DNA of 64,000 nt from Sneathiellales bacterium (lineage in GTDB: Bacteria > Pseudomonadota > Alphaproteobacteria > JANQFL01), in NCBI GenBank assembly GCA_028277845.1, contig JANQFL010000070.1, positions 1-64,000 of the forward strand, in the 5' to 3' direction. Numbering within the stretch: the stretch's first letter is position 1; each line of letters begins with the position of its first letter. The notes under the pieces are model-generated. The model searched no databases and was not told where the DNA came from. It was given only the letters and a program-made list of their open reading frames with translations. The translations under genes were made by a program, and so were the position numbers. This document shows, in pieces, positions 1 to 64,000 of this stretch.

Positions 1-112
1 TGCCGTCTCGGCCATACCGCCAGGTATGGCCTTCACCGCCAGCCTTGGCCTTGGCGCCAATACGCTCCGTCAGAATGCTTCCATCTAAAGAGGAATTGCT
101 CTAGGCGGCCCG
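1..112. other. Window edge upstream of the dinB stop, with a hairpin
   Basis: No gene can be assigned with confidence. Positions 10-31 form a perfect 9-bp inverted repeat (GGCCATACC, 4-nt loop, GGTATGGCC) without a following T-run, so it is not a convincing terminator. A plus-strand open frame ending in TAA near position 91 could be the tail of a gene cut by the edge, but it is too short to identify. Confidence 0.3.
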
Positions 113-1399
113 TCATCGCCCCGACTTGCCTCGCTTGAAGCCGCGGCCTTTCTGAATGGCTTTGTCACCGAAACGATCGCGCACGGTATCCATCGCCCGT
201 TCGATATCAGCCATCTTTCCACCACGTGGATTGAAGATATCCGCCGGATCGGCGTCCGATCCGTCGACCAGGTTGGATGCACCGATACCGATCAGGCGGA
301 AAGCGGTTCCGTCGGCTTCCTTGGCCAGCAAGGGTTTCGCGGCCCGGTAAAGGACTTCGGCAAGTTGGGTCGGGTCGGCGAGCGCCTGATTGCGTGTTCG
401 GGTGTTGAAACCGGCCGTCTTGAGTTTCAGCACGATGGTCTTTCCCGCCTTGTTCGCGGTTTTCAACCGGTGGGCCACTTTCTCGCACAGCGGCCACAAT
501 CGGGCGAACAGTTCATCCGGATCCTTGATATCCCGGTTGAACGTGGTTTCGGCCGAGATCGACTTGGCGCGGGAAAGGGGATTGACGCGTCTTTTGTCCT
601 CGCCGCGGGCAAACCGCCAAAGACGGCGGCCCATGGAACCGTAGCGCGCCATCAGTTCCCGTTCCTCGAAATCGAGGAATTGGCCGATCCTATGAATACC
701 GTCTTTGGCCAGAACCTTGTTCAACGCCTTGCCGACACCCCAGATATCGCTCACCGGACGGGGCGATAAAAAAGCGATGGCTTCGTTCTCTCCGACAACC
801 GAAAAACCGCGCGGCTTGTCCAGGTCCGAACACAGTTTCGCGAGAAACTTGCAGTAACTCAGACCGATCGACACCGTAATGCCGATCTCGTCTTCGATGC
901 GTTTCGACAAATACGCCAGCGTTTCGGCCGGGCTTCGATCGTGCAGGGCTTCCGTACCCGACAGGTCCAGGAATGCCTCGTCCAGCGACAATGGCTCGAC
1001 AAGAGGCGTGGTCTCGAGCATCAGTGCGCGCACCTGCCTGCCGACGGCGGAATATTTCTTCATATCGGGTGGCATGATCACAGCATCGGGGCAAAGTTTG
1101 CGCGCCTTGAACATGGGCATGGCGGAATGCACGCCGGACATGCGCGCAATGTAGCAGGCCGTGCTGACCACGCCCCGGGAACCGCGACCGCCTATGATCA
1201 ATGGAACGTCGTTGAGCGACGGATCGTCCCGTTTCTCCACCGTCGCATAAAACGCGTCACAGTCCATGTGCGCGATGGCGAGCGAATGCAGTTCCGGATG
1301 CCGAACGACTCTGGTCGAGCCACAGTTCGGGCACCGGGAATCGTCGGTGGACGCGAGGCAAGAGCGGCAAAGTCCGGGCATATCCGTGTTGTCCGGCAC
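113..1399 (-). CDS. dinB: DNA polymerase IV (Y-family translesion polymerase) with N-terminal zinc knuckle
   Basis: Error-prone Y-family DNA polymerase that copies past damaged template bases. The 428-residue product starts with a four-cysteine knuckle (CRSC, then CPNC) typical of one alphaproteobacterial DinB type. It continues with the palm signature MDCDAFYATVE and the catalytic SLDEAFLDLSG acidic motif, then thumb and little-finger regions. Length is slightly above that of classical DinB because of the N-terminal extension. The start used is GTG at 1399; an in-frame ATG lies six codons later. It is last in a minus-strand run behind DUF3572, a HAD phosphatase and a ROK kinase. No LexA box was recognised upstream. 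Family identity is very secure; the exact start is less so. Confidence 0.95.
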   Translation of the reverse strand: MPDNTDMPGLCRSCLASTDDSRCPNCGSTRVVRHPELHSLAIAHMDCDAFYATVEKRDDPSLNDVPLIIGGRGSRGVVSTACYIARMSGVHSAMPMFKARKLCPDAVIMPPDMKKYSAVGRQVRALMLETTPLVEPLSLDEAFLDLSGTEALHDRSPAETLAYLSKRIEDEIGITVSIGLSYCKFLAKLCSDLDKPRGFSVVGENEAIAFLSPRPVSDIWGVGKALNKVLAKDGIHRIGQFLDFEERELMARYGSMGRRLWRFARGEDKRRVNPLSRAKSISAETTFNRDIKDPDELFARLWPLCEKVAHRLKTANKAGKTIVLKLKTAGFNTRTRNQALADPTQLAEVLYRAAKPLLAKEADGTAFRLIGIGASNLVDGSDADPADIFNPRGGKMADIERAMDTVRDRFGDKAIQKGRGFKRGKSGR

Positions 1400-1416
1400 A
1401 CTGTTGGCTAGATAGC

Positions 1417-2328
1417 CTATTTAATCGCTTCGTCTACCGGCCACAACCACGCGGCACCGCGTACGCCGCTGGAATCTCCGTGTTTGGCCGGTAACAGCCG
1501 CGTCGAAATCTGATCGGAAAATGCGTACTGACCCCAGAGCCGCGGTACATCCTCATAAAGCCGATCAATATTCGACAGGCCGCCACCCAAGACCACGACG
1601 TCCGGGTCGATGACGTTGAGAACCGACGCGAGTGCCTTAGCGAGGCGGGTCGAATAACGTTGGAGAGTTTGGCGGCATTTCTCATCACCGTTGTTGGCCA
1701 AGTCCGCGATCTCTTGTGCCTGCAGTTCTTCGCCGGTTGCCGCGGCATGTTCCCGTGCCAGTGCCGGGCCGGACAGATAGGTCTCGATACAGCTTTCCTT
1801 ACCGCAATAGCAGGGCCTGGGTGGTTCGTCGATCGCATCGAACCAGGGGAGAGGGTTGTGTCCCCATTCGCCGGCAATCGCGTTCGGGCCAGTGAGCACT
1901 GCGCCGTTGACGACGATACCGCCTCCGGTTCCGGTTCCCAAAATCACACCGAATACGACGTCGGTACCGGCTCCGGCGCCGTCGACCGCCTCCGACAAGG
2001 CAAAACAATTGGCGTCGTTGGCGATGCGGACCGGCTGTCCCAGGGCGTCCGCCAAGTCGCGGTCGAAGGCCTTGCCGATCAACCAGGTCGAGTTGGCATT
2101 TTTGATCAGCCCGCTCGCCGGAGAGACCGTGCCGGGAATGCCGATGCCAATGGAACCGTTGCGGCCTGTTTCCTGGGCGATCTGGCCCACGAGATCGCGG
2201 ATCGCATCGATCGTCGCGTTGTAATCGCCGCGTGGCGACGATACCCGTCGTTTGGCCAACACGTTTCCATCCTCGGCAAGGGCGATGCATTCGATTTTTG
2301 TTCCACCCAGGTCGACGCCGATACGCAT
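1417..2328 (-). CDS. ROK-family sugar kinase (fructokinase / N-acetylhexosamine kinase type)
   Basis: Probable cytoplasmic ATP-dependent kinase of a hexose or amino sugar; 303 residues, normal for ROK kinases. It opens with the phosphate-binding motif MRIGVDLGGTKIE, has an IGIGIPG segment, the NDANCFALSE catalytic-Asp motif, GTGTGGGIV, and the ROK zinc motif CYCGKESCIETYLSG. The ATG at 2328 overlaps the stop of the upstream HAD gene by one base (TAATG), which indicates translational coupling and fixes the start. The open frame extends further upstream, but that part overlaps the HAD gene and has no family similarity. The substrate cannot be read from sequence; fructose, glucose, GlcNAc and ManNAc all fit. 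Pairing with a phosphatase suggests phosphosugar turnover. Confidence 0.92.
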   Translation of the reverse strand: MRIGVDLGGTKIECIALAEDGNVLAKRRVSSPRGDYNATIDAIRDLVGQIAQETGRNGSIGIGIPGTVSPASGLIKNANSTWLIGKAFDRDLADALGQPVRIANDANCFALSEAVDGAGAGTDVVFGVILGTGTGGGIVVNGAVLTGPNAIAGEWGHNPLPWFDAIDEPPRPCYCGKESCIETYLSGPALAREHAAATGEELQAQEIADLANNGDEKCRQTLQRYSTRLAKALASVLNVIDPDVVVLGGGLSNIDRLYEDVPRLWGQYAFSDQISTRLLPAKHGDSSGVRGAAWLWPVDEAIK

Positions 2329-3032
2329 TACGAAAATCCGAGTCGTTCGAGGTGGGTAGCGATCAGTTGCCGCGCTTCCGGCCAGGTATCGGCCCGGTGA
2401 TGGCAGTGTTCGGCAGGGTCCAATAGGCGCGCCAGACGCGGATCGGCGACAAAGTGCAGCAGCATGACATCGTCGGCCGCGCGCGAGACCTCCGCGTGAT
2501 GCAAGGGAATATCGTCGATAAACACGGCCCCGGCATCGGTTCGTTCCGACAGAAACCGCACAGCAGCCCCTTTGCCTCCGCTGTTGGCGATCAGTGGGTA
2601 GTCCATGCCGTGCTTGACCAGGGAATTGCGGCGCGCCTGTTTTTGCTGCAGCGGCACGTTGCTGAGAACGATGATCTGGGCGCCTTGCGCGCTCAGTTCC
2701 GCAAGGGATTCGGCCGCTCCGGGTACGGGCGCGAGCGTTTCGGTGCACTCGCCGAAGAAACCCCGCAGGATTTCTCGGACTCGAGAGCCGTCTAGCGGCG
2801 AATCGTCGGATTTCTCGCGGATGTTGCCGGTCAAGGCAAACGAACTCCAATCGAAATAGAGTCCGTTCCGTTCAAGATAGGCCTCCAGGCCGGCCATGAA
2901 TGCAAACAATACTTCATCCGCGTCGGAAATGATGACCGGGCGGCTCGGGTCGATGCGTAGCGCCGCCAGTTGCTCGGCAACTTCCGGGATGGGAAGGTGC
3001 GGGTTGACCCGCCCATTGTCTTGGGAACGCAC
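2328..3032 (-). CDS. HAD-superfamily hydrolase
   Basis: Putative phosphatase of 234 residues. HAD motif I is ISDADEVLF, where a nucleophile Asp followed by D-E-V replaces the common DxDGT. Motif II is IIVLSNVP, and motif IV is the acidic VFIDDIPLH near residue 175. The open frame continues to 3125, but that extension overlaps DUF3572 and looks non-coding. GTG at 3032, preceded by AGGAGAG at 3038-3044, is the best start. The stop overlaps the ATG of the ROK kinase by one base, so the two are probably co-translated. A kinase-phosphatase pair acting on the same sugar phosphate is an inference; substrate unknown. Confidence 0.8.
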   Translation of the reverse strand: MRSQDNGRVNPHLPIPEVAEQLAALRIDPSRPVIISDADEVLFAFMAGLEAYLERNGLYFDWSSFALTGNIREKSDDSPLDGSRVREILRGFFGECTETLAPVPGAAESLAELSAQGAQIIVLSNVPLQQKQARRNSLVKHGMDYPLIANSGGKGAAVRFLSERTDAGAVFIDDIPLHHAEVSRAADDVMLLHFVADPRLARLLDPAEHCHHRADTWPEARQLIATHLERLGFS

Positions 3033-3049
3033 AAATACTCTCCTACACC

Positions 3050-3322
3050 CTATTCCAGTACCGCTCCCGGTAACTCTCCGCGGGCCCGTCCCGGTAAAGT
3101 TGGATCGATGTCCTCGAGTTCGCAAAATGCGAGCAGGTTGGCTTCGTCCGAGAGAAGATAGTCCAATACGGCCGCCAAGACCTCCGGGTCGTCCGCGCGA
3201 TCCCGCAAATCGGCGAGGTTTGTTCCGCTTAAGGCCATGAAGCCTGTCAGCCGCTGCTCGTCGGAGGCCACGTACGCCATGGCCTTGAGCGCAAGGGTTT
3301 CCGCGGATTCCCTCTTCGGCAT
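3050..3322 (-). CDS. DUF3572 family protein
   Basis: Small, acidic, mostly helical protein of 90 residues matching the alphaproteobacterial DUF3572 family (MPKRESAETLALKAMAYVA at the N-terminus, then a DLRDRADDPEVLAAVLDYLL segment). No biochemical role is known. In many alphaproteobacteria it sits head to head with divK, as here: its start at 3322 faces divK at 3609 across an AT-rich 286-bp region that probably carries both promoters. It is first in the minus-strand run leading to the HAD phosphatase, ROK kinase and dinB, with 17 bp to the next gene. Confidence 0.85.
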   Translation of the reverse strand: MPKRESAETLALKAMAYVASDEQRLTGFMALSGTNLADLRDRADDPEVLAAVLDYLLSDEANLLAFCELEDIDPTLPGRARGELPGAVLE

Positions 3323-3608
3323 TGTATTTTTCCTTTTTCTGCTAGGACTTAAGGGTCAAAATTGGACCAAATTTACGAAATATTAAGCACACTCAGACTT
3401 ACTGGGGGACAGTTTATTTATTTATGCGATTGGCCGAAATGAAAAGTAGAAGTAATCCGCGCCGACGGCAGGTTGGTTCTATTCACGTCGCCGATCATCG
3501 TATTACTTTCACGTGCTTTCCTTGGCCTCTTTCCCCCGCAATGCTACAACTTGACAACAAACTTGATGGGGCGGGAGAGACGACGCTCTGGCTTCGGGAT
3601 ACCAATCA

Positions 3609-3974
3609 ATGACCAAGACCGTTCTGATCGTCGAAGACAACGAACTGAACATGAAGCTGTTTCATGATCTGCTCGATGCCCACGGCTACGATACCTTGCA
3701 GACCAATGACGGTATGAAGGCGTTGTCCCTGGCGCGCGATCATCATCCGGACTTGATCCTCATGGATATCCAGTTGCCCGAGGTGTCCGGCCTGGAAGTG
3801 ACCAAATGGATCAAGGAAGACGAAAGCCTGCGGGACATTCCCGTCGTCGCGGTAACGGCCTTCGCCATGAAGGGCGACGAGGAAAAAATCCGGGACGGTG
3901 GCTGCGAAGCCTATATTGCCAAACCCATTTCCGTTGGTAAATTCATCGAAACGGTGAAGCGGTTCCTTGATTGA
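3609..3974 (+). CDS. divK: Single-domain response regulator DivK
   Basis: Cell-cycle and polarity response regulator of 121 residues consisting only of a receiver domain. The acidic pocket is E9/D10, the phospho-acceptor is Asp53 in [13 protein letters not shown], the switch Thr is in [13 protein letters not shown], and the conserved Lys is in YIAKPIS. In Caulobacter-type networks DivK is phosphorylated by DivJ, dephosphorylated by PleC, and feeds into the CckA-ChpT-CtrA relay. Its coupling to pleD, 16 bp downstream, is the standard arrangement. The ATG at 3609 leads directly into the receiver fold. Confidence 0.96.
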
Positions 3975-3990
3975 GAGACTATGATTCGGC

Positions 3991-5403
3991 ATGTCTGCAC
4001 GCGTACTTGTCGTCGATGACGTCCTTCCCAACGTTAAGGTCCTCGAGGCCAAGCTGACGTCGGAGTATTTCGACGTCATTACGGCGTCGGGCGGGGAGGA
4101 AGCGCTCGCGCGCGTGTACCGCGACAGCCCGGACATCATCCTGCTCGACGTCATGATGCCGGGCATGAACGGCTTCGAGGTTTGCCGCAAGATCAAGGCC
4201 GACCCGCTGGTCGCCCATATCCCCATCGTCATGGTCACCGCATTGAGCGAGCCCCGCGACCGGGTCGAGGGGCTCGAGGCCGGCGCCGACGATTTCCTCA
4301 CCAAGCCGGTGAACGATACGGCCTTGTTTGCCCGCGTCCGGTCGCTGGTGCGCCTCAAGATGATGATGGACGAACTGCGGCTGCGCGAGCAGACCGGCAA
4401 TGATTTCGGCGTCATTGACGGTGGCGGCACGGAATCGTCGGAAAGCGACAAGGGTGCCCGCATCCTGGTCGTGGACGAAGGCCAGCGGGATATCAACAAG
4501 GTGACGGAGACCTTGAGCGATACCCATGAGGTCCTGGTCGAGCACGACGCCGAGGGCACCTTGCAACGGGCCGGGGTCGGCGATCTCGATCTGATCATCG
4601 TCAGCCTGGCGGCGACGGCGTTCGATCCGCTGCGTCTGTGCGTGCAACTGCGCAACAACGAAGTGACCCGCCAGCTGCCCATCCTGTCGCTGGTCGAGGA
4701 AACCGATACGGAACGCCTGGCCAAGGGCCTGGAGATCGGCGTCACCGACTATCTGGTCCGCCCGGTCGACCGCAACGAATTGAAGGCCCGGGTGCGGACC
4801 CAGGTCCGGCGCAAGCGCTTCCAGGACCGGTTGCGGTCCAATTATCACGAAAGCATGGCGATGGCGGTGACGGACGGCCTGACCGGCCTCTACAACCGCC
4901 GTTACTTTGAAAGCCATCTGATGAACGCCGTGTCCACGGTGCAGGACGGCAACAAGTCCCTGTCGCTGCTGATGATGGACATCGATCACTTCAAGCAGAT
5001 CAACGACACCTACGGCCACAATGTGGGCGACGAAGTCCTGCGCGAGCTGGGCGTGCGCATTCTCGACAGCGTGCGCGGCGTCGACCTGGCGGCCCGCTAC
5101 GGCGGCGAGGAGTTCGTCGTGCTGCTGCCCGACACGGGTTTGGGGGTTGCCGTCAATGTGGCCGAGCGCCTGCGCCGGCGCATCGGCAGCGAGCCCTTCG
5201 GTGTCAGTACGGACGGCGGGTCACTGCCGGTGACATGCAGCGTCGGCGTGACGTCGTGTGAGCCCGGAGAGGATGCGCTGGCGCTGGTCAAGCGGGCCGA
5301 TCAGGCCCTCTACAGCGCCAAGAACAGCGGCCGCAACCGCGTCGTGGTGATCGACACCAACGGCAGCGAAATCAGCCACAGCTATACGGCGGTGAGCGCC
5401 TGA
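3991..5403 (+). CDS. pleD: Diguanylate cyclase response regulator PleD (REC-REC-GGDEF)
   Basis: Synthesises cyclic di-GMP from two GTP; 470 residues. The first receiver carries phospho-acceptor Asp53 (LLDVMMPGMNG). The second receiver, about residues 153-275, has no Asp at the corresponding site (LIIVSLAATAF) and acts as a dimerisation adaptor in the known family. The cyclase domain has GGEEF at residues 371-375, with the product-inhibition I-site RGVD at 362-365, so both active site and feedback site are intact. In Caulobacter, PleD drives the swarmer-to-stalked transition. It follows divK closely and ends before a strong bidirectional terminator. Confidence 0.96.
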   Translation: MSARVLVVDDVLPNVKVLEAKLTSEYFDVITASGGEEALARVYRDSPDIILLDVMMPGMNGFEVCRKIKADPLVAHIPIVMVTALSEPRDRVEGLEAGADDFLTKPVNDTALFARVRSLVRLKMMMDELRLREQTGNDFGVIDGGGTESSESDKGARILVVDEGQRDINKVTETLSDTHEVLVEHDAEGTLQRAGVGDLDLIIVSLAATAFDPLRLCVQLRNNEVTRQLPILSLVEETDTERLAKGLEIGVTDYLVRPVDRNELKARVRTQVRRKRFQDRLRSNYHESMAMAVTDGLTGLYNRRYFESHLMNAVSTVQDGNKSLSLLMMDIDHFKQINDTYGHNVGDEVLRELGVRILDSVRGVDLAARYGGEEFVVLLPDTGLGVAVNVAERLRRRIGSEPFGVSTDGGSLPVTCSVGVTSCEPGEDALALVKRADQALYSAKNSGRNRVVVIDTNGSEISHSYTAVSA

Positions 5404-5425
5404 CACGGGCCATGATCCGGACAAC

Positions 5426-5452
5426 AAAAAAGGCCGCGTCAGCGGCCTTTTG
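5426..5452. terminator. Bidirectional rho-independent terminator between pleD and rpmG
   Basis: Stem GGCCGC (5432-5437), loop GTCA, stem GCGGCC (5442-5447), flanked by an A-run on the left and TTTT on the right that extend the pairing. It lies in the convergent gap and can serve pleD on the plus strand and rpmG on the minus strand. Confidence 0.85.
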
Positions 5453-5475
5453 CATATTGCCGTGACCGGACAGCC

Positions 5476-5643
5476 CTATTTGATTTTGGCTTCCTTGAAT
5501 TCGACGTGCTTGCGGGCGACCGGATCATACTTCTTGATCGTCATTTTCTCGGTCATCGTCCGCGGATTCTTTTTGGTGACGTAGTAATAGCCGGTGTCGG
5601 CGGTGCTCACCAATTTGATCTTGACGGTGGTCGGTTTGGCCAT
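5476..5643 (-). CDS. rpmG: 50S ribosomal protein L33
   Basis: 55-residue large-subunit ribosomal protein, encoded on the minus strand from ATG at 5643 to TAG at 5476. The sequence begins [20 protein letters not shown] and continues with [14 protein letters not shown] and a basic C-terminus ending EAKIK. This is the cysteine-free form of L33, which does not bind zinc. It is convergent with pleD across the shared terminator, a conserved alphaproteobacterial neighbourhood. Confidence 0.95.
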
Positions 5644-5799
5644 GCCAGGACTCCGAACGCTCGAGTAAATCTGTTGTGAAGGCGCGAAAATACGCCGAAA
5701 TCCGGCATTGTCAAGGACTTAGGACGGGTCAATCCACCTGAAGCCGCGCAGGTCGACGACCCGATGCGGAAAGTTGACCCAAAATGTCCCTGAACCGCA

Positions 5800-7026
5800 C
5801 TATTTTGCCATTAATCCGAACGATCTGGCGATGGATTTACCGCGCCTCGCAAGCGTGCCGAGAACGAATAGGCCGCAGCAAACGCCGATCAGCAGGGGAA
5901 GGCCATTGGGGCCCATCTGGGCCATCGCCTGGCCGCCCAGCGCGGGGCCTGCCATCGCGCCAAGCCCCCAGACCAGGCCGAAGGCGGCATTGCCGGCCAC
6001 CAGGTCGTTGCCCTGAAAGCGTTCGCCCAACAGCGCCAGGGCAACCGTGTATATACCCACAATCAGGCCGCCCCAAACAAGCAAGGTCGGCCACAGAGCC
6101 CAAGGAATATCGATCACGAAGGGTAAAACGACGGCACCCGCGACGCCGGCAACACCGCACAGCAGCATGACGGCGTGCCGGTCCATGCGGTCCGCCAGCC
6201 ATCCGACGGGGATTTGCAGGGCCACGTTTCCGAGCACCAGCGCCGCCACCATGATGACGGCGGCTTCCTCGGCCCAGCCGTGTTCCAGGGCGTAGAGCGG
6301 CAGCAAGGAGGCGGCCGAGCCGTCGAACAGGGCGAATACCGCGACCGCGGTGAGGAGAATGGGGGCCAGGCGGATGAATTTGCTGAGATGAATACCCTGG
6401 TCGTGGGACAATTTCGGCGCCAGGTGACGCACCCGCATGACCGGCACGATGGCGACCGCCACCAGGCAGGCACCGGCGACGAACGGGGTCCAGCTATGTA
6501 TGCCCGCCAACGGAATCAACAGGGGGCCCAATCCGAAACCGGCCGACAGGACCGCGGCATAGACGCCGACGATCTTGCCCCGGTTTTTGTCCTCGGCGAT
6601 CTGATTGATCCAGGATTCGCTCAGAACGAACAGGCCATTGATGGCGACGCCCAGCAAAATGCGCAGCACGAACCAGGCATAGACGTTCGGAAACAATCGA
6701 AGCAGCAGCAGTAGGACGCCGGTCGCCAGCAGGCAATACACCATGAATTCGCCGACGCCGAAGCGTTTCGCCAGACGCGGGTTGATCGGTGACGACACGA
6801 CGACACCGACAGCGGTCATCGCCGCGTTCATCCCGATCATGTCCGTGCCCACACCTTGCGATTCCAGTATCAGGGACAGCAGCGGGTAGGTAAGCCCGAT
6901 GATCAGGCCGAAAACCGTTATGCTGGCGATGACGGCGACGATACTGATTCGCCGCTCGTAAGCGCTCAGCTCCGGTGCGGCCCGAACCGTCACGGACTCA
7001 CTCGTACCGGATGTTCGGTTTGGCAT
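5800..7026 (-). CDS. MFS transporter (YcaD-like exporter)
   Basis: Inner-membrane major facilitator superfamily protein of 408 residues with about 12 hydrophobic segments. An MFS-like loop motif follows TM2 (NPRLAKRFGVGEF), and the N-terminal half contains a WINQIAEDKNRGKIVGVYA segment typical of the YcaD/drug-exporter-like branch. Its 5' end overlaps the 3' end of the upstream Nudix gene by about 29 bp, so the two are probably one transcript. If that overlap is judged too long, an in-frame GTG about 11 codons later is an alternative start. Substrate unknown. Confidence 0.88.
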   Translation of the reverse strand: MPNRTSGTSESVTVRAAPELSAYERRISIVAVIASITVFGLIIGLTYPLLSLILESQGVGTDMIGMNAAMTAVGVVVSSPINPRLAKRFGVGEFMVYCLLATGVLLLLLRLFPNVYAWFVLRILLGVAINGLFVLSESWINQIAEDKNRGKIVGVYAAVLSAGFGLGPLLIPLAGIHSWTPFVAGACLVAVAIVPVMRVRHLAPKLSHDQGIHLSKFIRLAPILLTAVAVFALFDGSAASLLPLYALEHGWAEEAAVIMVAALVLGNVALQIPVGWLADRMDRHAVMLLCGVAGVAGAVVLPFVIDIPWALWPTLLVWGGLIVGIYTVALALLGERFQGNDLVAGNAAFGLVWGLGAMAGPALGGQAMAQMGPNGLPLLIGVCCGLFVLGTLARRGKSIARSFGLMAK

Positions 7027-7645
7027 TTCGATACGAGAACAGTGGGATACCGGTGCGGATCGCCGACTGGCGCCGCAAACGCATCAGTTCTTCCAGCATG
7101 AATTCCGTGACGTCGGCGATGGGCAATGCCAACGCCTCGCGGACCGGGCGCCAATCCAGGTCCAGCAGTTCGCCGTTGCTTCTGACGCTGCCGTGCATCA
7201 TGTCGGCGGAGCAGGTGAAAAAGCGGGCGTGAAACCGTATGGGGCTTTCCGGAGGCGTGATGGCGCGCCCGACGTAACCGAGCCGTGCCAGGTCCGGCCG
7301 GTACAGCCCGTCCGCATCGACATCGCCCAGGACCAGGCCGGTTTCCTCGTGGGTTTCCCGTGCCGCCGCAACCGCCAAGGCCCGGGCATGGCGGTATCCG
7401 TGCGGATCGGCGCAGCTGTTGGCCACGTCGGACGCCACGGCTTCGTCGATATCGCTCAGCGCAGGCGCCTTGAAGTCCGCCCGGTCCAGGCGCCCGCCGG
7501 GAAAGACGTAGAAATTCGGCAGGAATGCGTGTCTGGATGCCCTGCGGCCCATGAGGACACTGCAGTCGTCCGGCCGCCCCGATCCATGTTCGCGAACGAT
7601 CATCAGACTGGCGGCATCACGGGGCGTAACGGGGCGAGGCGGCAA
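6998..7645 (-). CDS. Nudix hydrolase (first of a tandem pair)
   Basis: Putative hydrolase of a nucleoside-diphosphate-linked or acyl-CoA-type substrate; 215 residues. The Nudix box is recognisable: FPGGRLD upstream, then ARETHEETGL with the metal-binding REx2EE core. The start used is TTG at 7645, preceded by AAGGA; an internal ATG at codon 15 is possible but would cut the first beta strand. A paralogue lies 40 bp upstream on the same strand. The shared length of over 200 residues with a long insertion between the FPGG and RE..EE parts resembles the NUDT7/NUDT19-like branch. Substrate unknown. Confidence 0.87.
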   Translation of the reverse strand: MPPRPVTPRDAASLMIVREHGSGRPDDCSVLMGRRASRHAFLPNFYVFPGGRLDRADFKAPALSDIDEAVASDVANSCADPHGYRHARALAVAAARETHEETGLVLGDVDADGLYRPDLARLGYVGRAITPPESPIRFHARFFTCSADMMHGSVRSNGELLDLDWRPVREALALPIADVTEFMLEELMRLRRQSAIRTGIPLFSYRNAKPNIRYE

Positions 7646-7685
7646 GGTAAAATCCTTGGGGAGTCGGTTGAAATCGAAAGTATGA

Positions 7686-8381
7686 TCAGTCCTGGCCGAT
7701 GACCCGGCGACCGTGCGTCATGGTATAGTAGGGGACCGGTCGAACGGGCGGGTGATTTTCCGGATACATGACGAAGTCTTCGACATGCCCCAGAACGACG
7801 CGGGTGATCAGCGGAATCTCCAGCTTGCGGGCGTCGGCAATGGAAACCCAATGCACGTTGATCAACTCTCCATCGCCTTGGATCGATCCATCGACGTTGG
7901 ACCCGTCGGCGATAAAGAACCGTGCATTGAACCTGCGTGGCCGGAAGACCGGTGTCACCGCCCGGGCGACGTATTCGAGGCAATCGACGGCGGGCGCAAA
8001 TCCGAGATCGAAGAACGACCGCCAATCCTTTGGCACGTGCTTACCCGGGGTCGGATCGCTATGTCCGAGTACCAAACCGGTTTCCTCGAATGTTTCCCGT
8101 ATGGCGGCGGCGGCCAAAGCCCGGGCCCGCGCCGGCGTTGCCGCACGTTCGAGCCGTTCGGCCACGCTCGGCGCGATCGGACTGGCGGTACGGACGCGGC
8201 TGTCCATGGGACTCACGGCGCCGCCGGGAAACACGTATCGGTTCGGCATGAACGCATGTCCGCCATGCCGTTCGCCCATCAGGACCTCGAAACTGTCTCT
8301 CGTCCGGCGGTAAAGTATGAGCGTTGCGGCATCGCGCGGGCGTCCGGCCCGTTTTTTGGTTTCGTCTTTCGTGCCCTGCAT
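7686..8381 (-). CDS. Nudix hydrolase (second of a tandem pair)
   Basis: Paralogue of the downstream Nudix gene. It has an RPRDAATLILYRR opening strand, FMPNRYVFPGGAV, and the Nudix box AIRETFEETGLVLG with an intact REx2EE. The chosen ATG at 8381 gives 231 residues; a GTG at 8420 would add 13 residues of unlikely sequence. It heads a three-gene run (Nudix, Nudix, MFS) on the minus strand and is divergent from the VOC gene at 8537. The two proteins share the same architecture, which suggests an old local duplication. Confidence 0.87.
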   Translation of the reverse strand: MQGTKDETKKRAGRPRDAATLILYRRTRDSFEVLMGERHGGHAFMPNRYVFPGGAVSPMDSRVRTASPIAPSVAERLERAATPARARALAAAAIRETFEETGLVLGHSDPTPGKHVPKDWRSFFDLGFAPAVDCLEYVARAVTPVFRPRRFNARFFIADGSNVDGSIQGDGELINVHWVSIADARKLEIPLITRVVLGHVEDFVMYPENHPPVRPVPYYTMTHGRRVIGQD

Positions 8382-8536
8382 TTCCGCAATTCTTTGTGTT
8401 CGAATGATCCGAAAGTGCACGGGATCGTGGGTTCTGTCCAGCCGTGATAGCCGTACCCTGATTTTCGCGTGAATTTCGCGACGTCAACTTCCGTGTTACG
8501 GTCGGTGCCGAAAGCAGTATCAAGGGGAGATTACGC

Positions 8537-9382
8537 GTGGACGAACCGTCGCCGCTTTGGCCGGCTACATTGCATCACTTTCAATTCAACTCGGAAAATC
8601 CGCAGGCGCTGGTTGAATTCTATGAGCAAGGCCTGGGGCTTTCGGTGCGCGAGGCGGGACACGACTTGTGGCTGGTGGAAGGGGCCGAGCGCCGTTTCTT
8701 CATAGGGCGGGGTCGAAACGAGACCGTGGCCTACAGCGCCTTCGCCATGGATGACCCGATCCGGTTGGAGGCGTTGCAGCGCCGCCTCTCCGACGCCGGC
8801 GTGACCATCGAAGCCAGCCCGAGTCCGTTGTTCGGCAATGCTTCCTTTTCAGTGACCGACCCCGACGGCCAGAGGCTGGTATTCGGCGTGCCGCCGGAAA
8901 GCGCCAGGAAAGGGCGGGACACGCTGCCCGGCCGTTTGCAACACATCGTGTTTGCCACAACGGATCTGGACAGGATCGTCGCGTTTTACGAGCAAATCCT
9001 GGGGTTCGCCGTGTCCGACCGGGTTGTGGACGAGAACGATCGGCTCACCGCGGTCTTTTTCCGCTCCGACGAGGAACATCACACCTACGCGGCGTTCAAG
9101 TCGGACGGCGCCCGGTTCGATCATGTTGCCTTGGAGACGTCCGGCTGGACCGACATCCGGGACTGGGGTGATCACTTCGGCTCTCTTCGGGTTCCCCTGT
9201 GGTGGGGGCCGGGACGGCACGGGCCGGGCAACAATCTGTTCTTCATGGTGCGGGATCCCGACGGGAACCGTGTGGAGATTTCCGCCGAACTGGAAATTAT
9301 GCCCTACGACATGGCGGCACGCACCTGGCCGCACGAGGAACATACACTCAACATGTGGGGTCAGGCGTGGATGCGCAGTTGA
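8537..9382 (+). CDS. Two-domain VOC protein, extradiol ring-cleavage dioxygenase-like
   Basis: 281 residues made of two vicinal-oxygen-chelate modules, about residues 8-120 and 130-260. The C-terminal module keeps the usual metal triad: His in LQHIVFATTDL, His in FDHVALE, and Glu in DPDGNRVEISAE. The N-terminal module ends DPDGQRLVFGV with Val instead of Glu, so it probably binds no metal. This matches type I extradiol (catechol 2,3-dioxygenase-like) enzymes. The start is GTG at 8537 behind AAGGGGAGA. It is a single gene divergent from the Nudix pair; the next plus-strand genes are nitrile hydratase, 230 bp away. Actual ring cleavage is an inference; a glyoxalase-type activity is possible. 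Confidence 0.82.
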   Translation: MDEPSPLWPATLHHFQFNSENPQALVEFYEQGLGLSVREAGHDLWLVEGAERRFFIGRGRNETVAYSAFAMDDPIRLEALQRRLSDAGVTIEASPSPLFGNASFSVTDPDGQRLVFGVPPESARKGRDTLPGRLQHIVFATTDLDRIVAFYEQILGFAVSDRVVDENDRLTAVFFRSDEEHHTYAAFKSDGARFDHVALETSGWTDIRDWGDHFGSLRVPLWWGPGRHGPGNNLFFMVRDPDGNRVEISAELEIMPYDMAARTWPHEEHTLNMWGQAWMRS

Positions 9383-9616
9383 ATGCGCTGTCGGCGCGCC
9401 TAACCTAGAGCCACCGAGGGAGGCCCGCCCGGCGCAACGAAGTTGTGATCAATCGTGTCACAGACGGCCCATCACGGCTGGCATAGTGCCCATTCCCGAT
9501 GACGGCGGGACGGTCAATATGCAGTTTGTCTGCGTGGACTATCGCAAAGTTGCGGTATCCGCCTAATTCCTCGGATAATATGGTTTGGTCATTCGCCGAA
9601 CGACAGGGAGATCGTC

Positions 9617-10252
9617 ATGGGTGCAGGGGATCACGATCATCCTCACGAACATTCCGAGTTGAGCGAGTTGGAGCTCCGTGTCCGGGCGTTGGAATCCCTG
9701 CTGACGGAAAAGGGCTATGTGGATCCCGCCGCTCTCGATGAAATCATCGACACCTACGAGAACCGGGTGGGCCCGCGAAACGGCGCCCGGGTGGTGGCAA
9801 GGGCGTGGAGCAACGAGGAATACAAGGCTTGGTTGCTCAAGGATGCCACTGCCGCGATCGCCGATCTGGGCTATACCGGCCGCCAGGGCGAGGACATGCA
9901 GGTTCTGGAGAATACGCCCGCCGTTCACAACATGGTCGTCTGTACCTTGTGCTCCTGTTATCCGTGGCCCGTTCTTGGTTTGCCGCCGGTCTGGTACAAA
10001 TCCGCGCCATACCGCAGCCGGGTTGTCATCGACCCCCGCGGCGTACTCGCCGATTTTGGCGTGACCTTGCCGGACGACACGGAGATCCGGGTCTGGGACA
10101 GCACCTCCGAAATGCGCTATCTGGTATTGCCCATGCGCCCGGAGGGAACCGAGGGCTGGAACGAGGATCGGCTCGCCGACATCGTGACCCGCGATTCCAT
10201 GATCGGTACCGGGATCGTATCCGTTCCCGCCGCGGCAGCGGCGGCCGAGTAG
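9617..10252 (+). CDS. nthA: Nitrile hydratase alpha subunit, cobalt type
   Basis: Catalytic subunit of nitrile hydratase, which hydrates nitriles to amides; 211 residues. The claw motif CTLCSC sits at residues 109-114 and is followed by [10 protein letters not shown]. Thr at the second position marks the cobalt form; iron enzymes have CSLCSC. Cys112 and Ser113 backbone amides plus Cys109 and Cys114 form the metal site, with Cys112 and Cys114 oxidised in known enzymes. The His-rich N-terminus is typical. ATG at 9617 follows CAGGGAG. First of a three-gene operon with the beta subunit 11 bp downstream. Confidence 0.95.
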
Positions 10253-10263
10253 GAGGCTTCGTT

Positions 10264-10929
10264 ATGAACGGTGCGCACGACATGGGTGGCATGCACGGCA
10301 TGGGACCGGTTGAGCCGGAAATCAACGAGCCGGTGTTTCACGCGGACTGGGAAAGACGTGTACTCGCGTTCACGCTGGCCATGGGCGCCTGGGGCAAGTG
10401 GAACATAGACATGTCACGCTTCGCCCGGGAAAACACGCCGGCAGGCGACTATCTGCGCCGCAGTTACTACGAAACCTGGATGTACGGCCTGGAAAAACTC
10501 ATGGTCGAGCACGGCCTGGTCACCCGGGACGAAATCGAGTCCGCGGTGGCCGGGCAGCGTGCCGAACGGGTTGCGGAACCGCCGCTGACCTTTGACAGGG
10601 TCGGGCCGGTTCTGGCGACGGGCTCGAGCGCCCGCGTGGACGAAGATCGGCCGACCACGTTCAAACCCGGCGACCGGGTCCGCGTGAAGAACCGCCACCC
10701 TGTCGGCCACACACGGGCGCCACGGTATGTGCGCGGCCATGTCGGCACGGTCGAGCAGGACCATGGCGTGTTCGTCTTTCCCGATTCCCATGCCAGGGAC
10801 GGCTCCAAGGATCCGCAGCATTTGTACGTGGTCCGGTTCAGTGCGCACGAACTGTGGGGATCGGAAACCGGGGTGAAGGATACGGTCTGCGTCGACTTGT
10901 GGGACAGCTATCTGGAGCCGGCATCGTGA
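10264..10929 (+). CDS. nthB: Nitrile hydratase beta subunit
   Basis: 221-residue structural partner of the alpha subunit, completing the heterodimer. It begins MNGAHDMGGMHGMGPV, the conserved start of this family, has the helical WERRVLAFTLAMGAWGKWNID segment and ends in the SH3-like barrel (FKPGDRVRVKNRHPVGHTRAPRY, HELWG). The open frame extends much further upstream in register, but only the part from ATG 10264, preceded by a strong AGGAGG, belongs to the protein. The stop overlaps the GTG of the activator gene by four bases (GTGA). Confidence 0.95.
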   Translation: MNGAHDMGGMHGMGPVEPEINEPVFHADWERRVLAFTLAMGAWGKWNIDMSRFARENTPAGDYLRRSYYETWMYGLEKLMVEHGLVTRDEIESAVAGQRAERVAEPPLTFDRVGPVLATGSSARVDEDRPTTFKPGDRVRVKNRHPVGHTRAPRYVRGHVGTVEQDHGVFVFPDSHARDGSKDPQHLYVVRFSAHELWGSETGVKDTVCVDLWDSYLEPAS

Positions 10930-11315
10930 ATGCCCGTGTCCGGAGCGATGCCAACGACCCGGGCGCGCATCTCTTGCCGGAGTTGCCGCGAGATGCCGAG
11001 GGGCCGGTGTTCGATGCGCCGTGGCAGGCGCAAGTGTTTGCCATGGCCGTCAAGCTGCACGAGCAGGGTCATTTTACCTGGGCCGAGTGGGCCACGCATC
11101 TCGGCGCCGAGATCAAATCGGCGCAGGAGTCCGGTGACCCGGACCGGGGGGACACATATTACGACCATTGGCTTCGGGCGCTGGAAACGCTCGTGGCGGA
11201 AAAGAACCTGATCGGGTCTGCCGAACTGACCGACCGCCGGGATGCCTGGGACCGGGCGGCCCGGGCAACACCGCATGGGGAACCCATCGTGCTGGGGCGC
11301 GAACAAAACCCTTGA
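10926..11315 (+). CDS. Nitrile hydratase activator / accessory protein (P14K-like)
   Basis: 129-residue accessory protein required in cobalt nitrile hydratases for cobalt insertion by subunit swapping. It resembles the N-terminal part of the beta subunit (PVFDAPWQAQVFAMAVKLHEQGHFTWAEWATHLG), as expected for P14K/NhlE. Start is GTG 10926, overlapping the beta stop; an upstream ATG in the same frame would lie inside nthB. The operon ends here, nine bases before the convergent deiminase gene. No amidase or cobalt transporter follows, which is unusual for this operon type. Confidence 0.9.
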   Translation: MNARVRSDANDPGAHLLPELPRDAEGPVFDAPWQAQVFAMAVKLHEQGHFTWAEWATHLGAEIKSAQESGDPDRGDTYYDHWLRALETLVAEKNLIGSAELTDRRDAWDRAARATPHGEPIVLGREQNP

Positions 11316-11324
11316 GGGGGTGAC

Positions 11325-12488
11325 CTATCCGGCCTGATCGGGGTCTGATTCAGGCGCCAGAAATTCCATCGGCGTGTGCGTCCTCTTGGGAGCCGGGATT
11401 TGCTGTGTATTGCAATGGATGCCACCGCCGCCTTCGCAAATCTGATGAACGGATACCTGCACGACCGGCAGGCCGCCGGACAATTTTGAAAACAGGTCTT
11501 TGGCCGCTTCGTCCCGTTCCCAGTCACCGAATCGGGGCATGACGATACCGCCGTTGGCGATATAGCAGTTGACGTAGGATGCCGCGAAATCGTCACCGTG
11601 TGCCGGAAGATATTCCCGCCTTGGCCGCAACACGGGGTGAATTTCGAACGATTGGACGCCGGCATAAGCGGCCTCTTCGAAGCGTCGCCTGTTCTCCTGC
11701 AGATCCTTGTATTCCGGATCGTCCGGGTCGTCGGTGATTTCGACGACGGCTTTGCCGGGAGCCAGCAATTTGGCGAGCCCATCGACATGACCGTCGGTGA
11801 TGACATCCGATTCGGAACCCTTGAGCCATATCACATTCTCCGCACCCAGAAACCGGCGAAATTCCTCTTCGACGTCGGTACGGGTCGCGCCGTCGTTCCT
11901 TCGTGGGTCAAGCAGGGCGGTTTCGGTCGTGATGACCGTTCCAGCGCCGTCAACATCGAAGGCGCCGGGTTCCGTCACGATACTGGATTGGCGAAAGGGA
12001 AAGTTCGAGCGTTCGGCGAAACGCTCGGCGAGATCGCGGTCGGAATCGTAACCATCGTAGGCCTCTCCCCAAACGTTGAAGTTCCAACCGATCGCCCAGA
12101 GCAATCCGCTGTTCGCATGCACGACGGTCGGTAGCGTATCGCGCGACCATATGTCGTAGTGGGCCAGTTCCAGCAGGTCGATGTCATTGCCGCACAGTTG
12201 CCGTGCGTCTTCCATGTCTTCCGCATTGGTCAGCATGGTGACGGGCTCGAACTGACGGATGGCCTTGGCAACGACGGCCTGTTCGGCGCGGATAGCGTCT
12301 ATTTCACGGGCGTCGAAATGGTTCCAAGCCGAGGAGAAGGCCATGACGCAACGCGCATGTGTCTCCCATTCCGCAGGCATGGTAAACCGCTCGGGCTTGA
12401 AATTCTGAACCGACCCGTGCGCCGGAAAACCGGCGGAGCACGCCGCCAAGCCGCTGATTTGTAGGAATTGTCGCCGCGAAATCATCAA
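11325..12488 (-). CDS. Agmatine deiminase / peptidyl-arginine deiminase family protein with Tat signal
   Basis: 387-residue guanidine-group hydrolase of the AguA-like branch. The N-terminus SRRQFLQISGLAAC is a twin-arginine signal, with a Cys near the cleavage region that could also be lipidated, so the enzyme acts outside the cytoplasm. Catalytic features visible: an acidic IWSRDTLPT segment, DVITDGHVDGLAKL (Asp/His), and the nucleophile Cys359 in GGGGIHCNTQQIP. Classical AguA is cytoplasmic, so the signal is notable. The substrate (agmatine or another guanidine) is uncertain. It is monocistronic and convergent with the nitrile hydratase operon. Confidence 0.88.
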   Translation of the reverse strand: MMISRRQFLQISGLAACSAGFPAHGSVQNFKPERFTMPAEWETHARCVMAFSSAWNHFDAREIDAIRAEQAVVAKAIRQFEPVTMLTNAEDMEDARQLCGNDIDLLELAHYDIWSRDTLPTVVHANSGLLWAIGWNFNVWGEAYDGYDSDRDLAERFAERSNFPFRQSSIVTEPGAFDVDGAGTVITTETALLDPRRNDGATRTDVEEEFRRFLGAENVIWLKGSESDVITDGHVDGLAKLLAPGKAVVEITDDPDDPEYKDLQENRRRFEEAAYAGVQSFEIHPVLRPRREYLPAHGDDFAASYVNCYIANGGIVMPRFGDWERDEAAKDLFSKLSGGLPVVQVSVHQICEGGGGIHCNTQQIPAPKRTHTPMEFLAPESDPDQAG

Positions 12489-12621
12489 TCAAGCCAACCG
12501 AACAGGATTCCCGAATGGTCACCGAATTCTGTAAAGAATTCAGGCACAAGGCTATACGATTTCGGATAAATTTGGCTGCAGTTTGGCGTAATCCGGGATG
12601 TTTTTGGCCGATTTGGACGAG

Positions 12622-13305
12622 TCAATCGGCGCTGCCGGAATCGTTCCGCTCGGCGAGCAACCAACGAAATACGGCGACGGACAGTGCGGCACCGGCAAAT
12701 TGAACCAGTACAAACGGCAGGATGTCGGAAGGGTGGATACCCGAAAACGTGTCGGTAAAGCCACGCGCGATCGTCACTGCCGGATTCGCAAACGACGTTG
12801 ACGAAGTGAACCAGTAGCCGGCGGTGATAAACAATCCGACCGCGAAAGGCACGGTTTCCGGGCGGAAGCGCAAGCATCCGATGATGACCGAAACCAGCCC
12901 GAAACTGGCCACCAGTTCGCCGGTCCACTGACCGATCCCCGTTCGCTGTGTCATTGACACCTGGATTGTGGGCAAATCGAACATGACGTGGGCGGCCAAA
13001 ACACCGGCCAGGCCGCCGACGACCTGCGCCGCCAGGTAGGGTACGAACTGTGCAGCCGGCAGTTCACGCTTGATCAGGAATGCGAGACTGACCGCCGGAT
13101 TGAAATGCGCACCGGAAATCGGGCCGAAAACGAGAATCAGCACAACCAGAATCGCGCCGGTCGCGATTGTGTTGCCAAGCAGCGCCAAGGCTGTGTTTCC
13201 GCCGGCCAGGTTCTCCGCCATGATGCCGGAACCGACTACGGTCGCCAGTAGAAATCCGGTACCGATGGCCTCGGCGGCCAACCGTTGGGAAACACTGTTC
13301 GACAT
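12622..13305 (-). CDS. MIP-family channel (AqpS-like aquaporin)
   Basis: 227-residue channel with six hydrophobic segments and two NPA boxes: GAHFNPAVSLAF and FANPAVTIARGFTDTFSGI. The second NPA lacks the immediately following Arg of ordinary aquaporins and instead reads NPAVTIAR, as remembered for AqpS-type channels linked to arsenite efflux. No ars genes are nearby, so substrate is open (water, small polyols or metalloid acids). The frame runs up to 13371, but ATG 13305 before SNSVSQRLAAEAIGTG is the natural start. Confidence 0.88.
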   Translation of the reverse strand: MSNSVSQRLAAEAIGTGFLLATVVGSGIMAENLAGGNTALALLGNTIATGAILVVLILVFGPISGAHFNPAVSLAFLIKRELPAAQFVPYLAAQVVGGLAGVLAAHVMFDLPTIQVSMTQRTGIGQWTGELVASFGLVSVIIGCLRFRPETVPFAVGLFITAGYWFTSSTSFANPAVTIARGFTDTFSGIHPSDILPFVLVQFAGAALSVAVFRWLLAERNDSGSAD

Positions 13306-13467
13306 TTTGGAAACTCTCTCTAGGTACCTATCGGTGCGTGAAGAAACGTCACCGCGATTGATGGCAGACAAGTGGCGGGTGAAATGCTTGTGTTATCTGT
13401 CACGCCAACGTTACCAAATCATGACATGGAACTGTAACACATCTGCGTCTGGGGAGACCGCAGCTGA

Positions 13468-13905
13468 ATGATCGACGTCTCGCATCCCGATTTGTTGTCG
13501 CTCTACGCCTTGTGGAACGAAAAGCGTGGCGGCAAGGTATTGGCCGAACGGAAAGACTTCGATCCGTTCGTGCTGAAACCGTGGCTGGGCCACGTCACGC
13601 TACTCGATGCCGTGGAAAACGGCTCGGATTTCGTCTTTCGCCTTTATGGTTCCGAACTGGTCAATATGTTCGGATTCGACTTGACGGGCCGCCGGGTCGG
13701 CGAATGCCTGGATCTCATCGGCGAGAAACCGCTCAGGGAATATCGCTGGTCGCACGCGTACTGCAAGCCGCTGGGAATCAGCCGCAGTTCGCCGGCCAAT
13801 GAGGACTTGGTCGACATGGATAAGATCGTCTTGCCGTTGAGCAACGGTGGAGCCGACCCCGATGTCCTGCTCGCCGCGATATACAAGTCCAGCTACGACG
13901 ATTGA
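13468..13905 (+). CDS. PAS_5-type domain protein
   Basis: 145-residue stand-alone PAS-like protein of the alphaproteobacterial PAS_5 group. The pattern is an N-terminal LYALWNEKRGGKVLAERKDFDPFVLKPWLGHVTLLDAV segment, a core FRLYGSELVNMFGFDLTGRRVGECL, and a C-terminal strand VLLAAIYKSS. It has no output domain. The start is ATG 13468 behind GGGGAGA. A second member lies at 30796. Ligand and partner unknown; such proteins are thought to be small-molecule sensors. It is divergent from the aquaporin gene and convergent with DUF983. Confidence 0.75.
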   Translation: MIDVSHPDLLSLYALWNEKRGGKVLAERKDFDPFVLKPWLGHVTLLDAVENGSDFVFRLYGSELVNMFGFDLTGRRVGECLDLIGEKPLREYRWSHAYCKPLGISRSSPANEDLVDMDKIVLPLSNGGADPDVLLAAIYKSSYDD

Positions 13906-13911
13906 CCGGAC

Positions 13912-14316
13912 TTAGTCCTTCACGGGACCACCAAATCCATGCATTGCCTTGGCCCACTGCAGGCCAATCAACGCGCCCTTCACCCGCGGCAGGAAAAACA
14001 AGGTGAGCGCCAGCGTCAGTGGCAGCCAGATCGACATGTGGACCCACTCGGGCGGATGCCACAGCCGTTCGGTAATCAACAAAGCCGGCATCACAATGTG
14101 CGCGACCAGGGTGATGGTGAAATAGGGCGGGGCGTCGTCGGCACGCTGATGATGCAGTTCCAGTTCACACGCGCTGCATTGCTCGTGCACTTTGAGATAG
14201 CGGAAAAACATTCGGTTCTCGCCGCAGGCGGGACAGCGGCGGCGCCATCCGCGAACCATCGCGTTCCAAAGCGAGCGTGACGACGGCGTGTCACCGCCGA
14301 ATTCGAGTGGGGGCAT
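13912..14316 (-). CDS. DUF983 family membrane protein
   Basis: 134-residue protein with a rubredoxin-like knuckle (CPACGENRMF, then EQCSACELELHHQRADDAPPYF) followed by two hydrophobic helices (TLVAHIVMPALLI and IWLPLTLALTLFFLP). This is the DUF983 pattern, often found near cytochrome oxidase assembly genes in alphaproteobacteria, although not here. ATG at 14316 is chosen; the open frame runs to 14610, but upstream residues are low-complexity and basic, like non-coding translation. Divergent from the flavoprotein gene across 292 bp in which no other gene is seen. Confidence 0.85.
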   Translation of the reverse strand: MPPLEFGGDTPSSRSLWNAMVRGWRRRCPACGENRMFFRYLKVHEQCSACELELHHQRADDAPPYFTITLVAHIVMPALLITERLWHPPEWVHMSIWLPLTLALTLFFLPRVKGALIGLQWAKAMHGFGGPVKD

Positions 14317-14608
14317 GATAAACCCGATTGTTTGCCTTGTCTGATTGAGCCGGTTTTCCGGCCCGGTTTCGGCAAATGTGGCGTGGAAGGGGTCGGTTCG
14401 CAAGGGGCGGGGCTGCGGCACGGTGACGCGGTGGTCCTTTGCACCTGCGGAAGAACGGCGAAGATTGTCACTAATCCGCCGTTTCCATGTCGTTTCACGA
14501 ATATCGGCGTCTCGTCCGTCGGGCATCATCCTGAACCGGGCTGTCAAAAATGGCCCGAAATTGGGCGGATATCGAGCGCCGCCGGAACGCTTACAGGGAA
14601 TGGTCGCC

Positions 14609-17026
14609 ATGAAATCTCATGTGCAAGTCGTCGTCATCGGGGGCGGGGTGGTCGGATGCAGCGTGCTCTATCATTTGACCAAATTGGGCTGGAAGGACGT
14701 CCTGCTGATCGAGCGCAAGGAGCTGACGGCGGGTTCGACATGGCACGCGGCCGGCGGTTTTCACACGCTGAATGCCGATCCCAATATGGCCGCCCTGCAG
14801 GGCTACACCATCCAGCTCTACCGCGAATTGGAGGAAATCACGGACCAATCGTGCGGGCTGCATCACGTCGGCGGCCTGACCCTGGCGACGACGCCGGAAC
14901 GCATGGATTATCTCCGGGCCGAACGGGCGAAACATCGCCATATGGGCTTGGAAACCGAGATCGTCGGAGTCGAGGAAATCAGGAAACTGAGTCCGATCAT
15001 CAATCTCGATGGCGTCTTGGGTGCTTTGTACGACCCCTTGGATGGACACCTGGACCCGTCGGGCACCACTTACGCCTACGCCAAGGCGGCGCGTCAGCAA
15101 GGGGCCGAAATATCGCTGCGCAACCGTGTACTGGAACTGAACCGGCGCAATGACGGCCAGTGGGACGTGGTTACCGAACAGGGCACCGTGGTGGCCGAGC
15201 ATGTGGTCAATGCCGGCGGCCTGTGGGCCCGCGAGGTGGGCGAGATGGTCGGTGTCTATCTGCCGCTGCATCCCATGGAGCATCAGTACTTCGTCACCGA
15301 CGATATCGCGGACGTCTACGAGCACCCCACCGAACTGCCCCATTCGCTCGACCCGGAAGGCGAGAGCTATCTGCGCCAGGAGGGGCGGGGGCTGGTCATT
15401 GGCCTGTATGAGCAGGATTGCGAACACTGGGCCGTGGATGGCACGCCATGGGATTTCGGCACCGAACTGCTGCCCGACAAGCTCGACCGGGTGATCGACA
15501 GCCTGCAGCACGCGCACAACCGTTATCCGTGTCTGGCCGACGCCGGCATCAAGCGGGTCATCAACGGACCGTTCACGTTCGCGCCCGACGGCAACCCGCT
15601 GGTCGGGCCGGTGCCGGGATTGCCCGGATTCTGGTGCGCCTGTGCCGTCATGGCCGGCTTCAGCCAGGGCGGTGGCGTCGGCCTCACCCTGGCCGAATGG
15701 ATGATCGAGGGCGAACCCTCGCGCGATGTGTTTGCCCTGGATGTGAGCCGCTTCGGCGACATTTGTACCCGGCCCTACACTCGGGCCAAGGTGAAGGAGA
15801 ACTATCAGCGCCGTTTCGCCGTGTCCTATCCCAACGAGGAGTTGCCGGCCGGCCGGCCTCTGCATACCACGCCGGCTTATACGGTGTGGAAGGACCAACG
15901 CGCCGTCTTCGGCTCGGGCTACGGCCTCGAGCACGTCAACTACTTCGCGCCGGAGGGCGAGGCGCTGGAGGAAACGCCATCCTTCCGCCGCTCCAACGCG
16001 TTCGGTCCGGTGGGTGATGAATGCCGTGCGGTGCGCTCGGCGGTCGGCATCAACGAGATCCACAATTTCGGTAAGTACGAGGTCGCGGGGCCGGGCGCCG
16101 AAGATTGGCTCAATACGGTTATGGCCAATCGCATGCCCAAACCCGGACGCATGACTCTGACACCGATGCTTAGCCCCAAAGGCAAGTTGATCGGCGACTT
16201 CACGGTGGCCAACCTGGACGGTGGACGTTACCAGGTGACGGCGTCTTACGCTGCCCAGGCCTACCACATGCGCTGGTTCGAGCAGCATCTGCCGGACAAC
16301 GGCGTTACCATACGCAACGTGTCGTTGGACCGTATCGGTTTCCAGATTGCCGGACCCAATTCCAGGGAACTGCTGAGTCGGGTTACGCGGACGGATGTTT
16401 CCAACGAGGCCTTCCCGTTCCTGTCGGTGCGGGAAATGCATGTCGGGCACTCACCGGCCATCGTGACCCGGGTCACCTACACCGGCGATCTGGGCTACGA
16501 AATTTATGTTCCGGCGGCCCACCAGATTGCTCTGTTCGAGACCCTGACGGAAGCGGGGGCGGATCTCGGGCTCAAGCCGTTCGGTATGCGGGCCATGATG
16601 TCGCTCAGGCTGGAAAAGTCGTTTGGCTCCTGGATGCGCGAATTCAAGCCCGACTACACCCCCGCGGAAACCGGCCTCGACCGTTTCGTGTCGTTCAGGA
16701 AAAACGACGATTTTATCGGCCGTGCGGCGGCGTTGGCGGAAAAGGAGAATCCGCCCAAGCGCAAGCTGTGCACCTTCGTGGTCGATGCCACGGACGCCGA
16801 TGTCTGGGCCGATGAGCCGATCTGGAAGGACGGCGCCGTGGTCGGGTTCGTGACGTCGGGCGGCTATGCCCACTTTGTGGAGAAATCGGTGGCCCTCGGA
16901 TTCGTGCCGACGGAGATGGCGACCGATGGCCAGACGGTCGAGATTGAAATCCTCGGCGACATGCGCCCGGCGACGCTGATCACCGAGCCGTTGTTCGATC
17001 CGCAGGGCGCCCGCATGCGGGGTTAA
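14609..17026 (+). CDS. Dimethylglycine/sarcosine dehydrogenase-like FAD and aminomethyltransferase fusion protein
   Basis: 805-residue flavoprotein that probably oxidatively demethylates an N-methylated amine and transfers the C1 unit to tetrahydrofolate. Residues 1-370 form a DAO-type FAD domain (VVVIGGGVVGCSVLYHL; GSTWHAAGGFHT, whose His is the covalent FAD site in the known dimethylglycine oxidase family). A linker follows, then a GcvT-like folate domain from about residue 430 (TLTPMLSPKGKLIGDFTVA, TGDLGYEIYVPA) and its C-terminal barrel (LCTFVVDATDADVWADEPI). ATG 14609 has AGGGA at 10-nt spacing; ATG 14600 is an alternative. The stop overlaps the convergent MFS gene by four bases. Dimethylglycine, sarcosine or another methylamine are all possible substrates. 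Confidence 0.9.
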   Translation: MKSHVQVVVIGGGVVGCSVLYHLTKLGWKDVLLIERKELTAGSTWHAAGGFHTLNADPNMAALQGYTIQLYRELEEITDQSCGLHHVGGLTLATTPERMDYLRAERAKHRHMGLETEIVGVEEIRKLSPIINLDGVLGALYDPLDGHLDPSGTTYAYAKAARQQGAEISLRNRVLELNRRNDGQWDVVTEQGTVVAEHVVNAGGLWAREVGEMVGVYLPLHPMEHQYFVTDDIADVYEHPTELPHSLDPEGESYLRQEGRGLVIGLYEQDCEHWAVDGTPWDFGTELLPDKLDRVIDSLQHAHNRYPCLADAGIKRVINGPFTFAPDGNPLVGPVPGLPGFWCACAVMAGFSQGGGVGLTLAEWMIEGEPSRDVFALDVSRFGDICTRPYTRAKVKENYQRRFAVSYPNEELPAGRPLHTTPAYTVWKDQRAVFGSGYGLEHVNYFAPEGEALEETPSFRRSNAFGPVGDECRAVRSAVGINEIHNFGKYEVAGPGAEDWLNTVMANRMPKPGRMTLTPMLSPKGKLIGDFTVANLDGGRYQVTASYAAQAYHMRWFEQHLPDNGVTIRNVSLDRIGFQIAGPNSRELLSRVTRTDVSNEAFPFLSVREMHVGHSPAIVTRVTYTGDLGYEIYVPAAHQIALFETLTEAGADLGLKPFGMRAMMSLRLEKSFGSWMREFKPDYTPAETGLDRFVSFRKNDDFIGRAAALAEKENPPKRKLCTFVVDATDADVWADEPIWKDGAVVGFVTSGGYAHFVEKSVALGFVPTEMATDGQTVEIEILGDMRPATLITEPLFDPQGARMRG

Positions 17027-18429
17027 GCCCGCGCCCGCACCAGCCGGACGGCGCAGTACCCGGCCAGGAACGCGGCTGCCAGGAACGACAGGTGGATGTA
17101 AAGCGCCACCGACCGGCCCGTGTCGAGGCTCATGGTGTCCGCAAACCCCGCCGAATTGGCGATCAAGCCGGTCAGCGCCGCCCCGTAGGCGATACCCATC
17201 ATCTGTACGGTCGAGACGGCCGAACCCACGATATCCTCCTCGCCGGTACGGGCGGCGGCTAGGATGCGGCTGCAGATGAAGGCCCAGCACACGCCCATGC
17301 CGGCGCCGGCGAAAAATACGGCCACGGCCAGCCAGGCAAGCGGTCCCACCGGCAGGGTCCACGCGATGCCCGCCAGGCCCAACCCCACCATGGGCGGGCC
17401 GGCCAGGATGGGCCAGCGGTCGCGGTGCATCGGCCAGCGGCTGACGGCCAACGCCACAAGGGTCCAGGACATGGCCTCCCACGCCACCATGTAGCCCGAC
17501 TGCAGCGGCGACATTCCGTGCAGGAACTGGAGCAGATAGGGGCCGTAGAGGGCAAAGGAATAGGTCGCCAGGCTGAGCAGGAACAGCATCCACACGCCGG
17601 CGCCGGTCACCGTGGCGATGTCGAGGCTGCCCCGTGGCAATAACGGTACGGCGGCCCCGCGGTCGGCCCGGATAACCCAGGCGGCCAAGGCGACCGACAA
17701 CACGGTCAAGCCGGCCGTCATGGTGCCATCCGTCGCATTGCCCGCTAACGAGACCGACAGGGCGGACGCACCCATCACGAGCAGCCGCAGCAGCGGATAG
17801 GCGCCGTCCGGCTTCCGTCGGGTCTCCGGCGGCAGGGCCCACCAGGCCATCAGGGCGAGGGCGGCCGACAGGCCGACGATGGAACCGAATGAGAGGCGCC
17901 AGACCTGCAGTTCGGCGAACACGCCGCCGATCAGCGGCCCCACAAGCGCCGCCAGTCCCCACATGCCCGACGTCATGGCGAACATGAGCGGCCACAGGGT
18001 TTGCGGAAACACCCGGCGGATGATGCCGTAGCCCAGGGCCGCGATTTGGCCGCCGCCCAGGCCTTGCACGCCCCGTCCGGCGATGAAGGACGGCATGTCC
18101 GGCGCCAGGGTGCAGATCAGCGTGCCTAGCGCGAACAAGCCGGTGCCGAGAAGATAGGCGTTGCGGGCGCCGAAGCGGGCCCGGGCCTGACCACCGGCGA
18201 GGGCTCCCATGACCGAGGCCACCACATAGACGGTCAGCGTCCAGCTGATCAGCGTGGCTCCGCCGATGTCCGCCACTGCGGACGGCATGACGGTGGAGAC
18301 GATCAAACTGTCGGCGGCGTGCAGGACGACCCCGAGACAGACCGTCGAAGTCGGCAGCAACAGGCCCGGCCTGAACAGGTCGAGCCAGCGTGGCTTTGGT
18401 GGGGTTTCCATATGGTTCGTGGCGCTCAT
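17023..18429 (-). CDS. MFS transporter, drug-exporter (DHA2-like) type
   Basis: 468-residue inner-membrane protein with about 14 hydrophobic segments. It shows ADSLIVSTVMPSAVADIGG, the DHA2-like TM1 motif, GRGVQGLGGGQIAALGYGIIRRVFP at TM4, and GMWGLAALVGPLIGGVF, the motif C antiporter signature. The likely role is proton-coupled efflux of a small compound. It is divergent from a SufR-like regulator at 18516, with an AT-rich 86-bp gap, suggesting that regulator controls it. Substrate unknown. Confidence 0.87.
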   Translation of the reverse strand: MSATNHMETPPKPRWLDLFRPGLLLPTSTVCLGVVLHAADSLIVSTVMPSAVADIGGATLISWTLTVYVVASVMGALAGGQARARFGARNAYLLGTGLFALGTLICTLAPDMPSFIAGRGVQGLGGGQIAALGYGIIRRVFPQTLWPLMFAMTSGMWGLAALVGPLIGGVFAELQVWRLSFGSIVGLSAALALMAWWALPPETRRKPDGAYPLLRLLVMGASALSVSLAGNATDGTMTAGLTVLSVALAAWVIRADRGAAVPLLPRGSLDIATVTGAGVWMLFLLSLATYSFALYGPYLLQFLHGMSPLQSGYMVAWEAMSWTLVALAVSRWPMHRDRWPILAGPPMVGLGLAGIAWTLPVGPLAWLAVAVFFAGAGMGVCWAFICSRILAAARTGEEDIVGSAVSTVQMMGIAYGAALTGLIANSAGFADTMSLDTGRSVALYIHLSFLAAAFLAGYCAVRLVRARA

Positions 18430-18515
18430 GACGGTAATATAAAAAGAATAAACTTATTAAAACATATAATATGGAATTATTGAAGGATAGAGACATTCGA
18501 ACTAAGGTTATCTCA

Positions 18516-19184
18516 ATGAAAACAAGCGCCGATCAAATCCTTTTCCTGCTGAAGTCGAAGGGCCCGCAGACGGCCGCCGATCTCGCACGGCGCATGGACA
18601 TCACCGGCGTGGCCGTGCGCCAGCATATGGACGGTTTGCGCGCGGAAAACCTGGTTGATTTCGAAGACCGGCGGGAAGGCGTGGGGCGGCCGCGGCGCTA
18701 TTGGACGCTCTCGAACGACGGTCATGCGCGGTTCCCCAACGGGCACGACGAACTGCTGGTCGACATGCTGGACTCCGTTCGCGCCGAATTCGGGGATGCC
18801 GGTATCGACGCCCTCATTCGGCGCAGGGAACGGGAGACCACGGCGCTCTATCTTTCTCAAACAACGGGTTGCAAGTCGTTGAAAAGTAAGATCGATGCGC
18901 TGGCCGAGATCCGCAGCCGTGAAGGCTATATGGCGGAATGGAGCCAGATCGAAAAAGGCCGGTTTCTGTTCGTCGAGAACCACTGCCCGATCTGTGCGGC
19001 CGCCCGGGCGTGCCAGGGGTTTTGCCGTTCGGAGCTGGCGCAGTTCCAGTCACTGTTTGACGGCCTGGCGACGGTGGAACGAACCGAACATGTTCTGTCC
19101 GGCGCCCGCCGCTGCGCCTACGAAATCCGTTCGCTCAAGAAATCGAACGGGCCCGCGAAAAGAAGAAAATCCAAAAACACGTAG
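18516..19184 (+). CDS. SufR-like winged-helix regulator with C-terminal cysteine cluster
   Basis: 222-residue regulator. An N-terminal winged helix (DQILFLLKSKGPQTAADLARRMDITGVAVRQHMDGL, then GRPRRYWTL wing) is followed by a helical domain with the cysteine-rich segment NHCPICAAARACQGFCRSE. This matches the COG2345 group that includes SufR, in which such cysteines hold an Fe-S cluster. ATG 18516 is chosen; an in-frame ATG at 18471 would add 15 residues without similarity. Divergent from the MFS exporter, which is its probable target. The C-terminus is strongly basic (KKSNGPAKRRKSKNT). Confidence 0.82.
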   Translation: MKTSADQILFLLKSKGPQTAADLARRMDITGVAVRQHMDGLRAENLVDFEDRREGVGRPRRYWTLSNDGHARFPNGHDELLVDMLDSVRAEFGDAGIDALIRRRERETTALYLSQTTGCKSLKSKIDALAEIRSREGYMAEWSQIEKGRFLFVENHCPICAAARACQGFCRSELAQFQSLFDGLATVERTEHVLSGARRCAYEIRSLKKSNGPAKRRKSKNT

Positions 19185-19198
19185 AGGCCGGATGCCGG

Positions 19199-20194
19199 TT
19201 ACGGCCGGCGATACCGCCCGCTTTGCATGTCTTGCCGATATCCCCGCTTGTCCAGGATGGCCCGTAGTCTGTCGGGGTAATCGGTGATGATGCCGTCGAC
19301 GCCCATGTCGATCAGGTCTTCCATGTCGCCCGAGTCATTCACGGTCCAGACGACGACGGACAGACCCAACGCCTGCGCTTCCTTCAGTTCCGGGGCGGAC
19401 AGGTCACGCCAGTAGGGCGACCAGACCGCACCGCCCGCGGCTTTCACCAGGCGCGGAAGCGATCCGCCATGTTTGTCGACATCGTGGCCGGCGGTCCAGG
19501 GCGATGGGCCGACCTGACCGGCCATGATGTTGTCGAGCCACCGTTGCTGCGCGCTCAGATAAACCGTGGGAATCTCGGGCGCCAGTTTCTGTACTTCGGC
19601 CAGCGTGCGCCAGTCGAAGGATTGGACGGCGGTCCGGTCCGTCATGTTTTCGGCCCGCAGCAGATCGACGACGGCTTTTGCGAACACCTTGGGCGGCGGC
19701 GTATTGCCGGGCCGATCAGGCCGGATTTTCGTTTCGATATTGAAGCGGACATGTCGGGCCCTGCGCTCGCGGACCAAGTCAAACACTTGTTTCAACGTTG
19801 GAATGCGGGTGCCGTCGATGGCCTGCTGGTCGGGAAAGCGGTCGGCGTATCGGTGATCGGGGTCGATACGCCCGACATCGAACGACCGCAGTTCGCCGGA
19901 CTTCAACTTCCAGATGGCGGGACCTGTCCCCTCGAGCCATTTGCCGTCGGCTGTCCTTGCAAGAGCGGGGCTGAGCCTTGGGTCGTGGCTGACGACCACG
20001 ACACCGTCGGCGGTCACCGCCAGGTCCAGTTCGAGGGTTGTGACGCCAAGATCGAGCGCCTTGGCAAAGGCGGGCAGGGTGTTTTCCGGCAACAGGCCGC
20101 GGGCGCCGCGATGTCCCTGGAAGTCGAATGCCCAGACAGAGGTGGCCCAAATACCGCAAACCAACACAACCGAAATCCAGGCGAAACGCTTCAT
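19199..20194 (-). CDS. Secreted glycerophosphodiester phosphodiesterase
   Basis: 331-residue GDPD enzyme with an N-terminal signal peptide (MKRFAWISVVLVCGIWATSVWA), so probably periplasmic. The catalytic core is clear: FQGHRGARGLLPENTLPAF, ELDLAVTADGVVVVSHDP, and the C-terminal WTVNDSGDMEDLIDMGVDGIITDYPD. It hydrolyses glycerophosphodiesters to glycerol-3-phosphate and an alcohol. The ATG overlaps the rnr stop by four bases, so it is the last gene of the pyrB-to-rnr operon. Confidence 0.92.
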   Translation of the reverse strand: MKRFAWISVVLVCGIWATSVWAFDFQGHRGARGLLPENTLPAFAKALDLGVTTLELDLAVTADGVVVVSHDPRLSPALARTADGKWLEGTGPAIWKLKSGELRSFDVGRIDPDHRYADRFPDQQAIDGTRIPTLKQVFDLVRERRARHVRFNIETKIRPDRPGNTPPPKVFAKAVVDLLRAENMTDRTAVQSFDWRTLAEVQKLAPEIPTVYLSAQQRWLDNIMAGQVGPSPWTAGHDVDKHGGSLPRLVKAAGGAVWSPYWRDLSAPELKEAQALGLSVVVWTVNDSGDMEDLIDMGVDGIITDYPDRLRAILDKRGYRQDMQSGRYRRP

Positions 20195-22461
20195 CGTTTT
20201 CTCCGTTTCTCCGCTTTCCCTTTGCCGGCCTTCTGCTTCTTCTTGGATTTCTTGAACCGCTTGCTTTCGGCGACACGGCTTTTCCGCGCTACATGGCCCG
20301 TACCCTTGTCACGCAACATCTCGAAACGGATGCCGCCGGTCACCGGATCGGCTTCCTCGAGCCTGACTTCGACCTTGTCGCCGAGCCTGTACACCTTGCC
20401 CGACCGGCGCCCGACCAGGCAATGGTGATGTTCGTCGTGGTCGAAGAAATCCTGGCCCAGCGTACCGATGGGCACGATGCCGTCGGCGCCGGTTTCGTCC
20501 AGTTCGATGAACAGGCCGAAGCGGGTCACGCCGGAAATCCGGCCCCAGAACGTGGCACCGACCCGGTCGGCCATGTAGGCCGAGGTAAACCGGTCCATGG
20601 CGTCCCGTTCGGCTGCCATGGCGCGCCGTTCGGAGTTGGAGATCTGCTCGCCCAGTTCGGGGAAATCCTCGTCTGCTTCGTCGGGCAGCGCCCCGCCTCC
20701 GAGCTTCAGTCCCTTGATCAATGCACGGTGCACCAACAGGTCGGCATAGCGGCGGATCGGCGACGTGAAGTGGGCATAGCGGCGCAAGGCCAGGCCGAAA
20801 TGCCCCATGTTGTACGGCGCGTAGTAGGCCTGCGACTGGGAGCGCAGGACCACCTCGTTGACCATGTGTTCCTCGGGCGTGCCCGCGACCGTTCCGAGGA
20901 CCCGGTTGAAGTGGGACGGCCGCATGACCTGGCCCTTGGCCAGGGGAATTTCCAGAGTGTCGAGGAATTCCCTCAGCGACTGCACCTTCTCGCGCGACGG
21001 CTCCTCGTGCACCCGGTACATGCAGGGCTGGCGTAAATCCTCCAGGGTTTCGGCGGCACAGACATTGGCCGCGATCATGAACTCCTCGATCAGCTTGTGC
21101 GCATCCAACCGTTCCCGCGGATAGACGGCGGCGATGAAACCGTCCTCGCCGATTTCCACCCGGCGCTCGGGCAGGTCGATCTCCAGCGGTTCCCGTGCCT
21201 TGCGGGCTTTTGCGAGCGCTTGATAGGCACCGTACAACGGCTTGAGGATTGGTTCGACCAGCGGCGCGGCGGTATCGTCCGGCTGGCCGTCGATGGCGGC
21301 TTGCGCCTGCTGATAGGTCAGGCGGGCATTGGAGCGCATCAGGCCGCGCATGAATGTGTGCCTGAGCTTGTTGCCATCGACATCGAACCACATGGTCACG
21401 GCCATGCAGGGGCGCTGCACCTTGGGCTGCAGCGAACACAGGGTCGTCGACAGGGCTTCCGGCAGCATGGGCACGACCCGGTCGGGGAAATAGACCGAAT
21501 TGCCGCGCAGAAGCGCGTCCTTGTCGAGCGCGCTGTCCGGCTTCACGTAATGGGCCACGTCGGCGATGGCGACGATGACCTTCCAGCCGCCGGTATTGCC
21601 GGGATCGTCGTCTTGAGCTGCCCAAACAGCATCATCGAAATCGCGCGCATCGGCGGGATCGATGGTGATCAGCGGCACTTCGCGCAGGTCGGTGCGGTTG
21701 CCGAGCCGGACCGGTTTGGCCTTGTTCGCCTCGGCCTCGGCCTTTTCGCTGAACGCGGTGGGAATGCCGTGGCTGTGGATCGCGATCAGACTGAGCGCCC
21801 GCGGATCGCCCATGCCGCCGAGCCGCTCGATCACGCGGCCCCGGCGCAGGCCGAGATCGCGGCCCGGCTCCAGAGCGACCAGGACCACGTCGCCGGAGCG
21901 TGCACCCTTGGAGTCGTCCGAGGCGATGGCGACTTCGAACTTGAGCCGGCGGTTGGTGGGCTGCACGCGGCCATCCCGTCCGACCGCCGTGTACACGCCC
22001 AGGACCTGGTTGGAGGCGGCTTGGAGATTGCGGATCGTCTTCGCCAGGTAAACGCCGTCGTCGCCCCGTTCGAGACGGGCCAGGACCCGGTCGCCGATGC
22101 CCGGCGGCTTCTGGCCGGCGCGGGGCGGTGCGACCACGATGCGCGGCGGCTTGGACTCGCTTCGCCACGAGACCGGCTTGGCCAGCGGTTCGCCGTCCAC
22201 ATCCACGTCGAACACCTCGACTACGGCGACAGGCGGCAGACGGCCGGTCGCCGAGACCTTGCGCTTGTGGCTCTTCTCGATCAGGCCGTCTTCGGCGAGG
22301 GATTTCAGTTGGCTGCGCAGCCAGGACCGGTCGTCGGCCTTGATGTGAAAGGCCCGGGCGATCTCGCGCCGGCTGACCCGGCCAGGGTGCTCGTTGATGT
22401 AGGCGGCGATCTGTTCCCGTGTGGGGAGGGGACGCGATTTACCCGCCTTCTTGGCGGCCAC
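20191..22461 (-). CDS. rnr: Ribonuclease R
   Basis: 756-residue 3'-5' exoribonuclease of the RNB family, which degrades structured RNA. It has an N-terminal winged helix (REQIAAYINEHPGRVSRREIARAFHI), cold-shock domains, the RNB active-site motif TIDPADARDFDDAVWA, a C-terminal S1 domain (ATFWGRISGVTRFGLFIELDETGADGIVP) and a Lys/Arg-rich tail. It lies 11 bp downstream of topA and overlaps the glycerophosphodiesterase start, fitting the conserved topA-rnr order. Confidence 0.95.
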   Translation of the reverse strand: MAAKKAGKSRPLPTREQIAAYINEHPGRVSRREIARAFHIKADDRSWLRSQLKSLAEDGLIEKSHKRKVSATGRLPPVAVVEVFDVDVDGEPLAKPVSWRSESKPPRIVVAPPRAGQKPPGIGDRVLARLERGDDGVYLAKTIRNLQAASNQVLGVYTAVGRDGRVQPTNRRLKFEVAIASDDSKGARSGDVVLVALEPGRDLGLRRGRVIERLGGMGDPRALSLIAIHSHGIPTAFSEKAEAEANKAKPVRLGNRTDLREVPLITIDPADARDFDDAVWAAQDDDPGNTGGWKVIVAIADVAHYVKPDSALDKDALLRGNSVYFPDRVVPMLPEALSTTLCSLQPKVQRPCMAVTMWFDVDGNKLRHTFMRGLMRSNARLTYQQAQAAIDGQPDDTAAPLVEPILKPLYGAYQALAKARKAREPLEIDLPERRVEIGEDGFIAAVYPRERLDAHKLIEEFMIAANVCAAETLEDLRQPCMYRVHEEPSREKVQSLREFLDTLEIPLAKGQVMRPSHFNRVLGTVAGTPEEHMVNEVVLRSQSQAYYAPYNMGHFGLALRRYAHFTSPIRRYADLLVHRALIKGLKLGGGALPDEADEDFPELGEQISNSERRAMAAERDAMDRFTSAYMADRVGATFWGRISGVTRFGLFIELDETGADGIVPIGTLGQDFFDHDEHHHCLVGRRSGKVYRLGDKVEVRLEEADPVTGGIRFEMLRDKGTGHVARKSRVAESKRFKKSKKKQKAGKGKAEKRRKR

Positions 22462-22472
22462 CGGGCGCGGCC

Positions 22473-25136
22473 TCAGGCCGTGCCGGCGTCGGTGGCGCCG
22501 GCAGCCTTGGATTTGGCCGTGCTCTTTTTCGTGGTTTTCTTGGCGGTCGTCTTTTTTGCCGCGGACTTCTTCGCCGCGGCCTTTTTCGCGGGCGCTTTCT
22601 TGGCTTTCGGCTTGGCCTTGGTTTTGCCGCTCTTGGCCGCCTTGTCGGCGATCAGCGTCACCGCCTGTTCGATGGTGAACTTGTCGGGATCGGCGTCCTT
22701 GGGCAGGGACGCCTTGATCTTGCCGTGGGCCACATAGGGGCCGTAGCGGCCGTCCATCAGCTTGATGACTTCATTGTCGTCGGGATGCGGACCCATCTCC
22801 TTCAGGACCTGCGGACCGCGCCGGCCTTTGCTTTTGGCCTCGGCCAGCAGGGTAACGGCGTGATTGAGACCGACTTCCAAGGCGTCCTGGTATGACTGCA
22901 GGCGGGCATAGACCCCATCGTGCTGCAGGTAGGGCCCGTAGCGCCCCAGTCCCGCGAGAATATCCTTACCGGTTTCCGGGTGGGTGCCCACAAGGCGGGG
23001 CAGCGACAGCAGCCGGACGGCCAAGTCGAAATTCATCTCATCCGGTTCTACGCCACGGGGCAGCGAGGCGCGCTTCGGCTTCTCCTTGCCTTCCGGTTCG
23101 CCAAGCTGGACGTAATGGCCGTAGGGGCCGCGGCGCAGGGTGATCATCAGGCCGGATTCGGGATCGGTGCCGAGTTCCTTCGGGCCCTTGTCGGTCGCGT
23201 CGCCTTCGCCGTTGGCGCTTTCACCCAGCTTGCGGGTGTGGCGGCATTCGGGATAGTTGGAACAGCCGATGAAGGCGCCGAAACGGCCCATCTTCAGGCT
23301 GAGCCGGCCGTCGTCGCAGGACGGGCAGGCGCGCGGGTCCTTGCCGTTGCCGGTATCCGGGAAGATGTGCGGCGCCAGAAGTTCGTTGAGCTTCTCGAGC
23401 ACTTCCGAGACCCGCAGGTCGGCGATGTCCTCGACCGCCAGATGAAAGGCTTCCCAAAAATCCTGCAGAACGTTGAGCCAGGAGACCTTTCCGGCCGAGA
23501 TGTCGTCGAGCAGTTCTTCCAATTGCGCCGTGAAATCGTATTGCACATAGCGCTCGAAAAACGCCGACAGGAACGCGGTGACGACGCGGCCCTTGTCCTC
23601 GGCGGTGAAGCGCTTCTTGTCGAGCACCACGTAACCCCGGTCCTGCAGGACCGAGAGAATGGATGCATAGGTCGACGGCCGGCCGATACCCAGTTCCTCG
23701 AGCCGTTTGACCAGCGACGCTTCGGAATAGCGCGGCGGCGGGTCGGTGAAGTGCTGGGTCGGCTTGACCTGGGTCGCATCGACGGCGGTGCCGGCTTCGA
23801 CCTTCGGTAGGCGGCGGTCGTCATCGTCACCGTTGGCCCGGTCGTCACTGCCTTCCTCGTAAAGTTTCAGGAAACCCGGGAAGAGAACGACGGAGCCCGT
23901 GGCGCGGAAACGGATGGCGTCGGCTTCGTCCGCCATGTCGATGGTCGTGCGCTCCAACCGGGCACTTTCCATCTGGCTGGCGACGGCGCGCTTCCAGATC
24001 AGGTCGTAGAGCTTGCGCTGCTCGTCCGATAGATACTGGGACAGGCTGTCCGGCGTGCGGAAGAAATCGGTGGGCCGGACCGCTTCGTGGGCTTCCTGGG
24101 CGTTTTTGGCCTTGGTCTTGTAGACCCGCGGTTCGGCCGACACATAGTCGTCGCCGAAATTGCTGCCGATGGCCTTGCGGCATGCCTCGATGGCCTCGTT
24201 GGCCATCTGCACGCCGTCCGTCCGCATATAGGTGATGAGACCGACGGTTTCGCCGCCGATGTCGATGCCCTCGTAGAGCCGCTGCGCCACCTGCATGGTG
24301 CGCTTGGCGGAAAAGCCCAGCTTGCGCGAAGCTTCCTGCTGCAGGGTCGATGTGGTGAAGGGCGGCTGCGGGTTGCGCTTGGCCGGCTTGGTGGCCACAT
24401 CGGCGATCTTGAACTTGCCGGCGGCGATCTGGTCGACGGCGGCCAGGGCGTCTTTCTCATTGGCCAGGTCGAACTTGTCGAGTTTCTTGCCGCCGAGGTG
24501 GGTGAGGCGCGAAACGATGGTGTCGCCCTTGTCGGTCCGGAAGTCGGCTTCGATGGTCCAGTATTCCCGGGCCGTGAATGCTTCGATCTCCGTCTCCCGG
24601 TCGCAGATGAGCCGCAGCGCCACCGACTGCACCCGGCCGGCGGACTTGGCACCCGGCAGTTTGCGCCACAGCACAGGCGACAGGGTAAAGCCAACGAGGT
24701 AGTCGAGGGCCCGCCGCGCCTGCTGGGCGTTGATCAAATCCATGTCCAGGCCGCGCGGGTGCTGCATGGCGTCGAGCACGGCGGACTTGGTGATCTCGTT
24801 GAACACCACCCGTTTGACGTCGACGTTCCTGACCGCGTTCTTTTCCTCGAGCGCCTGCAGGACGTGCCAGGAGATGGCTTCGCCTTCCCGGTCGGGGTCG
24901 GTGGCGAGGATCAACTGGTCTGCGTTTTTGACTTCCTTGGCAATGGCCGCCAGATGTTTGGCCGACTTGGGGTCGGCCTCGTACGTCATTGCGAAGTTTT
25001 CATCGGGACGGACCGAGCCGTCCTTGGACGGCAGGTCGCGGACATGACCATAGGACGCCAGGACCACGTAGTCCTTGCCCAGGTACTTCTCGATGGTCTT
25101 CGCTTTCGCGGGTGATTCGACAACAACGACGTGCAT
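22473..25136 (-). CDS. topA: DNA topoisomerase I
   Basis: 887-residue type IA topoisomerase relaxing negative supercoils. TOPRIM domain starts at HVVVVESPAKAKTIEKYLG and has the acidic ATDPDREGEAISWHV motif. The catalytic Tyr lies in LITYMRTDG. A four-cysteine zinc motif (CPSCDDGRLSLKMGRFGAFIGCSNYPEC region) is followed by several C-terminal repeats containing GRYGPY or GPYGHY and an Ala/Lys-rich tail. ATG 25136 is used because it directly precedes the TOPRIM strand; an upstream ATG at 25190 adds 18 residues without similarity. Confidence 0.96.
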   Translation of the reverse strand: MHVVVVESPAKAKTIEKYLGKDYVVLASYGHVRDLPSKDGSVRPDENFAMTYEADPKSAKHLAAIAKEVKNADQLILATDPDREGEAISWHVLQALEEKNAVRNVDVKRVVFNEITKSAVLDAMQHPRGLDMDLINAQQARRALDYLVGFTLSPVLWRKLPGAKSAGRVQSVALRLICDRETEIEAFTAREYWTIEADFRTDKGDTIVSRLTHLGGKKLDKFDLANEKDALAAVDQIAAGKFKIADVATKPAKRNPQPPFTTSTLQQEASRKLGFSAKRTMQVAQRLYEGIDIGGETVGLITYMRTDGVQMANEAIEACRKAIGSNFGDDYVSAEPRVYKTKAKNAQEAHEAVRPTDFFRTPDSLSQYLSDEQRKLYDLIWKRAVASQMESARLERTTIDMADEADAIRFRATGSVVLFPGFLKLYEEGSDDRANGDDDDRRLPKVEAGTAVDATQVKPTQHFTDPPPRYSEASLVKRLEELGIGRPSTYASILSVLQDRGYVVLDKKRFTAEDKGRVVTAFLSAFFERYVQYDFTAQLEELLDDISAGKVSWLNVLQDFWEAFHLAVEDIADLRVSEVLEKLNELLAPHIFPDTGNGKDPRACPSCDDGRLSLKMGRFGAFIGCSNYPECRHTRKLGESANGEGDATDKGPKELGTDPESGLMITLRRGPYGHYVQLGEPEGKEKPKRASLPRGVEPDEMNFDLAVRLLSLPRLVGTHPETGKDILAGLGRYGPYLQHDGVYARLQSYQDALEVGLNHAVTLLAEAKSKGRRGPQVLKEMGPHPDDNEVIKLMDGRYGPYVAHGKIKASLPKDADPDKFTIEQAVTLIADKAAKSGKTKAKPKAKKAPAKKAAAKKSAAKKTTAKKTTKKSTAKSKAAGATDAGTA

Positions 25137-25224
25137 GAGGCGATTATTTCCAATGGCGGCAATCCAACGTCGGACTGCAACGCATTCCACTTATATAGAT
25201 ATTGCTGATGAGATTAACCGAGTC

Positions 25225-26346
25225 TTAACCAGCCGATACCCTGTTGCCCGGGTGACGTGTTAAGCGGCCCGCCAGCTCAAACTCGAGCAAAATGGTCAAA
25301 AGGGCCGCAGGTGTCAATTGGGTCTGGCGCACCAATTCGTCAATATCTATCGGTGAGGGGCTCAGTTTTTCCGCCACGAGGCCGCGGGCGTCCTTCAGTT
25401 CGCCGTCGCAGACCGCCGGTGCTTCGGGTTTTGCGAGAGGCTTTGGCACCGGATGTTCACCCTTGTGATCAAGTTGTGGCAGGAGAGCATCCATCACATC
25501 GTTCGCGTCCTCGCACAGTGCGGCGCCTTGTTTGATCAGCCGGTTGGTGCCGCGCGCTCTCGGGTCCAGAGGGGAACCCGGCACGGCGAAGACCTCCCGT
25601 CCTTGCTCCAAAGCCATACGCGCCGTAATCAGAGAACCCGAACGCACTGCGGCCTCGACGACGACGACACCGTGGACCAGGCCGGAGATGATCCGGTTGC
25701 GCCTGGGAAAGTGCCTGGCTTTCGGCTGGGTACCGACCGGCGGTTCGGCCACGATGACGCCTTGTTCGGCAATCTGGTCGTAAAGACCGGCGTTTTCAGC
25801 CGGATACACCACATCGACGCCACCGCCGACCACGGCAATGGTACCGGTCGTCAGCGCACCCTGGTGGGCGGCCGCATCGACGCCCCGGGCCAGGCCGGAG
25901 GCCACCATCAGACCCTGCGCGCCCAAATCGCCGGCCAGACGATGGGCAAATCGCGTTCCCGAAGCCGAGGCGTTACGGGCGCCAACAACAGCGACCGCCG
26001 GTCGCGACAACAGGCTGGCGTCACCCTTGACGGCGATCACGGGCGGTGGATCGGCAATCTCGCGCAGTATGCCGGGATAGGCGGGTTCGCATGCGGCGAC
26101 GATTTCGGCCCCGGTGGCGCGTGTGTGTTCAAGTTCCTGTTCAGCCTGATCGACGGGGCAGATGCGCAGATCCGAACGGCGGCCACCGCGCCGGGCAAGA
26201 CCGGGCAGGGCTTCGAGGGCGGACGCCGCGTCGCCATACCGTGCGATCAACTGGTGGAACGTGATCGGGCCGATCCGTTCACTGCGAATGAGCCGGATCC
26301 AATCCAGTTTTTCCCGATCGTCCAAATGGTCAGCAGGTACGGTCAT
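25225..26346 (-). CDS. dprA: DNA-processing protein DprA
   Basis: Protects incoming single-stranded DNA and loads RecA during natural transformation. A helical N-terminal SAM-like domain (KLDWIRLIRSERIGPITFHQLIARYG) leads into the Rossmann fold (VAVVGARNASASGTRFAHRLA, VASGLARGVDAAAHQGAL, FPRRNRIISGLVHGVVVVEAAVRSGSLITA) and a C-terminal winged helix ending HPGNRVSAG. ATG 26346 gives 373 residues. In-frame GTG 26358 or TTG 26355 lie nearer to the AAGGAGAG ribosome site and are real alternatives. Position between plsY and topA is conserved in alphaproteobacteria. Confidence 0.94.
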   Translation of the reverse strand: MTVPADHLDDREKLDWIRLIRSERIGPITFHQLIARYGDAASALEALPGLARRGGRRSDLRICPVDQAEQELEHTRATGAEIVAACEPAYPGILREIADPPPVIAVKGDASLLSRPAVAVVGARNASASGTRFAHRLAGDLGAQGLMVASGLARGVDAAAHQGALTTGTIAVVGGGVDVVYPAENAGLYDQIAEQGVIVAEPPVGTQPKARHFPRRNRIISGLVHGVVVVEAAVRSGSLITARMALEQGREVFAVPGSPLDPRARGTNRLIKQGAALCEDANDVMDALLPQLDHKGEHPVPKPLAKPEAPAVCDGELKDARGLVAEKLSPSPIDIDELVRQTQLTPAALLTILLEFELAGRLTRHPGNRVSAG

Positions 26347-26445
26347 CGTGCTCAACACGGCTCTCCTTCGTTGAGAACAATGCGTGAACACGCTCAGAGA
26401 GTCAACGGATGGTCGTATTTTCGGACATGACGTCTAGAGGGGGTA

Positions 26446-27081
26446 CTAGGCCGGGTCGCCCGACGTCTTACTCCGTCCGATTCTCGGTTCTTCGCCTTTC
26501 AGCAGCCGGTGAATGTTCGGTCGGTGTTTCAGCAAGATCAAGGCGGCCATGAAAATGGCCAGTTCCATATGGTGCGGATCGGCCCAGACATAGGCGTAGA
26601 CCGGCGCCAACAGGGCGGCGATCAGAGCGGAGAGGGAAGAGATCCGGAAGACCAGTGCGACCAGTAACCAAGTCAGGCAGGCGCCCACGCCGACGGGCCA
26701 GGCAGCGGCCAGCAGTACGCCCAGGAACGTGGCGACGCCCTTGCCGCCCCTGAACTTGAGCCAGACCGGGAACAGGTGACCGAGAAATGCACCGCCTCCG
26801 GCGATCACGGCGACGGCCGGCCCCAGCAGATAGCCGCCGATCAGCACCGCTGCCGCCCCCTTGCCGCCGTCCAGCAACAAGGTCGCCAGGGCCAAGTCCT
26901 TGCGGCCGGTGCGCAGCACGTTGGTGGTGCCGATGTTGCCGGAACCGATGTTTCGGATGTCGCCCAGGCCGGAGAGTTTGGTCAGGACGAGCCCGAAAGG
27001 GATGGACCCCAGCAAATAGCCTGCGGCCAGGGTCAGCAACAGCCAGGGCAGGGGCACTTGGGTCAGGACCGGGTTGAACAC
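26446..27081 (-). CDS. plsY: Glycerol-3-phosphate acyltransferase PlsY
   Basis: 211-residue inner-membrane enzyme that acylates glycerol-3-phosphate with acyl-phosphate, the first step of phospholipid synthesis. Signature motifs are present: [14 protein letters not shown], the [13 protein letters not shown] segment, LDGGKGA and [18 protein letters not shown]. About five membrane spans. The start is ATG 27081, four bases after the pyrC stop. Confidence 0.95.
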
Positions 27082-27084
27082 CGA

Positions 27085-28392
27085 TCAGTCCTCCGCTATC
27101 CGGTCGAATACGGTCCGGCCGGCGACAATGGTGCGTTCGGCCCGGCCGGTCATGGGGGCGTTTTCGAACGGTGTATTCTTGCATTTGGAGTGCAGCTTGT
27201 CTTCGGTCAGGATCCACGGCACGTCGGGATCGAACAGCAACAGGTCGGCCGGCGCCCCGACCGCCAGCCGGCCGCTTTCCAGCCCCAGGTGCCGCGCCGG
27301 CCCGGTCGTCATTTTCGCGATGATATCAATCAGGTTCATGGCGCCGCTATGGAACAGGGTCAGCGCGACCGGCAGCAACGTTTCCAGCCCAATGATGCCG
27401 AACTCGGCCTGGGCGAAGGGTTGACGCTTGCTGTCCTGATCGAGGGGCGCATGGCCCGAAGAGATGACGTCGATGGTGCCGTCGGACAGCGCCGCCACCA
27501 CCGCCGCCCGGTCGGCTTCGGAGCGCAGCGGCGGCTTGACCTTGGCGAAGGTGCGGTATTCCTCGATTTCGGTCTCGTTGAGGGCGAAGTTGTGTGGCGC
27601 GGCGCCGGCGGAGACCGGTAATTGGTGGTCCTTGGCCCGGCGTACGGCGTCGATGGCGTCCAGGGTGGACAAATGGGCGGCGTGATAGCGGCCGCCGGTC
27701 AGTTCCACCAGGCGCATGTCGCGTTCGACCATGATGGTCTCGGCGCAGGCCGGAATGCCGCTCAGGCCGAGACGGGTGGCCATCTCGCTGTCGTTGACAT
27801 GTCCGTCCGCCGCGAGGGACGGCTCTTCCGCCTGCTGGACAACGAGGGCGTCCACAGCCGTCGCGTATGACAATGCCCGGCGCATGACCAGCGCGTCGGC
27901 AACCGGCTGGGGGTTGTCGGTAAAAGCCACGGCGCCGGCCTCGGACAGCAGGCCGAATTCCGTCAGTTCCCTGCCGTTCTGTCCGCGTGTCAGCGCGGCC
28001 ATGGTCTTGACCCGGACACGGGCCGTGTCGCGGGCGCGGCGCTCGACGAATTCGACCAGGGCGGCCTCGTCGATGACCGGATCGGTGTCGGGCTGGGCGA
28101 TGATGGTGGTGACGCCGCCGGCCGCCGCGGCCTGGGAGCCGCTGGCGATGGTCTCCTGGTGCTCGGCGCCCGGTTCGCGCAGATGCACCTGCATGTCGAT
28201 CAGGCCTGGCGAAAGGCATAACCCTCGACAATCCACGGTCTCCATGTCCACCGGCACGCCGTCGGGAAACAGGTCGGCGCCGGCGTCGGCGATGGTGTCG
28301 CCCTTGCACAGCACGGCGCCGGGGCCGTCATAGCCGCTGGCCGGATCGAGCAGCCGGGCGTTGATGTAGGCGACGGGCTTACCGGTCAGCAC
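27085..28392 (-). CDS. pyrC: Dihydroorotase
   Basis: 435-residue amidohydrolase, third step of pyrimidine synthesis. The first metal motif is DMQVHLREPG. Other recognisable parts are the central His segments (YHAAHLSTLDAIDAV), the DVISSGHAPLD motif with the catalytic Asp, and a typical NTPFE segment near the C-terminus (KCKNTPFENAPMTGRAE). GTG start at 28392, four bases from the pyrB stop. Class I (long) dihydroorotase, or a PyrX-like non-catalytic partner of PyrB. The intact HLREPG and SGHAPLD favour an active enzyme. Confidence 0.93.
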   Translation of the reverse strand: MLTGKPVAYINARLLDPASGYDGPGAVLCKGDTIADAGADLFPDGVPVDMETVDCRGLCLSPGLIDMQVHLREPGAEHQETIASGSQAAAAGGVTTIIAQPDTDPVIDEAALVEFVERRARDTARVRVKTMAALTRGQNGRELTEFGLLSEAGAVAFTDNPQPVADALVMRRALSYATAVDALVVQQAEEPSLAADGHVNDSEMATRLGLSGIPACAETIMVERDMRLVELTGGRYHAAHLSTLDAIDAVRRAKDHQLPVSAGAAPHNFALNETEIEEYRTFAKVKPPLRSEADRAAVVAALSDGTIDVISSGHAPLDQDSKRQPFAQAEFGIIGLETLLPVALTLFHSGAMNLIDIIAKMTTGPARHLGLESGRLAVGAPADLLLFDPDVPWILTEDKLHSKCKNTPFENAPMTGRAERTIVAGRTVFDRIAED

Positions 28393-28396
28393 GGCG

Positions 28397-29356
28397 TCAA
28401 CCCCCCACCGTATTGGCGAACTGCTGGGTCAGGATGTCGAGGCAGGCCATGCGCACGGCGACGCCCATCTCCACCTGTTCGCGGATCAGGCTGCGGTCGA
28501 TGTCGTCGGCCAGTTCGGAGTCGATCTCGACGCCCCGGTTCATGGGGCCGGGATGCATGACCAGCGCGTCCGGCTTGGCCGCCGAGAGCTTGTCGGCATC
28601 GAGGCCATAGAAATGGAAATACTCCCGCACCGAGGGCACGAAACTGCCCTGCATGCGCTCGGTCTGCAGCCGCAGCATCATGACGATGTCGCAATCCTCC
28701 AAACCCTTGCGCATGTCGTGAAAGACCTCGACGCCGAGGCGCTCGGCACTGTCGGGCAGCAGGGTCGGCGGCGCGATCAGGCGCACCCGGGCGCCCATGG
28801 CGTTGAGCAGATGAATGTTGGAGCGCGCCACCCGGCTGTGCAGGATATCGCCGCAAATCGCCACGGTGAGCCGCGCGATGCGGCCCTTGCGCCGGCGGAT
28901 GGTCAGGGCATCCAGCAGCGCCTGGGTCGGATGCTCGTGGCAGCCGTCACCGGCGTTGATGACCGCGCACCCCACCTTCTGGGCCAGCAGATTGACCGCG
29001 CCTGAGTCGGGATGGCGCACCACCAGCACGTCGGGGTGCATGGCGTTCAGGGTCATGGCCGTGTCGATCAGGGTCTCGCCCTTCTTGATGGCGGACACGG
29101 CGACCGACATGTTGATGACGTCGGCGCCAAGACGTTTCCCGGCCAGCTCGAACGACGTGCGCGTCCTGGTCGAGCTTTCGAAAAACAGGTTGATCTGGGT
29201 CCGTCCGCGCAGCAGGGACTGCTTCTTGTCGACCTGCCGGTTCTGTTCGACATAGGTCTCGGACAGATCGAGCAATCCAGTGATTTCGGAAGGAGAAAGG
29301 CCCTCAATGCCAAGCAAGTGGCGGTGGGGGAAAACGTAGGAGGACGCTGTAGTCAT
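28397..29356 (-). CDS. pyrB: Aspartate carbamoyltransferase catalytic subunit
   Basis: 319-residue transferase forming carbamoyl-aspartate from carbamoyl phosphate and aspartate. Carbamoyl-phosphate motif [20 protein letters not shown] and the [18 protein letters not shown] motif are intact; the Asp-binding segment [14 protein letters not shown] is near the C-terminus. First gene of the minus-strand run to the glycerophosphodiesterase. No regulatory PyrI gene is seen. Confidence 0.95.
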
Positions 29357-29391
29357 TAAAGGGGTGTTATAGGCACCGATCGGCGCTCTGG

Positions 29392-30645
29392 CTAGGGCTT
29401 TTTCGACCCCCTCGTCGCATAATGCGATCCAGCCTGAGATTCCGTCAAAACCGCCCGGCCCACGGCTACGGTGCGGCGCAAATCGGACACGGCTTCGCGG
29501 GTCATTTTCAAGCCGGTGTTTTCCAAATTCGCCGCCATATCCCGAAGCTGCCGCGCCCAGCCGGCCAGCACACCGCGTGCTTCCTCGTGACCCGGCAGGG
29601 GGTAGCGGCCATGGATGCGGCCGATCTCCTGGCGCAGCAGCCCGGCGATGCGGCGGAACAGGTCGTCCGCCTCGTCGTTGAGGGCGCTGTTCAGCAAATC
29701 CAGACCGAAAGTCACCCGATCCAGATCCCGTCGCAACGAAATGGGTCCACGCTCGATCGGCGGCGCACCGATGTCATTGAGATACGCCAGCAAGGCCTGC
29801 CTATCGTCCGGCGCATACCATGTGCCGCGCCGGGTTTCGTAGTGGGTGAGCACGGCGGACAGGTCGCCGAACCGGCCGTCGTGGTAGTAGGGCGCGGTTT
29901 CCGCCGTGCCGAGCAGGGTCGGCGTATCGAACCGGCCGCCGCTGCCCACGTCGTGGCTCAACCGGTCGAGATAGCCCGCCGACGGAATGTGGCATCCCGC
30001 GCAATCCCGGCGGAACAGCGCGGCGCCCGGACGGTCCGCCGCGCCGGCGGGCGCGGGCAGGGCGAGTGCGTTCAGGTAGGCGGTGAGGGCATCCAGGGTC
30101 AGCGCATCGGGCTCGGGGCCGGCGAACTCGGTCACGATCACCATGCGGGTAAAGTCCCGCAGGGAAACGATGCGTCCGTCCCGGCCATAGGGGGATGACC
30201 AGCGCACACCCCGGAGGCTGGGAATGTTGACCGGGTTGTGCCGGCCATCATCCGCCCGCCGGTTCCAGAAACGGTGCGAGGCATCCACATTGCCAGGCCG
30301 GTCCGAGATGCCGGAGATGAAAAACGAAGTATTGGCGCCGCCGTTGGTATGGCAGGCGTCGCAACTGACCCCCACTTCCCGCGCCCGCGTGCCCAGCAGT
30401 TCCGGTGAGCGGAACAACAGGCGGCCATAGGTGACATAGAAACTTTCGGTATCCCCTTCGATGCGTTCCATCGGTCTGTCGGATAACACGGCTTGCAGTG
30501 ACGATCCCGGTGGGAGCCAGCGGAATTCCTGCGCCCCGACCGGTTCTATCGCGGATATTGCCGCTGCAAACAAAAGCAGCCCCGCCGCGCCGCGCGCAAC
30601 AAAACGGACACATTTTTGCAAACCAATTTCGGCTATCGTTTTCAT
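29392..30645 (-). CDS. Di-haem cytochrome c peroxidase / MauG-like protein
   Basis: 417-residue exported protein with a signal peptide (residues 1-39, ending VGAQ). Two CxxCH haem sites are present: CDACH at 95-99 and CAGCH at 215-219. The region [20 protein letters not shown] and [20 protein letters not shown] match the CCP/MauG fold. The C-terminal 110 residues are helical and extra to the common core. Likely a periplasmic peroxidase or oxidase; substrate unknown. Monocistronic, divergent from the PAS_5 gene. Confidence 0.87.
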
Positions 30646-30795
30646 GCGGTGGTCAGCTTACCGGCTTGGATCGGGTGATTCCGCTCACAATTTCGAATAT
30701 GCCGGACAATGCTATGGAGCAATGTTCACGGCGACGATGTCTTGGTGTATGAATCGGGTTTAGTTCAATCAGATGAATTGGCGCGGCCAGGCGAG

Positions 30796-31323
30796 ATGTC
30801 CAACACGATCGAAAACCCGGTGCTTCGTAAAGTCTACGAGTACTGGACCGGCAAACGCACCGAAGGCCGGTTACCGTCGCGCGCCGATATCGATCCGCTG
30901 GAAATTCCAGACCTGCTGCCGAAGATCATGCTGACCGATGTGGTCGAGACGGACCGCGGGCGGCGGCACCGCTACCGCCTGGTCGGCACGAAAACCACGG
31001 CGCAGTTCGGCATGGATGCCACCGGACAGTTCATCGACGACGTGATCGACGGCTCGTATCTGGCCTTCGTCACAGGTTTGCTCGACATGGCGGTCGACAC
31101 GGGCAGCCCGATCTACTCCCGCAGCCGCAATTACACGGAACAGGATGCCGACATGTGGGCGGAGCGGGTGATGCTGCCTCTGGCCGACGATGGCGTGACC
31201 GTCAACATCGTCCTGGGCTGCCAGGAACTGCATACCGGCGACCTGGGCCAAATCGAGACCATCCAGGGCGCGCAGAAAAAGCGCAACGGTGAAATCGAGC
31301 ACACCACGGTCGTGTTGCGTTAG
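30796..31323 (+). CDS. PAS_5-type domain protein
   Basis: 175-residue PAS-like protein, second of its kind in the window. Pattern: LRKVYEYWTGKRTEGRLPSRADIDPLEIPDLLPKIMLTDVV, then HRYRLVGTKTTAQFGMDATGQFIDDVI. It continues with VMLPLADDGVTVNIVLGCQEL and a hydrophilic tail. No output domain. ATG 30796 precedes the conserved part; the open frame goes back to 30709 but those residues look untranslated. Function unknown; probably cytoplasmic sensing. Confidence 0.75.
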   Translation: MSNTIENPVLRKVYEYWTGKRTEGRLPSRADIDPLEIPDLLPKIMLTDVVETDRGRRHRYRLVGTKTTAQFGMDATGQFIDDVIDGSYLAFVTGLLDMAVDTGSPIYSRSRNYTEQDADMWAERVMLPLADDGVTVNIVLGCQELHTGDLGQIETIQGAQKKRNGEIEHTTVVLR

Positions 31324-31340
31324 GCGGGGACTCGTCAAAA

Positions 31341-32717
31341 GTGGATATGAACCGTCGAGTGAAACGTGCGCGTTGTTGCTCCGTTGCCGCCCGTCTTTTT
31401 GTGACACTCGTGTTCGTGCCGGTTTTGTCGGCATGTTTTGCGACAACGGACAGGCTGGCGGTTTTCAAAAACGGCGTGCTTTCCAAAAACGATGTCAGCG
31501 CCCTGATCGGCCACTACCACATTCTCGAATCAAACGGCACGTTCGGCAGTCTGTCCTTTGCACCAAGGAAGGAACCCTGGCTGCACAGGGAAACGTCCCG
31601 TCAGCTCGGTTCCCAACCAAATTCGCCTCAACGTCCCATGCGGCTAGCCGCGGCAAATCTGACCCTCAAAAGTGAGTCGGCGTCGATTCAGATTCAGGGT
31701 GTCGCCGTATTTTCCCGCATCCCCGGAACGGACCTCATCCTGATCGGGGTGCCCGGCGAAACCAAAAAGATCGGCATGACGAAGATGCTGCCCTTTGACC
31801 AAGTGGAAGGCGGGAACGACAAGAGCATTTTCTTTGTCATGAAACACAGCGGCGAAGCTTTGACGCTGCGGATCTTTTCGGATGAGGACAAAGGGCTGAA
31901 GCGATCATTCAACAACTTGGAAGCGCCCATTCCCACGGACGGCCTTCTGTCCTATCTGCGAACAAATGCCCAGAGCATGTTGGGGAAACCGAACCTGCCG
32001 GTACTTGTGCGGTCAACGCCCGGGCAACAAACCTACGTTGAACAACGCATCGACAAGGTTCTGGCCGTCGCGGAAGAGAAAGAACAGCAGAGGAAGCAGG
32101 CGAAAAAGGCGAAGAAAGAAAGCCAAGCGAAGAAGGCGCAAACCACCGGAAAACAAAAGAAGCAGGCGGCGCCAAGCGGCACCCAAAAGCGTTCAAGCCA
32201 GGCGCCCAGAATTGCTTCGATCGATGGTTTTTACGCCGCCGGGCCGGACGGCGTTATCGAAATCAAGGTGCGGAAGAAACACCCGAATGGCGCCTATGAG
32301 TTTCGTGGCTATGCCATGCGGCGCGATTGGGTGAGTGGCCGGTTGCGGCGCGGTGATTTCGCCGCACGCGGATATTGGTATCCCGATAGCCAGCAGTTTT
32401 ACTCACAAGGCTGGTTTCAGGACGGCCGGAGCAATTGCGGCGATTGGAGCGAGGCGAACTGGACGTTTCCCTTCAAGTTCAAGAAAGAACGGATCAATGG
32501 ACGGACGATTGCCGCCTGGTACCCAAGCGTCCTTTCACTGTCGGTTCCCAAGGGGCGGAAAAAGAAAAGCATCTGCATCAACCGCAAGATCGACCCGAAC
32601 AATTGCGCGGTGTTGCGGTGTAACGAAAAGTCCGACCCCAACAAGAGCAGCAATATCTATTTGGTCCGATCGAAGGCCGATGCGTCGTGGATCTCAAAGC
32701 ACCGGTTCGGCAAGTAA
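31341..32717 (+). CDS. Predicted lipoprotein with Lys/Gln-rich linker, unknown function
   Basis: 458-residue protein I do not recognise. The N-terminus has a basic stretch, a hydrophobic helix and a lipobox LSAC, with the lipidated Cys at residue 32. An N-terminal beta-rich domain (to about 235) contains the segment VAVFSRIPGTDLILIGVPGE. A highly charged K/Q/A-rich linker follows (about 236-288). The C-terminal domain (290-458) contains several Cys residues and repeated Trp/Tyr/Gly segments (GYWYPDSQQFYSQGWFQDG). Start is GTG 31341, with ATG 31347 as alternative. Follows the PAS_5 gene by 17 bp and may be co-transcribed. Likely anchored in the outer membrane. Confidence 0.7.
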   Translation: MDMNRRVKRARCCSVAARLFVTLVFVPVLSACFATTDRLAVFKNGVLSKNDVSALIGHYHILESNGTFGSLSFAPRKEPWLHRETSRQLGSQPNSPQRPMRLAAANLTLKSESASIQIQGVAVFSRIPGTDLILIGVPGETKKIGMTKMLPFDQVEGGNDKSIFFVMKHSGEALTLRIFSDEDKGLKRSFNNLEAPIPTDGLLSYLRTNAQSMLGKPNLPVLVRSTPGQQTYVEQRIDKVLAVAEEKEQQRKQAKKAKKESQAKKAQTTGKQKKQAAPSGTQKRSSQAPRIASIDGFYAAGPDGVIEIKVRKKHPNGAYEFRGYAMRRDWVSGRLRRGDFAARGYWYPDSQQFYSQGWFQDGRSNCGDWSEANWTFPFKFKKERINGRTIAAWYPSVLSLSVPKGRKKKSICINRKIDPNNCAVLRCNEKSDPNKSSNIYLVRSKADASWISKHRFGK

Positions 32718-32744
32718 GACGCGGATACGGCTGTACGCGACCCC

Positions 32745-32903
32745 TTAAGCCAGCACGGCCAACATCAGCGGCAATGACACCACGGCACCCAGCGTGGTCG
32801 CCGTGACGATGCCGGCCATCAATGCCGAATCGCCGCCCAATTGCCGAGCCAGGATGTAGGACGACGCGGCCGTCGGCATGGCCGTAAACATGATGGCCGA
32901 GGT
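32745..32903 (-). pseudogene. C-terminal remnant of an AEC-family transporter
   Basis: About 50 codons in the correct frame, ending at its own TAA (32745-32747), encode the same C-terminus as the intact transporter at 33913-34824, including the segments [18 protein letters not shown] and [13 protein letters not shown]. Identity to 33922-34070 is about 93 percent by eye over 147-150 bases, and most differences fall at third codon positions. The copy breaks off abruptly near 32903, where low-GC sequence starts. It is a broken gene, not expressed alone. Confidence 0.85.
32754..32903. repeat. Direct repeat, left copy (AEC transporter 3' end)
   Basis: Left member of an imperfect direct repeat whose right member is 33922-34070. 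The two copies flank a low-GC segment holding a HEPN-like gene. About ten to twelve mismatches over roughly 150 bases. Confidence 0.85.
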
Positions 32904-32962
32904 GTTGTTGGCGTTTTCTCAAATTGCTCCACGCGTTCTTGTTAGCAATTTTGTAACGTGAG

Positions 32963-33769
32963 CTAGTTGGAATTCAGCGGAAAGACCTTCATGTCCACTA
33001 ATTCCATATCTACATTTGGAATATGAACAATCGTGTCCTCCACGAATCTATGAACGTTGGTCGCTAGCTCGTAGACGTAGACGCGAACATCCTCACCTGT
33101 TGGCATAAACGGAGGTTCTATTTCGTCATAGGTGAAGTCCGACTTTTCGGGACGTAACTTTAGTCTAGGACGATGCAATTGTGGAATATCGCCTGTATGA
33201 ACCAGCGTGTTTCGATAGTTGACAGCGGAATCTATCCACTCTTCGGAGTGTTCGACTATAGTTTTAGCAAGATCACAATAATCGCCATCTTTGCGCTTTC
33301 TAAGCCATTCAACCAATTCTCCACCCGCAAGCTTCTTGTTTTCCGGAAAAATTTTTTTTGCCCTAAAGTCAAGATTTCGACCGGGTTCGATCGATTGCTT
33401 AATGAGATTCGAATACATCCCTAGAAGTGAACGCAGATAGACAAATGTTGAACATATTGAAGTCATGTATCGTGCGTTATCAAAGTAGCACACAAGATCC
33501 AGTTCCGGATTTCTTGCAGTGCCTTGTAACAAGAATTGACGATTAGACTCGAGCGCTAGTTTGAATTCATCGATGTCCTTTGAAACCTGAGAGATAACGT
33601 CTCTAGCACTATGCCTAAACATGACCATTCGAGTTGCACAATCTCGAATGTTGTCAGCTAAGTGTTCTGGAAATGCATTTGAATTGAATATGTGAAGCGC
33701 CTCATAAGTGTGTTCGTTTACAAGTATTATGGAGGCTGATTTTTTGTCGAAAGCCATTCGGCCCTCCAT
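32963..33769 (-). CDS. Unknown protein with HEPN-like RNxxxH motif
   Basis: 268-residue predicted mostly helical protein in a clearly AT-rich stretch, unlike its neighbours. I do not recognise the family. The visible hint is NYRNTLVHTG: Arg186, Asn187 and His191 form an Rx4H arrangement with Asn after Arg, as in HEPN-domain RNases and related non-catalytic HEPN proteins. Helices preceding it (residues 40-80, 98-128, 165-185) suit such a fold. A pro-rich segment follows, then a short C-terminal part (VYVYELATNVHRFVEDTIVHIP). No toxin-antitoxin partner is next to it. It sits between two copies of the AEC gene 3' end, so it is probably acquired. Toxin or defence function is only a possibility. 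Confidence 0.6.
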   Translation of the reverse strand: MEGRMAFDKKSASIILVNEHTYEALHIFNSNAFPEHLADNIRDCATRMVMFRHSARDVISQVSKDIDEFKLALESNRQFLLQGTARNPELDLVCYFDNARYMTSICSTFVYLRSLLGMYSNLIKQSIEPGRNLDFRAKKIFPENKKLAGGELVEWLRKRKDGDYCDLAKTIVEHSEEWIDSAVNYRNTLVHTGDIPQLHRPRLKLRPEKSDFTYDEIEPPFMPTGEDVRVYVYELATNVHRFVEDTIVHIPNVDMELVDMKVFPLNSN

Positions 33770-33912
33770 TGAGTAGCTAGTTGCAACTGGTTTCAGGACT
33801 TACCAAAAGGCTTCAAAGTTTCTTGGCTAGACTACGGTCGGTTACAATGTTTCAACGTAAGTAGCTAGCTCTCCCGACGCAGCGCAAATTCAGTTGTGCT
33901 AGATTCCTATGG

Positions 33913-34824
33913 TTAGGTAAACACGGCCAACAGCACTGGCAATGACACCACGGCACCCAGCGTGGTTGCCGTGACGATGCCGGCCATCAGCGCCGAATCA
34001 CCGCCCAACTGCCGGGCCAGGATGTAAGACGACGCGGCCGTCGGCATGGCCGTAAACATGATGGCCGACGTCTTGGTCACCCCTTCCACACCCAGGACCA
34101 CGCAGGCCAGCGCCGTGATGACCGGCATGGCCAGCAGCTTGAGACCCATGGTGACGACGATGGCGCGGCGCAGCCCCTGCAGGGCCGACAGGTCGAGCCC
34201 GGCGCCGACCGACATGACGGCCAGGGCCAGCGTCGCCCGGCCCATGATGGCCAGCAGGTCGTCGATGACCGGCGGCAGGCCGAACCCGATGATATTGAGG
34301 GCGATGCCCACCAGGCACGCCATGACCAGCGGGTTGCGCACGATCTGCCCGGCGATGTCCCTGGCCGTCGGCGCGCTGTGCCCGGCGTACTTGGCCAGCA
34401 CCGTCACCGCCAGCACGTTGCCCAGCGGTACCACGCACAGGGTGCCGATGGACGCCAGCGCCAGACCCGGTTCGCCGAACAGGGCGACGGCGGCAGCGAT
34501 GGCGACATAGGTGTTGCAGCGGATCGATCCCTGAAAGACCGAGGAAAAGCTACCGCCGTTGATGCCCAGCCGCCTGCGAAAGACCATGGCCAGCCCGGCG
34601 ACAGCGAGCATGGCGCCGACCATGGCGACGGACATGGGCAGGACGGAGACGTTGGACAGATCCGCCTGGGCTAGTGTCGAGACGAGTAGGGCCGGAAACA
34701 GGATGTAATAAATCAGCCGCTCCAGCGGCGGCCACAGGTCATCGCCCGGAAACTTCGCTCGCTTGAGACCCCAGCCGATGGCGATGAGCAAGAAGACGGG
34801 GAGAAGGGCGCCGATGACCGTCAT
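33913..34824 (-). CDS. AEC-family transporter (auxin efflux carrier/malonate-type)
   Basis: 303-residue inner-membrane permease with about ten hydrophobic segments. Typical features: MTVIGALLPVFLLIAIGWGLKR at the start, a conserved Asn/Pro segment (GQIVRNPLVMACLVGIALNIIGFGLP), and the C-terminal [21 protein letters not shown] that marks the AEC family. Substrate probably a dicarboxylate or other organic anion, not determinable. Intact. Its 3' end is duplicated at 32745, and a scar with its start and an internal segment lies at 35645. Confidence 0.88.
   Translation of the reverse strand: MTVIGALLPVFLLIAIGWGLKRAKFPGDDLWPPLERLIYYILFPALLVSTLAQADLSNVSVLPMSVAMVGAMLAVAGLAMVFRRRLGINGGSFSSVFQGSIRCNTYVAIAAAVALFGEPGLALASIGTLCVVPLGNVLAVTVLAKYAGHSAPTARDIAGQIVRNPLVMACLVGIALNIIGFGLPPVIDDLLAIMGRATLALAVMSVGAGLDLSALQGLRRAIVVTMGLKLLAMPVITALACVVLGVEGVTKTSAIMFTAMPTAASSYILARQLGGDSALMAGIVTATTLGAVVSLPVLLAVFT
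33922..34070. repeat. Direct repeat, right copy (3' end of intact AEC gene)
   Basis: Right member of the direct repeat described at 32754-32903, lying within the 3' coding end of the intact transporter. Confidence 0.85.
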
Positions 34825-35101
34825 GGTTTGTTTTCGACTGTTCGCTCATTTGGTCGATAGGGGTCGGTGCTGTGCGGCACGCGGTTGGAAACGGGACACT
34901 GATAGCGTGGACGTTAGCTGGTTGTCACGGCCCGCTTTACTGTACGGGCGGCAGGACGGGAGCAGGAAGTGTGAAACTATGACGCGCCCAGCACTGGGGG
35001 CGGGCGAGACTTATTGCCCAAAAAAAGGCGCATGTCTTTGCCGGGTTTATGAGTCTTGCTAAGATAACTGTTCACGTTGTGCCTTGTGCATGCCGTTCCT
35101 T
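34825..35101. other. Intergenic region upstream of the AEC gene
   Basis: Contains the AEC promoter region, but no clear -35/-10 pair was identified. Base composition falls toward the right, where the accessory segment 35100-35650 begins. No gene is supported. Confidence 0.4.
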
Positions 35102-35320
35102 TCACCGGGCCGGTCGCGCATCAGACAGTTGGTGGTTTTGAAAACGGTCCACCAGGAATGGCTCTACTGTTGGTGCCACCGCTTGTACCTGGTTTTCATT
35201 TAGCAAGAGATCCTGAAGTTTGACCACTTGACCCTCTTCGAACATACGCCATGGAGATAATCGATTGGCCAAATCTATAATGACATCTTCATCCCACCTT
35301 GCGACAAGCCCTGCAACCAA
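35102..35320 (-). CDS. Small hypothetical protein, possibly a gene fragment
   Basis: 72-residue open frame (WDEDVIIDLANRLSPWRMFEEGQVVKLQDLLL core) not recognised. The amino-acid composition is protein-like and acidic, unlike a shadow frame. It overlaps the opposing frame at 35265-35645 over its first 19 codons, so at most one of the two starts is right. Could be the remnant of a larger acquired gene. Confidence 0.3.
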   Translation of the reverse strand: MVAGLVARWDEDVIIDLANRLSPWRMFEEGQVVKLQDLLLNENQVQAVAPTVEPFLVDRFQNHQLSDARPAR

Positions 35321-35645
35321 AGGGGCTTCTCCTTGCTACGTACGACGAACCCGTTGGTACGCAGATGGCAAGCCGAGTCTTGAGATTCACATAAAAAAGC
35401 CGGACGCCAAACAACTACCTTTTAAGTCGAATGGGGTGAGAGAGTGCACGCTCCTCATCAATGGTCGCACGTGGAGTGGAAAGCTTCGCCACACTCAGGC
35501 AAATAAGTACGTGTGGATTTCACCAACAGTCTGGAACGAACACGGCATCCGGGCGCGTCTCGTTGATGCTCTCGTGGGGTATGAACCCAACGACCCTGTC
35601 TCTCTCGAAATGAAAGGAGACAAGATCAAGATTCAGCGTAGATGA
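35265..35645 (+). CDS. Hypothetical protein, possibly truncated at the 5' end
   Basis: Open frame of 126 residues. Only the part after residue about 28 looks like real protein: a beta-rich sequence (SLEIHIKKPDAKQLPF, LLINGRTWSGKLRHTQANKYVWISPTVW, then DALVGYEPNDPVSLEM). No ribosome site is convincing before the first ATG and no ATG precedes the protein-like part closely, which suggests a 5'-truncated or frameshifted gene. Lower GC than the flanks. Not recognised. Confidence 0.4.
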   Translation: MAKSIMTSSSHLATSPATKGASPCYVRRTRWYADGKPSLEIHIKKPDAKQLPFKSNGVRECTLLINGRTWSGKLRHTQANKYVWISPTVWNEHGIRARLVDALVGYEPNDPVSLEMKGDKIKIQRR

Positions 35646-35687
35646 GTTGCCGAACGGCACCACGCACAAGGTGCCGATGACTGTCAT
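35645..35687 (-). pseudogene. Scar of an AEC transporter gene (start joined to an internal segment)
   Basis: Reading the minus strand from 35687 gives MTVIG followed by TLCVVPFGN. MTVIG is the start of the intact transporter at 34824, and IGTLCVVPLGN is an internal segment of the same protein (34420-34450). Both source sites contain ATCGGC, so the scar looks like a deletion between short repeats in a second AEC gene. About 27 of 31 bases match the internal segment. Confidence 0.55.
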
Positions 35688-35720
35688 GTGCTCGGTGCTC
35701 GTGGTGCAGAGTAATGCCGA

Positions 35721-36185
35721 CTAACCATGGGCCACGCGATCCAGCAGCCCCTGCAGGATGAACGACGCCGCCATCTTGTCGACCACTTCGGCGCGGCGTT
35801 TACGCGAGGCATCGGCTTCCAGCAGGGTGCGGGTGACGGCCTGGGTGGACAGGCGTTCGTCCCAGAAGGCGGTGGGCAGGTCGATCAGGCCTTCCAGGTT
35901 GCGGACGAACTGGCGGGTCGATTGGGCGCGGGGGCCCTCGCTGCCATCCATGTTGACCGGCAGGCCGACGACCAGGCCGCCGACATTCTCTTTCTTAATG
36001 ATTTCAATGAGTTGTTCGGCGTCCTTGGTGAATTTCTTGCGCTTGATGGTGTCGTAGGGGGTGGCCACCACCAAGCTGGCGTCTGAGAGCGCCAATCCGA
36101 TGGTCTTGGTGCCCAGGTCCAGGCCCAGCAGGCGCTGGCCGCGGGCAAGCCGGGAGGGCAGGTCGGTGGGCTTGTCGATCAGCAT
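35721..36185 (-). CDS. ruvX: Holliday-junction resolvase-like protein YqgF/RuvX
   Basis: 154-residue RNase H-fold protein implicated in 16S rRNA 5'-end maturation, historically called a putative Holliday-junction resolvase. Motifs: LLGLDLGTKTIGLALSD at the N-terminus, VGGLVVGLPVNMDGSEG, and the C-terminal acidic DERLSTQAVTRTL with KRRAEVVDKMAASFILQG. ATG 36185 is used; the open frame extends into the divergent gatC promoter region but without similarity. Divergent pairing with gatC is common in alphaproteobacteria. Confidence 0.93.
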   Translation of the reverse strand: MLIDKPTDLPSRLARGQRLLGLDLGTKTIGLALSDASLVVATPYDTIKRKKFTKDAEQLIEIIKKENVGGLVVGLPVNMDGSEGPRAQSTRQFVRNLEGLIDLPTAFWDERLSTQAVTRTLLEADASRKRRAEVVDKMAASFILQGLLDRVAHG

Positions 36186-36277
36186 AGCGGGTGATAGGTT
36201 CCGGCGCCTGTGGGGCCAGTGAAATGCACGGCGCCCCGCCAGCTTATCCATCAAGCGGGACAAGGAGAAAGTGGCAC

Positions 36278-36565
36278 ATGTCACTCGATAAAGCCACCGT
36301 GGCGCACGTGGCCAAACTGGCCCGGATTCGGGTCGAGGAGTCCGACCTGGAGCCCATGGCCGCCGAGCTCAACAACATCATGACCTGGATCGAACAGTTG
36401 AACGAAGTCGACACCGACGGCGTGCAACCCATGACCAGTGTTGTCGAGTCCGTCCTGCGACAACGTTCCGACGACATCACCGACGGCGGTTACGCCGACA
36501 AGGTGACGCAAAACGCACCGGCTTCCGAAGCCAGCTATTTCGTTGTTCCCAAGGTCGTCGAATAG
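36278..36565 (+). CDS. gatC: Asp-tRNA(Asn)/Glu-tRNA(Gln) amidotransferase subunit C
   Basis: 95-residue small subunit stabilising the GatAB complex that amidates Glu-tRNA(Gln) and Asp-tRNA(Asn). Typical sequence: VAHVAKLARIRVEESDLEPMAAELNNIMTWIEQL, then VQPMTSVVESVLRQRSDD. ATG 36278 follows AAGGAGAAAG; an upstream in-frame ATG at 36191 is not supported. Followed after 10 bp by gatA and then gatB in one operon. Confidence 0.95.
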   Translation: MSLDKATVAHVAKLARIRVEESDLEPMAAELNNIMTWIEQLNEVDTDGVQPMTSVVESVLRQRSDDITDGGYADKVTQNAPASEASYFVVPKVVE

Positions 36566-36575
36566 AGCCTGAACC

Positions 36576-38054
36576 ATGAGTGAACTGACCGAATTGACCA
36601 TTGCCGAAGCCCGCGACCTGATGGCCAAGGGCGAGACTTCGGCCAAGGAATTGACCGAGGCCCACGTGGCCGCCGTCGAGGCGTCCCGGTCCCTGAATGC
36701 CTTCATCGCCGAAACGGCCGACCAGGCCATGGACATGGCGGCCAGGTCCGACGACCGCCGCGCCGCCGGCGAGGCCGGCGTGATGGAAGGCATTCCCATC
36801 GCCATGAAGGACCTGTTCTGCACCTTTGGTGTCCACAGCCAGGCCGCGTCGCATATTCTGGACGGCTTCAAGCCGCCCTACGAATCGACGGTGTCGGCCA
36901 ATCTGTGGAACGAGGGCGCCGTCATGCTGGGCAAGACCAACATGGACGAGTTCGCCATGGGGTCGTCGAACGAAACCAGCTACTACGGTCCCGTCGAAAA
37001 CCCCTGGCGCCGGGCGGGCGACAACCAGAGCATCGTGCCCGGCGGCTCGTCGGGCGGCTCGGCCTCGGCCGTCGGCGCCCGCATCGCCATGGCCGCGACG
37101 GGCACGGACACCGGCGGATCGATCCGCCAGCCCGCCGCCTTCACCGGCACGGTCGGCATGAAGCCGACCTACGGACGCTGCTCGCGCTGGGGCATCGTCG
37201 CCTTCGCCTCGAGCCTCGATCAGGCCGGTCCCATGACCCGCTCGGTGCGGGACGCGGCCATCATGCTGCGGGCCATGGCCGGGTTCGATCCCAAGGATTC
37301 CACCAGCGTCGACACGCCGGTGCCCAATTACGAGGATGGCCTGACCGACGGGGTCAAGGGCATGAAGATCGGCGTGCCCAAGGAATACGTGGTCGACAAC
37401 ATGCCGGCCGAGATCGAGGCCCTGTGGCAGCAGGGTATCGACTGGTTGCGTGACGCCGGCGCCGAGATCGTCGACGTCAGCCTGCCGCACACCAAATACG
37501 CCTTGCCGGCTTATTACATCGTGGCGCCGGCCGAGTGTTCGTCGAACCTGGCCCGCTATGATGGCGTGCGCTACGGCCTGCGGGTGCCGGGCGATGACCT
37601 GACCAGTCAGTACGAGAACACCCGGGCCGAAGGCTTCGGCGCGGAGGTGAAGCGCCGCATCCTGATCGGCACGTACGTGCTCTCGGCCGGCTATTACGAC
37701 GCCTATTATCTGAAGGCCCAGCGCATCCGCACGCTGATCGCCAACGACTTTAAGACGGTGTTCGACGATGTCGACGCCATCCTGACGCCGACGGCGCCGT
37801 CGGCGGCATTCGCCCTGGGGGAAAAATCGGACGATCCCATCGCCATGTACCTGAACGACGTGTTCACGGTGCCGGCGTCGCTCGCCGGTCTGCCCGGCAT
37901 TTCCGTGCCCGCCGGCCTGGCCAACGACGGATTGCCGTTGGGCTTGCAGGTCATCGGCCACGCCTTCGAGGAGGCCAAGGTGCTGCGGGTCGGCCAGGCC
38001 CTGGAGGATGCCGCCGGGTTTAGCGCCAAACCCGAAAACTGGTGGAGGGCCTGA
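36576..38054 (+). CDS. gatA: Asp-tRNA(Asn)/Glu-tRNA(Gln) amidotransferase subunit A
   Basis: 492-residue amidase-signature glutaminase that supplies ammonia to GatB. The Ser-cisSer-Lys triad is visible: Lys in [11 protein letters not shown], the Gly/Ser-rich [15 protein letters not shown] and [17 protein letters not shown]. The C-terminal [19 protein letters not shown] is typical. ATG 36576 lies 10 bp after gatC; the stop is two bases before the gatB ATG. Confidence 0.96.
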
Positions 38055-38056
38055 TC

Positions 38057-39523
38057 ATGAACGACTTTGCCAGCCGTATCATTCAGGGCGCGACCGGGGA
38101 CTGGGAAATGGTCATCGGCCTCGAGGTGCACGCCCAGGTCATTTCCAACGCCAAGCTGTTTTCCGGCGCGGCCACGGCCTTCGGCGCCGAGCCGAACAGC
38201 CAGGTCAGCCTCGTCGACGCCGCCATGCCGGGCATGCTGCCGGTGATCAACGAGAAATGCGTCGAACAGGCGGTGCGCACCGGGCTGGGCCTGAAGGCAC
38301 GGATCAACACGTTCTCGGTGTTCGACCGCAAGAACTACTTCTATCCCGATCTCCCCCAGGGCTATCAGATTTCCCAGTACCTGCAGCCCGTGGTCGGCGA
38401 AGGCATTATCACCATCGACCTGCCCGACGGCGAATCGCGGGAGATCGGCATCACCCGTTTGCATCTGGAACAGGACGCGGGCAAGAGCCTGCATGACCAG
38501 GATCCGAATTCGACGTATATCGACCTCAACCGGTCGGGTGTGGCGCTGATGGAAATCGTCTCGGAGCCCGACATGCGGTCGCCCGAGGAGGCCGGCGCCT
38601 ACCTGCGCAAGCTGCGGACCATCCTGCGCTATCTCGGCACCTGCGACGGCAACATGGAGGAAGGCTCCATGCGCGCAGACGTCAACGTATCGGTTCGGCG
38701 CCCGGGCGAGGAATTCGGCACGCGCTGCGAGATCAAGAACGTCAATTCGATCCGTTTCGTGCAGCAGGCCATCGTCTACGAGGCTCAGCGCCAGGTGGAC
38801 ATCCTGGAGGAGGGCGGATCGATCGACCAGGAGACCCGGCTGTTCGATGCCAACACCGGTGTCACCCGGTCCATGCGGTCGAAGGAGGAGGCGCACGACT
38901 ACCGCTATTTCCCCGATCCCGACCTGCTGCCGCTGACCTTCACCCAGGAGTGGGTCGACAGCCTGATGGATACGCTTCCGGAACTGCCGGACGCCAAGAA
39001 GCAGCGCTTCATCGACGATCTGGGCCTGCCGGCCTACGACGCCGGCGTGCTGGTGGCCGAAAAGGAAACCGCCGATTTCTACGAGCAGGTGGCCGAAGGG
39101 CGCGACGCCAAGATCGCGGCCAATTGGGTCATGGGCGAGTTTTTCTCTGCCCTCAACGCTTCGAGCGGCGACATAACCCAGCCGCCGGTCAGCGCCGGCA
39201 ATCTGGGCGGGCTGATCGATCTGATCACCGACGGCACCATCTCGGGCCGCATCGCCAAGCAGGTCTTCGAGGCCATGGTGGAAAGCGGCAAGGACGCCGG
39301 CACCATCGTCGAGGAGAAGGGCCTCAAGCAGGTCAGCGACACCGGCGCCATCGAGGCCCAGGTCGACGAAATCCTCGCGGCCAACGGCGACAAGGTCGAG
39401 GAATACCGCGGTGGCAAGGACAAGCTGTTCGGATTCTTCGTCGGCCAGGTGATGAAGGCGACCCAGGGCAAGGCCAACCCCAAGGTCGTGAACGAGATCC
39501 TGCGTAAGAAACTGGACGGCTGA
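38057..39523 (+). CDS. gatB: Asp-tRNA(Asn)/Glu-tRNA(Gln) amidotransferase subunit B
   Basis: 488-residue subunit that activates the misacylated tRNA with ATP and amidates it. Recognisable: [12 protein letters not shown], a [14 protein letters not shown] segment, the [16 protein letters not shown] motif and the C-terminal YqeY-like tail domain ([26 protein letters not shown]). ATG 38057 is chosen rather than an in-frame ATG at 38042, which lies inside gatA. Confidence 0.96.
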
Positions 39524-39631
39524 TCTGGCGGTTCGCATGGCGGACGGCGATCGTCGTCGCCATCTTTTGTTTGGGATTTCGTAAGCACATAACCGTATTC
39601 TTCGGTTCGCTATGGACGGGATGCGGGGACT

Positions 39632-40996
39632 ATGAAAATTTACCGGTCGGCGGTGCCTGGCGTGGAATGGCCGGCCATACCGATGGCGAAGCCGGCGACG
39701 CAAATGGCGTTGGCCTACCAGTTGATGCAAAGTCAGTGGTGGCCGCGCCGGCTACGGCGCGCCTGGCAGGCACGGCAGCTTGTTCAGCTGTTGCGGCATG
39801 CGCAACTGACCGTGCCGTTTTACCAGACCCGGCTGATGGACGTCGTTGCGGCGAAGACGCAAAACGCGTTCGTTGATGCATGGCTATCCGTTCCGGTTCT
39901 CGAGCGTGCCGATGTTCAACAACACAAGGATGAACTGAGCAGCAATCACGTGCCGGAGTCCCACGGGCCGGTCACGAAGATCGAGACATCCGGTACGACC
40001 GGCACGCCCATCGCAACCCGATCCACCATGTTTGCCGGCACCATGATGGGGGCGATGACCTTGCGGTCGCATTACTGGCGCAACTGGGACACCAATCTTT
40101 CGTTCGCCTGCATCCGGCACGCCGCCAACGGCGACGAGGACGCCGACACGGGCAGGGAGTTGCCGGTCTGGGGTTCCTTGACCGGCGGCGTGTTTCATAC
40201 CGGACCAGGTCATTTTCTCGGTATCCGGAACGACATCGAGACGCAGGCCGATTGGCTCGCCAGGGTCAATCCGCACTATCTGATGACCTACCCGACCAAC
40301 GCCTTGCACCTGGCCAGGTATTGCGGCGAGAACGGCATTCATCTGCCCAATCTTGCGGGCATCGAGACCGTTTCGGAAGTTGTCACGCCGGAAGTCCGGC
40401 GCGTTTGCAAGGACACCTGGAATGCGGACATTTTCGCCAACTACAGTGCCCTCGAGACCGGGCCGATCGCCTATCAATGTCCGGACAACGAGCATTATCA
40501 CGTGCAATCGGAAGCGGCGTTGGTCGAGATTCTCGACGAAGAGAACAAGCCGTGCCCGCCCGGTGTGCCCGGGCGCGTCGTGATCACGCCGTTGCATAAT
40601 CTTGCGATGCCGCTCATTCGATATGCGCTCGGGGATTATGCCGAGTTCGGAGAGGCGTGTTCCTGCGGCCGGACTCTTCCGGTTCTGTCGCGTATCTTGG
40701 GCCGGCGGCGCAACATGCTGGTACATCCGGATGGCCGCAAGGTCTGGCTGGCCCTGGAGGCGGAGATGTTCACACGGGTGGCGCCGGTTCGGCAGTTTCA
40801 GATCATCCAGCACGCCCTTGACGATATCGAAGTGCGGCTCGTGGTTGCCCGCCCCATGTCGCAAGACCAGGAAGGCGCATTGCGCGAGCGCCTCAATGAA
40901 GAATTTCTACATTCTTTTCCCATACGCTTTACCTACGAAAACGCAATCGCACGGACACCGGGCGGCAAGCACGAAGAATTCATATGCCGGGTCTGA
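39632..40996 (+). CDS. PaaK/CapK-like adenylate-forming enzyme, copy 1 of 3
   Basis: 454-residue member of the phenylacetate-CoA-ligase-like (COG1541) family, which activates a carboxylate as acyl-AMP. Motifs: ETSGTTGTP (ATP phosphate loop), FANYSALETGPIAYQCP (adenine/Glu region), LIRYALGDYAE with CSCGRTLPVLSRILGRR, and a terminal TPGGKHEEF with the catalytic Lys. The N-terminus PGVEWPAIP and QLMQSQWWP recur in the two following paralogues. No signal peptide. Its 3' end overlaps copy 2 by 13 bp. Substrate unknown: true phenylacetate is unlikely without other paa genes, and no capsule genes are present. First gene of a four-gene block ending with MarR. Confidence 0.85.
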   Translation: MKIYRSAVPGVEWPAIPMAKPATQMALAYQLMQSQWWPRRLRRAWQARQLVQLLRHAQLTVPFYQTRLMDVVAAKTQNAFVDAWLSVPVLERADVQQHKDELSSNHVPESHGPVTKIETSGTTGTPIATRSTMFAGTMMGAMTLRSHYWRNWDTNLSFACIRHAANGDEDADTGRELPVWGSLTGGVFHTGPGHFLGIRNDIETQADWLARVNPHYLMTYPTNALHLARYCGENGIHLPNLAGIETVSEVVTPEVRRVCKDTWNADIFANYSALETGPIAYQCPDNEHYHVQSEAALVEILDEENKPCPPGVPGRVVITPLHNLAMPLIRYALGDYAEFGEACSCGRTLPVLSRILGRRRNMLVHPDGRKVWLALEAEMFTRVAPVRQFQIIQHALDDIEVRLVVARPMSQDQEGALRERLNEEFLHSFPIRFTYENAIARTPGGKHEEFICRV

Positions 40997-42369
40997 ACAT
41001 TCCACATGAACTGGTTTCCGTTATGCCCGGAATGTCGTGGCCGGCGGTATGCCGTCCCGAGACGGCCCGATCGATCGCCGTCCTCAACCAGATGCTGTAC
41101 AGTCAGTGGTGGACCGAAAACGAGGTCAAGGCGGCACAACACCGGCAACTGATACAGCTGTTGCGCCATGCGTTCGCCCACGTGCCGTTCTACCGCGACC
41201 GGCTACGCGACTTGTCGAAATCGAATACCCTGGACGAATTTCAGCAGGCTTGGCAGGAACTGCCTTTGCTCAGCCGGTCGGACATTCAGGATCACGGGCC
41301 GGACTTGCAAGCCGCGACTCTGCCCGACGGTCACGGTCCCGGCACGTGGTCAGAGACGTCGGGGACGAGCGGAAAACCGGTGCGTGTCTTGTTATCGGCT
41401 TTGTATATGGGGCTGCAGGCGGCGGGAAACCTCCGAGGATATTACTGGCGCCAATGGGACTTCGGCAATCGGTTCGCCTGTATTCGCGCCGACAAGAAGA
41501 ACAAGGCCCATTATCCCGACGGCACGGCCGTGAAGGGCTGGGGATCGATCATCGCCCCCATCTTCCGGTCGGGACCGGGGTACTATCTCGATATTCATAC
41601 GGACCCGTCGCTTCAGGCCGAATGGCTGTCCCGGCGCGAACCCGACTATCTCATGACCTATGCGTCGAACGCGATGCATGTCGCGCAGTACTGCCTCGAC
41701 CATGACATCCGGGTCGAGTCGCTGAAGAGCCTGGAGCTGGTGTCGGAAACCGTGACGCCGGAAATCCGCGCGGTGTGCGAAAAGGCCTGGGGCGCGCGCG
41801 TGTTCGCCAACTACGGGACGCGCGAAGCCGGCACGGTCGCACTGGAATGTCCGGACACGGGTGTCTACCACACGCAAGCCGAACTGGTTCTGGTCGAGGT
41901 GCTGCACGACGATGGCCGGCCGTGCGCCGTCGGCGAGACCGGCCGGGTCGTGCTGACGCCGCTGCACAATTTCGCCATGCCGCTGCTGCGCTACGATATC
42001 GGTGACTATGCCGAGGTCGGCGAGGTCTGTTCCTGCGGCCGCGGCCTGCCGGTGCTGCGCCGTGTTCACGGACGGCAAAACGAACTGCTGCACCTTCCGA
42101 ACGGGGAACGTTTCTGGCTGCCCTTCCACGGCGAGGTGTTGACCGCCGTGGCGCCGGTCCGGCAATACCAGATCATTCAGCACGGTCTCGACGATATCGA
42201 AGTGCGCCTGGTTGTCGACGGGGAATTGAGCCCCGATCAGGAGGAGCGGCTGACGGCGCGGCTGCAGGAAGATTTCCGCCATCCGTTTCCGATCCGTTAC
42301 ACCTATGTCCCGTCGATACCGCGAAGCGCCGGCGGTAAATACCAGATTTTCGTCAGCAAAATTGCGTGA
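40984..42369 (+). CDS. PaaK/CapK-like adenylate-forming enzyme, copy 2 of 3
   Basis: 461-residue paralogue of the preceding gene. All key parts remain: ETSGTSGKPVR loop, FANYGTREAGTVALECPD, LLRYDIGDYAEVGEVCSCGRGLPVLRRVHGRQ and terminal SAGGKYQIF with Lys. N-terminal PGMSWPAV and QMLYSQWWT match the other two copies. It overlaps copy 1 by 13 bp, and its TGA overlaps the GTG of copy 3 by three bases (GTGA), so the genes are translationally coupled. Differences in the pocket region suggest different substrates, but none can be named. Confidence 0.85.
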   Translation: MPGLNIPHELVSVMPGMSWPAVCRPETARSIAVLNQMLYSQWWTENEVKAAQHRQLIQLLRHAFAHVPFYRDRLRDLSKSNTLDEFQQAWQELPLLSRSDIQDHGPDLQAATLPDGHGPGTWSETSGTSGKPVRVLLSALYMGLQAAGNLRGYYWRQWDFGNRFACIRADKKNKAHYPDGTAVKGWGSIIAPIFRSGPGYYLDIHTDPSLQAEWLSRREPDYLMTYASNAMHVAQYCLDHDIRVESLKSLELVSETVTPEIRAVCEKAWGARVFANYGTREAGTVALECPDTGVYHTQAELVLVEVLHDDGRPCAVGETGRVVLTPLHNFAMPLLRYDIGDYAEVGEVCSCGRGLPVLRRVHGRQNELLHLPNGERFWLPFHGEVLTAVAPVRQYQIIQHGLDDIEVRLVVDGELSPDQEERLTARLQEDFRHPFPIRYTYVPSIPRSAGGKYQIFVSKIA

Positions 42370-43748
42370 GTGAACGGCGAATGTGGTTTACCCGCTCGCA
42401 CACGCCCGGCATCGACTGGCCCGGCATTCCGGCGCCCGACGTCGGCATGCAGTTGTCGGTTCTGTACCAGTTGCTGCAAAGCCAGTGGTGGCCGGCCGAA
42501 GTCCTGCGGGCCCACCAGGCCCGTCAACTGGTCCACCTGGTGCGCCACGCCCGGGTCCACGTACCGTATTACCGGGAACGGTTGGCCGGTGTCGCCGCCG
42601 CCAAGTCAAGTGACGCGTTCTGGCAATGCTGGCGTGAACTGCCCATCTTGCGGCGGCGCGATCTTCAGGATCACGCCGACGGTCTGATAAGCACCGCCGA
42701 CCTGTCGGCTCAGGGCCAGGAGCATACGGAAGAATCGTCCGGCACCACCGGTACACCGGTGCGGGCCAAAACCACGGGCATCACCCGGATGATCAACGGA
42801 GCCGTCAATCTGCGGGGATATCGCTGGCGTGGTTGGGACATGTCCGGCGCCTATGCCTGTATCCGGTTCCTGCGTGGCCAGCAAGCCGACGCGCCCGAGG
42901 GATCGACCCGGTCCTATTGGGGACCGATGACCGGACGGATGTTCCATACCGGCCCCGGCCATTATCTGGATGTCCACGCCGAACCGGCCGAACAGGTGGA
43001 TTGGCTGCGGCGGCGCAAACCCGATTATCTGAGCACCTATCCCACCAACCTCCGGCAACTCGCACTGCATTGCGCGCGACAGGGCGGCGCGCCCGACAGC
43101 ATCCGTTCGGCCGAGGCGATCTCCGAAATGTTGACGCCCGATATTCGCCGACTTTGCCGCGACCATCTGAACATCCGTGTGTTCGGCAACTACAGCACGA
43201 CGGAAGTGGGGTGTATTGCGTTGGAATGCCCAGATCACGAGGTCTATCACATTCAGTGCGAAAACGTCTTCGTCGAGGTGCTGAACGACCGTGGCGAATC
43301 CTGCCTGCCGGGCGAACGCGGCGAAGTGATCGTGACGCCGATGAACGGATTGAAAATGCCGTTGATACGGTATGCGGTGGGGGATTTCGCGGTACCCGGC
43401 GAATCCTGCGCCTGCGGCCGTGGCTTGCCCGTCTTGCAGCAGATTCATGGCCGAGTGCAGGGTCAGGTTCTTTACCCCGATGGAACGTCCCGCATGCCGG
43501 TGCTCAATGTATCATTGTTCACCCGGGTCGCGCCGATCCGGCAGTTCCAGGTTATTCAGCACGATCTGGAGACAATGGAAATTAAACTGGCCGTGGAGCA
43601 ACCCCTGAGCGCGGAACAGGAAGCGGAAATTCGTGACCTCTTGCGCGGGGACCTGGGACATGCCTTCGATTTTCGCTTTTCCTATAGCGATCACATTCCG
43701 CGGGAACCCGGAGGCAAATACCGGGAATTCATTTGCAATGTGACATGA
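42366..43748 (+). CDS. PaaK/CapK-like adenylate-forming enzyme, copy 3 of 3
   Basis: 460-residue paralogue starting at GTG 42366. Motifs: ESSGTTGTPVR, FGNYSTTEVGCIALECPD, LIRYAVGDFAVPGESCACGRGLPVLQQIHGR, terminal EPGGKYREF with Lys. N-terminal PGIDWPGIP and QLLQSQWWP are shared with copies 1 and 2. The array ends 181 bp before a MarR-type gene on the same strand. All three copies look catalytically complete, so this is not decay of duplicates. No carrier protein, reductase or glycosyltransferase gene is near. Confidence 0.85.
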   Translation: MSERRMWFTRSHTPGIDWPGIPAPDVGMQLSVLYQLLQSQWWPAEVLRAHQARQLVHLVRHARVHVPYYRERLAGVAAAKSSDAFWQCWRELPILRRRDLQDHADGLISTADLSAQGQEHTEESSGTTGTPVRAKTTGITRMINGAVNLRGYRWRGWDMSGAYACIRFLRGQQADAPEGSTRSYWGPMTGRMFHTGPGHYLDVHAEPAEQVDWLRRRKPDYLSTYPTNLRQLALHCARQGGAPDSIRSAEAISEMLTPDIRRLCRDHLNIRVFGNYSTTEVGCIALECPDHEVYHIQCENVFVEVLNDRGESCLPGERGEVIVTPMNGLKMPLIRYAVGDFAVPGESCACGRGLPVLQQIHGRVQGQVLYPDGTSRMPVLNVSLFTRVAPIRQFQVIQHDLETMEIKLAVEQPLSAEQEAEIRDLLRGDLGHAFDFRFSYSDHIPREPGGKYREFICNVT

Positions 43749-43929
43749 CCCGTCGCCGGCCCTTCATTCCCGGAACCGCGCGGCACGGTGATCGATGCCG
43801 CAATCGAAAAGGTCCCGGTCTGCATGGCATCTAAATTGACAACAAAATTGTCATATGGCCTAAATGAGCGGCAACGTAAACCGATGCCAAGACATGACGT
43901 GGAAAACGGGGCGAGGTGAGGAGTCGGCG

Positions 43930-44382
43930 ATGCAAACAACCACAACGCCGCAGGGCGAAGCCATGATGGCATTATGCCTGGAAATCCTGAACGCCGGCTT
44001 CAAGTTGCGGGCGATGGGCAAGAAATCGGGTACGGTGACACCCTGGGGAGGCGGGAGCTGGGGGTTGCTGCGCACACTGGTCACGGAAGGCCCGAAAACG
44101 GTGCCGGACATCGCCAGAAGCCGGCCGGTGGCGCGCCAGCATATTCAGAAGCTGGTGAACGAACTGCGCGACATGGGCCTAATCCGGTTTGTCGACAATC
44201 CGGCGCACAAAAGGTCGCGTCTGGTCGACATTACGGGTAAGGGCCGGACGGTGTACGACTCCATGACCGCTGACGTTGCGGCGATGGCGGAAGATTTGGC
44301 CCGGGACTTGCCGGCGGGCGATCTTGATCGCGCGCGACATACGGTCTCAGTGGTCGGCGCCAAGTTGGCGGCCAAACTGTAG
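43930..44382 (+). CDS. MarR-family transcriptional regulator
   Basis: 150-residue winged-helix regulator. The DNA-binding region runs SWGLLRTLVTEGPKTVPDIARSRPVARQHIQKLVNELRDMGLIRFVDNPAHKRSRLVDIT, a textbook MarR layout. The start ATG 43930 follows GAGGAG; an in-frame ATG at 43864 lacks support. It follows the PaaK-like array with a 181-bp gap that includes an AT-rich patch (43830-43860), which may hold its own promoter. It may control the array; effector unknown. Confidence 0.82.
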   Translation: MQTTTTPQGEAMMALCLEILNAGFKLRAMGKKSGTVTPWGGGSWGLLRTLVTEGPKTVPDIARSRPVARQHIQKLVNELRDMGLIRFVDNPAHKRSRLVDITGKGRTVYDSMTADVAAMAEDLARDLPAGDLDRARHTVSVVGAKLAAKL

Positions 44383-44392
44383 GCGAAAGCTC

Positions 44393-44641
44393 TCAGGTTT
44401 CGGGAAGCCCGTTGAGGCGGAAATTCCACCACTTGTTGAGGCACTCCGTCGTGGTCGGGTCGGTGACACCGTCGAGCAGGAAGCTGGCCTTGATCTGGGC
44501 CTGAATGGCGAGCTGCGGCAGATCCGACTCCCGCGCCATATCGTGCTCCAGCCACATGCACGGACTAAAACTTTCATACCGCGCAAACGTCGCCGCGGCG
44601 GCGGCAACGACGAGCAAAACCAGGATCGCCAAATATCTCAT
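44393..44641 (-). CDS. Small exported or membrane-anchored protein, unknown function
   Basis: 82-residue protein with an N-terminal hydrophobic segment (YLAILVLLVVAAAAATF) that may be a signal anchor, then a hydrophilic part with two cysteines (FSPCMWLEHDM, TTECLNKWW) that could form a disulfide. Not recognised. Minus strand, converging on the MarR gene, in codon usage like its neighbours. Confidence 0.6.
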   Translation of the reverse strand: MRYLAILVLLVVAAAAATFARYESFSPCMWLEHDMARESDLPQLAIQAQIKASFLLDGVTDPTTTECLNKWWNFRLNGLPET

Positions 44642-44786
44642 GTCGTTTCCCTAACGGCACACGAGCAACGACACAGGCAGCCGCTCGATTGGAACGAAGT
44701 CGGCTGCGTGACCGTAATCGCTGAATGAGATTGTGCTCTCGGTTCCGCGCTGTGCAGCGGGAACGCCACCCGGCGTTCACATGACG

Positions 44787-45827
44787 TCAAATCGTCGCCA
44801 ACAGAGGGCCAATATCATCCACTTCCTGGATTTTGTCGATGCCCTGGCGCATTTCAAGCATGACGAAGTCGGCGCGCTTGATGGGGCCGGAATTTTTCGG
44901 GTCGGGAAACGCGGTGGACCAGGCATTCATCTTGACCGTCAGAGCGCACAAGGCGCCACCGATCACCGCCTGATACTTGTTGACCACCTTCTTCATGTTC
45001 TTGAAGCGGTCCTGGGAAACATCTTCCCACATGTTTTCGGTGCTCTTGACGAAACTCTCCAGCATGCCGGTGATCTGCGACGACACGTTGTTGAGCTTCT
45101 CCTGCAGGACCGTGCAGGTTTCCATGAGCCGCGGATCGTTGCGAAGCTGATAGTTCGACCGCAAGTCGCCCAATGTGTCGATGAATGCCGACATGGGCGC
45201 GGCGGTCGCGTCCAAGCATTGCTGATAGTATGCGAGCGACAGATAGGTGTCGCCGTAATCCTCGAGGAAGTGCGGAATGTCCTGAATCTCCGTGCCAAGC
45301 TTGTCCGCCATGACCTCCAGCCGGCGCATCACCTCATTGACGTCGGGGTTTTTCATCAGGCTCATGAGGTTGGAATAATCCGCGTTGTTGGCGTCGTTTT
45401 CACCGAACACCGTGGCGATCAGCGGGCGCGTAAATTTACCCATGTATTCTTCAAGCTCGCCGGCCTTGTCGTTGGATAGTTTCAAGTCTTCGAAGTCGTT
45501 GACTTCGATACCGGCACGGCGCAGTTCCTTGCGCAGGCTATAGACGTCATAGCTGGGCAGGGCGCTGAGGCGCAGGATCGTATCGAGGTCCTGGTTCTCA
45601 TCGTCCTCGTCCCATTCCATAACCTGGGCAAGCTGATACGGCGAAACCTGACCGCTGCCGGTCGCTTCGTCGGAGAACATTTCGACGACGCTTTCCAAAC
45701 GGCCGTTCTTGATCAACCGGCAACGGTTCAACGCCGTGGTTTCAAGCACCACGACGGACAACGGCAGGATGTAAAGTGAATCCCTGTCGTGGGCGTCCTG
45801 GATGATGTCTTCTTCTGTTTCCGACAT
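44787..45827 (-). CDS. Unknown largely helical protein
   Basis: 346-residue cytoplasmic protein without signal peptide or membrane segment; I do not recognise the family. The first 60 residues contain a hydrophobic strand-rich part (DSLYILPLSVVVLETTALNRCRLI). The rest is predominantly helical and acidic, including the segments RRLEVMADKLGTEIQDIPHFLEDYGDTYL and LQEKLNNVSSQITGMLESFVKSTENMWED. The latter could form coiled coils. A monocistronic minus-strand gene. The clear reading bias and length support a real gene. Confidence 0.7.
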   Translation of the reverse strand: MSETEEDIIQDAHDRDSLYILPLSVVVLETTALNRCRLIKNGRLESVVEMFSDEATGSGQVSPYQLAQVMEWDEDDENQDLDTILRLSALPSYDVYSLRKELRRAGIEVNDFEDLKLSNDKAGELEEYMGKFTRPLIATVFGENDANNADYSNLMSLMKNPDVNEVMRRLEVMADKLGTEIQDIPHFLEDYGDTYLSLAYYQQCLDATAAPMSAFIDTLGDLRSNYQLRNDPRLMETCTVLQEKLNNVSSQITGMLESFVKSTENMWEDVSQDRFKNMKKVVNKYQAVIGGALCALTVKMNAWSTAFPDPKNSGPIKRADFVMLEMRQGIDKIQEVDDIGPLLATI

Positions 45828-46394
45828 TTAGCCTTGAAATCCAAGCTTGTGACGAATGCGTGCGCCGGATCCGTTCACGGTGCAGCTCCATATCCACCAT
45901 GCTTAGCCGCAGAGTCGTTAAGGAACTGCCAAGGGTAACCGGAAAGTGACTGGGGTGATTGCGGATTGGCGGCCGAATGGCAGATCGCGGAACTGGAACG
46001 AATGGTCTTGAATTCAGCCCGTATATTCCATCCCGTACGATATTTGGAGATGACACGAATTTGGCATGAGAGAAACAATCAGAGCGAGAATATCAACTTC
46101 ATTGATCGGTCGTTCACACGGGCCGACACCCAATGGACACAATGCCCGCATCGTGCCGGATGGGCGCGCCAAGCAGGCGACGATTATTCCGACGATGCCG
46201 CTCCGATACCTTTGTGCCTCACGAACAACGGTCCGAGTGACTGGGGCCACCTGGACCGATACCCGCAAGTGAATCCTTGATGGTGCCGCCGTCCGGTCCA
46301 TGGGCGCTCCCCGGATTTATTAGGACCGTTCGGCGAATTCCTTTATAGCTGTCGTGGCAATGACAACGACAACAAGTGAGTGGCGGTTGAGCGG
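45828..46394. other. Gap of about 570 bp without a supported gene
   Basis: Several short open frames on both strands overlap one another and none has a good ribosome site or recognisable protein sequence. The region holds the promoters of the minus-strand unknown gene and the plus-strand PLP enzyme. I see no riboswitch-like structure before the latter. Confidence 0.4.
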
Positions 46395-47543
46395 ATGACG
46401 GATCCCAAGAATTGGAAACCGGAAACGAGGGCGGCACAGGCGCTAGGGTGGGTCGATCAGGAGACGGGTGCCATCGTTCCCCCTCTCCACACCGCGACGA
46501 CCTACGAACGGGAAGCCGATCTGACCTATCCGCGAGGCCCGATTTACACCCGCGCCGACAATCCGACCTACCGCCAGCCGGAAGAACTGATGGCGTCCCT
46601 CGAAGGCGGGGCCAAGGCTCTGTTGTTTTCCTCCGGCATGGCGGCTGTTGCGTCGGCGTTTCAGGCGCTGAATGCCGGCGATCACGTGGTCGCGCCGTCG
46701 GCCGGATATTATGGCGTCCGTCATTGGCTGTCCGAGCATGGAGCGCGGTCCGGTCTGTCGACCGATTTTGTCGAACCGGGGGATATATCCGCTTTGCGGG
46801 CGGCCGTAATACCGGGAAAAACCAAGGCCGTGTGGATCGAGACGCCGGCAAACCCGGTGTGGACGATCACCGATATCCGGGCCGCCGCGGACATCGCCCA
46901 CGAAGCGGGTGCATGGCTTGGCGTGGACAACACGGTACCGACCCCCGTGCTGACACAGCCAATCGAATTCGGTGCGGATGTCGTCATGCATTCGGCGACC
47001 AAATATCTGGGTGGCCATGGCGACGTTCTCGCGGGCGTGCTTGTCCTGCGGGAGCAGGGCGAACTGGCGGACAGAATTGAAGCGATTCGGCATGACGCGG
47101 GCGCGGTACTCGGGCCGTTCGAATCCTGGTTGCTGTTGCGCGGGATGCGTACTCTGTTCCTCCGGGTCAATACCGCCAGCATCAACGCCGAACGCGTCGC
47201 GGCATTTCTCAAGGATCATCCTGCGGTCGAGCGCGTTCTGTATCCGGGGCTACCCGATTTTCCCGGCCACGACGTGGCTGCGCGGCAGATGTCGGGCGGC
47301 TTCGGCGGAATGCTGTCCGTTTGTTTGGCCGGTGGGCAGGAAGCCGCTGTCGGCGCCGCGGCCCGTCTGAAGGTGTTCAAGCGGGCGACATCGCTGGGCG
47401 GCGTCGAAAGTCTAGTGGAGCATCGGGCCAGTATCGAAGGCCCGGATACGCCGACGCCTGAGAACCTGCTGCGATTGTCCGTCGGCATCGAAAGCGCGGA
47501 CGATCTCGTGGCCGATTGGGAACAGGCGTTGGACGGTGTCTAG
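46395..47543 (+). CDS. Cystathionine gamma-synthase/lyase-type PLP enzyme
   Basis: 382-residue trans-sulfuration-family enzyme. Clear motifs: YTRADNPTYRQPEELMASLEGG, LLFSSGMAAVASAF (phosphate binding), WIETPANPVWTITDI, and VMHSATKYLGGHGDVLAGV with the PLP-binding Lys. The C-terminus has SLGGVESLVEHRAS. It could act as cystathionine beta- or gamma-lyase, gamma-synthase, or a sulfhydrylase; specificity is not readable. ATG 46395 is used; GTG 46380 is an alternative. Followed 65 bp downstream by a GST and a YbaK-like gene. Confidence 0.9.
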   Translation: MTDPKNWKPETRAAQALGWVDQETGAIVPPLHTATTYEREADLTYPRGPIYTRADNPTYRQPEELMASLEGGAKALLFSSGMAAVASAFQALNAGDHVVAPSAGYYGVRHWLSEHGARSGLSTDFVEPGDISALRAAVIPGKTKAVWIETPANPVWTITDIRAAADIAHEAGAWLGVDNTVPTPVLTQPIEFGADVVMHSATKYLGGHGDVLAGVLVLREQGELADRIEAIRHDAGAVLGPFESWLLLRGMRTLFLRVNTASINAERVAAFLKDHPAVERVLYPGLPDFPGHDVAARQMSGGFGGMLSVCLAGGQEAAVGAAARLKVFKRATSLGGVESLVEHRASIEGPDTPTPENLLRLSVGIESADDLVADWEQALDGV

Positions 47544-47608
47544 GACATGGGGACGGATTTCGTCCATGCCGGCCGATACAACAATCCATAATCAACGGGG
47601 AGAACAAC

Positions 47609-48223
47609 GTGATCGATCTTTATACGTGGAGTACGCCGAACGGCCGCAAGATTTCCGTGATGCTCGAGGAAGTGGATCTTCCCTATCAGGTGTTTCCGGT
47701 CAATATCCTTGAAGACGAGCAGTTCGAGCCGGATTTCCTCAAGATCAGCCCGAACAACAAGATTCCGGCGATCGTCGATTCGGACGGCCCCGACGGGGAA
47801 CCCATCGCATTGTTCGAATCCGGCGCCATTCTGATTTATCTCGCCGAAAAGACCGGACAGTTCTATCCGCAGGATCCGCGCACCCGCTACGACGTGTTGC
47901 AATGGCTGATGTTCCAAATGGGCGGCTTCGGGCCGATGCTGGGCCAGGCCCATCACTTTCTTCGGTTCGCGCCGGAGGACATTCCCTACGCCAAGGACAG
48001 ATACTCCCATGAAACCAGACGCTTGTACGGCGTTTTGGATACGCATCTAAAGGGTCGGGACTACCTGGCCGGTGCGTATTCCATCGCCGATATCGCCACG
48101 TTCCCCTGGGCAGCCCGCCACGAATGGCAGAACGTCGATCTGGCGGAGTTTCCCAACGTGAAACGCTGGTACGACGCGATCTGGGCGCGTCCCGCGGTGA
48201 AACGGGGGTTCGACGTACCCTGA
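47609..48223 (+). CDS. Glutathione S-transferase (YfcG/YghU-like)
   Basis: 204-residue GST with thioredoxin-like N-terminal half (DLYTWSTPNGRKISVMLEEVDLPY), the cis-Pro motif NNKIPAIVD, ALFESGAILIYLAEKTG for glutathione binding, and a helical C-terminal domain (YSIADIATFPWAARH). The TxxNxxK-type arrangement (STPNGRK) resembles the Nu-class disulfide-bond oxidoreductases YfcG and YghU. GTG start at 47609 behind GGGGAGA. The stop overlaps the next ATG by one base. Confidence 0.92.
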   Translation: MIDLYTWSTPNGRKISVMLEEVDLPYQVFPVNILEDEQFEPDFLKISPNNKIPAIVDSDGPDGEPIALFESGAILIYLAEKTGQFYPQDPRTRYDVLQWLMFQMGGFGPMLGQAHHFLRFAPEDIPYAKDRYSHETRRLYGVLDTHLKGRDYLAGAYSIADIATFPWAARHEWQNVDLAEFPNVKRWYDAIWARPAVKRGFDVP

Positions 48224-48717
48224 TGGATGACGGGGAGCTTCTCGAACGGGAATCGGTCCGGCGGGTACAAACGGCTCTGCGCACAGGTGGATCGGATGCC
48301 CGGGTCATCGTGCTGTCGGACACGGCCCGCACGGCGGAGGACGCCGCCAACGCGCTGGATTGCGAATTGGGTGCGATCGTCAAGTCATTGGTATTCACCG
48401 TGGGGCCGCAGCCTGTCATGGCTTTGGTCGCCGGAGACCGCCGCTGCAACGACAAACGCTTGAAGGCGATATTCGGGTTATCGGGCAAGGTCAGGCGGGC
48501 CGACGCCGAAACGGTACGCCAGGCAACCGGTTTTGCCATCGGCGGCGTGTCGCCGGTTGGCCACGCAACGGATTTGCCCGTCGCGATCGATGCCAGCTTG
48601 CAGCGGTTTGAGATTGTTTATGCCGCAGCGGGTCATCCGTATTGCGTGTTCGCCACTTCCGCTTATGAACTTGCGTCTCTTACCCGTGCCACGATTGATG
48701 AGTCATTGTCCCGTTGA
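48223..48717 (+). CDS. YbaK/EbsC-family aminoacyl-tRNA deacylase-like protein
   Basis: 164-residue YbaK/ProX-type domain protein, likely hydrolysing a mischarged aminoacyl-tRNA such as Cys- or Ala-tRNA(Pro). Recognisable parts: AANALDCELGAIVKSLVF with the conserved Lys, ALVAGDRRCNDKRLKAIFG, and ATGFAIGGVSPVGHATDLPVAID. ATG 48223 overlaps the GST stop (TGATG), so the two are co-translated. Confidence 0.88.
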   Translation: MDDGELLERESVRRVQTALRTGGSDARVIVLSDTARTAEDAANALDCELGAIVKSLVFTVGPQPVMALVAGDRRCNDKRLKAIFGLSGKVRRADAETVRQATGFAIGGVSPVGHATDLPVAIDASLQRFEIVYAAAGHPYCVFATSAYELASLTRATIDESLSR

Positions 48718-48862
48718 CGTAGGGGAAAAGGCGGGGAAAAATCGAATCAAGCAACCCTCTGTTAACTCCAGGGACCGAAAATCACCGTTAACCAATAGGT
48801 GGGAGACTCAATCAAGGTCGCGGTCCCAGCAAGCGGCCACCGGTATGGAGATGGAGGAAATC

Positions 48863-49132
48863 ATGGACCGTATTGGCGAACTGGACGTCGACCGGTACGT
48901 GCATTTGGCGGAGACCGGAACTGTCGACGCACAGTTTAATCTGGGACTAATGTATTCGACGGGTCAGGGTGTGCCGCAAGACTACGTTCTGGCACACAAA
49001 TGGTTCAATCTGGCGGCCATGGCCGGCAACCAGGAGGCGCGCGAGAACCGCGTCGATCTGGCGCGTGACATGTCGTCGGATGAAATCGCCGAAGCACAGC
49101 GCCTGGCGCGGGAGTGGAAGCGGACCCACTGA
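48863..49132 (+). CDS. Sel1-repeat protein
   Basis: 89-residue helical repeat protein. One clear Sel1/TPR-like unit is visible (GTVDAQFNLGLMYSTGQGVPQDYVLAHKWFNLAAMAGN), followed by a partial helix pair (SSDEIAEAQRLAREWK). ATG 48863 is preceded by GGAGGAA at good spacing; ATG 48845 is possible but would place that site inside the gene. Too short for a full repeat array; probably a small protein-interaction module. Followed by a strong terminator at 49233. Confidence 0.75.
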   Translation: MDRIGELDVDRYVHLAETGTVDAQFNLGLMYSTGQGVPQDYVLAHKWFNLAAMAGNQEARENRVDLARDMSSDEIAEAQRLAREWKRTH

Positions 49133-49232
49133 ACGCCGTTTCGGCGCCAGTGATCGTTATGTGGGGCGGACGCACCGTGTTGCGTTTCGGCCGTTCGCGG
49201 ACGGCATTCAGCTCCACGGCATGCAAAAAAGC

Positions 49233-49260
49233 AAAACCCGGGCAAGGCCCGGGTTTTTTT
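49233..49260 (+). terminator. Rho-independent terminator after the Sel1 gene
   Basis: Stem CCCGGGC (49237-49243), loop AAG, stem GCCCGGG (49247-49253), followed by TTTTTTT; AAAA on the left extends the pairing. It ends the plus-strand transcript and could also act on the opposite strand. Confidence 0.9.
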
Positions 49261-49389
49261 GTCTGTAACGGATTGTCCGGTTGCGGTGCTTCCGGCGTCG
49301 TTCCGGAGATCAACGACGCCGTTGGCGCGGGCAAACGCGTTAGGATTCAGCCGACCGGAATAGGGCGGCGGTCATCCCGGAAATGTGGA

Positions 49390-49689
49390 TCAGGCGGCCG
49401 GTTCGTCGGCAAGGGCGAGACGTTCGACGTCTTCCCAGGCATCACCCGAGGCGACGACACAGCTCGTGCCGTTCGGCATGGTGACGATGATGGTCCAGGA
49501 GCCGTCCTTGGAGGCCAGAACCTCGAGAACGCTGCCGTTGGAGACGAGGCCCATGGCAACCGGGGCCTCCGAATACCCCTGTTTGAGGCTATCCAGGAAG
49601 GTGTCGCGCTTGTTGCACATGGTTTGGGCCATGGCTGACGTGGAAATCACGATGCCCAGGCCGGCGGCGATAACGGTTTTCATCAACAT
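49390..49689 (-). CDS. Small periplasmic protein, unknown function
   Basis: 99-residue protein with a clear signal peptide (MLMKTVIAAGLGIVISTSAMAQ), then a small beta-rich domain with two cysteines (TMCNKRDTFLDSLKQG; NGTSCVVASGDAWEDV). Common unnamed alphaproteobacterial type resembling small periplasmic hypothetical proteins that have a GSWTIIVT strand. ATG 49689 lies at good distance from GGAG; ATG 49683 is an alternative. Confidence 0.72.
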   Translation of the reverse strand: MLMKTVIAAGLGIVISTSAMAQTMCNKRDTFLDSLKQGYSEAPVAMGLVSNGSVLEVLASKDGSWTIIVTMPNGTSCVVASGDAWEDVERLALADEPAA

Positions 49690-50015
49690 GGTCTTTCTCC
49701 GGTTTCCGGGACGGAAAGAAAGTTCTTTTCGTCCTTATGCCGAATCTATGACCCCCGCTATTAATAAATAGTAAACTCGGTAAGAAAAAGAATAGTTACA
49801 AAGAAAATTTCACATGAATGTGATAAATCCGTGATGTTTCGAATAATTGTATTTCATTCTAAATTGTCGACAAGTATTCAACTAAATTTGTTTTTTCTGT
49901 AGTGCGGAGTGACTTTTATTGATTTGGTTTTCAAGTGCTTGCACGGCGGGTGATCGTTGACAGGCAAAGGGTGCGTTTAGTAAAGATGGCGCGCGCCATG
50001 ACCATCAGGCGATCA
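49690..50015. other. AT-rich gap before tRNA-Ser
   Basis: No gene supported. The base composition drops clearly between 49740 and 49930. The right end carries a plausible tRNA promoter. Confidence 0.5.
49957..49986 (+). promoter_or_regulatory. Possible promoter of tRNA-Ser
   Basis: TTGACA at 49957-49962 and TAAAGA at 49981-49986, spaced by 18 bases, about 30 bp before the mature tRNA start. The -10 is a poor match, so this is tentative. Confidence 0.35.
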
Positions 50016-50783
50016 GGAGCGGTGGGTGAGTGGCTGAAACCAGCGGTTTGCTAAACCGCCGTACTCTTTAAAGGGGTACCGAGGGTTCGAATCCCTCCCG
50101 CTCCGCCACTCCCGTACAAAACTGGACACCCCGGTGCGAAAAAAAGTCTCAGGGTCTGATGCGGCTTCTAAAAGCCCAGATTTCTGCCCTTTGATCCCGA
50201 TCCTTTGCTCGCCAACCACAACCTGATCAACAAGGAAGCGCACGTAATTCCTCGCCATTACCGAACCCGGCTCTCGCAACTTTGCCTTCAGCGCACGTCC
50301 AAAGGCATCAAGATTGCGGTTTGACAGTAGCTTTGGCGGTACGTCGTGACGCTGCCGGTTTACGGCTCGCAGATGGATCAGCTCATCCCGTCTTTGCGTG
50401 TGCTTCGATAGCCGCCGTCTGAAAGTGTCCTCATCCTGCACAAGTCCGTTCTCAATAGCTTCGTACAGGCGTTCTATAGATTGCTCTACATGACGTAGTT
50501 CCCGGTTCAGGTCCTTCTCTCTTTCTCGCCATGCGCTTCGTTTCTCGAGAATTCGGCTCGCCAGTCCGGAAAGCAGTTCTTTCAGCCGGTCAGGTACAAG
50601 TAGCCGTGTTTCGATTGCATCCAAAACTATTTCGTCGAGATGCTCCATACGGATGCTACGGCCAGGGCAGGCTTTCCTGCCTTTGGTCGCCGCATGCGAG
50701 CATGCGTAGTGTTCTGAGCGAGTATTGACCTGACAGTTGGGTCGGCACCGGGTCTCATTATGGGTGAGGTCGGGTGTGGCCAT
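50013..50783 (-). pseudogene. Truncated large serine recombinase (C-terminal part), reading into tRNA-Ser
   Basis: 256-codon remainder of a site-specific serine recombinase. It begins inside the zinc-ribbon domain (EHYACSHAATKGRKACPG), followed by the coiled-coil region (AWREREKDLNRELRHVEQSIERLYEAIENG) typical of large serine integrases. The catalytic N-terminal domain is missing and the break coincides with the left end of the IS481-type element (50784). The last 31 codons are the reverse complement of tRNA-Ser and give the familiar SGRDSNPR string, so the native protein end is uncertain. This places the original attachment site at the tRNA 3' end. Confidence 0.85.
50016..50108 (+). tRNA. 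tRNA-Ser(GCU)
   Basis: Acceptor stem GGAGCGG pairs with CCGCTCC (50098-50104), discriminator G, encoded CCA at 50106-50108. Anticodon GCT lies in TTTGCTAAA, with a 7-base loop and CCAGCGG/CCGCC stem region. A long variable arm (GTACTCTTTAAAGGGGTAC) marks class II tRNA-Ser. The T-loop GGTTCGAATCC is standard. Its 3' end is the probable attachment site of the neighbouring element. Confidence 0.95.
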
Positions 50784-51666
50784 GCCGCTCCTGAGAGGGG
50801 TTAGGATTTGTTTTGCACAAACAGTCCGACCATTTCAGGAGAAGACGACATGACCACGAAGGATAAGGTAGCACGGCGCAAGTTGAGTTTGCTCGAATTG
50901 GCGACGGACCTGGACAATGTGTCCAAGGCCTGCAAGCTGATGGGCTATTCGCGTCAGCAGTTCTACGAGATCCGCCGTAACTTCCAGACCTATGGCGCCC
51001 AGGGGCTGATCGACCGTCTGCCCGGGCCCAGGGGGCCGCACCCGAACCGGGTGCCGGAAGAAGTCGAACAGGCGATCCTCGCGCACGCTCTCGACCATCC
51101 CAGCCACGGCCCCTTGCGGGTCGCCCAGGAACTGACGCTTCAGGGCATCCAGGTCTCGTCGGGCGGAGTGCGCGGCGTCTGGGGCCGGCTCTATACCGCC
51201 AAGCTGCCGGTTACCGCCGTGCATGTCATGAACAACGACGTGCTGCCCACCTTCGAGCAACACGGCGCCCGCATCACCACCGTGCTCAGCGACAATGGCC
51301 GCGAGTATTGCGGCCGGCCCGACAAGCACCCCTATGAGCTGTTCCTGCAGCTCGAGGAGATCAAGCATCGCACCACCAAGGTGCGCCGGCCGCAATCCAA
51401 CGGCTTCGTCGAGCGCCTGCACCGCACCCTGTTGGACGAGCACTTCCGCGTCATGGGACGGACCAAATTCTACGACAGTGTCGACGAGATGCAGAAGGAC
51501 CTCGATGCCTATCTCGTCACCTACAATACCAAGCGGCCGCATCAGGGCCGCGGCATGCAAGGAAGAACGCCCGCAACCGTCTTCGTCGCGGGCCTGCCCA
51601 AAGTGAAAAACCGAAAGGAGGTAAAACCGAAAAAAGCCGCCTAAACCAATCCCGCACAGGAGCGGC
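50784..51666 (+). mobile_element. IS481-family insertion sequence, internally deleted
   Basis: Bounded by imperfect terminal inverted repeats: left 50784-50804 (GCCGCTCCTGAGAGGGGTTAG) and right 51646-51666, 17 of 21 bases matching in inverted orientation. Single transposase gene inside. At about 0.88 kb it is shorter than full IS481-type elements. I see no target-site duplication outside the repeats, so the flanks have probably changed since insertion. Confidence 0.75.
50850..51644 (+). pseudogene. IS481-type transposase with internal deletion
   Basis: 264-codon frame from ATG 50850 (after AGGAGAAGACGAC) that stays open. The N-terminal helix-turn-helix part (VSKACKLMGYSRQQFYEIRRNFQTYGAQGLIDR) and the C-terminal catalytic half (TTVLSDNGREYCGRP, VRRPQSNGFVERLHRTLLDEHFR, YNTKRPHQGRGM) are intact. 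Between them GGVRGVW joins directly to GRLYTAKLPVTAVHV near base 51184, so the segment that normally carries the first catalytic Asp of the DDE triad is gone. The protein should be inactive although the frame survives. Confidence 0.82.
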
Positions 51667-52257
51667 GACTGTCAGGCGATATCCATCTCTGTACAGCCCT
51701 GGCAATGTATTTTGAACCCCCCGTGTTACTAATCACGGGGGCAAGTGACTTGGTTCCCATGCTACCAAGATGATGCTCTTTCGAAAACACAAGCATTATT
51801 GATGCCCTTTCAAAGGCGACGCTCGGGTGCATGACATTTCCCAATCAAATTTGGTTGAGCATGAGGGAGTATCGTCTGCCTAGGCGCAAGTTGTACATAT
51901 AGATTAAAAGCGGCCTCGTAGGCGGCGTGTTTTTGTGGCTCAATCCCACACAAATACTGCAGATTTTCAGTGTTCAGGACCTCTGTCGAAACCGAACGTT
52001 GCCCACCTCGAGAGTCGCTCTGGCCAGTCCTATTCGAGTGTCCGTAACTCTTGATCGGCCGCGGCGCCACTGGCACCATTTTGTAACAAAAATGAAAAAA
52101 TAATACACTTACGCTACAAATTAAATTAGTAATTCTACTATATATACAAGTCGGCTTCGCAAAATTCGCAAATTCGGACTCGTTCGAGCTGATGATACAT
52201 CCTCACATGGAGATCAGCTGTGTTTTTGATGCGATACCAAATTCAGGTCCTAGATCA
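51667..52257. other. AT-rich gap in the island with a hairpin
   Basis: No gene supported; the short frames here have no recognisable sequence. Positions 51718-51741 hold an inverted repeat (CCCCCGTG, 8-nt loop TTACTAAT, CACGGGGG), possibly a recombination or transcription signal. The segment 52080-52190 is strongly AT-rich and likely carries the promoter of the downstream three-gene operon. Confidence 0.45.
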
Positions 52258-52512
52258 ATGATGAATCCCTTCAGGTGTTTACTGTTTATGTTGGTTTTTC
52301 TCGCTGGGTCGGGACTTGATCAACACGCCTATGCGTACCTCGATCCGGGCACAGGAAGCATGGTGCTGCAGCTCCTTTTGGGGGGAATTGCCGGCGCCCT
52401 CGTGGTTGGCAAGCTGTACTGGCATCGGTTTAAAAGCATGTTTGGCAGAAGCGCGTCCAACCCATCGACCGAGAACCACCGAGACGCGCAAGATTCCCAA
52501 AACGAAAAATGA
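52258..52512 (+). CDS. Small membrane protein of the AYLDPGTGS type
   Basis: 84-residue protein with an N-terminal hydrophobic helix that may be a signal peptide (CLLFMLVFLAGSGLDQHAYA), then AYLDPGTGSMVLQLLLGGIAGALVVGKLYW, i.e. a conserved motif plus a transmembrane helix, and a hydrophilic tail. Such short proteins are remembered next to NoeA-like methyltransferase genes, but no function is established. ATG 52258 or 52261 are both possible. Its stop overlaps the next ATG by three bases (ATGA), so it is co-translated with the methyltransferase. Lower GC than the chromosome. Confidence 0.7.
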   Translation: MMNPFRCLLFMLVFLAGSGLDQHAYAYLDPGTGSMVLQLLLGGIAGALVVGKLYWHRFKSMFGRSASNPSTENHRDAQDSQNEK

Positions 52513-53906
52513 ACAATTTCGTCCCTGATCCCGGCTCGTTTCGGGATCCGAGTGGCCGTATCTATGTGCTCGGCGACAAGGTGTACCGCACGATCACGGA
52601 CTATGCTGCCCGTGATTTCGAATATGTGCGCGGCACAGGGCTGATAGATCGTCTTGTTGCTGACGGACGGCTCATCGGCGCCGACATCGTTCCCGTCGAC
52701 GTTCTTGGGGAGGTTGGAAAGGATGCCCGGTATGTCGTCGAGCACCCGCGTCTGCCCTTTGTGTCATACCCTTACGAATGGCCGTTTCCGGCGTTGAAGG
52801 CGGCAGCTCTGCTTCATCTCGACATCCACCTCGCGGCTCTCGATGCAGGCGTGACCCTGTCCGATGCGACTGCCTACAACGTACAATTTCTTGGTACCCG
52901 CCCAGTGTTTATTGATCTGTTGTCGTTCCAGAAATACAACAAAGGTGACATGTGGACAGGGCATCGTCAGTTCTGCGAACAATTCCTCAATCCGCTCTTA
53001 CTGCGATCCGAAGTCGGCGTTGTTCACAATCACTGGTATCGCGGTGCGCAAGAAGGCCTGAGTGCGTCCGATCTGAGACGCATTTTGCCATGGAGAAGCA
53101 AGCTGTCACGCAATGTCTTGCTGCACGTTATTGCACAATCCGCTTTCCAGAAATCTTCGAGCACGACAACCCTTAGCAAAAGTGAATTAGCGTCAACGCA
53201 ATTTCCGCTCGCATCCTATCACAACATGCTGACCAAATTGCGGAACTGGATTCAAATGCTCCAACCGGCGGATACCGGTAAAACGGTTTGGCACGACTAC
53301 GAGAAACATCACAGCTACGAAGGCCACGAGTTTGAAGCAAAGAAAGCGTTTATCGGCAAATTCGTGAGCACTGTTAAACCCAAAATATTGTGGGATCTCG
53401 GTTGCAATACGGGTGATTTTTCAAAAGTCGCTTTAGAAAATGGTGCCGCATATACGGTCGGCTTCGATTTCGATCAGGGGGCGCTGGAGTTGGCGTTCGA
53501 CCGAGCCGAAACAAACGACTTAACGATACAGCCATTGTTCCTTGATGGCGCAAATCCTTCCCCCAGCCAAGGCTGGAACGAATGCGAAAGAAAAGGGCTG
53601 ATGGAACGGGCTAATGCCGAAGCTCTCATCGCCTTGGCGTTCATCCATCACATCGTGATCGGAAAAAATGTCCCTCTCGTCGACGTAACCGGCTGGCTGA
53701 CAAACCTGGCCCCTCGAGGAGTTATTGAGTTCGTGCCGAAGCAGGATCCGATGGTCAAAAAACTTTTGTCGCTTAGAGAAGATATCTTCGCAGACTACAC
53801 GGAAGATAACTTCGCTCGAAGTCTTTCTCAAAAAGTGACTATCGTTCAAACAGAAACGATTACGGATAGCGGTCGGAAACTGTTCTGGTTCGAACGCCTG
53901 AACTAG
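52509..53906 (+). CDS. NoeA-like SAM-dependent methyltransferase with kinase-like N-terminal half
   Basis: 465-residue protein. The C-terminal half is a class I SAM methyltransferase (ILWDLGCNTGDFSKVALENGA, YTVGFDFDQGALE, ALIALAFIHHI). The N-terminal half (residues 1-230) contains LSDATAYNVQFLGTRPVFIDLLSFQ, whose D-x4-N and ID spacing recalls the catalytic loop and metal-binding Asp of protein-kinase-like folds; this is an inference. The best-known relative is the nodulation protein NoeA. Middle gene of a three-gene operon; 15 bp before the next gene. GC content is below that of the flanking chromosome, in keeping with acquisition. Confidence 0.78.
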   Translation: MNNFVPDPGSFRDPSGRIYVLGDKVYRTITDYAARDFEYVRGTGLIDRLVADGRLIGADIVPVDVLGEVGKDARYVVEHPRLPFVSYPYEWPFPALKAAALLHLDIHLAALDAGVTLSDATAYNVQFLGTRPVFIDLLSFQKYNKGDMWTGHRQFCEQFLNPLLLRSEVGVVHNHWYRGAQEGLSASDLRRILPWRSKLSRNVLLHVIAQSAFQKSSSTTTLSKSELASTQFPLASYHNMLTKLRNWIQMLQPADTGKTVWHDYEKHHSYEGHEFEAKKAFIGKFVSTVKPKILWDLGCNTGDFSKVALENGAAYTVGFDFDQGALELAFDRAETNDLTIQPLFLDGANPSPSQGWNECERKGLMERANAEALIALAFIHHIVIGKNVPLVDVTGWLTNLAPRGVIEFVPKQDPMVKKLLSLREDIFADYTEDNFARSLSQKVTIVQTETITDSGRKLFWFERLN

Positions 53907-53921
53907 CGGGTTGTCTCAGCG

Positions 53922-55601
53922 ATGGCAAAGTATTTGTCCAACGTATTCGCCAAAGATAGATCGTCCTTGCTGACCAACCTTCTGGTGTTCTTTCTGTGCC
54001 TGTTCACCCCCTATCTGGTGTTCGTAACCAACGCTGAATTTTTGCTCGAGTCGGCGAACGCCTATTCGGTTGCGTTGTTTGCCGCATTTGCCGGCGTCCT
54101 TTCTGTCTTACTTCGGCTGACGCCGTACACATTGCTAAGAATCCTTATCCTCACCTGCTTGATTCTCTTGTTCATCGATATTCAGTTTGACTGGATTCAA
54201 TGGTGGGGAAAGAAGGTCTTGGCGACAACCATCGCTGTTTTCCTGGTATTGTGGATTGCCCGCAGACACGTTAGCGAGATCTTGGTTGCCATCCTTGGCG
54301 TTGCCGTCGTGACGACCGTTGTCACTTCGCCAGAAATTCTCGCGCCTTTGTTCGGCCCGGCAGCAGAGAAAAGGACGGCAGGCGGTACGAAAGACTTACC
54401 CGTCTACGTCCACATCATCCTCGACGAGCAACTAGGCATCGAAGGTTTCGATACATCGATTCCAAGCCACAAAGACATGAAAGAGGAAATCGGTCGATTC
54501 CTTTTGGATAACAGGTTCCGTGTATCGAGTAGAGCGTACAGTCGCTTCTACGATTCGATCGATGCGATCTCCTCTACTTTCAATTTTGGTCAGATAGAAA
54601 ACCTAGGTTCGACCTACACTGGGGACTCTTCGGACTACACTTTGCTGACAAACTCATATTTTGAGAACCTCATCTTAAAGGGTTACAAGATCAAGGTGTA
54701 TCAATCTACGTATATGGACTTCTGCAAATCTGTAGATACCGGGATAGACGAATGTTTAACCTATAAACACTTCGGCGTCTCGGGAGACGCATTAGCTGGA
54801 CTTTATAGATCTGAAAAGGCGTCCATTGTCTTAGGGCTATACAGCAAACTCTCGTTTTTCATTGACGAATTTATTTCGTTCTACAACAACATAAATCTCT
54901 TGGAAACTGTTGGCGTATCACTGCCTGAGTGGACGGCGTTTCCGGTTAAGGTTGGGCCGATACCTGCGTTACCCGTGTTCGACACCTTGATCGAAGATGT
55001 GTCCAATTCAACGGGTGGAACGGTGTTCTTGGCACACTTACTGATCCCCCACTATCCTTACTCCGTCGATTCGTCGTGCCAGATACGGCGACCCGTACTT
55101 AAGTGGTCCAAGCGCTATACGTTCTTGCCGCCCAATCCGCCGAACTCTCCACAATCCAGGCTCGCCCGCTACGAGGAGTATTTCTCCCAGATCCGATGTA
55201 CATTGCTCAAGCTCGACATCCTCCTGGATAAAATGAAATCAAAGGGAATATACAAAGAATCCACTATCATCATTCACGGTGACCACGGATCTCGAATAGT
55301 GCTGAACGAACCTCGATTTTCCAACAAAATGAATTTGTCTCGAAGAGACTACATTGACGCATTTTCAACGCTCTTTGCTGTCAAGACACCGAGTCTAGAG
55401 CCAGGATTTGATACAAGAATGCTCGCGCTCGATGAGCTATTGGGCGGCATAACTACGGATGGCATCGTTTCAACGCCCTTGAGCGGAAAAAATAAGAATC
55501 CATTCATCTTCCTACGCAAACAGGGTAGCTCAGAGCTTGTCAAGTTACCGATGCCAATCCTGCCATTCACACGGAATGAATCTTCTATTTCGAAGAACTA
55601 A
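53922..55601 (+). CDS. Membrane-anchored alkaline-phosphatase-superfamily (sulfatase-like) protein
   Basis: 559-residue protein with about five transmembrane helices in residues 15-140 followed by a large extracytoplasmic domain. That domain has alkaline-phosphatase-superfamily traits: VYVHIILDEQLG (first metal-site Asp), SRFYDSIDAISSTFNFG (region where Ser/Thr nucleophiles sit), FLAHLLIPHYPYSVD, and STIIIHGDHGSRI (Asp-His metal site). The layout resembles phosphoglycerol or phosphoethanolamine transferases of the LtaS/MdoB/EptA kind, although not a clear match to any. Last gene of the island operon; probably modifies a surface glycan or lipid. Lowest GC of the three. Confidence 0.75.
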   Translation: MAKYLSNVFAKDRSSLLTNLLVFFLCLFTPYLVFVTNAEFLLESANAYSVALFAAFAGVLSVLLRLTPYTLLRILILTCLILLFIDIQFDWIQWWGKKVLATTIAVFLVLWIARRHVSEILVAILGVAVVTTVVTSPEILAPLFGPAAEKRTAGGTKDLPVYVHIILDEQLGIEGFDTSIPSHKDMKEEIGRFLLDNRFRVSSRAYSRFYDSIDAISSTFNFGQIENLGSTYTGDSSDYTLLTNSYFENLILKGYKIKVYQSTYMDFCKSVDTGIDECLTYKHFGVSGDALAGLYRSEKASIVLGLYSKLSFFIDEFISFYNNINLLETVGVSLPEWTAFPVKVGPIPALPVFDTLIEDVSNSTGGTVFLAHLLIPHYPYSVDSSCQIRRPVLKWSKRYTFLPPNPPNSPQSRLARYEEYFSQIRCTLLKLDILLDKMKSKGIYKESTIIIHGDHGSRIVLNEPRFSNKMNLSRRDYIDAFSTLFAVKTPSLEPGFDTRMLALDELLGGITTDGIVSTPLSGKNKNPFIFLRKQGSSELVKLPMPILPFTRNESSISKN

Positions 55602-56407
55602 TTCTTTAAAATTTCAGTCTCGGACGGGCAGATCAACGACAGCCACCCAGTTCTCATTTTCGTCGTGTCGGGTGCACCAAGCGTTTATGGTTGGGCTGAA
55701 ATGAGTACGTTGGAAGAGCGAATCCATTGTAAATTCGCTTTTGAACTTTGGTCTCGAACCTAATTGAAGTAAGTCATGATCGGTGATGCGAGACGGTTAC
55801 AATCCAGTGCCCAGATTTATCCTCCTCGGCCCGCCACTTTAGCCGCCGCGACATCTTCAAGCAAAACCGCTCAGCCGCCCTTGCCGAGTGGGGTCGGCTG
55901 GCGGCCGGAGAGTGCCAGCCCTCCGTATTGAGAGGGCCAAGGCGATTGGTCTGACAAAGCCTGTCGGCGACGGAGATACTGAAGCTGCAGCAAGCGCAAG
56001 CAAAATGCTGACCCTAAGCGCAAGAATTCACTTTTAGTGAATTTGATATCGGCTAACCAGGATTCTCGACTCGATAACGCGCATCAGTTCGACTGTTCAC
56101 CAATCCAACCGGCTGCAGAGCGACGGGCGGCAAGCGCGAGATAGGCGTCCCCGCGCACCCAGTCATGGGCATGAACAGACGAATGGCCGGTCGAGCCTGC
56201 ATTCCGTCAAACTCCTCGCCACGATCAAATCTGCCATCAGAAAAATGGAAATCACAGAGCACTAAATTGTTTTTTACCTGATGCACAGGCCGAGCATAAG
56301 CTTGCCTCGGAAAAACGGTGAGGCCGATCCGGTGTGAATGGGGATTGTGAGCTTAACAACACCGCCTGCCGCCGAAACGCAGGGAACCAGTCAAGGAGAC
56401 GAGAGGG
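55602..56407. other. Gap at the right side of the tRNA-Ser island
   Basis: No gene supported. Positions 55819-55838 match the last 20 bases of the tRNA-Ser end region at 15 of 20 bases, including an identical CCGCCACT; this may be an old attachment site. A short frame around 55890-56038 recalls recombinase tails only vaguely. The last 130 bp should carry the promoter of the monooxygenase operon. Confidence 0.4.
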
Positions 56408-57112
56408 ATGTCGGAACCGAAAGTATTGTCGCCACAGCTCATCACAAATTCCGAAATGGTGTATCTGGTGTGGGAAGCCGCCGATAAAGAAGCTCTGGCA
56501 CGCTATGTTCCCGAAGGCTACCGTGCCAGCGACCAGGGCACCGTCTACATGAACCAGTATTGGGTGACCGATCAGGACCAACATTCCAACGGCGCGCACC
56601 CCAACGGCTGGGGACCGTACAGCCTGACATACCTGGGTGTTGAGCTGGCCGATCACGACCTGTTCGATGGCACCCCGTGCCGCTGGTGGACCCACTACTA
56701 CAATTCTTCCGAAAGCATGCGGACATATGCCAGTGACCGAGGCATTCCCGCGGCTCCAGGAAAAACGCATCTGGAAATCTCGGACACCGCCGTTGAGGCC
56801 ACGACGTTCATCGACGAAAAGCCGGTGATTCGCTCGAACATGACCTTTGAGAATCGGCGGAGCCCGACGGTCAGCGGTCAGCTTCTGTACCTGACGCGGC
56901 GTAACGGCAAGCTCGAGAAGGGCCGCTATCCCTTCGTCGGAAACGTGATGGAGGGTTTCGAGTGTCAATCGATCGAATTCCTCGATCCGGAGAGTCCGTT
57001 CCACGACCTGCGTCCGAATCATCCGTTGAATGTCACCTTCGGGTTCTATTCCCCGAATCTGACCTTTGTTTACCCGGGCGGCCAGCAGATGGCCGACGAA
57101 CAACCTTTTTAG
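56408..57112 (+). CDS. Acetoacetate decarboxylase-like protein at the head of the monooxygenase operon
   Basis: 234-residue protein matching the acetoacetate-decarboxylase superfamily in length and layout: VWEAADKEALARYVPEGYRASDQGTVYMNQYWV, an acidic central part, and a beta-rich C-terminus (LNVTFGFYSPNLTFVYPGG). I cannot identify the catalytic Lys with certainty, so true decarboxylase activity is unproven; ADC-fold dehydratase or lyase activities are also known. ATG 56408 follows GGAGACGAGAGGG. It lies 97 bp before the monooxygenase alpha gene on the same strand, which suggests a role in converting the oxidised product. Confidence 0.7.
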   Translation: MSEPKVLSPQLITNSEMVYLVWEAADKEALARYVPEGYRASDQGTVYMNQYWVTDQDQHSNGAHPNGWGPYSLTYLGVELADHDLFDGTPCRWWTHYYNSSESMRTYASDRGIPAAPGKTHLEISDTAVEATTFIDEKPVIRSNMTFENRRSPTVSGQLLYLTRRNGKLEKGRYPFVGNVMEGFECQSIEFLDPESPFHDLRPNHPLNVTFGFYSPNLTFVYPGGQQMADEQPF

Positions 57113-57209
57113 GCGGTCCGACTCGAATTCCGAAGACCTCCGACGCGTGGCCGGCGCCGCGCGTCAACCGGATCGGTTTGCGCCAAGCAATCAATATTGG
57201 AGGAAGGAA

Positions 57210-58700
57210 ATGGCTCTACTTGAACGTTCCGAATGGTACGACTACACGCGAATGACAAACTGGACGCCGAAGTTCGTCAGCGAAGAAGAAGTATTTCCTG
57301 CCATGCACTCCGGCATGGCGGACGTCCCGTTGTCCGTTTTTGACAGCTATGACGAACCTTACAAGATCTCTTATCGCGAGTATGTGGACGTGCAGCGGCA
57401 AAAAGATGCCGGCGCCTACTCCGTCAAGGCGGCGTTGGAACGCGCGGACATGTACAATCGGGCATCGCCCGGGTGGATCAGCGCGGCGAAGCTGCACTAC
57501 GGCGGCGTTCCGGTGGTTGAGTATCACGCCTCGCTTATGGAATCCCGATTCGTCCGTTTTGCCAAGGCTCCGGGAATGCGCAATATGGGCTGCTTCGGTG
57601 CCATGGACGAGAACCGTCATGCGCAAATCCAGTTGGCCTTCCCGCATGAATACATCGACAAGGACAGGCAGTTCGATTGGGCGACCCAAGGCTATCGCAC
57701 ACAGAACTGGGGAATTCTCGCGGCGCGTAATCTGTCAGACGATATGATGATGACGCGCGACGTGGTGCAGACCGCGATCATGCTTAACTTCGCGTTCGAA
57801 ACCGGCTTCACCAATCTGCAGTTCATCGGGCTGAGCGCCGACGCGGCGAACGCCGGCGATTACAGCTTCGCCAAAATGATCCAATCGGTCCAGTCCGACG
57901 AGGCGCGCCACGCGCAACTCGGCACACCCTTGCTGAAGTTGATGATGGAGAACGGCCACGAGGCCGAGGCCCAGCGCATGGTCGACATTTCGTTCTGGCG
58001 GACCTGGCGACTGTTTGCGGTGCTTTCGGGAATTCCCATGGATTACTACGTGCCGCTCGAGCATCGCGAGAACTCATGGAAAGAGTTCATGGAGGAGTGG
58101 ATCATCGAGCAGTTCGAGCGGAACCTGAGGGATCTCGGTCTCCAGCGTCCGTGGTACTGGGACTACTTCCTCGAGGATCTTTCCGAGGAGCATCACGGCC
58201 AACACATCGGAACCTACTCGTGGCGGCCGACCCTGTGGTGGAATCCTACCGCAGGCGTTTCCAAAAACGAGCGCGAGTGGCTGGAAGAGAAGTATCCGGG
58301 CTGGAACGATACCTTCGGCAAGGCATGGGACGTGGTCATCGACAACATGGCAAACGGTCGGATGGAGCAGACCGTGCCCGGAACATTGCCCGTCATCTGC
58401 AAGGTTTCCAACCTTCCGGTCGTCGGAATACCGTTCAAGACGGCGAAGATCGAACAGATCACCTACAAGGGTGAGAACATCCAATTCGGTTCGATCGTCG
58501 ACAAGTGGATATTCGAGCAAGACCCGGAGCGCTATTGCCGCACGCAGACGATCGTCGATCGTTTCCTGGCCGGCAAGGTCCAACCGGCCGACTTGGGTGG
58601 TGCACTCCAGTATATGGGCCTCGGTGTGGTCACGGATCCTGCCGACGACTCCATGGGCTACAGCTGGGTCGACGAGTATCGCCCTGCGGCAGCCGAATAA
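57210..58700 (+). CDS. tmoA: Soluble diiron monooxygenase alpha (hydroxylase) subunit, toluene/isoprene type
   Basis: 496-residue large hydroxylase subunit that carries the diiron centre and inserts one oxygen atom into an aromatic or alkene substrate. All six iron ligands are present at toluene-monooxygenase numbering: Glu104, Glu134, His137, Glu197, Glu231, His234; gate Thr201 is also conserved. The sequence from the N-terminus (ERSEWYDYTRMTNWTPKFV) to the tail (AGKVQPADLGGALQYMGL) aligns with TmoA/TouA. Substrate-pocket positions differ from remembered toluene-4-monooxygenase residues (176 is Ser rather than Phe). ATG 57210 follows GGAGGAAGG. Second gene of the operon. The symbol denotes the family role, not a proven substrate. 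Confidence 0.92.
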   Translation: MALLERSEWYDYTRMTNWTPKFVSEEEVFPAMHSGMADVPLSVFDSYDEPYKISYREYVDVQRQKDAGAYSVKAALERADMYNRASPGWISAAKLHYGGVPVVEYHASLMESRFVRFAKAPGMRNMGCFGAMDENRHAQIQLAFPHEYIDKDRQFDWATQGYRTQNWGILAARNLSDDMMMTRDVVQTAIMLNFAFETGFTNLQFIGLSADAANAGDYSFAKMIQSVQSDEARHAQLGTPLLKLMMENGHEAEAQRMVDISFWRTWRLFAVLSGIPMDYYVPLEHRENSWKEFMEEWIIEQFERNLRDLGLQRPWYWDYFLEDLSEEHHGQHIGTYSWRPTLWWNPTAGVSKNEREWLEEKYPGWNDTFGKAWDVVIDNMANGRMEQTVPGTLPVICKVSNLPVVGIPFKTAKIEQITYKGENIQFGSIVDKWIFEQDPERYCRTQTIVDRFLAGKVQPADLGGALQYMGLGVVTDPADDSMGYSWVDEYRPAAAE

Positions 58701-58722
58701 GCCCTGGAAAAGGAGATAGGAC

Positions 58723-58977
58723 ATGGCAACCGTACCGCTGGCGATTCTTTTCGAGGGAGACTTCGTCTTGAAACTTCTGCCCGTCGAAAGCGAAGACACG
58801 ATGGACGTGCTGGCCGAAAAGGCACGCACTGTCACCATCGGCGTCCATATCGCGGATCAGCCAGGCAAGGCGATCCGAGTTCGCAAGGAGGGCAATGAAG
58901 AACCGTACCCGCGCGACATGACCGTCGAAACTGCGGGGCTTACTCCAATGGACGGCGTGAACCTCTACTTCGAGTAG
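58723..58977 (+). CDS. tmoB: Monooxygenase gamma subunit (TmoB-like)
   Basis: 84-residue small hydroxylase subunit, ubiquitin-like, that completes the (alpha-beta-gamma)2 hydroxylase. It matches TmoB in length and pattern (VPLAILFEGDFVLKLLPVESEDTM, then MTVETAGLTPMDGVNLYFE). ATG 58723 behind AAAAGGAGAT; 22 bp after the alpha gene. In toluene and isoprene monooxygenase operons a Rieske ferredoxin gene would follow here, but the next gene is the effector. Confidence 0.9.
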   Translation: MATVPLAILFEGDFVLKLLPVESEDTMDVLAEKARTVTIGVHIADQPGKAIRVRKEGNEEPYPRDMTVETAGLTPMDGVNLYFE

Positions 58978-59040
58978 ACCCGAGCGTCAATCAGGACACC
59001 AGTTGCCGGCCCGTTTCGGTTCGGCGAGGAGGTAATGACA

Positions 59041-59334
59041 ATGTTGGATATCAATCGGGTCGTAGGGCCTGTCATGCAGTCGGGTGAGATCGCGCAGGCC
59101 GTTGTCGAGGCCATCAAGGAGGACAACGCTCCGAAGGAAGTAGAGGTCCTTGACCGCGGGTCCTACATCCGCATCTCCGTCGAGGATGAATGCGTCATCA
59201 ATCGCACGACCGTGGAACGCATGGTGGGGCGGCCATTCAAGATGTACGAGATGGAAGCCTACATGAGTGCGTTTAACGGGCAGATAGAAACCAGTACCGA
59301 ACAGGTGCGTTTCTACATGCTCGGGAACGCCTGA
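59041..59334 (+). CDS. tmoD: Monooxygenase effector / coupling protein (TmoD-like)
   Basis: 97-residue cofactorless regulatory protein that binds the hydroxylase and raises turnover and specificity. Typical pattern: NRVVGPVMQSGEIAQAVVEAI, DRGSYIRISVEDECVINRTTVERMVGRPFKMYEME. ATG 59041 lies 8 bases after AGGAGG; ATG 59035, only two bases after it, is unlikely. It follows the gamma gene directly instead of the ferredoxin. Confidence 0.92.
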   Translation: MLDINRVVGPVMQSGEIAQAVVEAIKEDNAPKEVEVLDRGSYIRISVEDECVINRTTVERMVGRPFKMYEMEAYMSAFNGQIETSTEQVRFYMLGNA

Positions 59335-59358
59335 ATACTGGAATCGGAAGGACAGGAC

Positions 59359-60348
59359 ATGTCTGAAAACGTCGCAACTCTGAAGCCATTGAAAACCTGG
59401 AGCCATCTCGCCAAGAATAGACGGCGGCCGAGTGAATACGAGATCGTTTCGACGAATCTACTGTGGAACATGAGCGAGAACACTCCGCCGGAGGCCGGTC
59501 AGGGGCTCGCCATGGACGAATGGCATCACAAGTACCGGTACGGTTCGCCGCTGACGCACTCCGACTGGGACGGGTTCCGCGATCCCGACAGCTTGGTCTA
59601 TCGGACCTACAACATCATCCAGGACGGTCAGGAAACATACGTCGAGAATTTGTGTGATGAGTATTCCAGCCTGGAGCACGACGCCGGCTTGGCACCGGAG
59701 TGGCTGGAAGCTCTGGAAGCATTCTACACACCGGCGCGTTACCCTCTGAATATCTGCATGATGAATGCAGGTTACGGGGCGGCGTTCGCCCGGTCCTCGA
59801 CGATCGTCAACACCTGGGTGTATCAGGCCGCGGACTCGCTGCGCCATCTCTCCAGGCTGGCCTACCGCACCGCTGAGCTCAAGAAGAACCACCCCTCTCG
59901 ACGTTTCGGAGATAGTGAACGCGAGGTCTGGGAACACTCGCCCGCTTGGCAGGGCTTCCGGGAGCTGTTCGAAAAATCGCTGGTCGCCTATGACGTAGGG
60001 GAACACTTCGTTGCGTTCAATCTCGTCGCAAAGGTTGCGTTCGATGAGACGCTCGTGGCCGAATTCGCCCGCTGCGCGCGGATCGCCGGCGACGACCTGG
60101 CGGCGCTGATTTCCGACAGCCATATGCGTGACGTTGAACGCAGCAGGCGCTGGAGCAGGGCTCTCGTCGAGTACTGTGTCGAGGATGATCCGGCCAACAA
60201 GGACGTGATCAACGGCTGGCTTGAAAAATGGGTTCCGCTCGCAGAACGCTCCGTTTCGGAACTGCTCTTGATATTGCCCGGTGCGGACGCCACCGCGGCA
60301 AATGCACGGGCTCGGAAGTTCCGCAATGATCTCGGTCTGGATCGTTGA
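59359..60348 (+). CDS. tmoE: Monooxygenase beta subunit (TmoE-like)
   Basis: 329-residue second hydroxylase subunit, ferritin-like fold without metal ligands. The pattern includes TWSHLAKNRRRPSEYEIVSTNLLW, YGSPLTHSDWDGFRDPDSLVYRTYNIIQDGQETYV, then LNICMMNAGYGAAFARSSTIVNTW and ADSLRHLSRLAYRTAEL, all usual for TmoE/TouE. ATG 59359 after GGAAGGACAG, 24 bp beyond the effector gene. Confidence 0.92.
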   Translation: MSENVATLKPLKTWSHLAKNRRRPSEYEIVSTNLLWNMSENTPPEAGQGLAMDEWHHKYRYGSPLTHSDWDGFRDPDSLVYRTYNIIQDGQETYVENLCDEYSSLEHDAGLAPEWLEALEAFYTPARYPLNICMMNAGYGAAFARSSTIVNTWVYQAADSLRHLSRLAYRTAELKKNHPSRRFGDSEREVWEHSPAWQGFRELFEKSLVAYDVGEHFVAFNLVAKVAFDETLVAEFARCARIAGDDLAALISDSHMRDVERSRRWSRALVEYCVEDDPANKDVINGWLEKWVPLAERSVSELLLILPGADATAANARARKFRNDLGLDR

Positions 60349-60429
60349 CGAAATCGCCTTCCTGTCCGAGGGGACGCGTGGGCCTGCCGCCTGCCGTCCC
60401 CCGGAACAAGTGGCGAGGAATGCCGCACA

Positions 60430-61443
60430 ATGACGGAAACGAGACACAAGATCACGATCGAGGGTGCGGGTGTATCGTTCGACTGCGCGGCGGATGATAC
60501 CATCCTGCGCGCGGGCCTGCGCGCCGGCTTCGGGCTGCCCTACGACTGTAACGTCGGCGCCTGCGGCAACTGCAGGACTAAGCTGGTGTCCGGCGATGTC
60601 GTCAGCAACTGGCCTGATGCCCCCGGGCTGTCGCCGCGCGATGTGCGCAAGGGCAAAATCCTGGGATGCCAGTGCCGTCCGACCGGCGACACGACGATCG
60701 ACGTGCGACTCGATCCCGGAATGGCGCCACCGGTACCGCCGCGCAAGACGCCCGTTCGTCTGACTTCCTGGAAATCGATAACCCATGACATGTTCCAGTT
60801 TGACTTCCAGGGCGAGGGTCCCGTTGACTTCGTGCCGGGTCAGTATGCGCTGATCACTCTTCCAGGCGTCGGTGCGCCGCGCGCCTATTCAATGGCCAAC
60901 TTGCCCAATGCCGAGGGGATGTGGAGCTTCATCATCCGTCGCGTGCCCGGGGGCAAGGCGACGTCGTGGCTGTTTGACTCCAAACAAGCCGGCGCGGTGG
61001 CCATCCTGGACGGGCCTTACGGCAACGCCTATCTGCGCGAGGACAATCCGCGCGACATCGTCTGTATCGCGGGTGGCTCGGGCTTGGCTCCGCTGGTATC
61101 GATCGTCCACGGTGTTGGTGCCAGGGCGGCGATGCAAAACCGCATCCGATTCTTCTATGGTGCGCGTACTCGAGACGATGTCTACGACCGCGGACTTCTG
61201 GCAAGCGCCGGCCTCTCCGCCGGTCGGATCGATCAAACGATCTCTCTCAGCGAGGGTTCGGCCTCGGGCGACTTGAGGGCCGGATTTATTCACGAGCATG
61301 TCCAGCAAGCCCTTCAAGGGCAAATGAACGAGTTCGTCTACTATGTGGCCGGCCCGCCTCCGATGACCGACGCTGTCACCAGAATGCTGGTGATTGACAA
61401 CCAGGTTGATATTGCAAACGTGCACTACGACCGATTCTTTTGA
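60430..61443 (+). CDS. tmoF: Monooxygenase NADH reductase (TmoF-like)
   Basis: 337-residue electron-transfer reductase that moves electrons from NADH to the Rieske ferredoxin. N-terminal plant-type [2Fe-2S] domain with Cys40, Cys45, Cys48 and Cys80 (YDCNVGACGNC, ILGCQC). An FAD domain follows (PRAYSMANLP), then an NAD domain (CIAGGSGLAPLVSIV, YYVAGPPPMTDAV). ATG 60430, 81 bp after the beta gene; this is the largest gap between the core genes. Confidence 0.92.
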   Translation: MTETRHKITIEGAGVSFDCAADDTILRAGLRAGFGLPYDCNVGACGNCRTKLVSGDVVSNWPDAPGLSPRDVRKGKILGCQCRPTGDTTIDVRLDPGMAPPVPPRKTPVRLTSWKSITHDMFQFDFQGEGPVDFVPGQYALITLPGVGAPRAYSMANLPNAEGMWSFIIRRVPGGKATSWLFDSKQAGAVAILDGPYGNAYLREDNPRDIVCIAGGSGLAPLVSIVHGVGARAAMQNRIRFFYGARTRDDVYDRGLLASAGLSAGRIDQTISLSEGSASGDLRAGFIHEHVQQALQGQMNEFVYYVAGPPPMTDAVTRMLVIDNQVDIANVHYDRFF

Positions 61444-61466
61444 CCTGGTGGCAACGGAGATCACCA

Positions 61467-61823
61467 ATGAATGAAATTGTGGAACGTACCTTCACCAAGG
61501 TCTGTACTTTGGACGACGTATGGGAAGGCGATATGGATTGCTTCGAGGTCGACGGGATCGAAGTTCTGATCATCGTCTTGGAAGGGGGGCGGGTTGTGGC
61601 CACCCAGTCCATCTGCCCGCACCAGAACGTCGAACTGGTCGAAGGGGAATTCGATGGTTCCAAGGTGTTGACGTGCAAACAACATCATTGGCAGTTCGAC
61701 GTCAGTACAGGAAAGGGCATCAATCCCGAGCACGCTGCCATTGCCATGTATCCGGTCAAGGTTGAGGGCGATGACGTCTTGGTGGACTTGCGTGGCGCAG
61801 AACCAATTTTCTGCGAGCCCTGA
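61467..61823 (+). CDS. tmoC: Rieske [2Fe-2S] ferredoxin of the monooxygenase (TmoC-like)
   Basis: 118-residue ferredoxin with an intact Rieske site: Cys50-x-His52 (SICPHQN) and Cys70-x2-His73 (TCKQHHWQF). It delivers electrons from the reductase to the hydroxylase. ATG 61467 is used; upstream in-frame codons overlap the reductase stop region. In toluene and isoprene operons this gene sits between gamma and effector genes; here it is moved behind the reductase, which is the main oddity of the operon. Confidence 0.9.
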   Translation: MNEIVERTFTKVCTLDDVWEGDMDCFEVDGIEVLIIVLEGGRVVATQSICPHQNVELVEGEFDGSKVLTCKQHHWQFDVSTGKGINPEHAAIAMYPVKVEGDDVLVDLRGAEPIFCEP

Positions 61824-61826
61824 GCC

Positions 61827-62471
61827 ATGAATTGGTCGACCGAACACCGAACCGGTGCCGGCAAGACGGTATCCGGTTCTTCCGGCGTCGTCCTCTACGG
61901 AGGCCCCACCTCGCCGTTCGCTCGCATGGCGCGGGTTTTCGGCGAGGAACTCGGATTGGGCTTCCGCTACGAGGTGATCGATGTCTACAACGCTGAATTC
62001 CTCGATCGCCTCAATCCGCTTCGTCAAATTCCGACGCTTGTCGTCGACGGCGAGCGAGCCGTTTTCGACAGCCGGACGATCTTCGACGTGATGGCCCGAT
62101 GGTCGGGCCGGGAGGATGTTCTTCCCGGTTGCGAAGACGCGCAGGCCACGAGGATTGCCCTTATGTTGGGCGCGACCGAAGCTTGTCTGCAGTACCGGAT
62201 GGAGATCGTTCGCCCGGAGGGGGAGCGTAGCCGGACCGTCGAGGAAAAGCTTTTGACGAGATTGGATCGTTGCCTGGATCATCTCGAAAGCATTGCCGGG
62301 CAAATTACCGACGGACCATTCCGTCTCGAACAAGTCGTCGCAGCCTGCACCTTGGAGTACGTCGATTATCGATACGCGCGGTCCTGGCGCGATCGCTGCC
62401 CGCGTCTGGATTCGTGGAGCAACGCATTCGCACAGCGTGGAAGCATGGTGCGCAGCCGGCCGGCCGAATGA
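61827..62471 (+). CDS. Glutathione S-transferase-like protein of the monooxygenase operon
   Basis: 214-residue GST-fold protein. The thioredoxin-like part is VVLYGGPTSPFARMARVFGEELGLGFRYEVI with cis-Pro in LRQIPTLVVDGERAVFDSRTIFDVM, and a helical C-terminal domain follows. It starts four bases after the ferredoxin stop, so it is part of the operon. In isoprene degradation a GST opens the epoxide formed by the monooxygenase; the presence here suggests that the product is an epoxide or another electrophile, an inference. Confidence 0.82.
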   Translation: MNWSTEHRTGAGKTVSGSSGVVLYGGPTSPFARMARVFGEELGLGFRYEVIDVYNAEFLDRLNPLRQIPTLVVDGERAVFDSRTIFDVMARWSGREDVLPGCEDAQATRIALMLGATEACLQYRMEIVRPEGERSRTVEEKLLTRLDRCLDHLESIAGQITDGPFRLEQVVAACTLEYVDYRYARSWRDRCPRLDSWSNAFAQRGSMVRSRPAE

Positions 62472-62486
62472 CCGCAGCCAAGCTGT

Positions 62487-63422
62487 TCAATCTAGCTCTT
62501 CGCCACCGACCAGGGAGGTGATGTTGCGGAGCGTCACTTCGGTGCGACAGTATTCCCGGAATGCCTGCGCCTGATCGGACATCGGCTTGTTGGGACTCCA
62601 TGCCAAGCCGATGTCCATCGGTGGTACGGCCTCCTTGAGGTCTATGCTTTCGATGCGTTCGGCTTCGAGCGACCAAGGACGGAAAAGCATGTCCGACAGG
62701 ATAGTGACGCCACGCCCGGAGGCCACCATCGAGCGAACGGCCTCGACGGACTGGGTCGCGAACTGGATGTTTGGTTCAACACCGTACTCCGCCCAATAGG
62801 TTTGGGTCGTGCGTTTCGCGTCGTCGATCATCAATTGAATATAGGGTTCGCGGGACACATCCAGTAGGCTCACGACGGATTTGCCCGACAACCTATGACC
62901 CGCCTGGGTCCACAGGCGGCGGGGGGATCTTATCAGGGTTTCGGAGGAGAGCTTATCGGCTTGGCCCAAGTTCGAAACCAACATCAGGGCGATATCCAAC
63001 TCTCCCTCAATCAATTTGTTTTCCAGTTCGACGCGGTCGTACTCAAGAATTTCGATATCGATGCCGCGGTAGGCACGGCTGAAACGGGCCAAGGGCGAAC
63101 TCAGGAAGTAACCGGCAATCGTCACCGTCACGCCCAGGCTCAGTTTTCCGGTCACGGTCAGCTTGTTCCTGGGAATGTCCTCCAACGCGATGGCGACAGA
63201 AGCCATGATTGTGTTGCAGTGACGCAGGAAACGCTGGCCTTCCGGTGTCGGATACACGCCGCGCCGGTGCCGTTCGATTAGCTTCACGCCGACCAAGTCC
63301 TGCAAATCCTTGATGGCGCTGCTCACCGCGGACGCGGAAACGTTGAGCTGTGAAGCCGCGACGTTGATCTTTCTCACCTGGCAGACGGTGATGAAATATT
63401 TGATCTGGCGAAGGGAAATCAA
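62487..63422 (-). CDS. LysR-family transcriptional regulator
   Basis: 311-residue LysR regulator with N-terminal winged helix (LRQIKYFITVCQVRKINVAASQLNVSASAVSSAIKDLQDLVGVKLIERH) and a periplasmic-binding-like effector domain. The start is TTG 63422 with AGGAGG five bases away. It converges on the monooxygenase operon end (15-bp gap) and is divergent from the 5-oxoprolinase gene across 263 bp that holds inverted repeats, so pxpA is the more probable target. Confidence 0.9.
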   Translation of the reverse strand: MISLRQIKYFITVCQVRKINVAASQLNVSASAVSSAIKDLQDLVGVKLIERHRRGVYPTPEGQRFLRHCNTIMASVAIALEDIPRNKLTVTGKLSLGVTVTIAGYFLSSPLARFSRAYRGIDIEILEYDRVELENKLIEGELDIALMLVSNLGQADKLSSETLIRSPRRLWTQAGHRLSGKSVVSLLDVSREPYIQLMIDDAKRTTQTYWAEYGVEPNIQFATQSVEAVRSMVASGRGVTILSDMLFRPWSLEAERIESIDLKEAVPPMDIGLAWSPNKPMSDQAQAFREYCRTEVTLRNITSLVGGEELD

Positions 63423-63685
63423 CCCGTCCTCCTGTGAGAATCCGGATATGGAGAATTACGAATTCGAGATTTAAATAATATCGAATTCAAATTCAACCAA
63501 AAATGATTTGTCTAATTCGGACGGCATCGTAATACTTGAATGATCCGAATTTCATTGGATTAATCAAATAATTCCGAAGAAATACGGATGATGATAACAA
63601 TCATCCCCGTTTTCTGTGATTTCGGAAAATCAGAATTCTAGTACAGAGCTGAAATTTTCGTGGGCGATGAATCGAGGAGAAAGTA
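63423..63685. promoter_or_regulatory. Divergent promoter region with inverted repeats
   Basis: AT-rich region between the LysR gene and pxpA. Three inverted repeats are seen: AATTCGA-N13-TCGAATT (63461-63487), GGATGAT-N7-ATCATCC (63586-63606) and TGATTT-N4-AAATCA (63617-63632). The first has LysR-box-like spacing near the regulator's own start; the second lies about 80 bp upstream of pxpA. Assignment as operators is an inference. Confidence 0.5.
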
Positions 63686-64000
63686 ATGAAGGCCGAAATT
63701 AACTGCGATATGGGCGAGGGGTTTTCGATCTACAGGGTCTGCGACGACGCTGAGATGATGAAGCATATCAACATCGCCAATGTGGCCTGCGGCTTTCATG
63801 CCTCAGATCCGGTTGTCATGCATCACACCGTGAAACTGGCGAAGGACAATGGGGTACGTGTTGGCGCGCACCCCTCCTATCCCGATAAGCAGGGTTTTGG
63901 GCGGCGAGAGATGAAAATCGAGCGAGAGGAGCTTCGTGATCTGCTGATTTTTCAGGTTGGCGCGTTGAAGGGCTTCCTGGACTTGCACGACATGGCGCTA
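63686..64000 (+). CDS. pxpA: 5-oxoprolinase subunit A (LamB/YcsF family), cut by window edge
   Basis: Partial; 105 codons visible. The start MKAEINCDMGEGFSIYRVCDD and NVACGFHASDPVVMHHTVKLA with RVGAHPSYPDKQGFGRREM are diagnostic of PxpA/YcsF. PxpA with PxpB and PxpC cleaves 5-oxoproline to glutamate with ATP. ATG 63686 follows GGAGAAAG. Partners pxpB and pxpC would be expected beyond the edge. Confidence 0.92.
   Translation, partial: MKAEINCDMGEGFSIYRVCDDAEMMKHINIANVACGFHASDPVVMHHTVKLAKDNGVRVGAHPSYPDKQGFGRREMKIEREELRDLLIFQVGALKGFLDLHDMAL

Follow-up and report, generated by a model that had tools for sequence, protein, structure and literature searches.

The noeA and noeB genes have been known since 1995 as host-range nodulation genes (PMC9758233), and they belong to the nodL operon behind nod box n5 (Ardourel 1995, cited in PMC9758233). 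A natural truncation of noeA was noted in a nodulation-deficient strain (PMC4053727). In a 2022 paper, the passages that concern these genes place NoeA and Lani_1194 in one kinase-methyltransferase family, in which an Arg replaces the catalytic Lys, and report both domains in 94% of about two thousand homologues (PMC9758233). According to the same passages, Lani_1195/NoeB has an alkaline phosphatase (AP) fold, and of 816 neighbourhoods, 65% contain a homologue of Lani_1193 and 38% one of Lani_1195 (PMC9758233). Those passages already interpret NoeA as a kinase/methyltransferase and connect it with NoeB (PMC9758233), and the operon described below joins this known family. For noeA, noeB, or any family member, the literature found gave no reaction, substrate, or activity.

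The window, a 64,000-nt stretch of DNA from a Sneathiellales bacterium, carries three genes on the plus strand, whose products are designated S, A, and B herein. S (52258-52512; 84 aa, counted from the ATG at 52258) is a small membrane protein. A (52509-53906; 465 aa) is a NoeA homologue with a kinase-like N-terminal half and a class I SAM methyltransferase domain (DLGCNTG, residues 290-345), and B (53922-55601; 559 aa) is a NoeB homologue with five TM helices and an AP-superfamily domain. The three same-strand ORFs and their junctions, an ATGA overlap between S and A and a 15-bp gap between A and B, were as described in the initial annotation. The low GC content that it had pointed out was also evident: the operon value of 0.497 was below that of every outside window in 84 kb (the 64-kb window plus the next 20 kb), where windows of 3344 bp had a mean of 0.610 (sd 0.031) and a minimum of 0.527 outside the operon area. 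The foreign composition of the operon is clear. Just downstream, at 57066-60348, the window encodes methane/phenol/alkene-type hydroxylase subunits (PF02332; weak NF045802 match). At 32963-33769, the GC content falls to ~0.44 around a minus-strand ORF of 268 aa, possibly a second foreign insert.

Upstream of the operon, a tRNA-Ser (GCT) gene is located at 50016-50108 on the plus strand and is a possible integration target. A large serine recombinase gene, of which just the C-terminal part remains (PF13408, 2.6e-6), lies on the minus strand at 50013-50783, followed by an IS481-type insertion element on the plus strand at 50784-51666 with a transposase ORF at 50808-51644. This element is bounded by 19-nt imperfect inverted repeats (50784-50802 and 51648-51666) and is present as a single copy in the genome. 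The 25-nt 3' end of the tRNA had no second copy in the window or the genome, except for one with two mismatches on another contig, so the far edge of a putative island is not delimited. Of the tRNA-linked island proposed earlier, the composition, the nearby tRNA-Ser, and the one-sided recombinase and IS debris were found, whereas a two-ended island is unsupported, given the missing second att site.

A is a full-length homologue of NoeA from Sinorhizobium (46.5% identity over 98% of the query, E 6e-117), which bears out its designation as a NoeA-like methyltransferase, and B shares 26.5% identity with NoeB over residues 153-544, the AP domain. In Sinorhizobium (pSym) and Ensifer, the gene order is nodL, an unnamed 71-aa ORF, noeA, and noeB. 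The unnamed ORF (L008:4748-4963 and L009:2942-3157; MPIIMSVVGFLILSIVPAHAYLDPGTGSMLVQ...), which overlaps noeA, encodes a homologue of S. Since A, B, and S are homologous to NoeA, NoeB, and the 71-aa product, the window operon represents the same trio. As this ORF is conserved with noeA and noeB across phyla, it has probably been overlooked as a member of the nod box n5 operon and as the third gene of the noeA/noeB system. In a NoeA tree built with a quick method, A grouped with proteins from Alphaproteobacteria (60-66% identical), in a six-row set that also held a Nitrospirota protein (support 97) but not the proteins of Sinorhizobium and Rhizobium. No NoeA relatives were found among viral contigs. 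NodA (PF02474) gave no match in the 98.5% complete genome, and the control genomes gave none either; with no NodA found, the NoeA-like label does not imply nodulation.

To follow the trio beyond this genome, loci were gathered with NoeA alone and their neighbours were examined afterwards, with two extra loci entering via S. The de-duplicated set comprised 103 NoeA loci, of which 80 were the best-scoring ones of one search, and some contigs were incomplete. Of the 103 loci, 88 had S immediately upstream in the same orientation, and 93 had it anywhere in the locus. B came immediately downstream in 52 loci and no more than 8 kb away in 80, counts that may include other AP-superfamily enzymes caught by the B profile; an adjacent S together with B was present in 71/103. 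At least nine phyla were represented among these loci (Pseudomonadota, Nitrospirota, Nitrospinota, Planctomycetota, Acidobacteriota, Actinomycetota, Armatimonadota, Chloroflexota, and Bacillota), showing that the genes occur together very widely. Within a class sample of 385 genomes, 21 of the 23 with a strong NoeA match carried S, versus 14 of the 362 others (Fisher p 2.5e-23, with genomes treated as independent). S was not adjacent in ~15% of the loci and B was not within 8 kb in ~22%, so neither is strictly obligatory. One genome (G339) carried NoeA alone (L072) and an S+B+B cluster (L208) ~120 kb away on the same contig, and thus the three co-occur even when split. Among 125 genes flanking the NoeA trio, there was no constant glycan or lipid pathway, and sugar-nucleotide and glycosyltransferase genes were few.

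S consists of a predicted signal peptide ending in AYA, then YLDPGTGSMVLQ, a single TM helix, and a charged cytoplasmic tail. In 47 aligned S members, the motif YLDPGTGSxxxQ had invariant Y, D, and Q, and the Y was preceded by A-x-A, as for a predicted signal peptidase cut. Because the members were partly picked by Y and D, Q alone of the three is independent evidence of invariance. No Pfam family matched any of the 47 members, neither Pfam nor NCBIfam assigned a family to S of the window, and a text search across 5.39 million papers gave no occurrence of the string YLDPGTGS. The passages on the Lani family describe no YLDPGTGS protein (PMC9758233). S therefore seems to be a new element of an otherwise published gene set.

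The trio probably adds a phosphate-type decoration to a cell-surface lipid or sugar. The initial annotation had suggested that its products could phosphorylate, methylate, and transfer a group onto a surface glycan or lipid, and we infer a scheme of this kind. NoeA, a cytoplasmic kinase and methyltransferase, would phosphorylate an acceptor, probably a lipid-linked one, on the cytoplasmic side of the inner membrane. It would also methylate the acceptor; as with WbdD, the phosphate may itself receive the methyl group, giving a phosphomethyl product. S, spanning the membrane once with YLDPGTGS at the periplasmic face, may keep NoeA at the membrane, couple the next step, or both. NoeB, using a hydroxyl nucleophile like EptA or LtaS, would then pass the phospho-group to a glycan or lipid located in the periplasm or at the surface. 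Taken as a whole, a horizontally acquired S-NoeA-NoeB module that relays a phospho-group to the surface is the best explanation we can offer, and we hold it tentatively.

The last step of this relay depends on the chemistry of B. In the B model (mean pLDDT 86.4), considered together with hydropathy, five membrane helices are joined to an AP-fold extracytoplasmic domain, and the five spans and extracytoplasmic metal-hydrolase domain ascribed earlier to the third protein were thus recovered. The active-site set consists of D168, S212 at the nucleophile position, H377, D454, and H455. In the B family, D168 was conserved in 100/100 sequences, Thr or Ser at position 212 in 101/101 (93 Thr and 8 Ser), and D454 in 101/101; H377 was also conserved. 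Neither Pfam nor NCBIfam had a family for B. Its profile and fold matches, which include sulfatases, LtaS, and PbgA, were mostly to sulfatases and hydrolases. Together with the standing of noeA and noeB as host-range nodulation genes of the nodL operon, this match profile would favour a different account, in which the substrate of NoeA is soluble, a signal or an oligosaccharide that is modified in the cytoplasm and then exported (the assumption made for Nod factor), NoeB is a periplasmic hydrolase that trims or removes phosphate or sulfate, and S does no more than anchor NoeA. However, the sulfatase formylglycine motif C/S-x-P-x-R is absent from B, where residues 212-216 read SIDAI, and the five TM helices with a Thr/Ser nucleophile resemble EptA/LtaS-type transferases. 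Moreover, many bacteria that are not symbionts carry the trio, Pelagibacteraceae and Nitrospirota among them. We consider this soluble-substrate account unlikely. A type I (FGly-dependent) sulfatase was rejected as an assignment for B, the maturation motif being missing at the nucleophile, and EptA/LtaS-type phosphotransfer would fit the helices and the hydroxyl nucleophile better than sulfate hydrolysis. Because B of the window has Ser instead of the usual Thr, it may hydrolyse rather than transfer. In a close relative (genome G096), the NoeB-like gene is broken into two overlapping ORFs (L060:7577-9387) by a frameshift or an assembly error.

The first step of the proposed relay requires a kinase in the N-terminal half of A. 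The kinase-like motif noticed there earlier is real: R27, D119, N124, and D136 were invariant in an alignment of 74 A homologues, as were the SAM-binding residues D296, G298, and N300. With the PKA numbering D166, N171, and D184 for comparison (as given in a passage of PMC9758233), the D-N spacing was 5 in both proteins and the N-D spacing was 12 in A and 13 in PKA. The A model (mean pLDDT 94.5) placed a helix at 93-112, then D119 and N124, strands at 125-128 and 131-134, and D136, an order of elements that in the model matches a kinase C-lobe. The C-terminal half (residues 290-463) matched class I methyltransferases, including WbdD (E 3e-4, profile search). Pfam and NCBIfam gave weak methyltransferase matches for A and nothing else. 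A fold search with the whole model returned methyltransferases alone among the matches listed, with no kinase, and the N-terminal half had no significant match to kinases in a PDB profile search or a Pfam scan. Its hhalign comparison with APH proteins encoded in this genome gave no significant match (15.5, versus 12.3 for a reversed-profile control), and the top local alignment brought the catalytic D, N, and D residues into register. For the kinase-like segment noted at the outset, the invariant residues, the spacing, and the secondary structure fit a kinase, but an independent fold or profile match was not obtained. Motif and secondary structure make the N-terminal half likely to be a kinase.

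A further rival reading is a kinase relic or pseudokinase, with NoeA acting simply as an O-methyltransferase of a surface glycan and the conserved residues binding substrate. Such an account would explain why Arg at position 27 invariably takes the place of the catalytic Lys, why sequence profiles return no significant kinase, and why the methyltransferase half dominates the structure matches. Yet a dead kinase does not normally retain all three catalytic residues, and here D119, N124, and D136 are invariant and have near-PKA spacing; in the model, they follow a long helix and flank a beta hairpin. We regard a dead kinase as quite unlikely, somewhat more so than a soluble substrate. A chance set of unrelated island cargo genes, to which the low GC content and the one-sided mobile-element debris might point, has a negligible probability and is refuted by conservation: the nod operon of Sinorhizobium and members of many phyla have the trio arranged in the same order, with the genes oriented alike.

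The relay from NoeA through S to NoeB was further compared with loci in which S occurs without NoeA, found in about a dozen genomes by searching with S alone. In these genomes, S often adjoins the same type of AP enzyme, together with a cytoplasmic transferase other than NoeA. L197-L200 encode a fusion of S with a CDP-glycerol glycerophosphotransferase-like domain (PF04464), next to the AP enzyme. The AP domain is fused to a YidC-type domain (PF02096) in L197:583-3594, L198:4936-7647, and L200:1720-4461, and the YidC-type gene stands alone in L199. In L201 and L203, the PF04464 protein has a gene of its own beside those of S and B, and the match in L203 falls slightly short of the Pfam threshold. 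Phosphonate-type genes, for a PEP mutase-cytidylyltransferase fusion and a TPP enzyme, precede S in L202. The association of S and B with other phosphate-group transferases where NoeA is absent counts in favour of the S-NoeA-NoeB relay.

S-like proteins also occur in a sulfate-type setting. Divergent S-like proteins carry Y-x-G-P-G (hhalign probability 97.6). Three loci (L205:3689-6554, L207:3971-6906, and L224:20-3028) combine an arylsulfotransferase (PF14269), a divergent S-like protein, a further protein of 125-140 aa, and a PAPS-type sulfotransferase (PF13469), and the S-like gene sits between the two sulfotransferase genes in all three. We take the PF14269 arylsulfotransferase to be periplasmic. 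L222 combines S with a sulfatase-family B and a PF13469 protein, and no recognisable partner of S was seen in L204 and L206.

The recurrence of a cytoplasmic phosphate-, phosphonate-, or sulfate-type enzyme, S, and a periplasmic group-moving enzyme leads us to propose a two-stage relay. S may be a part shared by several two-stage surface-modification systems, an adaptor between the membrane faces, with NoeA/NoeB and the 71-aa partner as one case. In each system, a kinase-methyltransferase, a CDP-alcohol/CMP-phosphonate transferase, or a PAPS sulfotransferase in the cytoplasm would charge a membrane-bound carrier, and a periplasmic AP-superfamily enzyme or arylsulfotransferase would relay the group. 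This generalisation as a whole is conceivable but rather doubtful. The recurrence of S with phosphotransferase and sulfotransferase systems makes it a testable idea that phosphate- or sulfate-type groups are relayed across the membrane to the surface, and this S-centred relay is the part most worth following.

Among the known systems, the nodL-noeA-noeB operon shares with the window operon three genes in identical order, with NoeA 46.5% identical at full length, NoeB 26.5% identical over the AP domain, and a homologue of S. It differs in that the window operon has no adjacent nodL, comes from a genome with no NodA match, and belongs to another branch of the NoeA tree. The Lani_1193-Lani_1194-Lani_1195 genes are alike in the kinase-methyltransferase, the Arg in place of the catalytic Lys, the conserved neighbours, and the AP-fold Lani_1195, whereas the passages on them present them as Legionella effector candidates (PMC9758233). 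WbdD, which acts on the O9a O-antigen, also unites a kinase and a SAM methyltransferase within one protein and matched A at E 3e-4; however, its methyltransferase is N-terminal (profile match at residues 53-179 of WbdD chains), unlike the C-terminal domain at 290-463 of A. To our knowledge, WbdD has no membrane AP partner. EptA/MCR, LtaS, and PbgA are five-TM membrane enzymes of the AP superfamily. Although they are only ~11-13% identical in sequence to B, and Ser replaces Thr in B of the window, they share with it the five TM helices and the periplasmic AP domain, and LtaS and PbgA were among its significant fold matches (E ~1e-8).

Follow-up and report, generated by a model that had tools for sequence, protein, structure and literature searches.

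Diiron monooxygenases of the toluene type are commonly interpreted as acting on hydrocarbons, and the order A-B-C-D-E-F of their components is a usual rather than a defining trait of the group. In isoprene clusters, according to the available part of PMC12917321, epoxidation is followed by GSTs, a dehydrogenase and a CoA-transferase, while the available part of PMC8313251 describes a diiron enzyme, PmlABCDEF, that turns pyridines, pyrazines and pyrimidines into N-oxides. Split carboxyltransferase (CT) genes were said in 2011 to be not yet studied, the sole statement on them that we found (in the available part of PMC3199775).

Here we describe a locus in a stretch of 64,000 nucleotides from a Sneathiellales bacterium (contig JANQFL010000070.1, positions 1 to 64,000; hereafter the window), in which a monooxygenase of the toluene type is followed by a PxpA / biotin-carboxylase module. 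As read from the sequence, the locus points to an undescribed route for small N-heterocycles rather than for toluene or isoprene. If a monooxygenase clade goes together with genes predicted to open lactams, the reach of the toluene-type enzymes would widen to nitrogen heterocycles.

Gene Content and Order

The eight open reading frames from the ADC-fold gene to the GST gene all lie on the forward strand in the order originally predicted, with intergenic gaps of 97, 22, 57, 24, 81, 23 and 3 bases, and together with the Pfam and phmmer matches (Table 1) they confirm the eight-gene operon. Two starts were corrected by sequence reading, that of alpha to the ATG at 57210 from the mechanically assigned TTG at 57066 and that of the ferredoxin to the ATG at 61467. 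Above the Pfam cut-offs we find Phenol_Hydrox in both alpha and beta, TmoB in gamma, MmoB_DmpM in the effector, Fer2, FAD_binding_6 and NAD_binding_1 in the reductase, Rieske in the ferredoxin and GST_N families in the GST, where GST_C_2 is marginally below its cut-off. All six components (alpha, beta, TmoB gamma, Rieske ferredoxin, Fer2 reductase and effector) are present and alpha matches ToMO over its full length, which bears out the prediction of a toluene-monooxygenase-type six-component enzyme.

The components stand in the order A-B-D-E-F-C, not A-B-C-D-E-F. The ferredoxin is indeed displaced from the slot between gamma and effector, as had been claimed: it occupies its usual place, between gamma and effector/beta, in 32 of the 33 loci outside the window's clade (13 ABCDEF, 16 ABCDE and 3 ABC-E with D not detected), the sole exception being R. 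koreensis L082. The functional unit extends beyond the GST, where it had been taken to end, and past the end of the window.

Table 1. Features of the monooxygenase operon and the module downstream. C119 coordinates equal L005 positions + 55000 or L073 positions + 72000; the full pxpA ORF is L005 8686-9399.
Feature	Position	Strand	Evidence or remark
ADC-fold protein without canonical ADC lysines	56408..57112	+	open frame; fold match
Hydroxylase alpha subunit (TouA/TmoA-like, diiron)	57210..58700	+	phmmer to ToMO 1t0q, E 1e-202, residues 1-491
Hydroxylase gamma subunit (TmoB)	58723..58977	+	PF06234 1.6e-22
Effector/coupling protein (MmoB/DmpM)	59035..59334	+	PF02406 2.4e-26
Hydroxylase beta subunit	59359..60348	+	PF02332 1.5e-61
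NADH reductase, Fer2-FAD-NAD	60430..61443	+	PF00111, PF00970, PF00175
Rieske ferredoxin, end of core set	61467..61823	+	phmmer to T4MO ferredoxin 1vm9, E 1.5e-31; scripted Rieske motif
Glutathione S-transferase (GST)	61827..62471	+	PF13409 2.3e-10
LysR regulator, divergent from pxpA	62487..63422	-	PF03466 1e-38
pxpA (LamB/YcsF) start	63686..64000; gene end C119:64399, outside window	+	PF03746 2e-45 on in-window part
Polyketide_cyc2	C119 64675-65088
TorT-type binding protein	C119 65466-66743
ABC ATPase	C119 66777-68333
Permease	C119 68335-69393
BCCP	C119 69434-69673		MK motif in EVMKS
Biotin carboxylase	C119 69697-71064
CT_C_D (PxpB homologue)	C119 71080-71955
CT_A_B (PxpC homologue)	C119 71945-72949
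BioY	C119 72997-73533
Succinate-semialdehyde dehydrogenase (SSADH)	C119 73577-75091, first codon unsure		TIGR01780
Lumazine_bd_2	C119 75121-75507

The Alpha Subunit and Its Clade

The alpha subunit is, by its sequence, a member of the toluene-monooxygenase-type soluble diiron monooxygenases. Its nearest phmmer matches among solved structures are ToMO and T4MO, and in the alignment it keeps all six diiron ligands, which we take to be E104, E134, H137, E197, E231 and H234 in ToMO numbering, as well as T201. In an alpha tree that included TouA and the Xanthobacter Py2 alpha and held no IsoA reference, the window alpha forms a clade with four relatives (support 99/96). TouA shares an 18-row branch with this clade (support 100/99); most actinobacterial alphas lie in a different branch, and the Xanthobacter Py2 alpha is also outside. 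In a tree of this composition, that placement lends no support to the leaning toward isoprene or other alkenes in the original prediction. With 57.6% identity to TouA and a clade of its own, alpha does not group tightly with that enzyme. Eleven positions, including K222, Q225 and S229, are common to the five clade members and found in at most one other row.

A search of other genomes for the same gene order returned four distant bacteria, Nocardia sienata, Nocardioides albidus and two Acidimicrobiia-class genomes, in which ADC-like, alpha, gamma, effector, beta, (reductase) and ferredoxin genes recur; the window reductase is unmatched at E ≤ 1e-30 in G060 and G1456. Arrangement and alpha clade both comprise the window's genome plus four Actinomycetota. 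Among the database records and papers viewed, none describes an enzyme with this gene order. So far the monooxygenase clade is represented by just five genomes.

Partners of the Monooxygenase

PxpA follows the monooxygenase in all four other clade loci vs. none of 17 monooxygenase loci outside the clade; in 13 of the latter the sequence continues for at least 3.3 kb beyond the last beta or ferredoxin match, approximately 1 kb of it taken by the reductase. The PxpA / biotin-carboxylase module, which the original prediction missed, is the monooxygenase's conserved and likely partner. The GST, which had been put forward as a defining partner, has no meaningful match in these four loci even at E ≤ 10, and in two of them the gap between ferredoxin and PxpA fits nothing beyond a tautomerase-sized ORF. 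A GST is also annotated behind an ordinary toluene operon in P. aromaticivorans, and the sequences compared indicate that the window GST is an accessory not seen in relatives.

The gene that opens the operon had been read as encoding an ADC-type enzyme that receives a keto or carboxylated product. It does have the ADC fold: the predicted structure (pLDDT 78.9) matches 3bh2 with Z 19.8 and an rmsd of 3.2 over 203 residues, and 12 ADC superfamily entries are matched with Z 17.6 to 19.8, although PF06314 reaches 12.9 bits vs. a curated cut-off of 29.8 (a distant relative, L026, passes with 72.2 bits). In ADC, a lysine of the GxPKK motif has a Schiff-base role. The canonical GFPKKWG is aligned to GIPAAPG in the window protein, and the first lysine is replaced by A, T or S in every one of the 16 ADC-like rows, that of the window among them, with K in the canonical row L087. 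The fold assignment stands, and the ADC-type activity is not supported, given the replaced lysines.

Homologues of PxpA, PxpB and PxpC stand together in the module. PxpA passes two subfamily models (NF003814, 265 vs. 226 bits; NF003816, 237.9 vs. 213) and does not reach three equivalog models; PxpB and PxpC also miss their equivalog cut-offs (70.2 vs. 145.55 and 214.9 vs. 500). The urea carboxylase model matches PxpB better than the PxpB model does (6e-32 vs. 1.6e-19, both below cut-off). The urea-carboxylase-type domain set is complete, with biotin carboxylase, BCCP carrying the MK motif, CT_A_B and CT_C_D, and the separate genes score 110.4, 233.3 and 512.5 on TIGR02712, below the 1303.85 set for the fused protein; for the biotin carboxylase, a model of the acetyl-CoA-carboxylase type is passed and the urea carboxylase score is lower. 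No allophanate hydrolase gene was recognised near the window's biotin module.

Biotin genes adjoin such modules, namely BioY in the window genome, a Radical_SAM + BATS (BioB-like) gene after PxpC in L010, a locus with no biotin carboxylase, and an annotated bioB in Acidiphilium. The SSADH of the window genome is above the TIGR01780 cut-off. Nocardia (best model TIGR01780, below cut-off at 555.6 vs. 646.35) and Nocardioides (scanned against Pfam alone) likewise have an aldehyde dehydrogenase gene downstream of PxpC, beyond opposite-strand genes.

The window PxpA groups with the monooxygenase-linked PxpAs and one row from Thioclava (support 100/100), where no monooxygenase of this type is annotated within 9 kb. 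The five linked PxpAs form one group in 7% of bootstrap trees, and such a group is not rejected (p-AU 0.153). The window PxpB groups with proteobacterial modules that have no monooxygenase, and a topology uniting the four linked PxpBs in one clade is rejected (p-AU 0.012; the test was run with the tree already known). The hydrolase and the monooxygenase may have moved together, with a carboxylase of local origin, so that the tie would have been kept or remade.

PxpB relatives often occur with no diiron monooxygenase, as in 91 plasmid records. The ten proteobacterial modules viewed all contain PxpA, BCCP, biotin carboxylase and both CT halves, with an annotated LysR gene divergent to pxpA (38-44% identity to the window LysR), and six adjoin other ABC and SDR genes. 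Beside the same module and a TorT-type transporter, Sulfitobacter and Diaphorobacter have a molybdenum hydroxylase of the xanthine-dehydrogenase family, members of which hydroxylate N-heteroaromatics beside the nitrogen.

Discussion

Gene content, families, conserved order, clade and linkage are shown by the sequences; from them we infer the substrate and each reaction, and what the transporter, the GST and the ADC-fold protein might do. We put at about even chances that the cluster serves the breakdown of a small N-heteroaromatic by lactam formation, biotin-dependent opening and semialdehyde oxidation. The TorT-type ABC transporter would import the substrate, and the monooxygenase would hydroxylate the ring beside the nitrogen, after which the hydroxylated heterocycle could tautomerise to a lactam. 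Biotin carboxylase, BCCP and the two-part carboxyltransferase, together a split biotin enzyme of the urea carboxylase type with BioY to supply its biotin, would activate this lactam, PxpA would hydrolyse it, and the succinate-semialdehyde-type dehydrogenase would oxidise the resulting enamine or semialdehyde. Pyrrole is our favoured candidate substrate, and its version could be written with the genes seen, from pyrrole through pyrrol-2-one and 4-aminobutenoate to succinate semialdehyde plus ammonia, and on to succinate. In this scheme no step falls to the ADC-fold protein. More tentatively, and on balance somewhat improbably, diiron monooxygenase and split urea carboxylase/PxpA would form an undescribed aerobic pathway mineralising pyrrole-type heterocycles to succinate, with the lysine-less ADC-fold protein as a non-decarboxylase helper and the biotin module, fed elsewhere by molybdenum hydroxylases, as a general ring-opening device for N-heterocycles. 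The upstream oxygenase and downstream dehydrogenase in the cluster make the module's substrate directly testable.

It is rather unlikely that the locus holds an ordinary toluene/benzene-type monooxygenase in a rearranged operon, with an unrelated 5-oxoprolinase or lactamase module as chance neighbour. The proximity of alpha to ToMO and T4MO, with its ligands and T201 kept, would fit such a reading, as would the minus-strand LysR gene that splits the monooxygenase and pxpA units in the window and the frequency of PxpB relatives on their own. PxpA could also serve 5-oxoproline, since it passes the subfamily cut-offs and no second PxpA was found in the window genome. The linkage of PxpA to every other clade locus argues against chance, however, and biotin carboxylase, BCCP and a urea-carboxylase-type CT are absent from the PxpABC model in the available part of PMC13274462. 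No ring-cleavage dioxygenase was recognised among the ORFs read in C119 50000-90000, few of which past 76000 were scanned.

The same lactam-opening logic applied to N-heterocycles with six or more ring members (pyridine, picoline or indole-like), with the dehydrogenase acting on glutarate semialdehyde or a related aldehyde, seems improbable to a greater degree. The precedent of PmlABCDEF and the HpaB-type and Amidohydro_3 genes upstream in Nocardia are consistent with it, and chain length cannot be read from the dehydrogenase family, but the window genome's dehydrogenase passes the SSADH cut-off. Very unlikely is the route first proposed, in which alkene or aromatic epoxidation is followed by GST conjugation and an ADC-type enzyme: the operon does hold both genes, and a CoA_transf_3 gene reminiscent of isoprene clusters lies 18 kb downstream (C119:80559-81788), but the GST is without counterpart in the four relatives, the ADC lysines are replaced, alpha sits with TouA in a branch that leaves out the Xanthobacter Py2 alpha, and the CoA-transferase is distant and belongs to another gene group.

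The locus can be set beside several known systems. The isoprene cluster isoABCDEF-GHIJ, in the available part of PMC12917321, has the six components and a nearby GST in common with the window, which differs in gene order and in its single GST; of isoGHIJ-type genes, the one adjacent GST and the distant CoA_transf_3 were seen, with the ORFs between them read and part scanned. PmlABCDEF, likened here by description, is a diiron enzyme acting on pyridine-type rings but yields N-oxides; the subunit sizes listed in the available part of PMC8313251 suggest another component order. The fold of the first gene product is common to the ADC superfamily (ADC, MppR and Swit_4259), from which it differs in lacking the KK pair of canonical ADC and in its 12-17% identity. 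Prokaryotic 5-oxoprolinase PxpABC has homologues of all three subunits in the module, with PxpA above the subfamily cut-off, but the module adds biotin carboxylase and BCCP, and its PxpB scores higher as urea carboxylase. Urea carboxylase shares the biotin carboxylase, BCCP, CT_A_B and CT_C_D set, which in the module is split over four genes and stands with PxpA. Finally, ToMO (touABCDEF) and T4MO (tmoABCDEF) have the same six components and an alpha that aligns over its full length, whereas the window has its ferredoxin last instead of third, an ADC-fold gene first and a PxpA/biotin neighbour.

Monooxygenase operon and its gene order

As the original prediction had it, the eight genes of the operon are genuine and lie on a single strand, 3 to 97 bases apart. 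Searches against Pfam and against PDB sequences recognize in them a toluene-monooxygenase-type soluble diiron enzyme, with its alpha, gamma, effector and beta components, reductase and Rieske ferredoxin, together with a GST. The window alpha can be aligned from end to end with toluene/o-xylene monooxygenase (ToMO, E 1e-202), is 57.6% identical to its alpha subunit TouA, and retains all six iron ligands as well as T201; its start is placed at 57210 and not at the mechanical 57066.

A pattern scan of genome contigs gave 11 loci with alpha relatives, three of which (Nocardia sienata L008, Nocardioides albidus L018 and the Acidimicrobiia MAG L010) reach a best-segment alpha identity of 65-68% and share the unusual gene order with the ADC-like gene leading; a fourth relative, G1456 (L076), came to light when the class Acidimicrobiia was searched afterwards. 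With alpha, gamma, ferredoxin, effector, beta and reductase lettered A to F, the displaced-ferredoxin order that had been proposed for a search of other genomes was found in these four of the 37 loci scored by script, which read A-B-D-E-(F)-C. C lies between B and D/E in 32 loci, and the one other, Rhodococcus koreensis L082, reads A-B-D-E-C without an ADC-like gene. Neither L010 nor L076 has a reductase in place, and neither genome matches the window reductase at E<=1e-30.

In a tree of 39 alpha rows, the window and its four relatives form one clade (99/96) nested in an 18-row branch with TouA (100/99). A second branch, of 16 rows and mainly actinobacterial, stands apart from this one, as does the Xanthobacter Py2 alpha. 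The tree omits L017 (alpha matches in pieces), the repeat or second copies L047, L050, L057, L059, L060, L068 and L069, and the plasmid hits H2, H4, H5, H7, H8, H10 and H12. The L010 alpha sits on a long branch, its identity to the window being 68% over residues 1-404 and 58.3% over the whole ORF. The L082 alpha places outside the window's clade on a long branch, at a position that is unsure as its branch and that of the outgroup meet; since it falls elsewhere in the tree, its displaced-ferredoxin order probably arose on its own. A leaning towards isoprene or alkenes is not supported: on this alpha tree, which includes no IsoA reference, the window alpha shares the TouA branch, apart from Xanthobacter Py2, and an isoprene or alkene monooxygenase is the less likely candidate.

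A toluene-monooxygenase-type operon with the ferredoxin after beta, apparently an independent arrangement, lies on a Rhodococcus koreensis plasmid (L086) with genes for an FAD-dependent oxidoreductase, an antibiotic-biosynthesis-monooxygenase-type protein, glyA and SSADH. The window's own genome also encodes a second soluble diiron monooxygenase, different in type, in the order beta, effector, alpha, reductase and small ferredoxin-like ORF, with a catechol-2,3-dioxygenase-like gene next; a regulator ORF upstream of it reads like a sigma-54 activator. About 5 kb upstream of the window operon, a recombinase zinc-ribbon ORF overlaps a tRNA-Ser beside a transposase-like ORF, a possible island edge, and GC content is 48-52% in the stretch that follows.

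Clade members are few despite wider searching with alpha. Among 58 genomes including the window's own, matches occurred in that genome and in one other with 56% and 54% copies. The family of Nocardia sienata (301 genomes) gave 10 genomes with a match, that species alone at 65%; the family of Nocardioides albidus (245 genomes) gave three, one in the clade; and the class Acidimicrobiia (247 genomes) gave five, two in the clade.

Coordinates of the features discussed
Feature	Sequence	Coordinates	Strand
Monooxygenase operon, eight genes	window	56408-62471	+
Start of alpha	window	57210	+
Start of pxpA	window	63686	
Recombinase and transposase-like ORFs	window	50013-51644	
tRNA-Ser	window	50016-50108	
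Stretch of 48-52% GC	window	52000-56000	
Second diiron monooxygenase	L007 (G000:C93)	8850-14837 (122850-128837)	
Downstream group with acyl-CoA dehydrogenase	L073 (G000:C119)	4780-9788 (76780-81788)	
Genes upstream of Nocardia cluster	L008	107-5839	
Second PxpC/PxpB pair	L043	660-2590	opposite to first pair
Second PxpC/PxpB pair	L044	760-2714	opposite to first pair
Company of the Nostoc ADC-like relative	L025	5100-10314	
Rhodococcus koreensis plasmid operon	L086 (NZ_CP070611.1)	322797-332493	

A biotin-dependent module beside the monooxygenase

The neighborhoods suggest that this clade of toluene-type diiron monooxygenases is tied to a biotin-dependent lactam-opening module. Beyond an opposite-strand LysR gene, pxpA runs out of the window, and the contig continues with Polyketide_cyc2, a TorT-type binding protein, an ABC ATPase, a permease, BCCP, biotin carboxylase, CT_C_D, CT_A_B, BioY, a succinate-semialdehyde dehydrogenase (SSADH) and a Lumazine_bd_2 protein. 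In Nocardia and Nocardioides, a Tautomerase-family ORF, PxpA, BCCP, biotin carboxylase, PxpB and PxpC directly follow the ferredoxin and share its strand; L010 has PxpA, BCCP, PxpB and PxpC with no biotin carboxylase seen at that locus, and the L076 sequence stops near the end of PxpA. Across 21 loci examined by script, PxpA was found in 4/4 clade loci vs. 0/17 other monooxygenase loci; in 13 of the 17, the sequence extends for at least 3.3 kb beyond the final match to beta or ferredoxin. In Nocardia and Nocardioides, the stretch after PxpC leads through opposite-strand genes to aldehyde dehydrogenases about 4 to 5 kb away. The best model for the Nocardia enzyme is TIGR01780 (SSADH), under the cut-off, which the window genome's dehydrogenase exceeds; the family assignment in Nocardioides comes from a Pfam scan only.

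Both actinobacterial clusters carry a second, sequence-divergent PxpC/PxpB pair after the first, followed in L044 by a PucR-type regulator. Upstream of the Nocardia cluster are an HpaB-type flavin monooxygenase, an Amidohydro_3 protein and an ORF reading like a nitrilase. The window's contig holds a further same-strand group of aldehyde dehydrogenase, acyl-CoA dehydrogenase, CoA-transferase family III and ORFs reading like MaoC hydratases.

The module also occurs elsewhere, with 91 plasmid records matching PxpB at E<=1e-20. The order LysR (divergent), PxpA, BCCP, biotin carboxylase, PxpB, PxpC was kept in all ten modules viewed, eight from the PxpB plasmid search and two from a second search. 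Those of Sulfitobacter and Diaphorobacter continue with a TorT-type transporter and a xanthine-dehydrogenase-family molybdenum hydroxylase, that of Azospirillum likewise has the TorT-type transporter, and that of Acidiphilium has bioB next; six have other ABC and SDR genes, one of these being preceded by UbiD, UbiX and XdhC genes and another by hydantoinase/oxoprolinase genes and an allantoin permease. Cyclic amides recur among these contexts, and given such varied neighbors the module may have more than one substrate.

The two parts of the module differ in their affinities. The window PxpB shares 77% identity with one from Azospirillum and groups with proteobacterial modules without a monooxygenase in the stretches viewed; a single clade of the four PxpBs linked to a monooxygenase was rejected (p-AU 0.012, in a test set up after the tree was seen). 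The window PxpA groups with the linked PxpAs (100/100), with one Thioclava PxpA among them; the five PxpAs form one clade in 7% of bootstrap trees, an arrangement not rejected (p-AU 0.153). Support values within both groups are modest. In one possible history, the ADC-like gene travelled as a unit with the monooxygenase and pxpA, and the unit came to lie with a carboxylase that was already resident.

ADC-like protein and GST

The observation behind the original prediction was confirmed, while its interpretation stood in part only. The protein of the first gene falls below the Pfam ADC cut-off (12.9 of 29.8 bits). The ADC fold proposed for it is borne out by its predicted model, from four sequences (pLDDT 78.9), which matches 12 ADC-superfamily entries at Z 17.6 to 19.8, far above the next match at 6.8. 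Sequence searches against ADC structures found no route by phmmer with the protein itself, no match with a profile of 14 relatives, and one weak 33-residue stretch only by phmmer with the relative L026.

In ADC, a lysine at the GFPKKWG position forms the Schiff base. In a sequence alignment, as distinct from a superposition, with the canonical Methylobacterium ADC L087 (PF06314 8.7e-67), GFPKKWG aligns with GIPAAPG of the window protein, and in place of the first lysine 16/16 ADC-like rows carry A, T or S. The protein is therefore unlikely, by this alignment, to be a canonical decarboxylase; the replaced lysines speak against the candidate role of decarboxylase, and with it against the suggested ADC-type handling of a keto or carboxylated product.

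ADC-like proteins were found in 8/346 genomes in one search and in 5/385, including the window's own, in another. The gene occurs without this cluster at 13 loci (seven and four from two genome searches, two on plasmids), and no monooxygenase of this type was seen in the 11 of these neighborhoods examined (L035-L041, L074, L075, L025, L026). Two of the 11 have an FAD_binding_3 protein near the gene, next to it in L037 and at a distance of 3.6 kb in L039. On a plasmid of Nostoc sp. ATCC 53789 (L025), a 41% relative keeps company with a phosphoribosyltransferase, a dienelactone hydrolase family protein and pyrC (dihydroorotase).

The GST, suggested as a pathway partner, has no counterpart in the four relatives by tblastn and gene spacing, which speaks against it as a core partner. 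It also had no significant tblastn match in L077, where gstA is annotated; since a distant GST would thus escape tblastn, gene spacing carries part of the argument.

Proposed pathway and relation to known systems

The monooxygenase would make a hydroxy-N-heteroaromatic and thereby supply a lactam. The presence of biotin carboxylase, BCCP and CT halves of the urea carboxylase type suggests that the amide nitrogen would then be carboxylated by them before PxpA acts. With an SSADH as the last enzyme, and neither a transaminase nor a ring-cleavage dioxygenase recognized in the cluster, the best-fitting predicted substrate is a five-membered ring, for instance pyrrole, since an opened pyrrol-2-one would give an enamine falling to succinate semialdehyde and ammonia.

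In the open-licence literature searched with these terms, we found no publication joining toluene monooxygenase, 5-oxoprolinase subunit and biotin carboxylase genes. Three publications mention two of these; in one, PMC8267890, toluene monooxygenase and biotin carboxylase are mentioned once each in unrelated contexts. For 5-oxoprolinase, a passage of PMC13274462 assumes that PxpB and PxpC phosphorylate 5-oxoproline and that PxpA opens the ring. Caprolactamase, for which bicarbonate mechanisms are discussed in part of PMC8453981, is unrelated in sequence.
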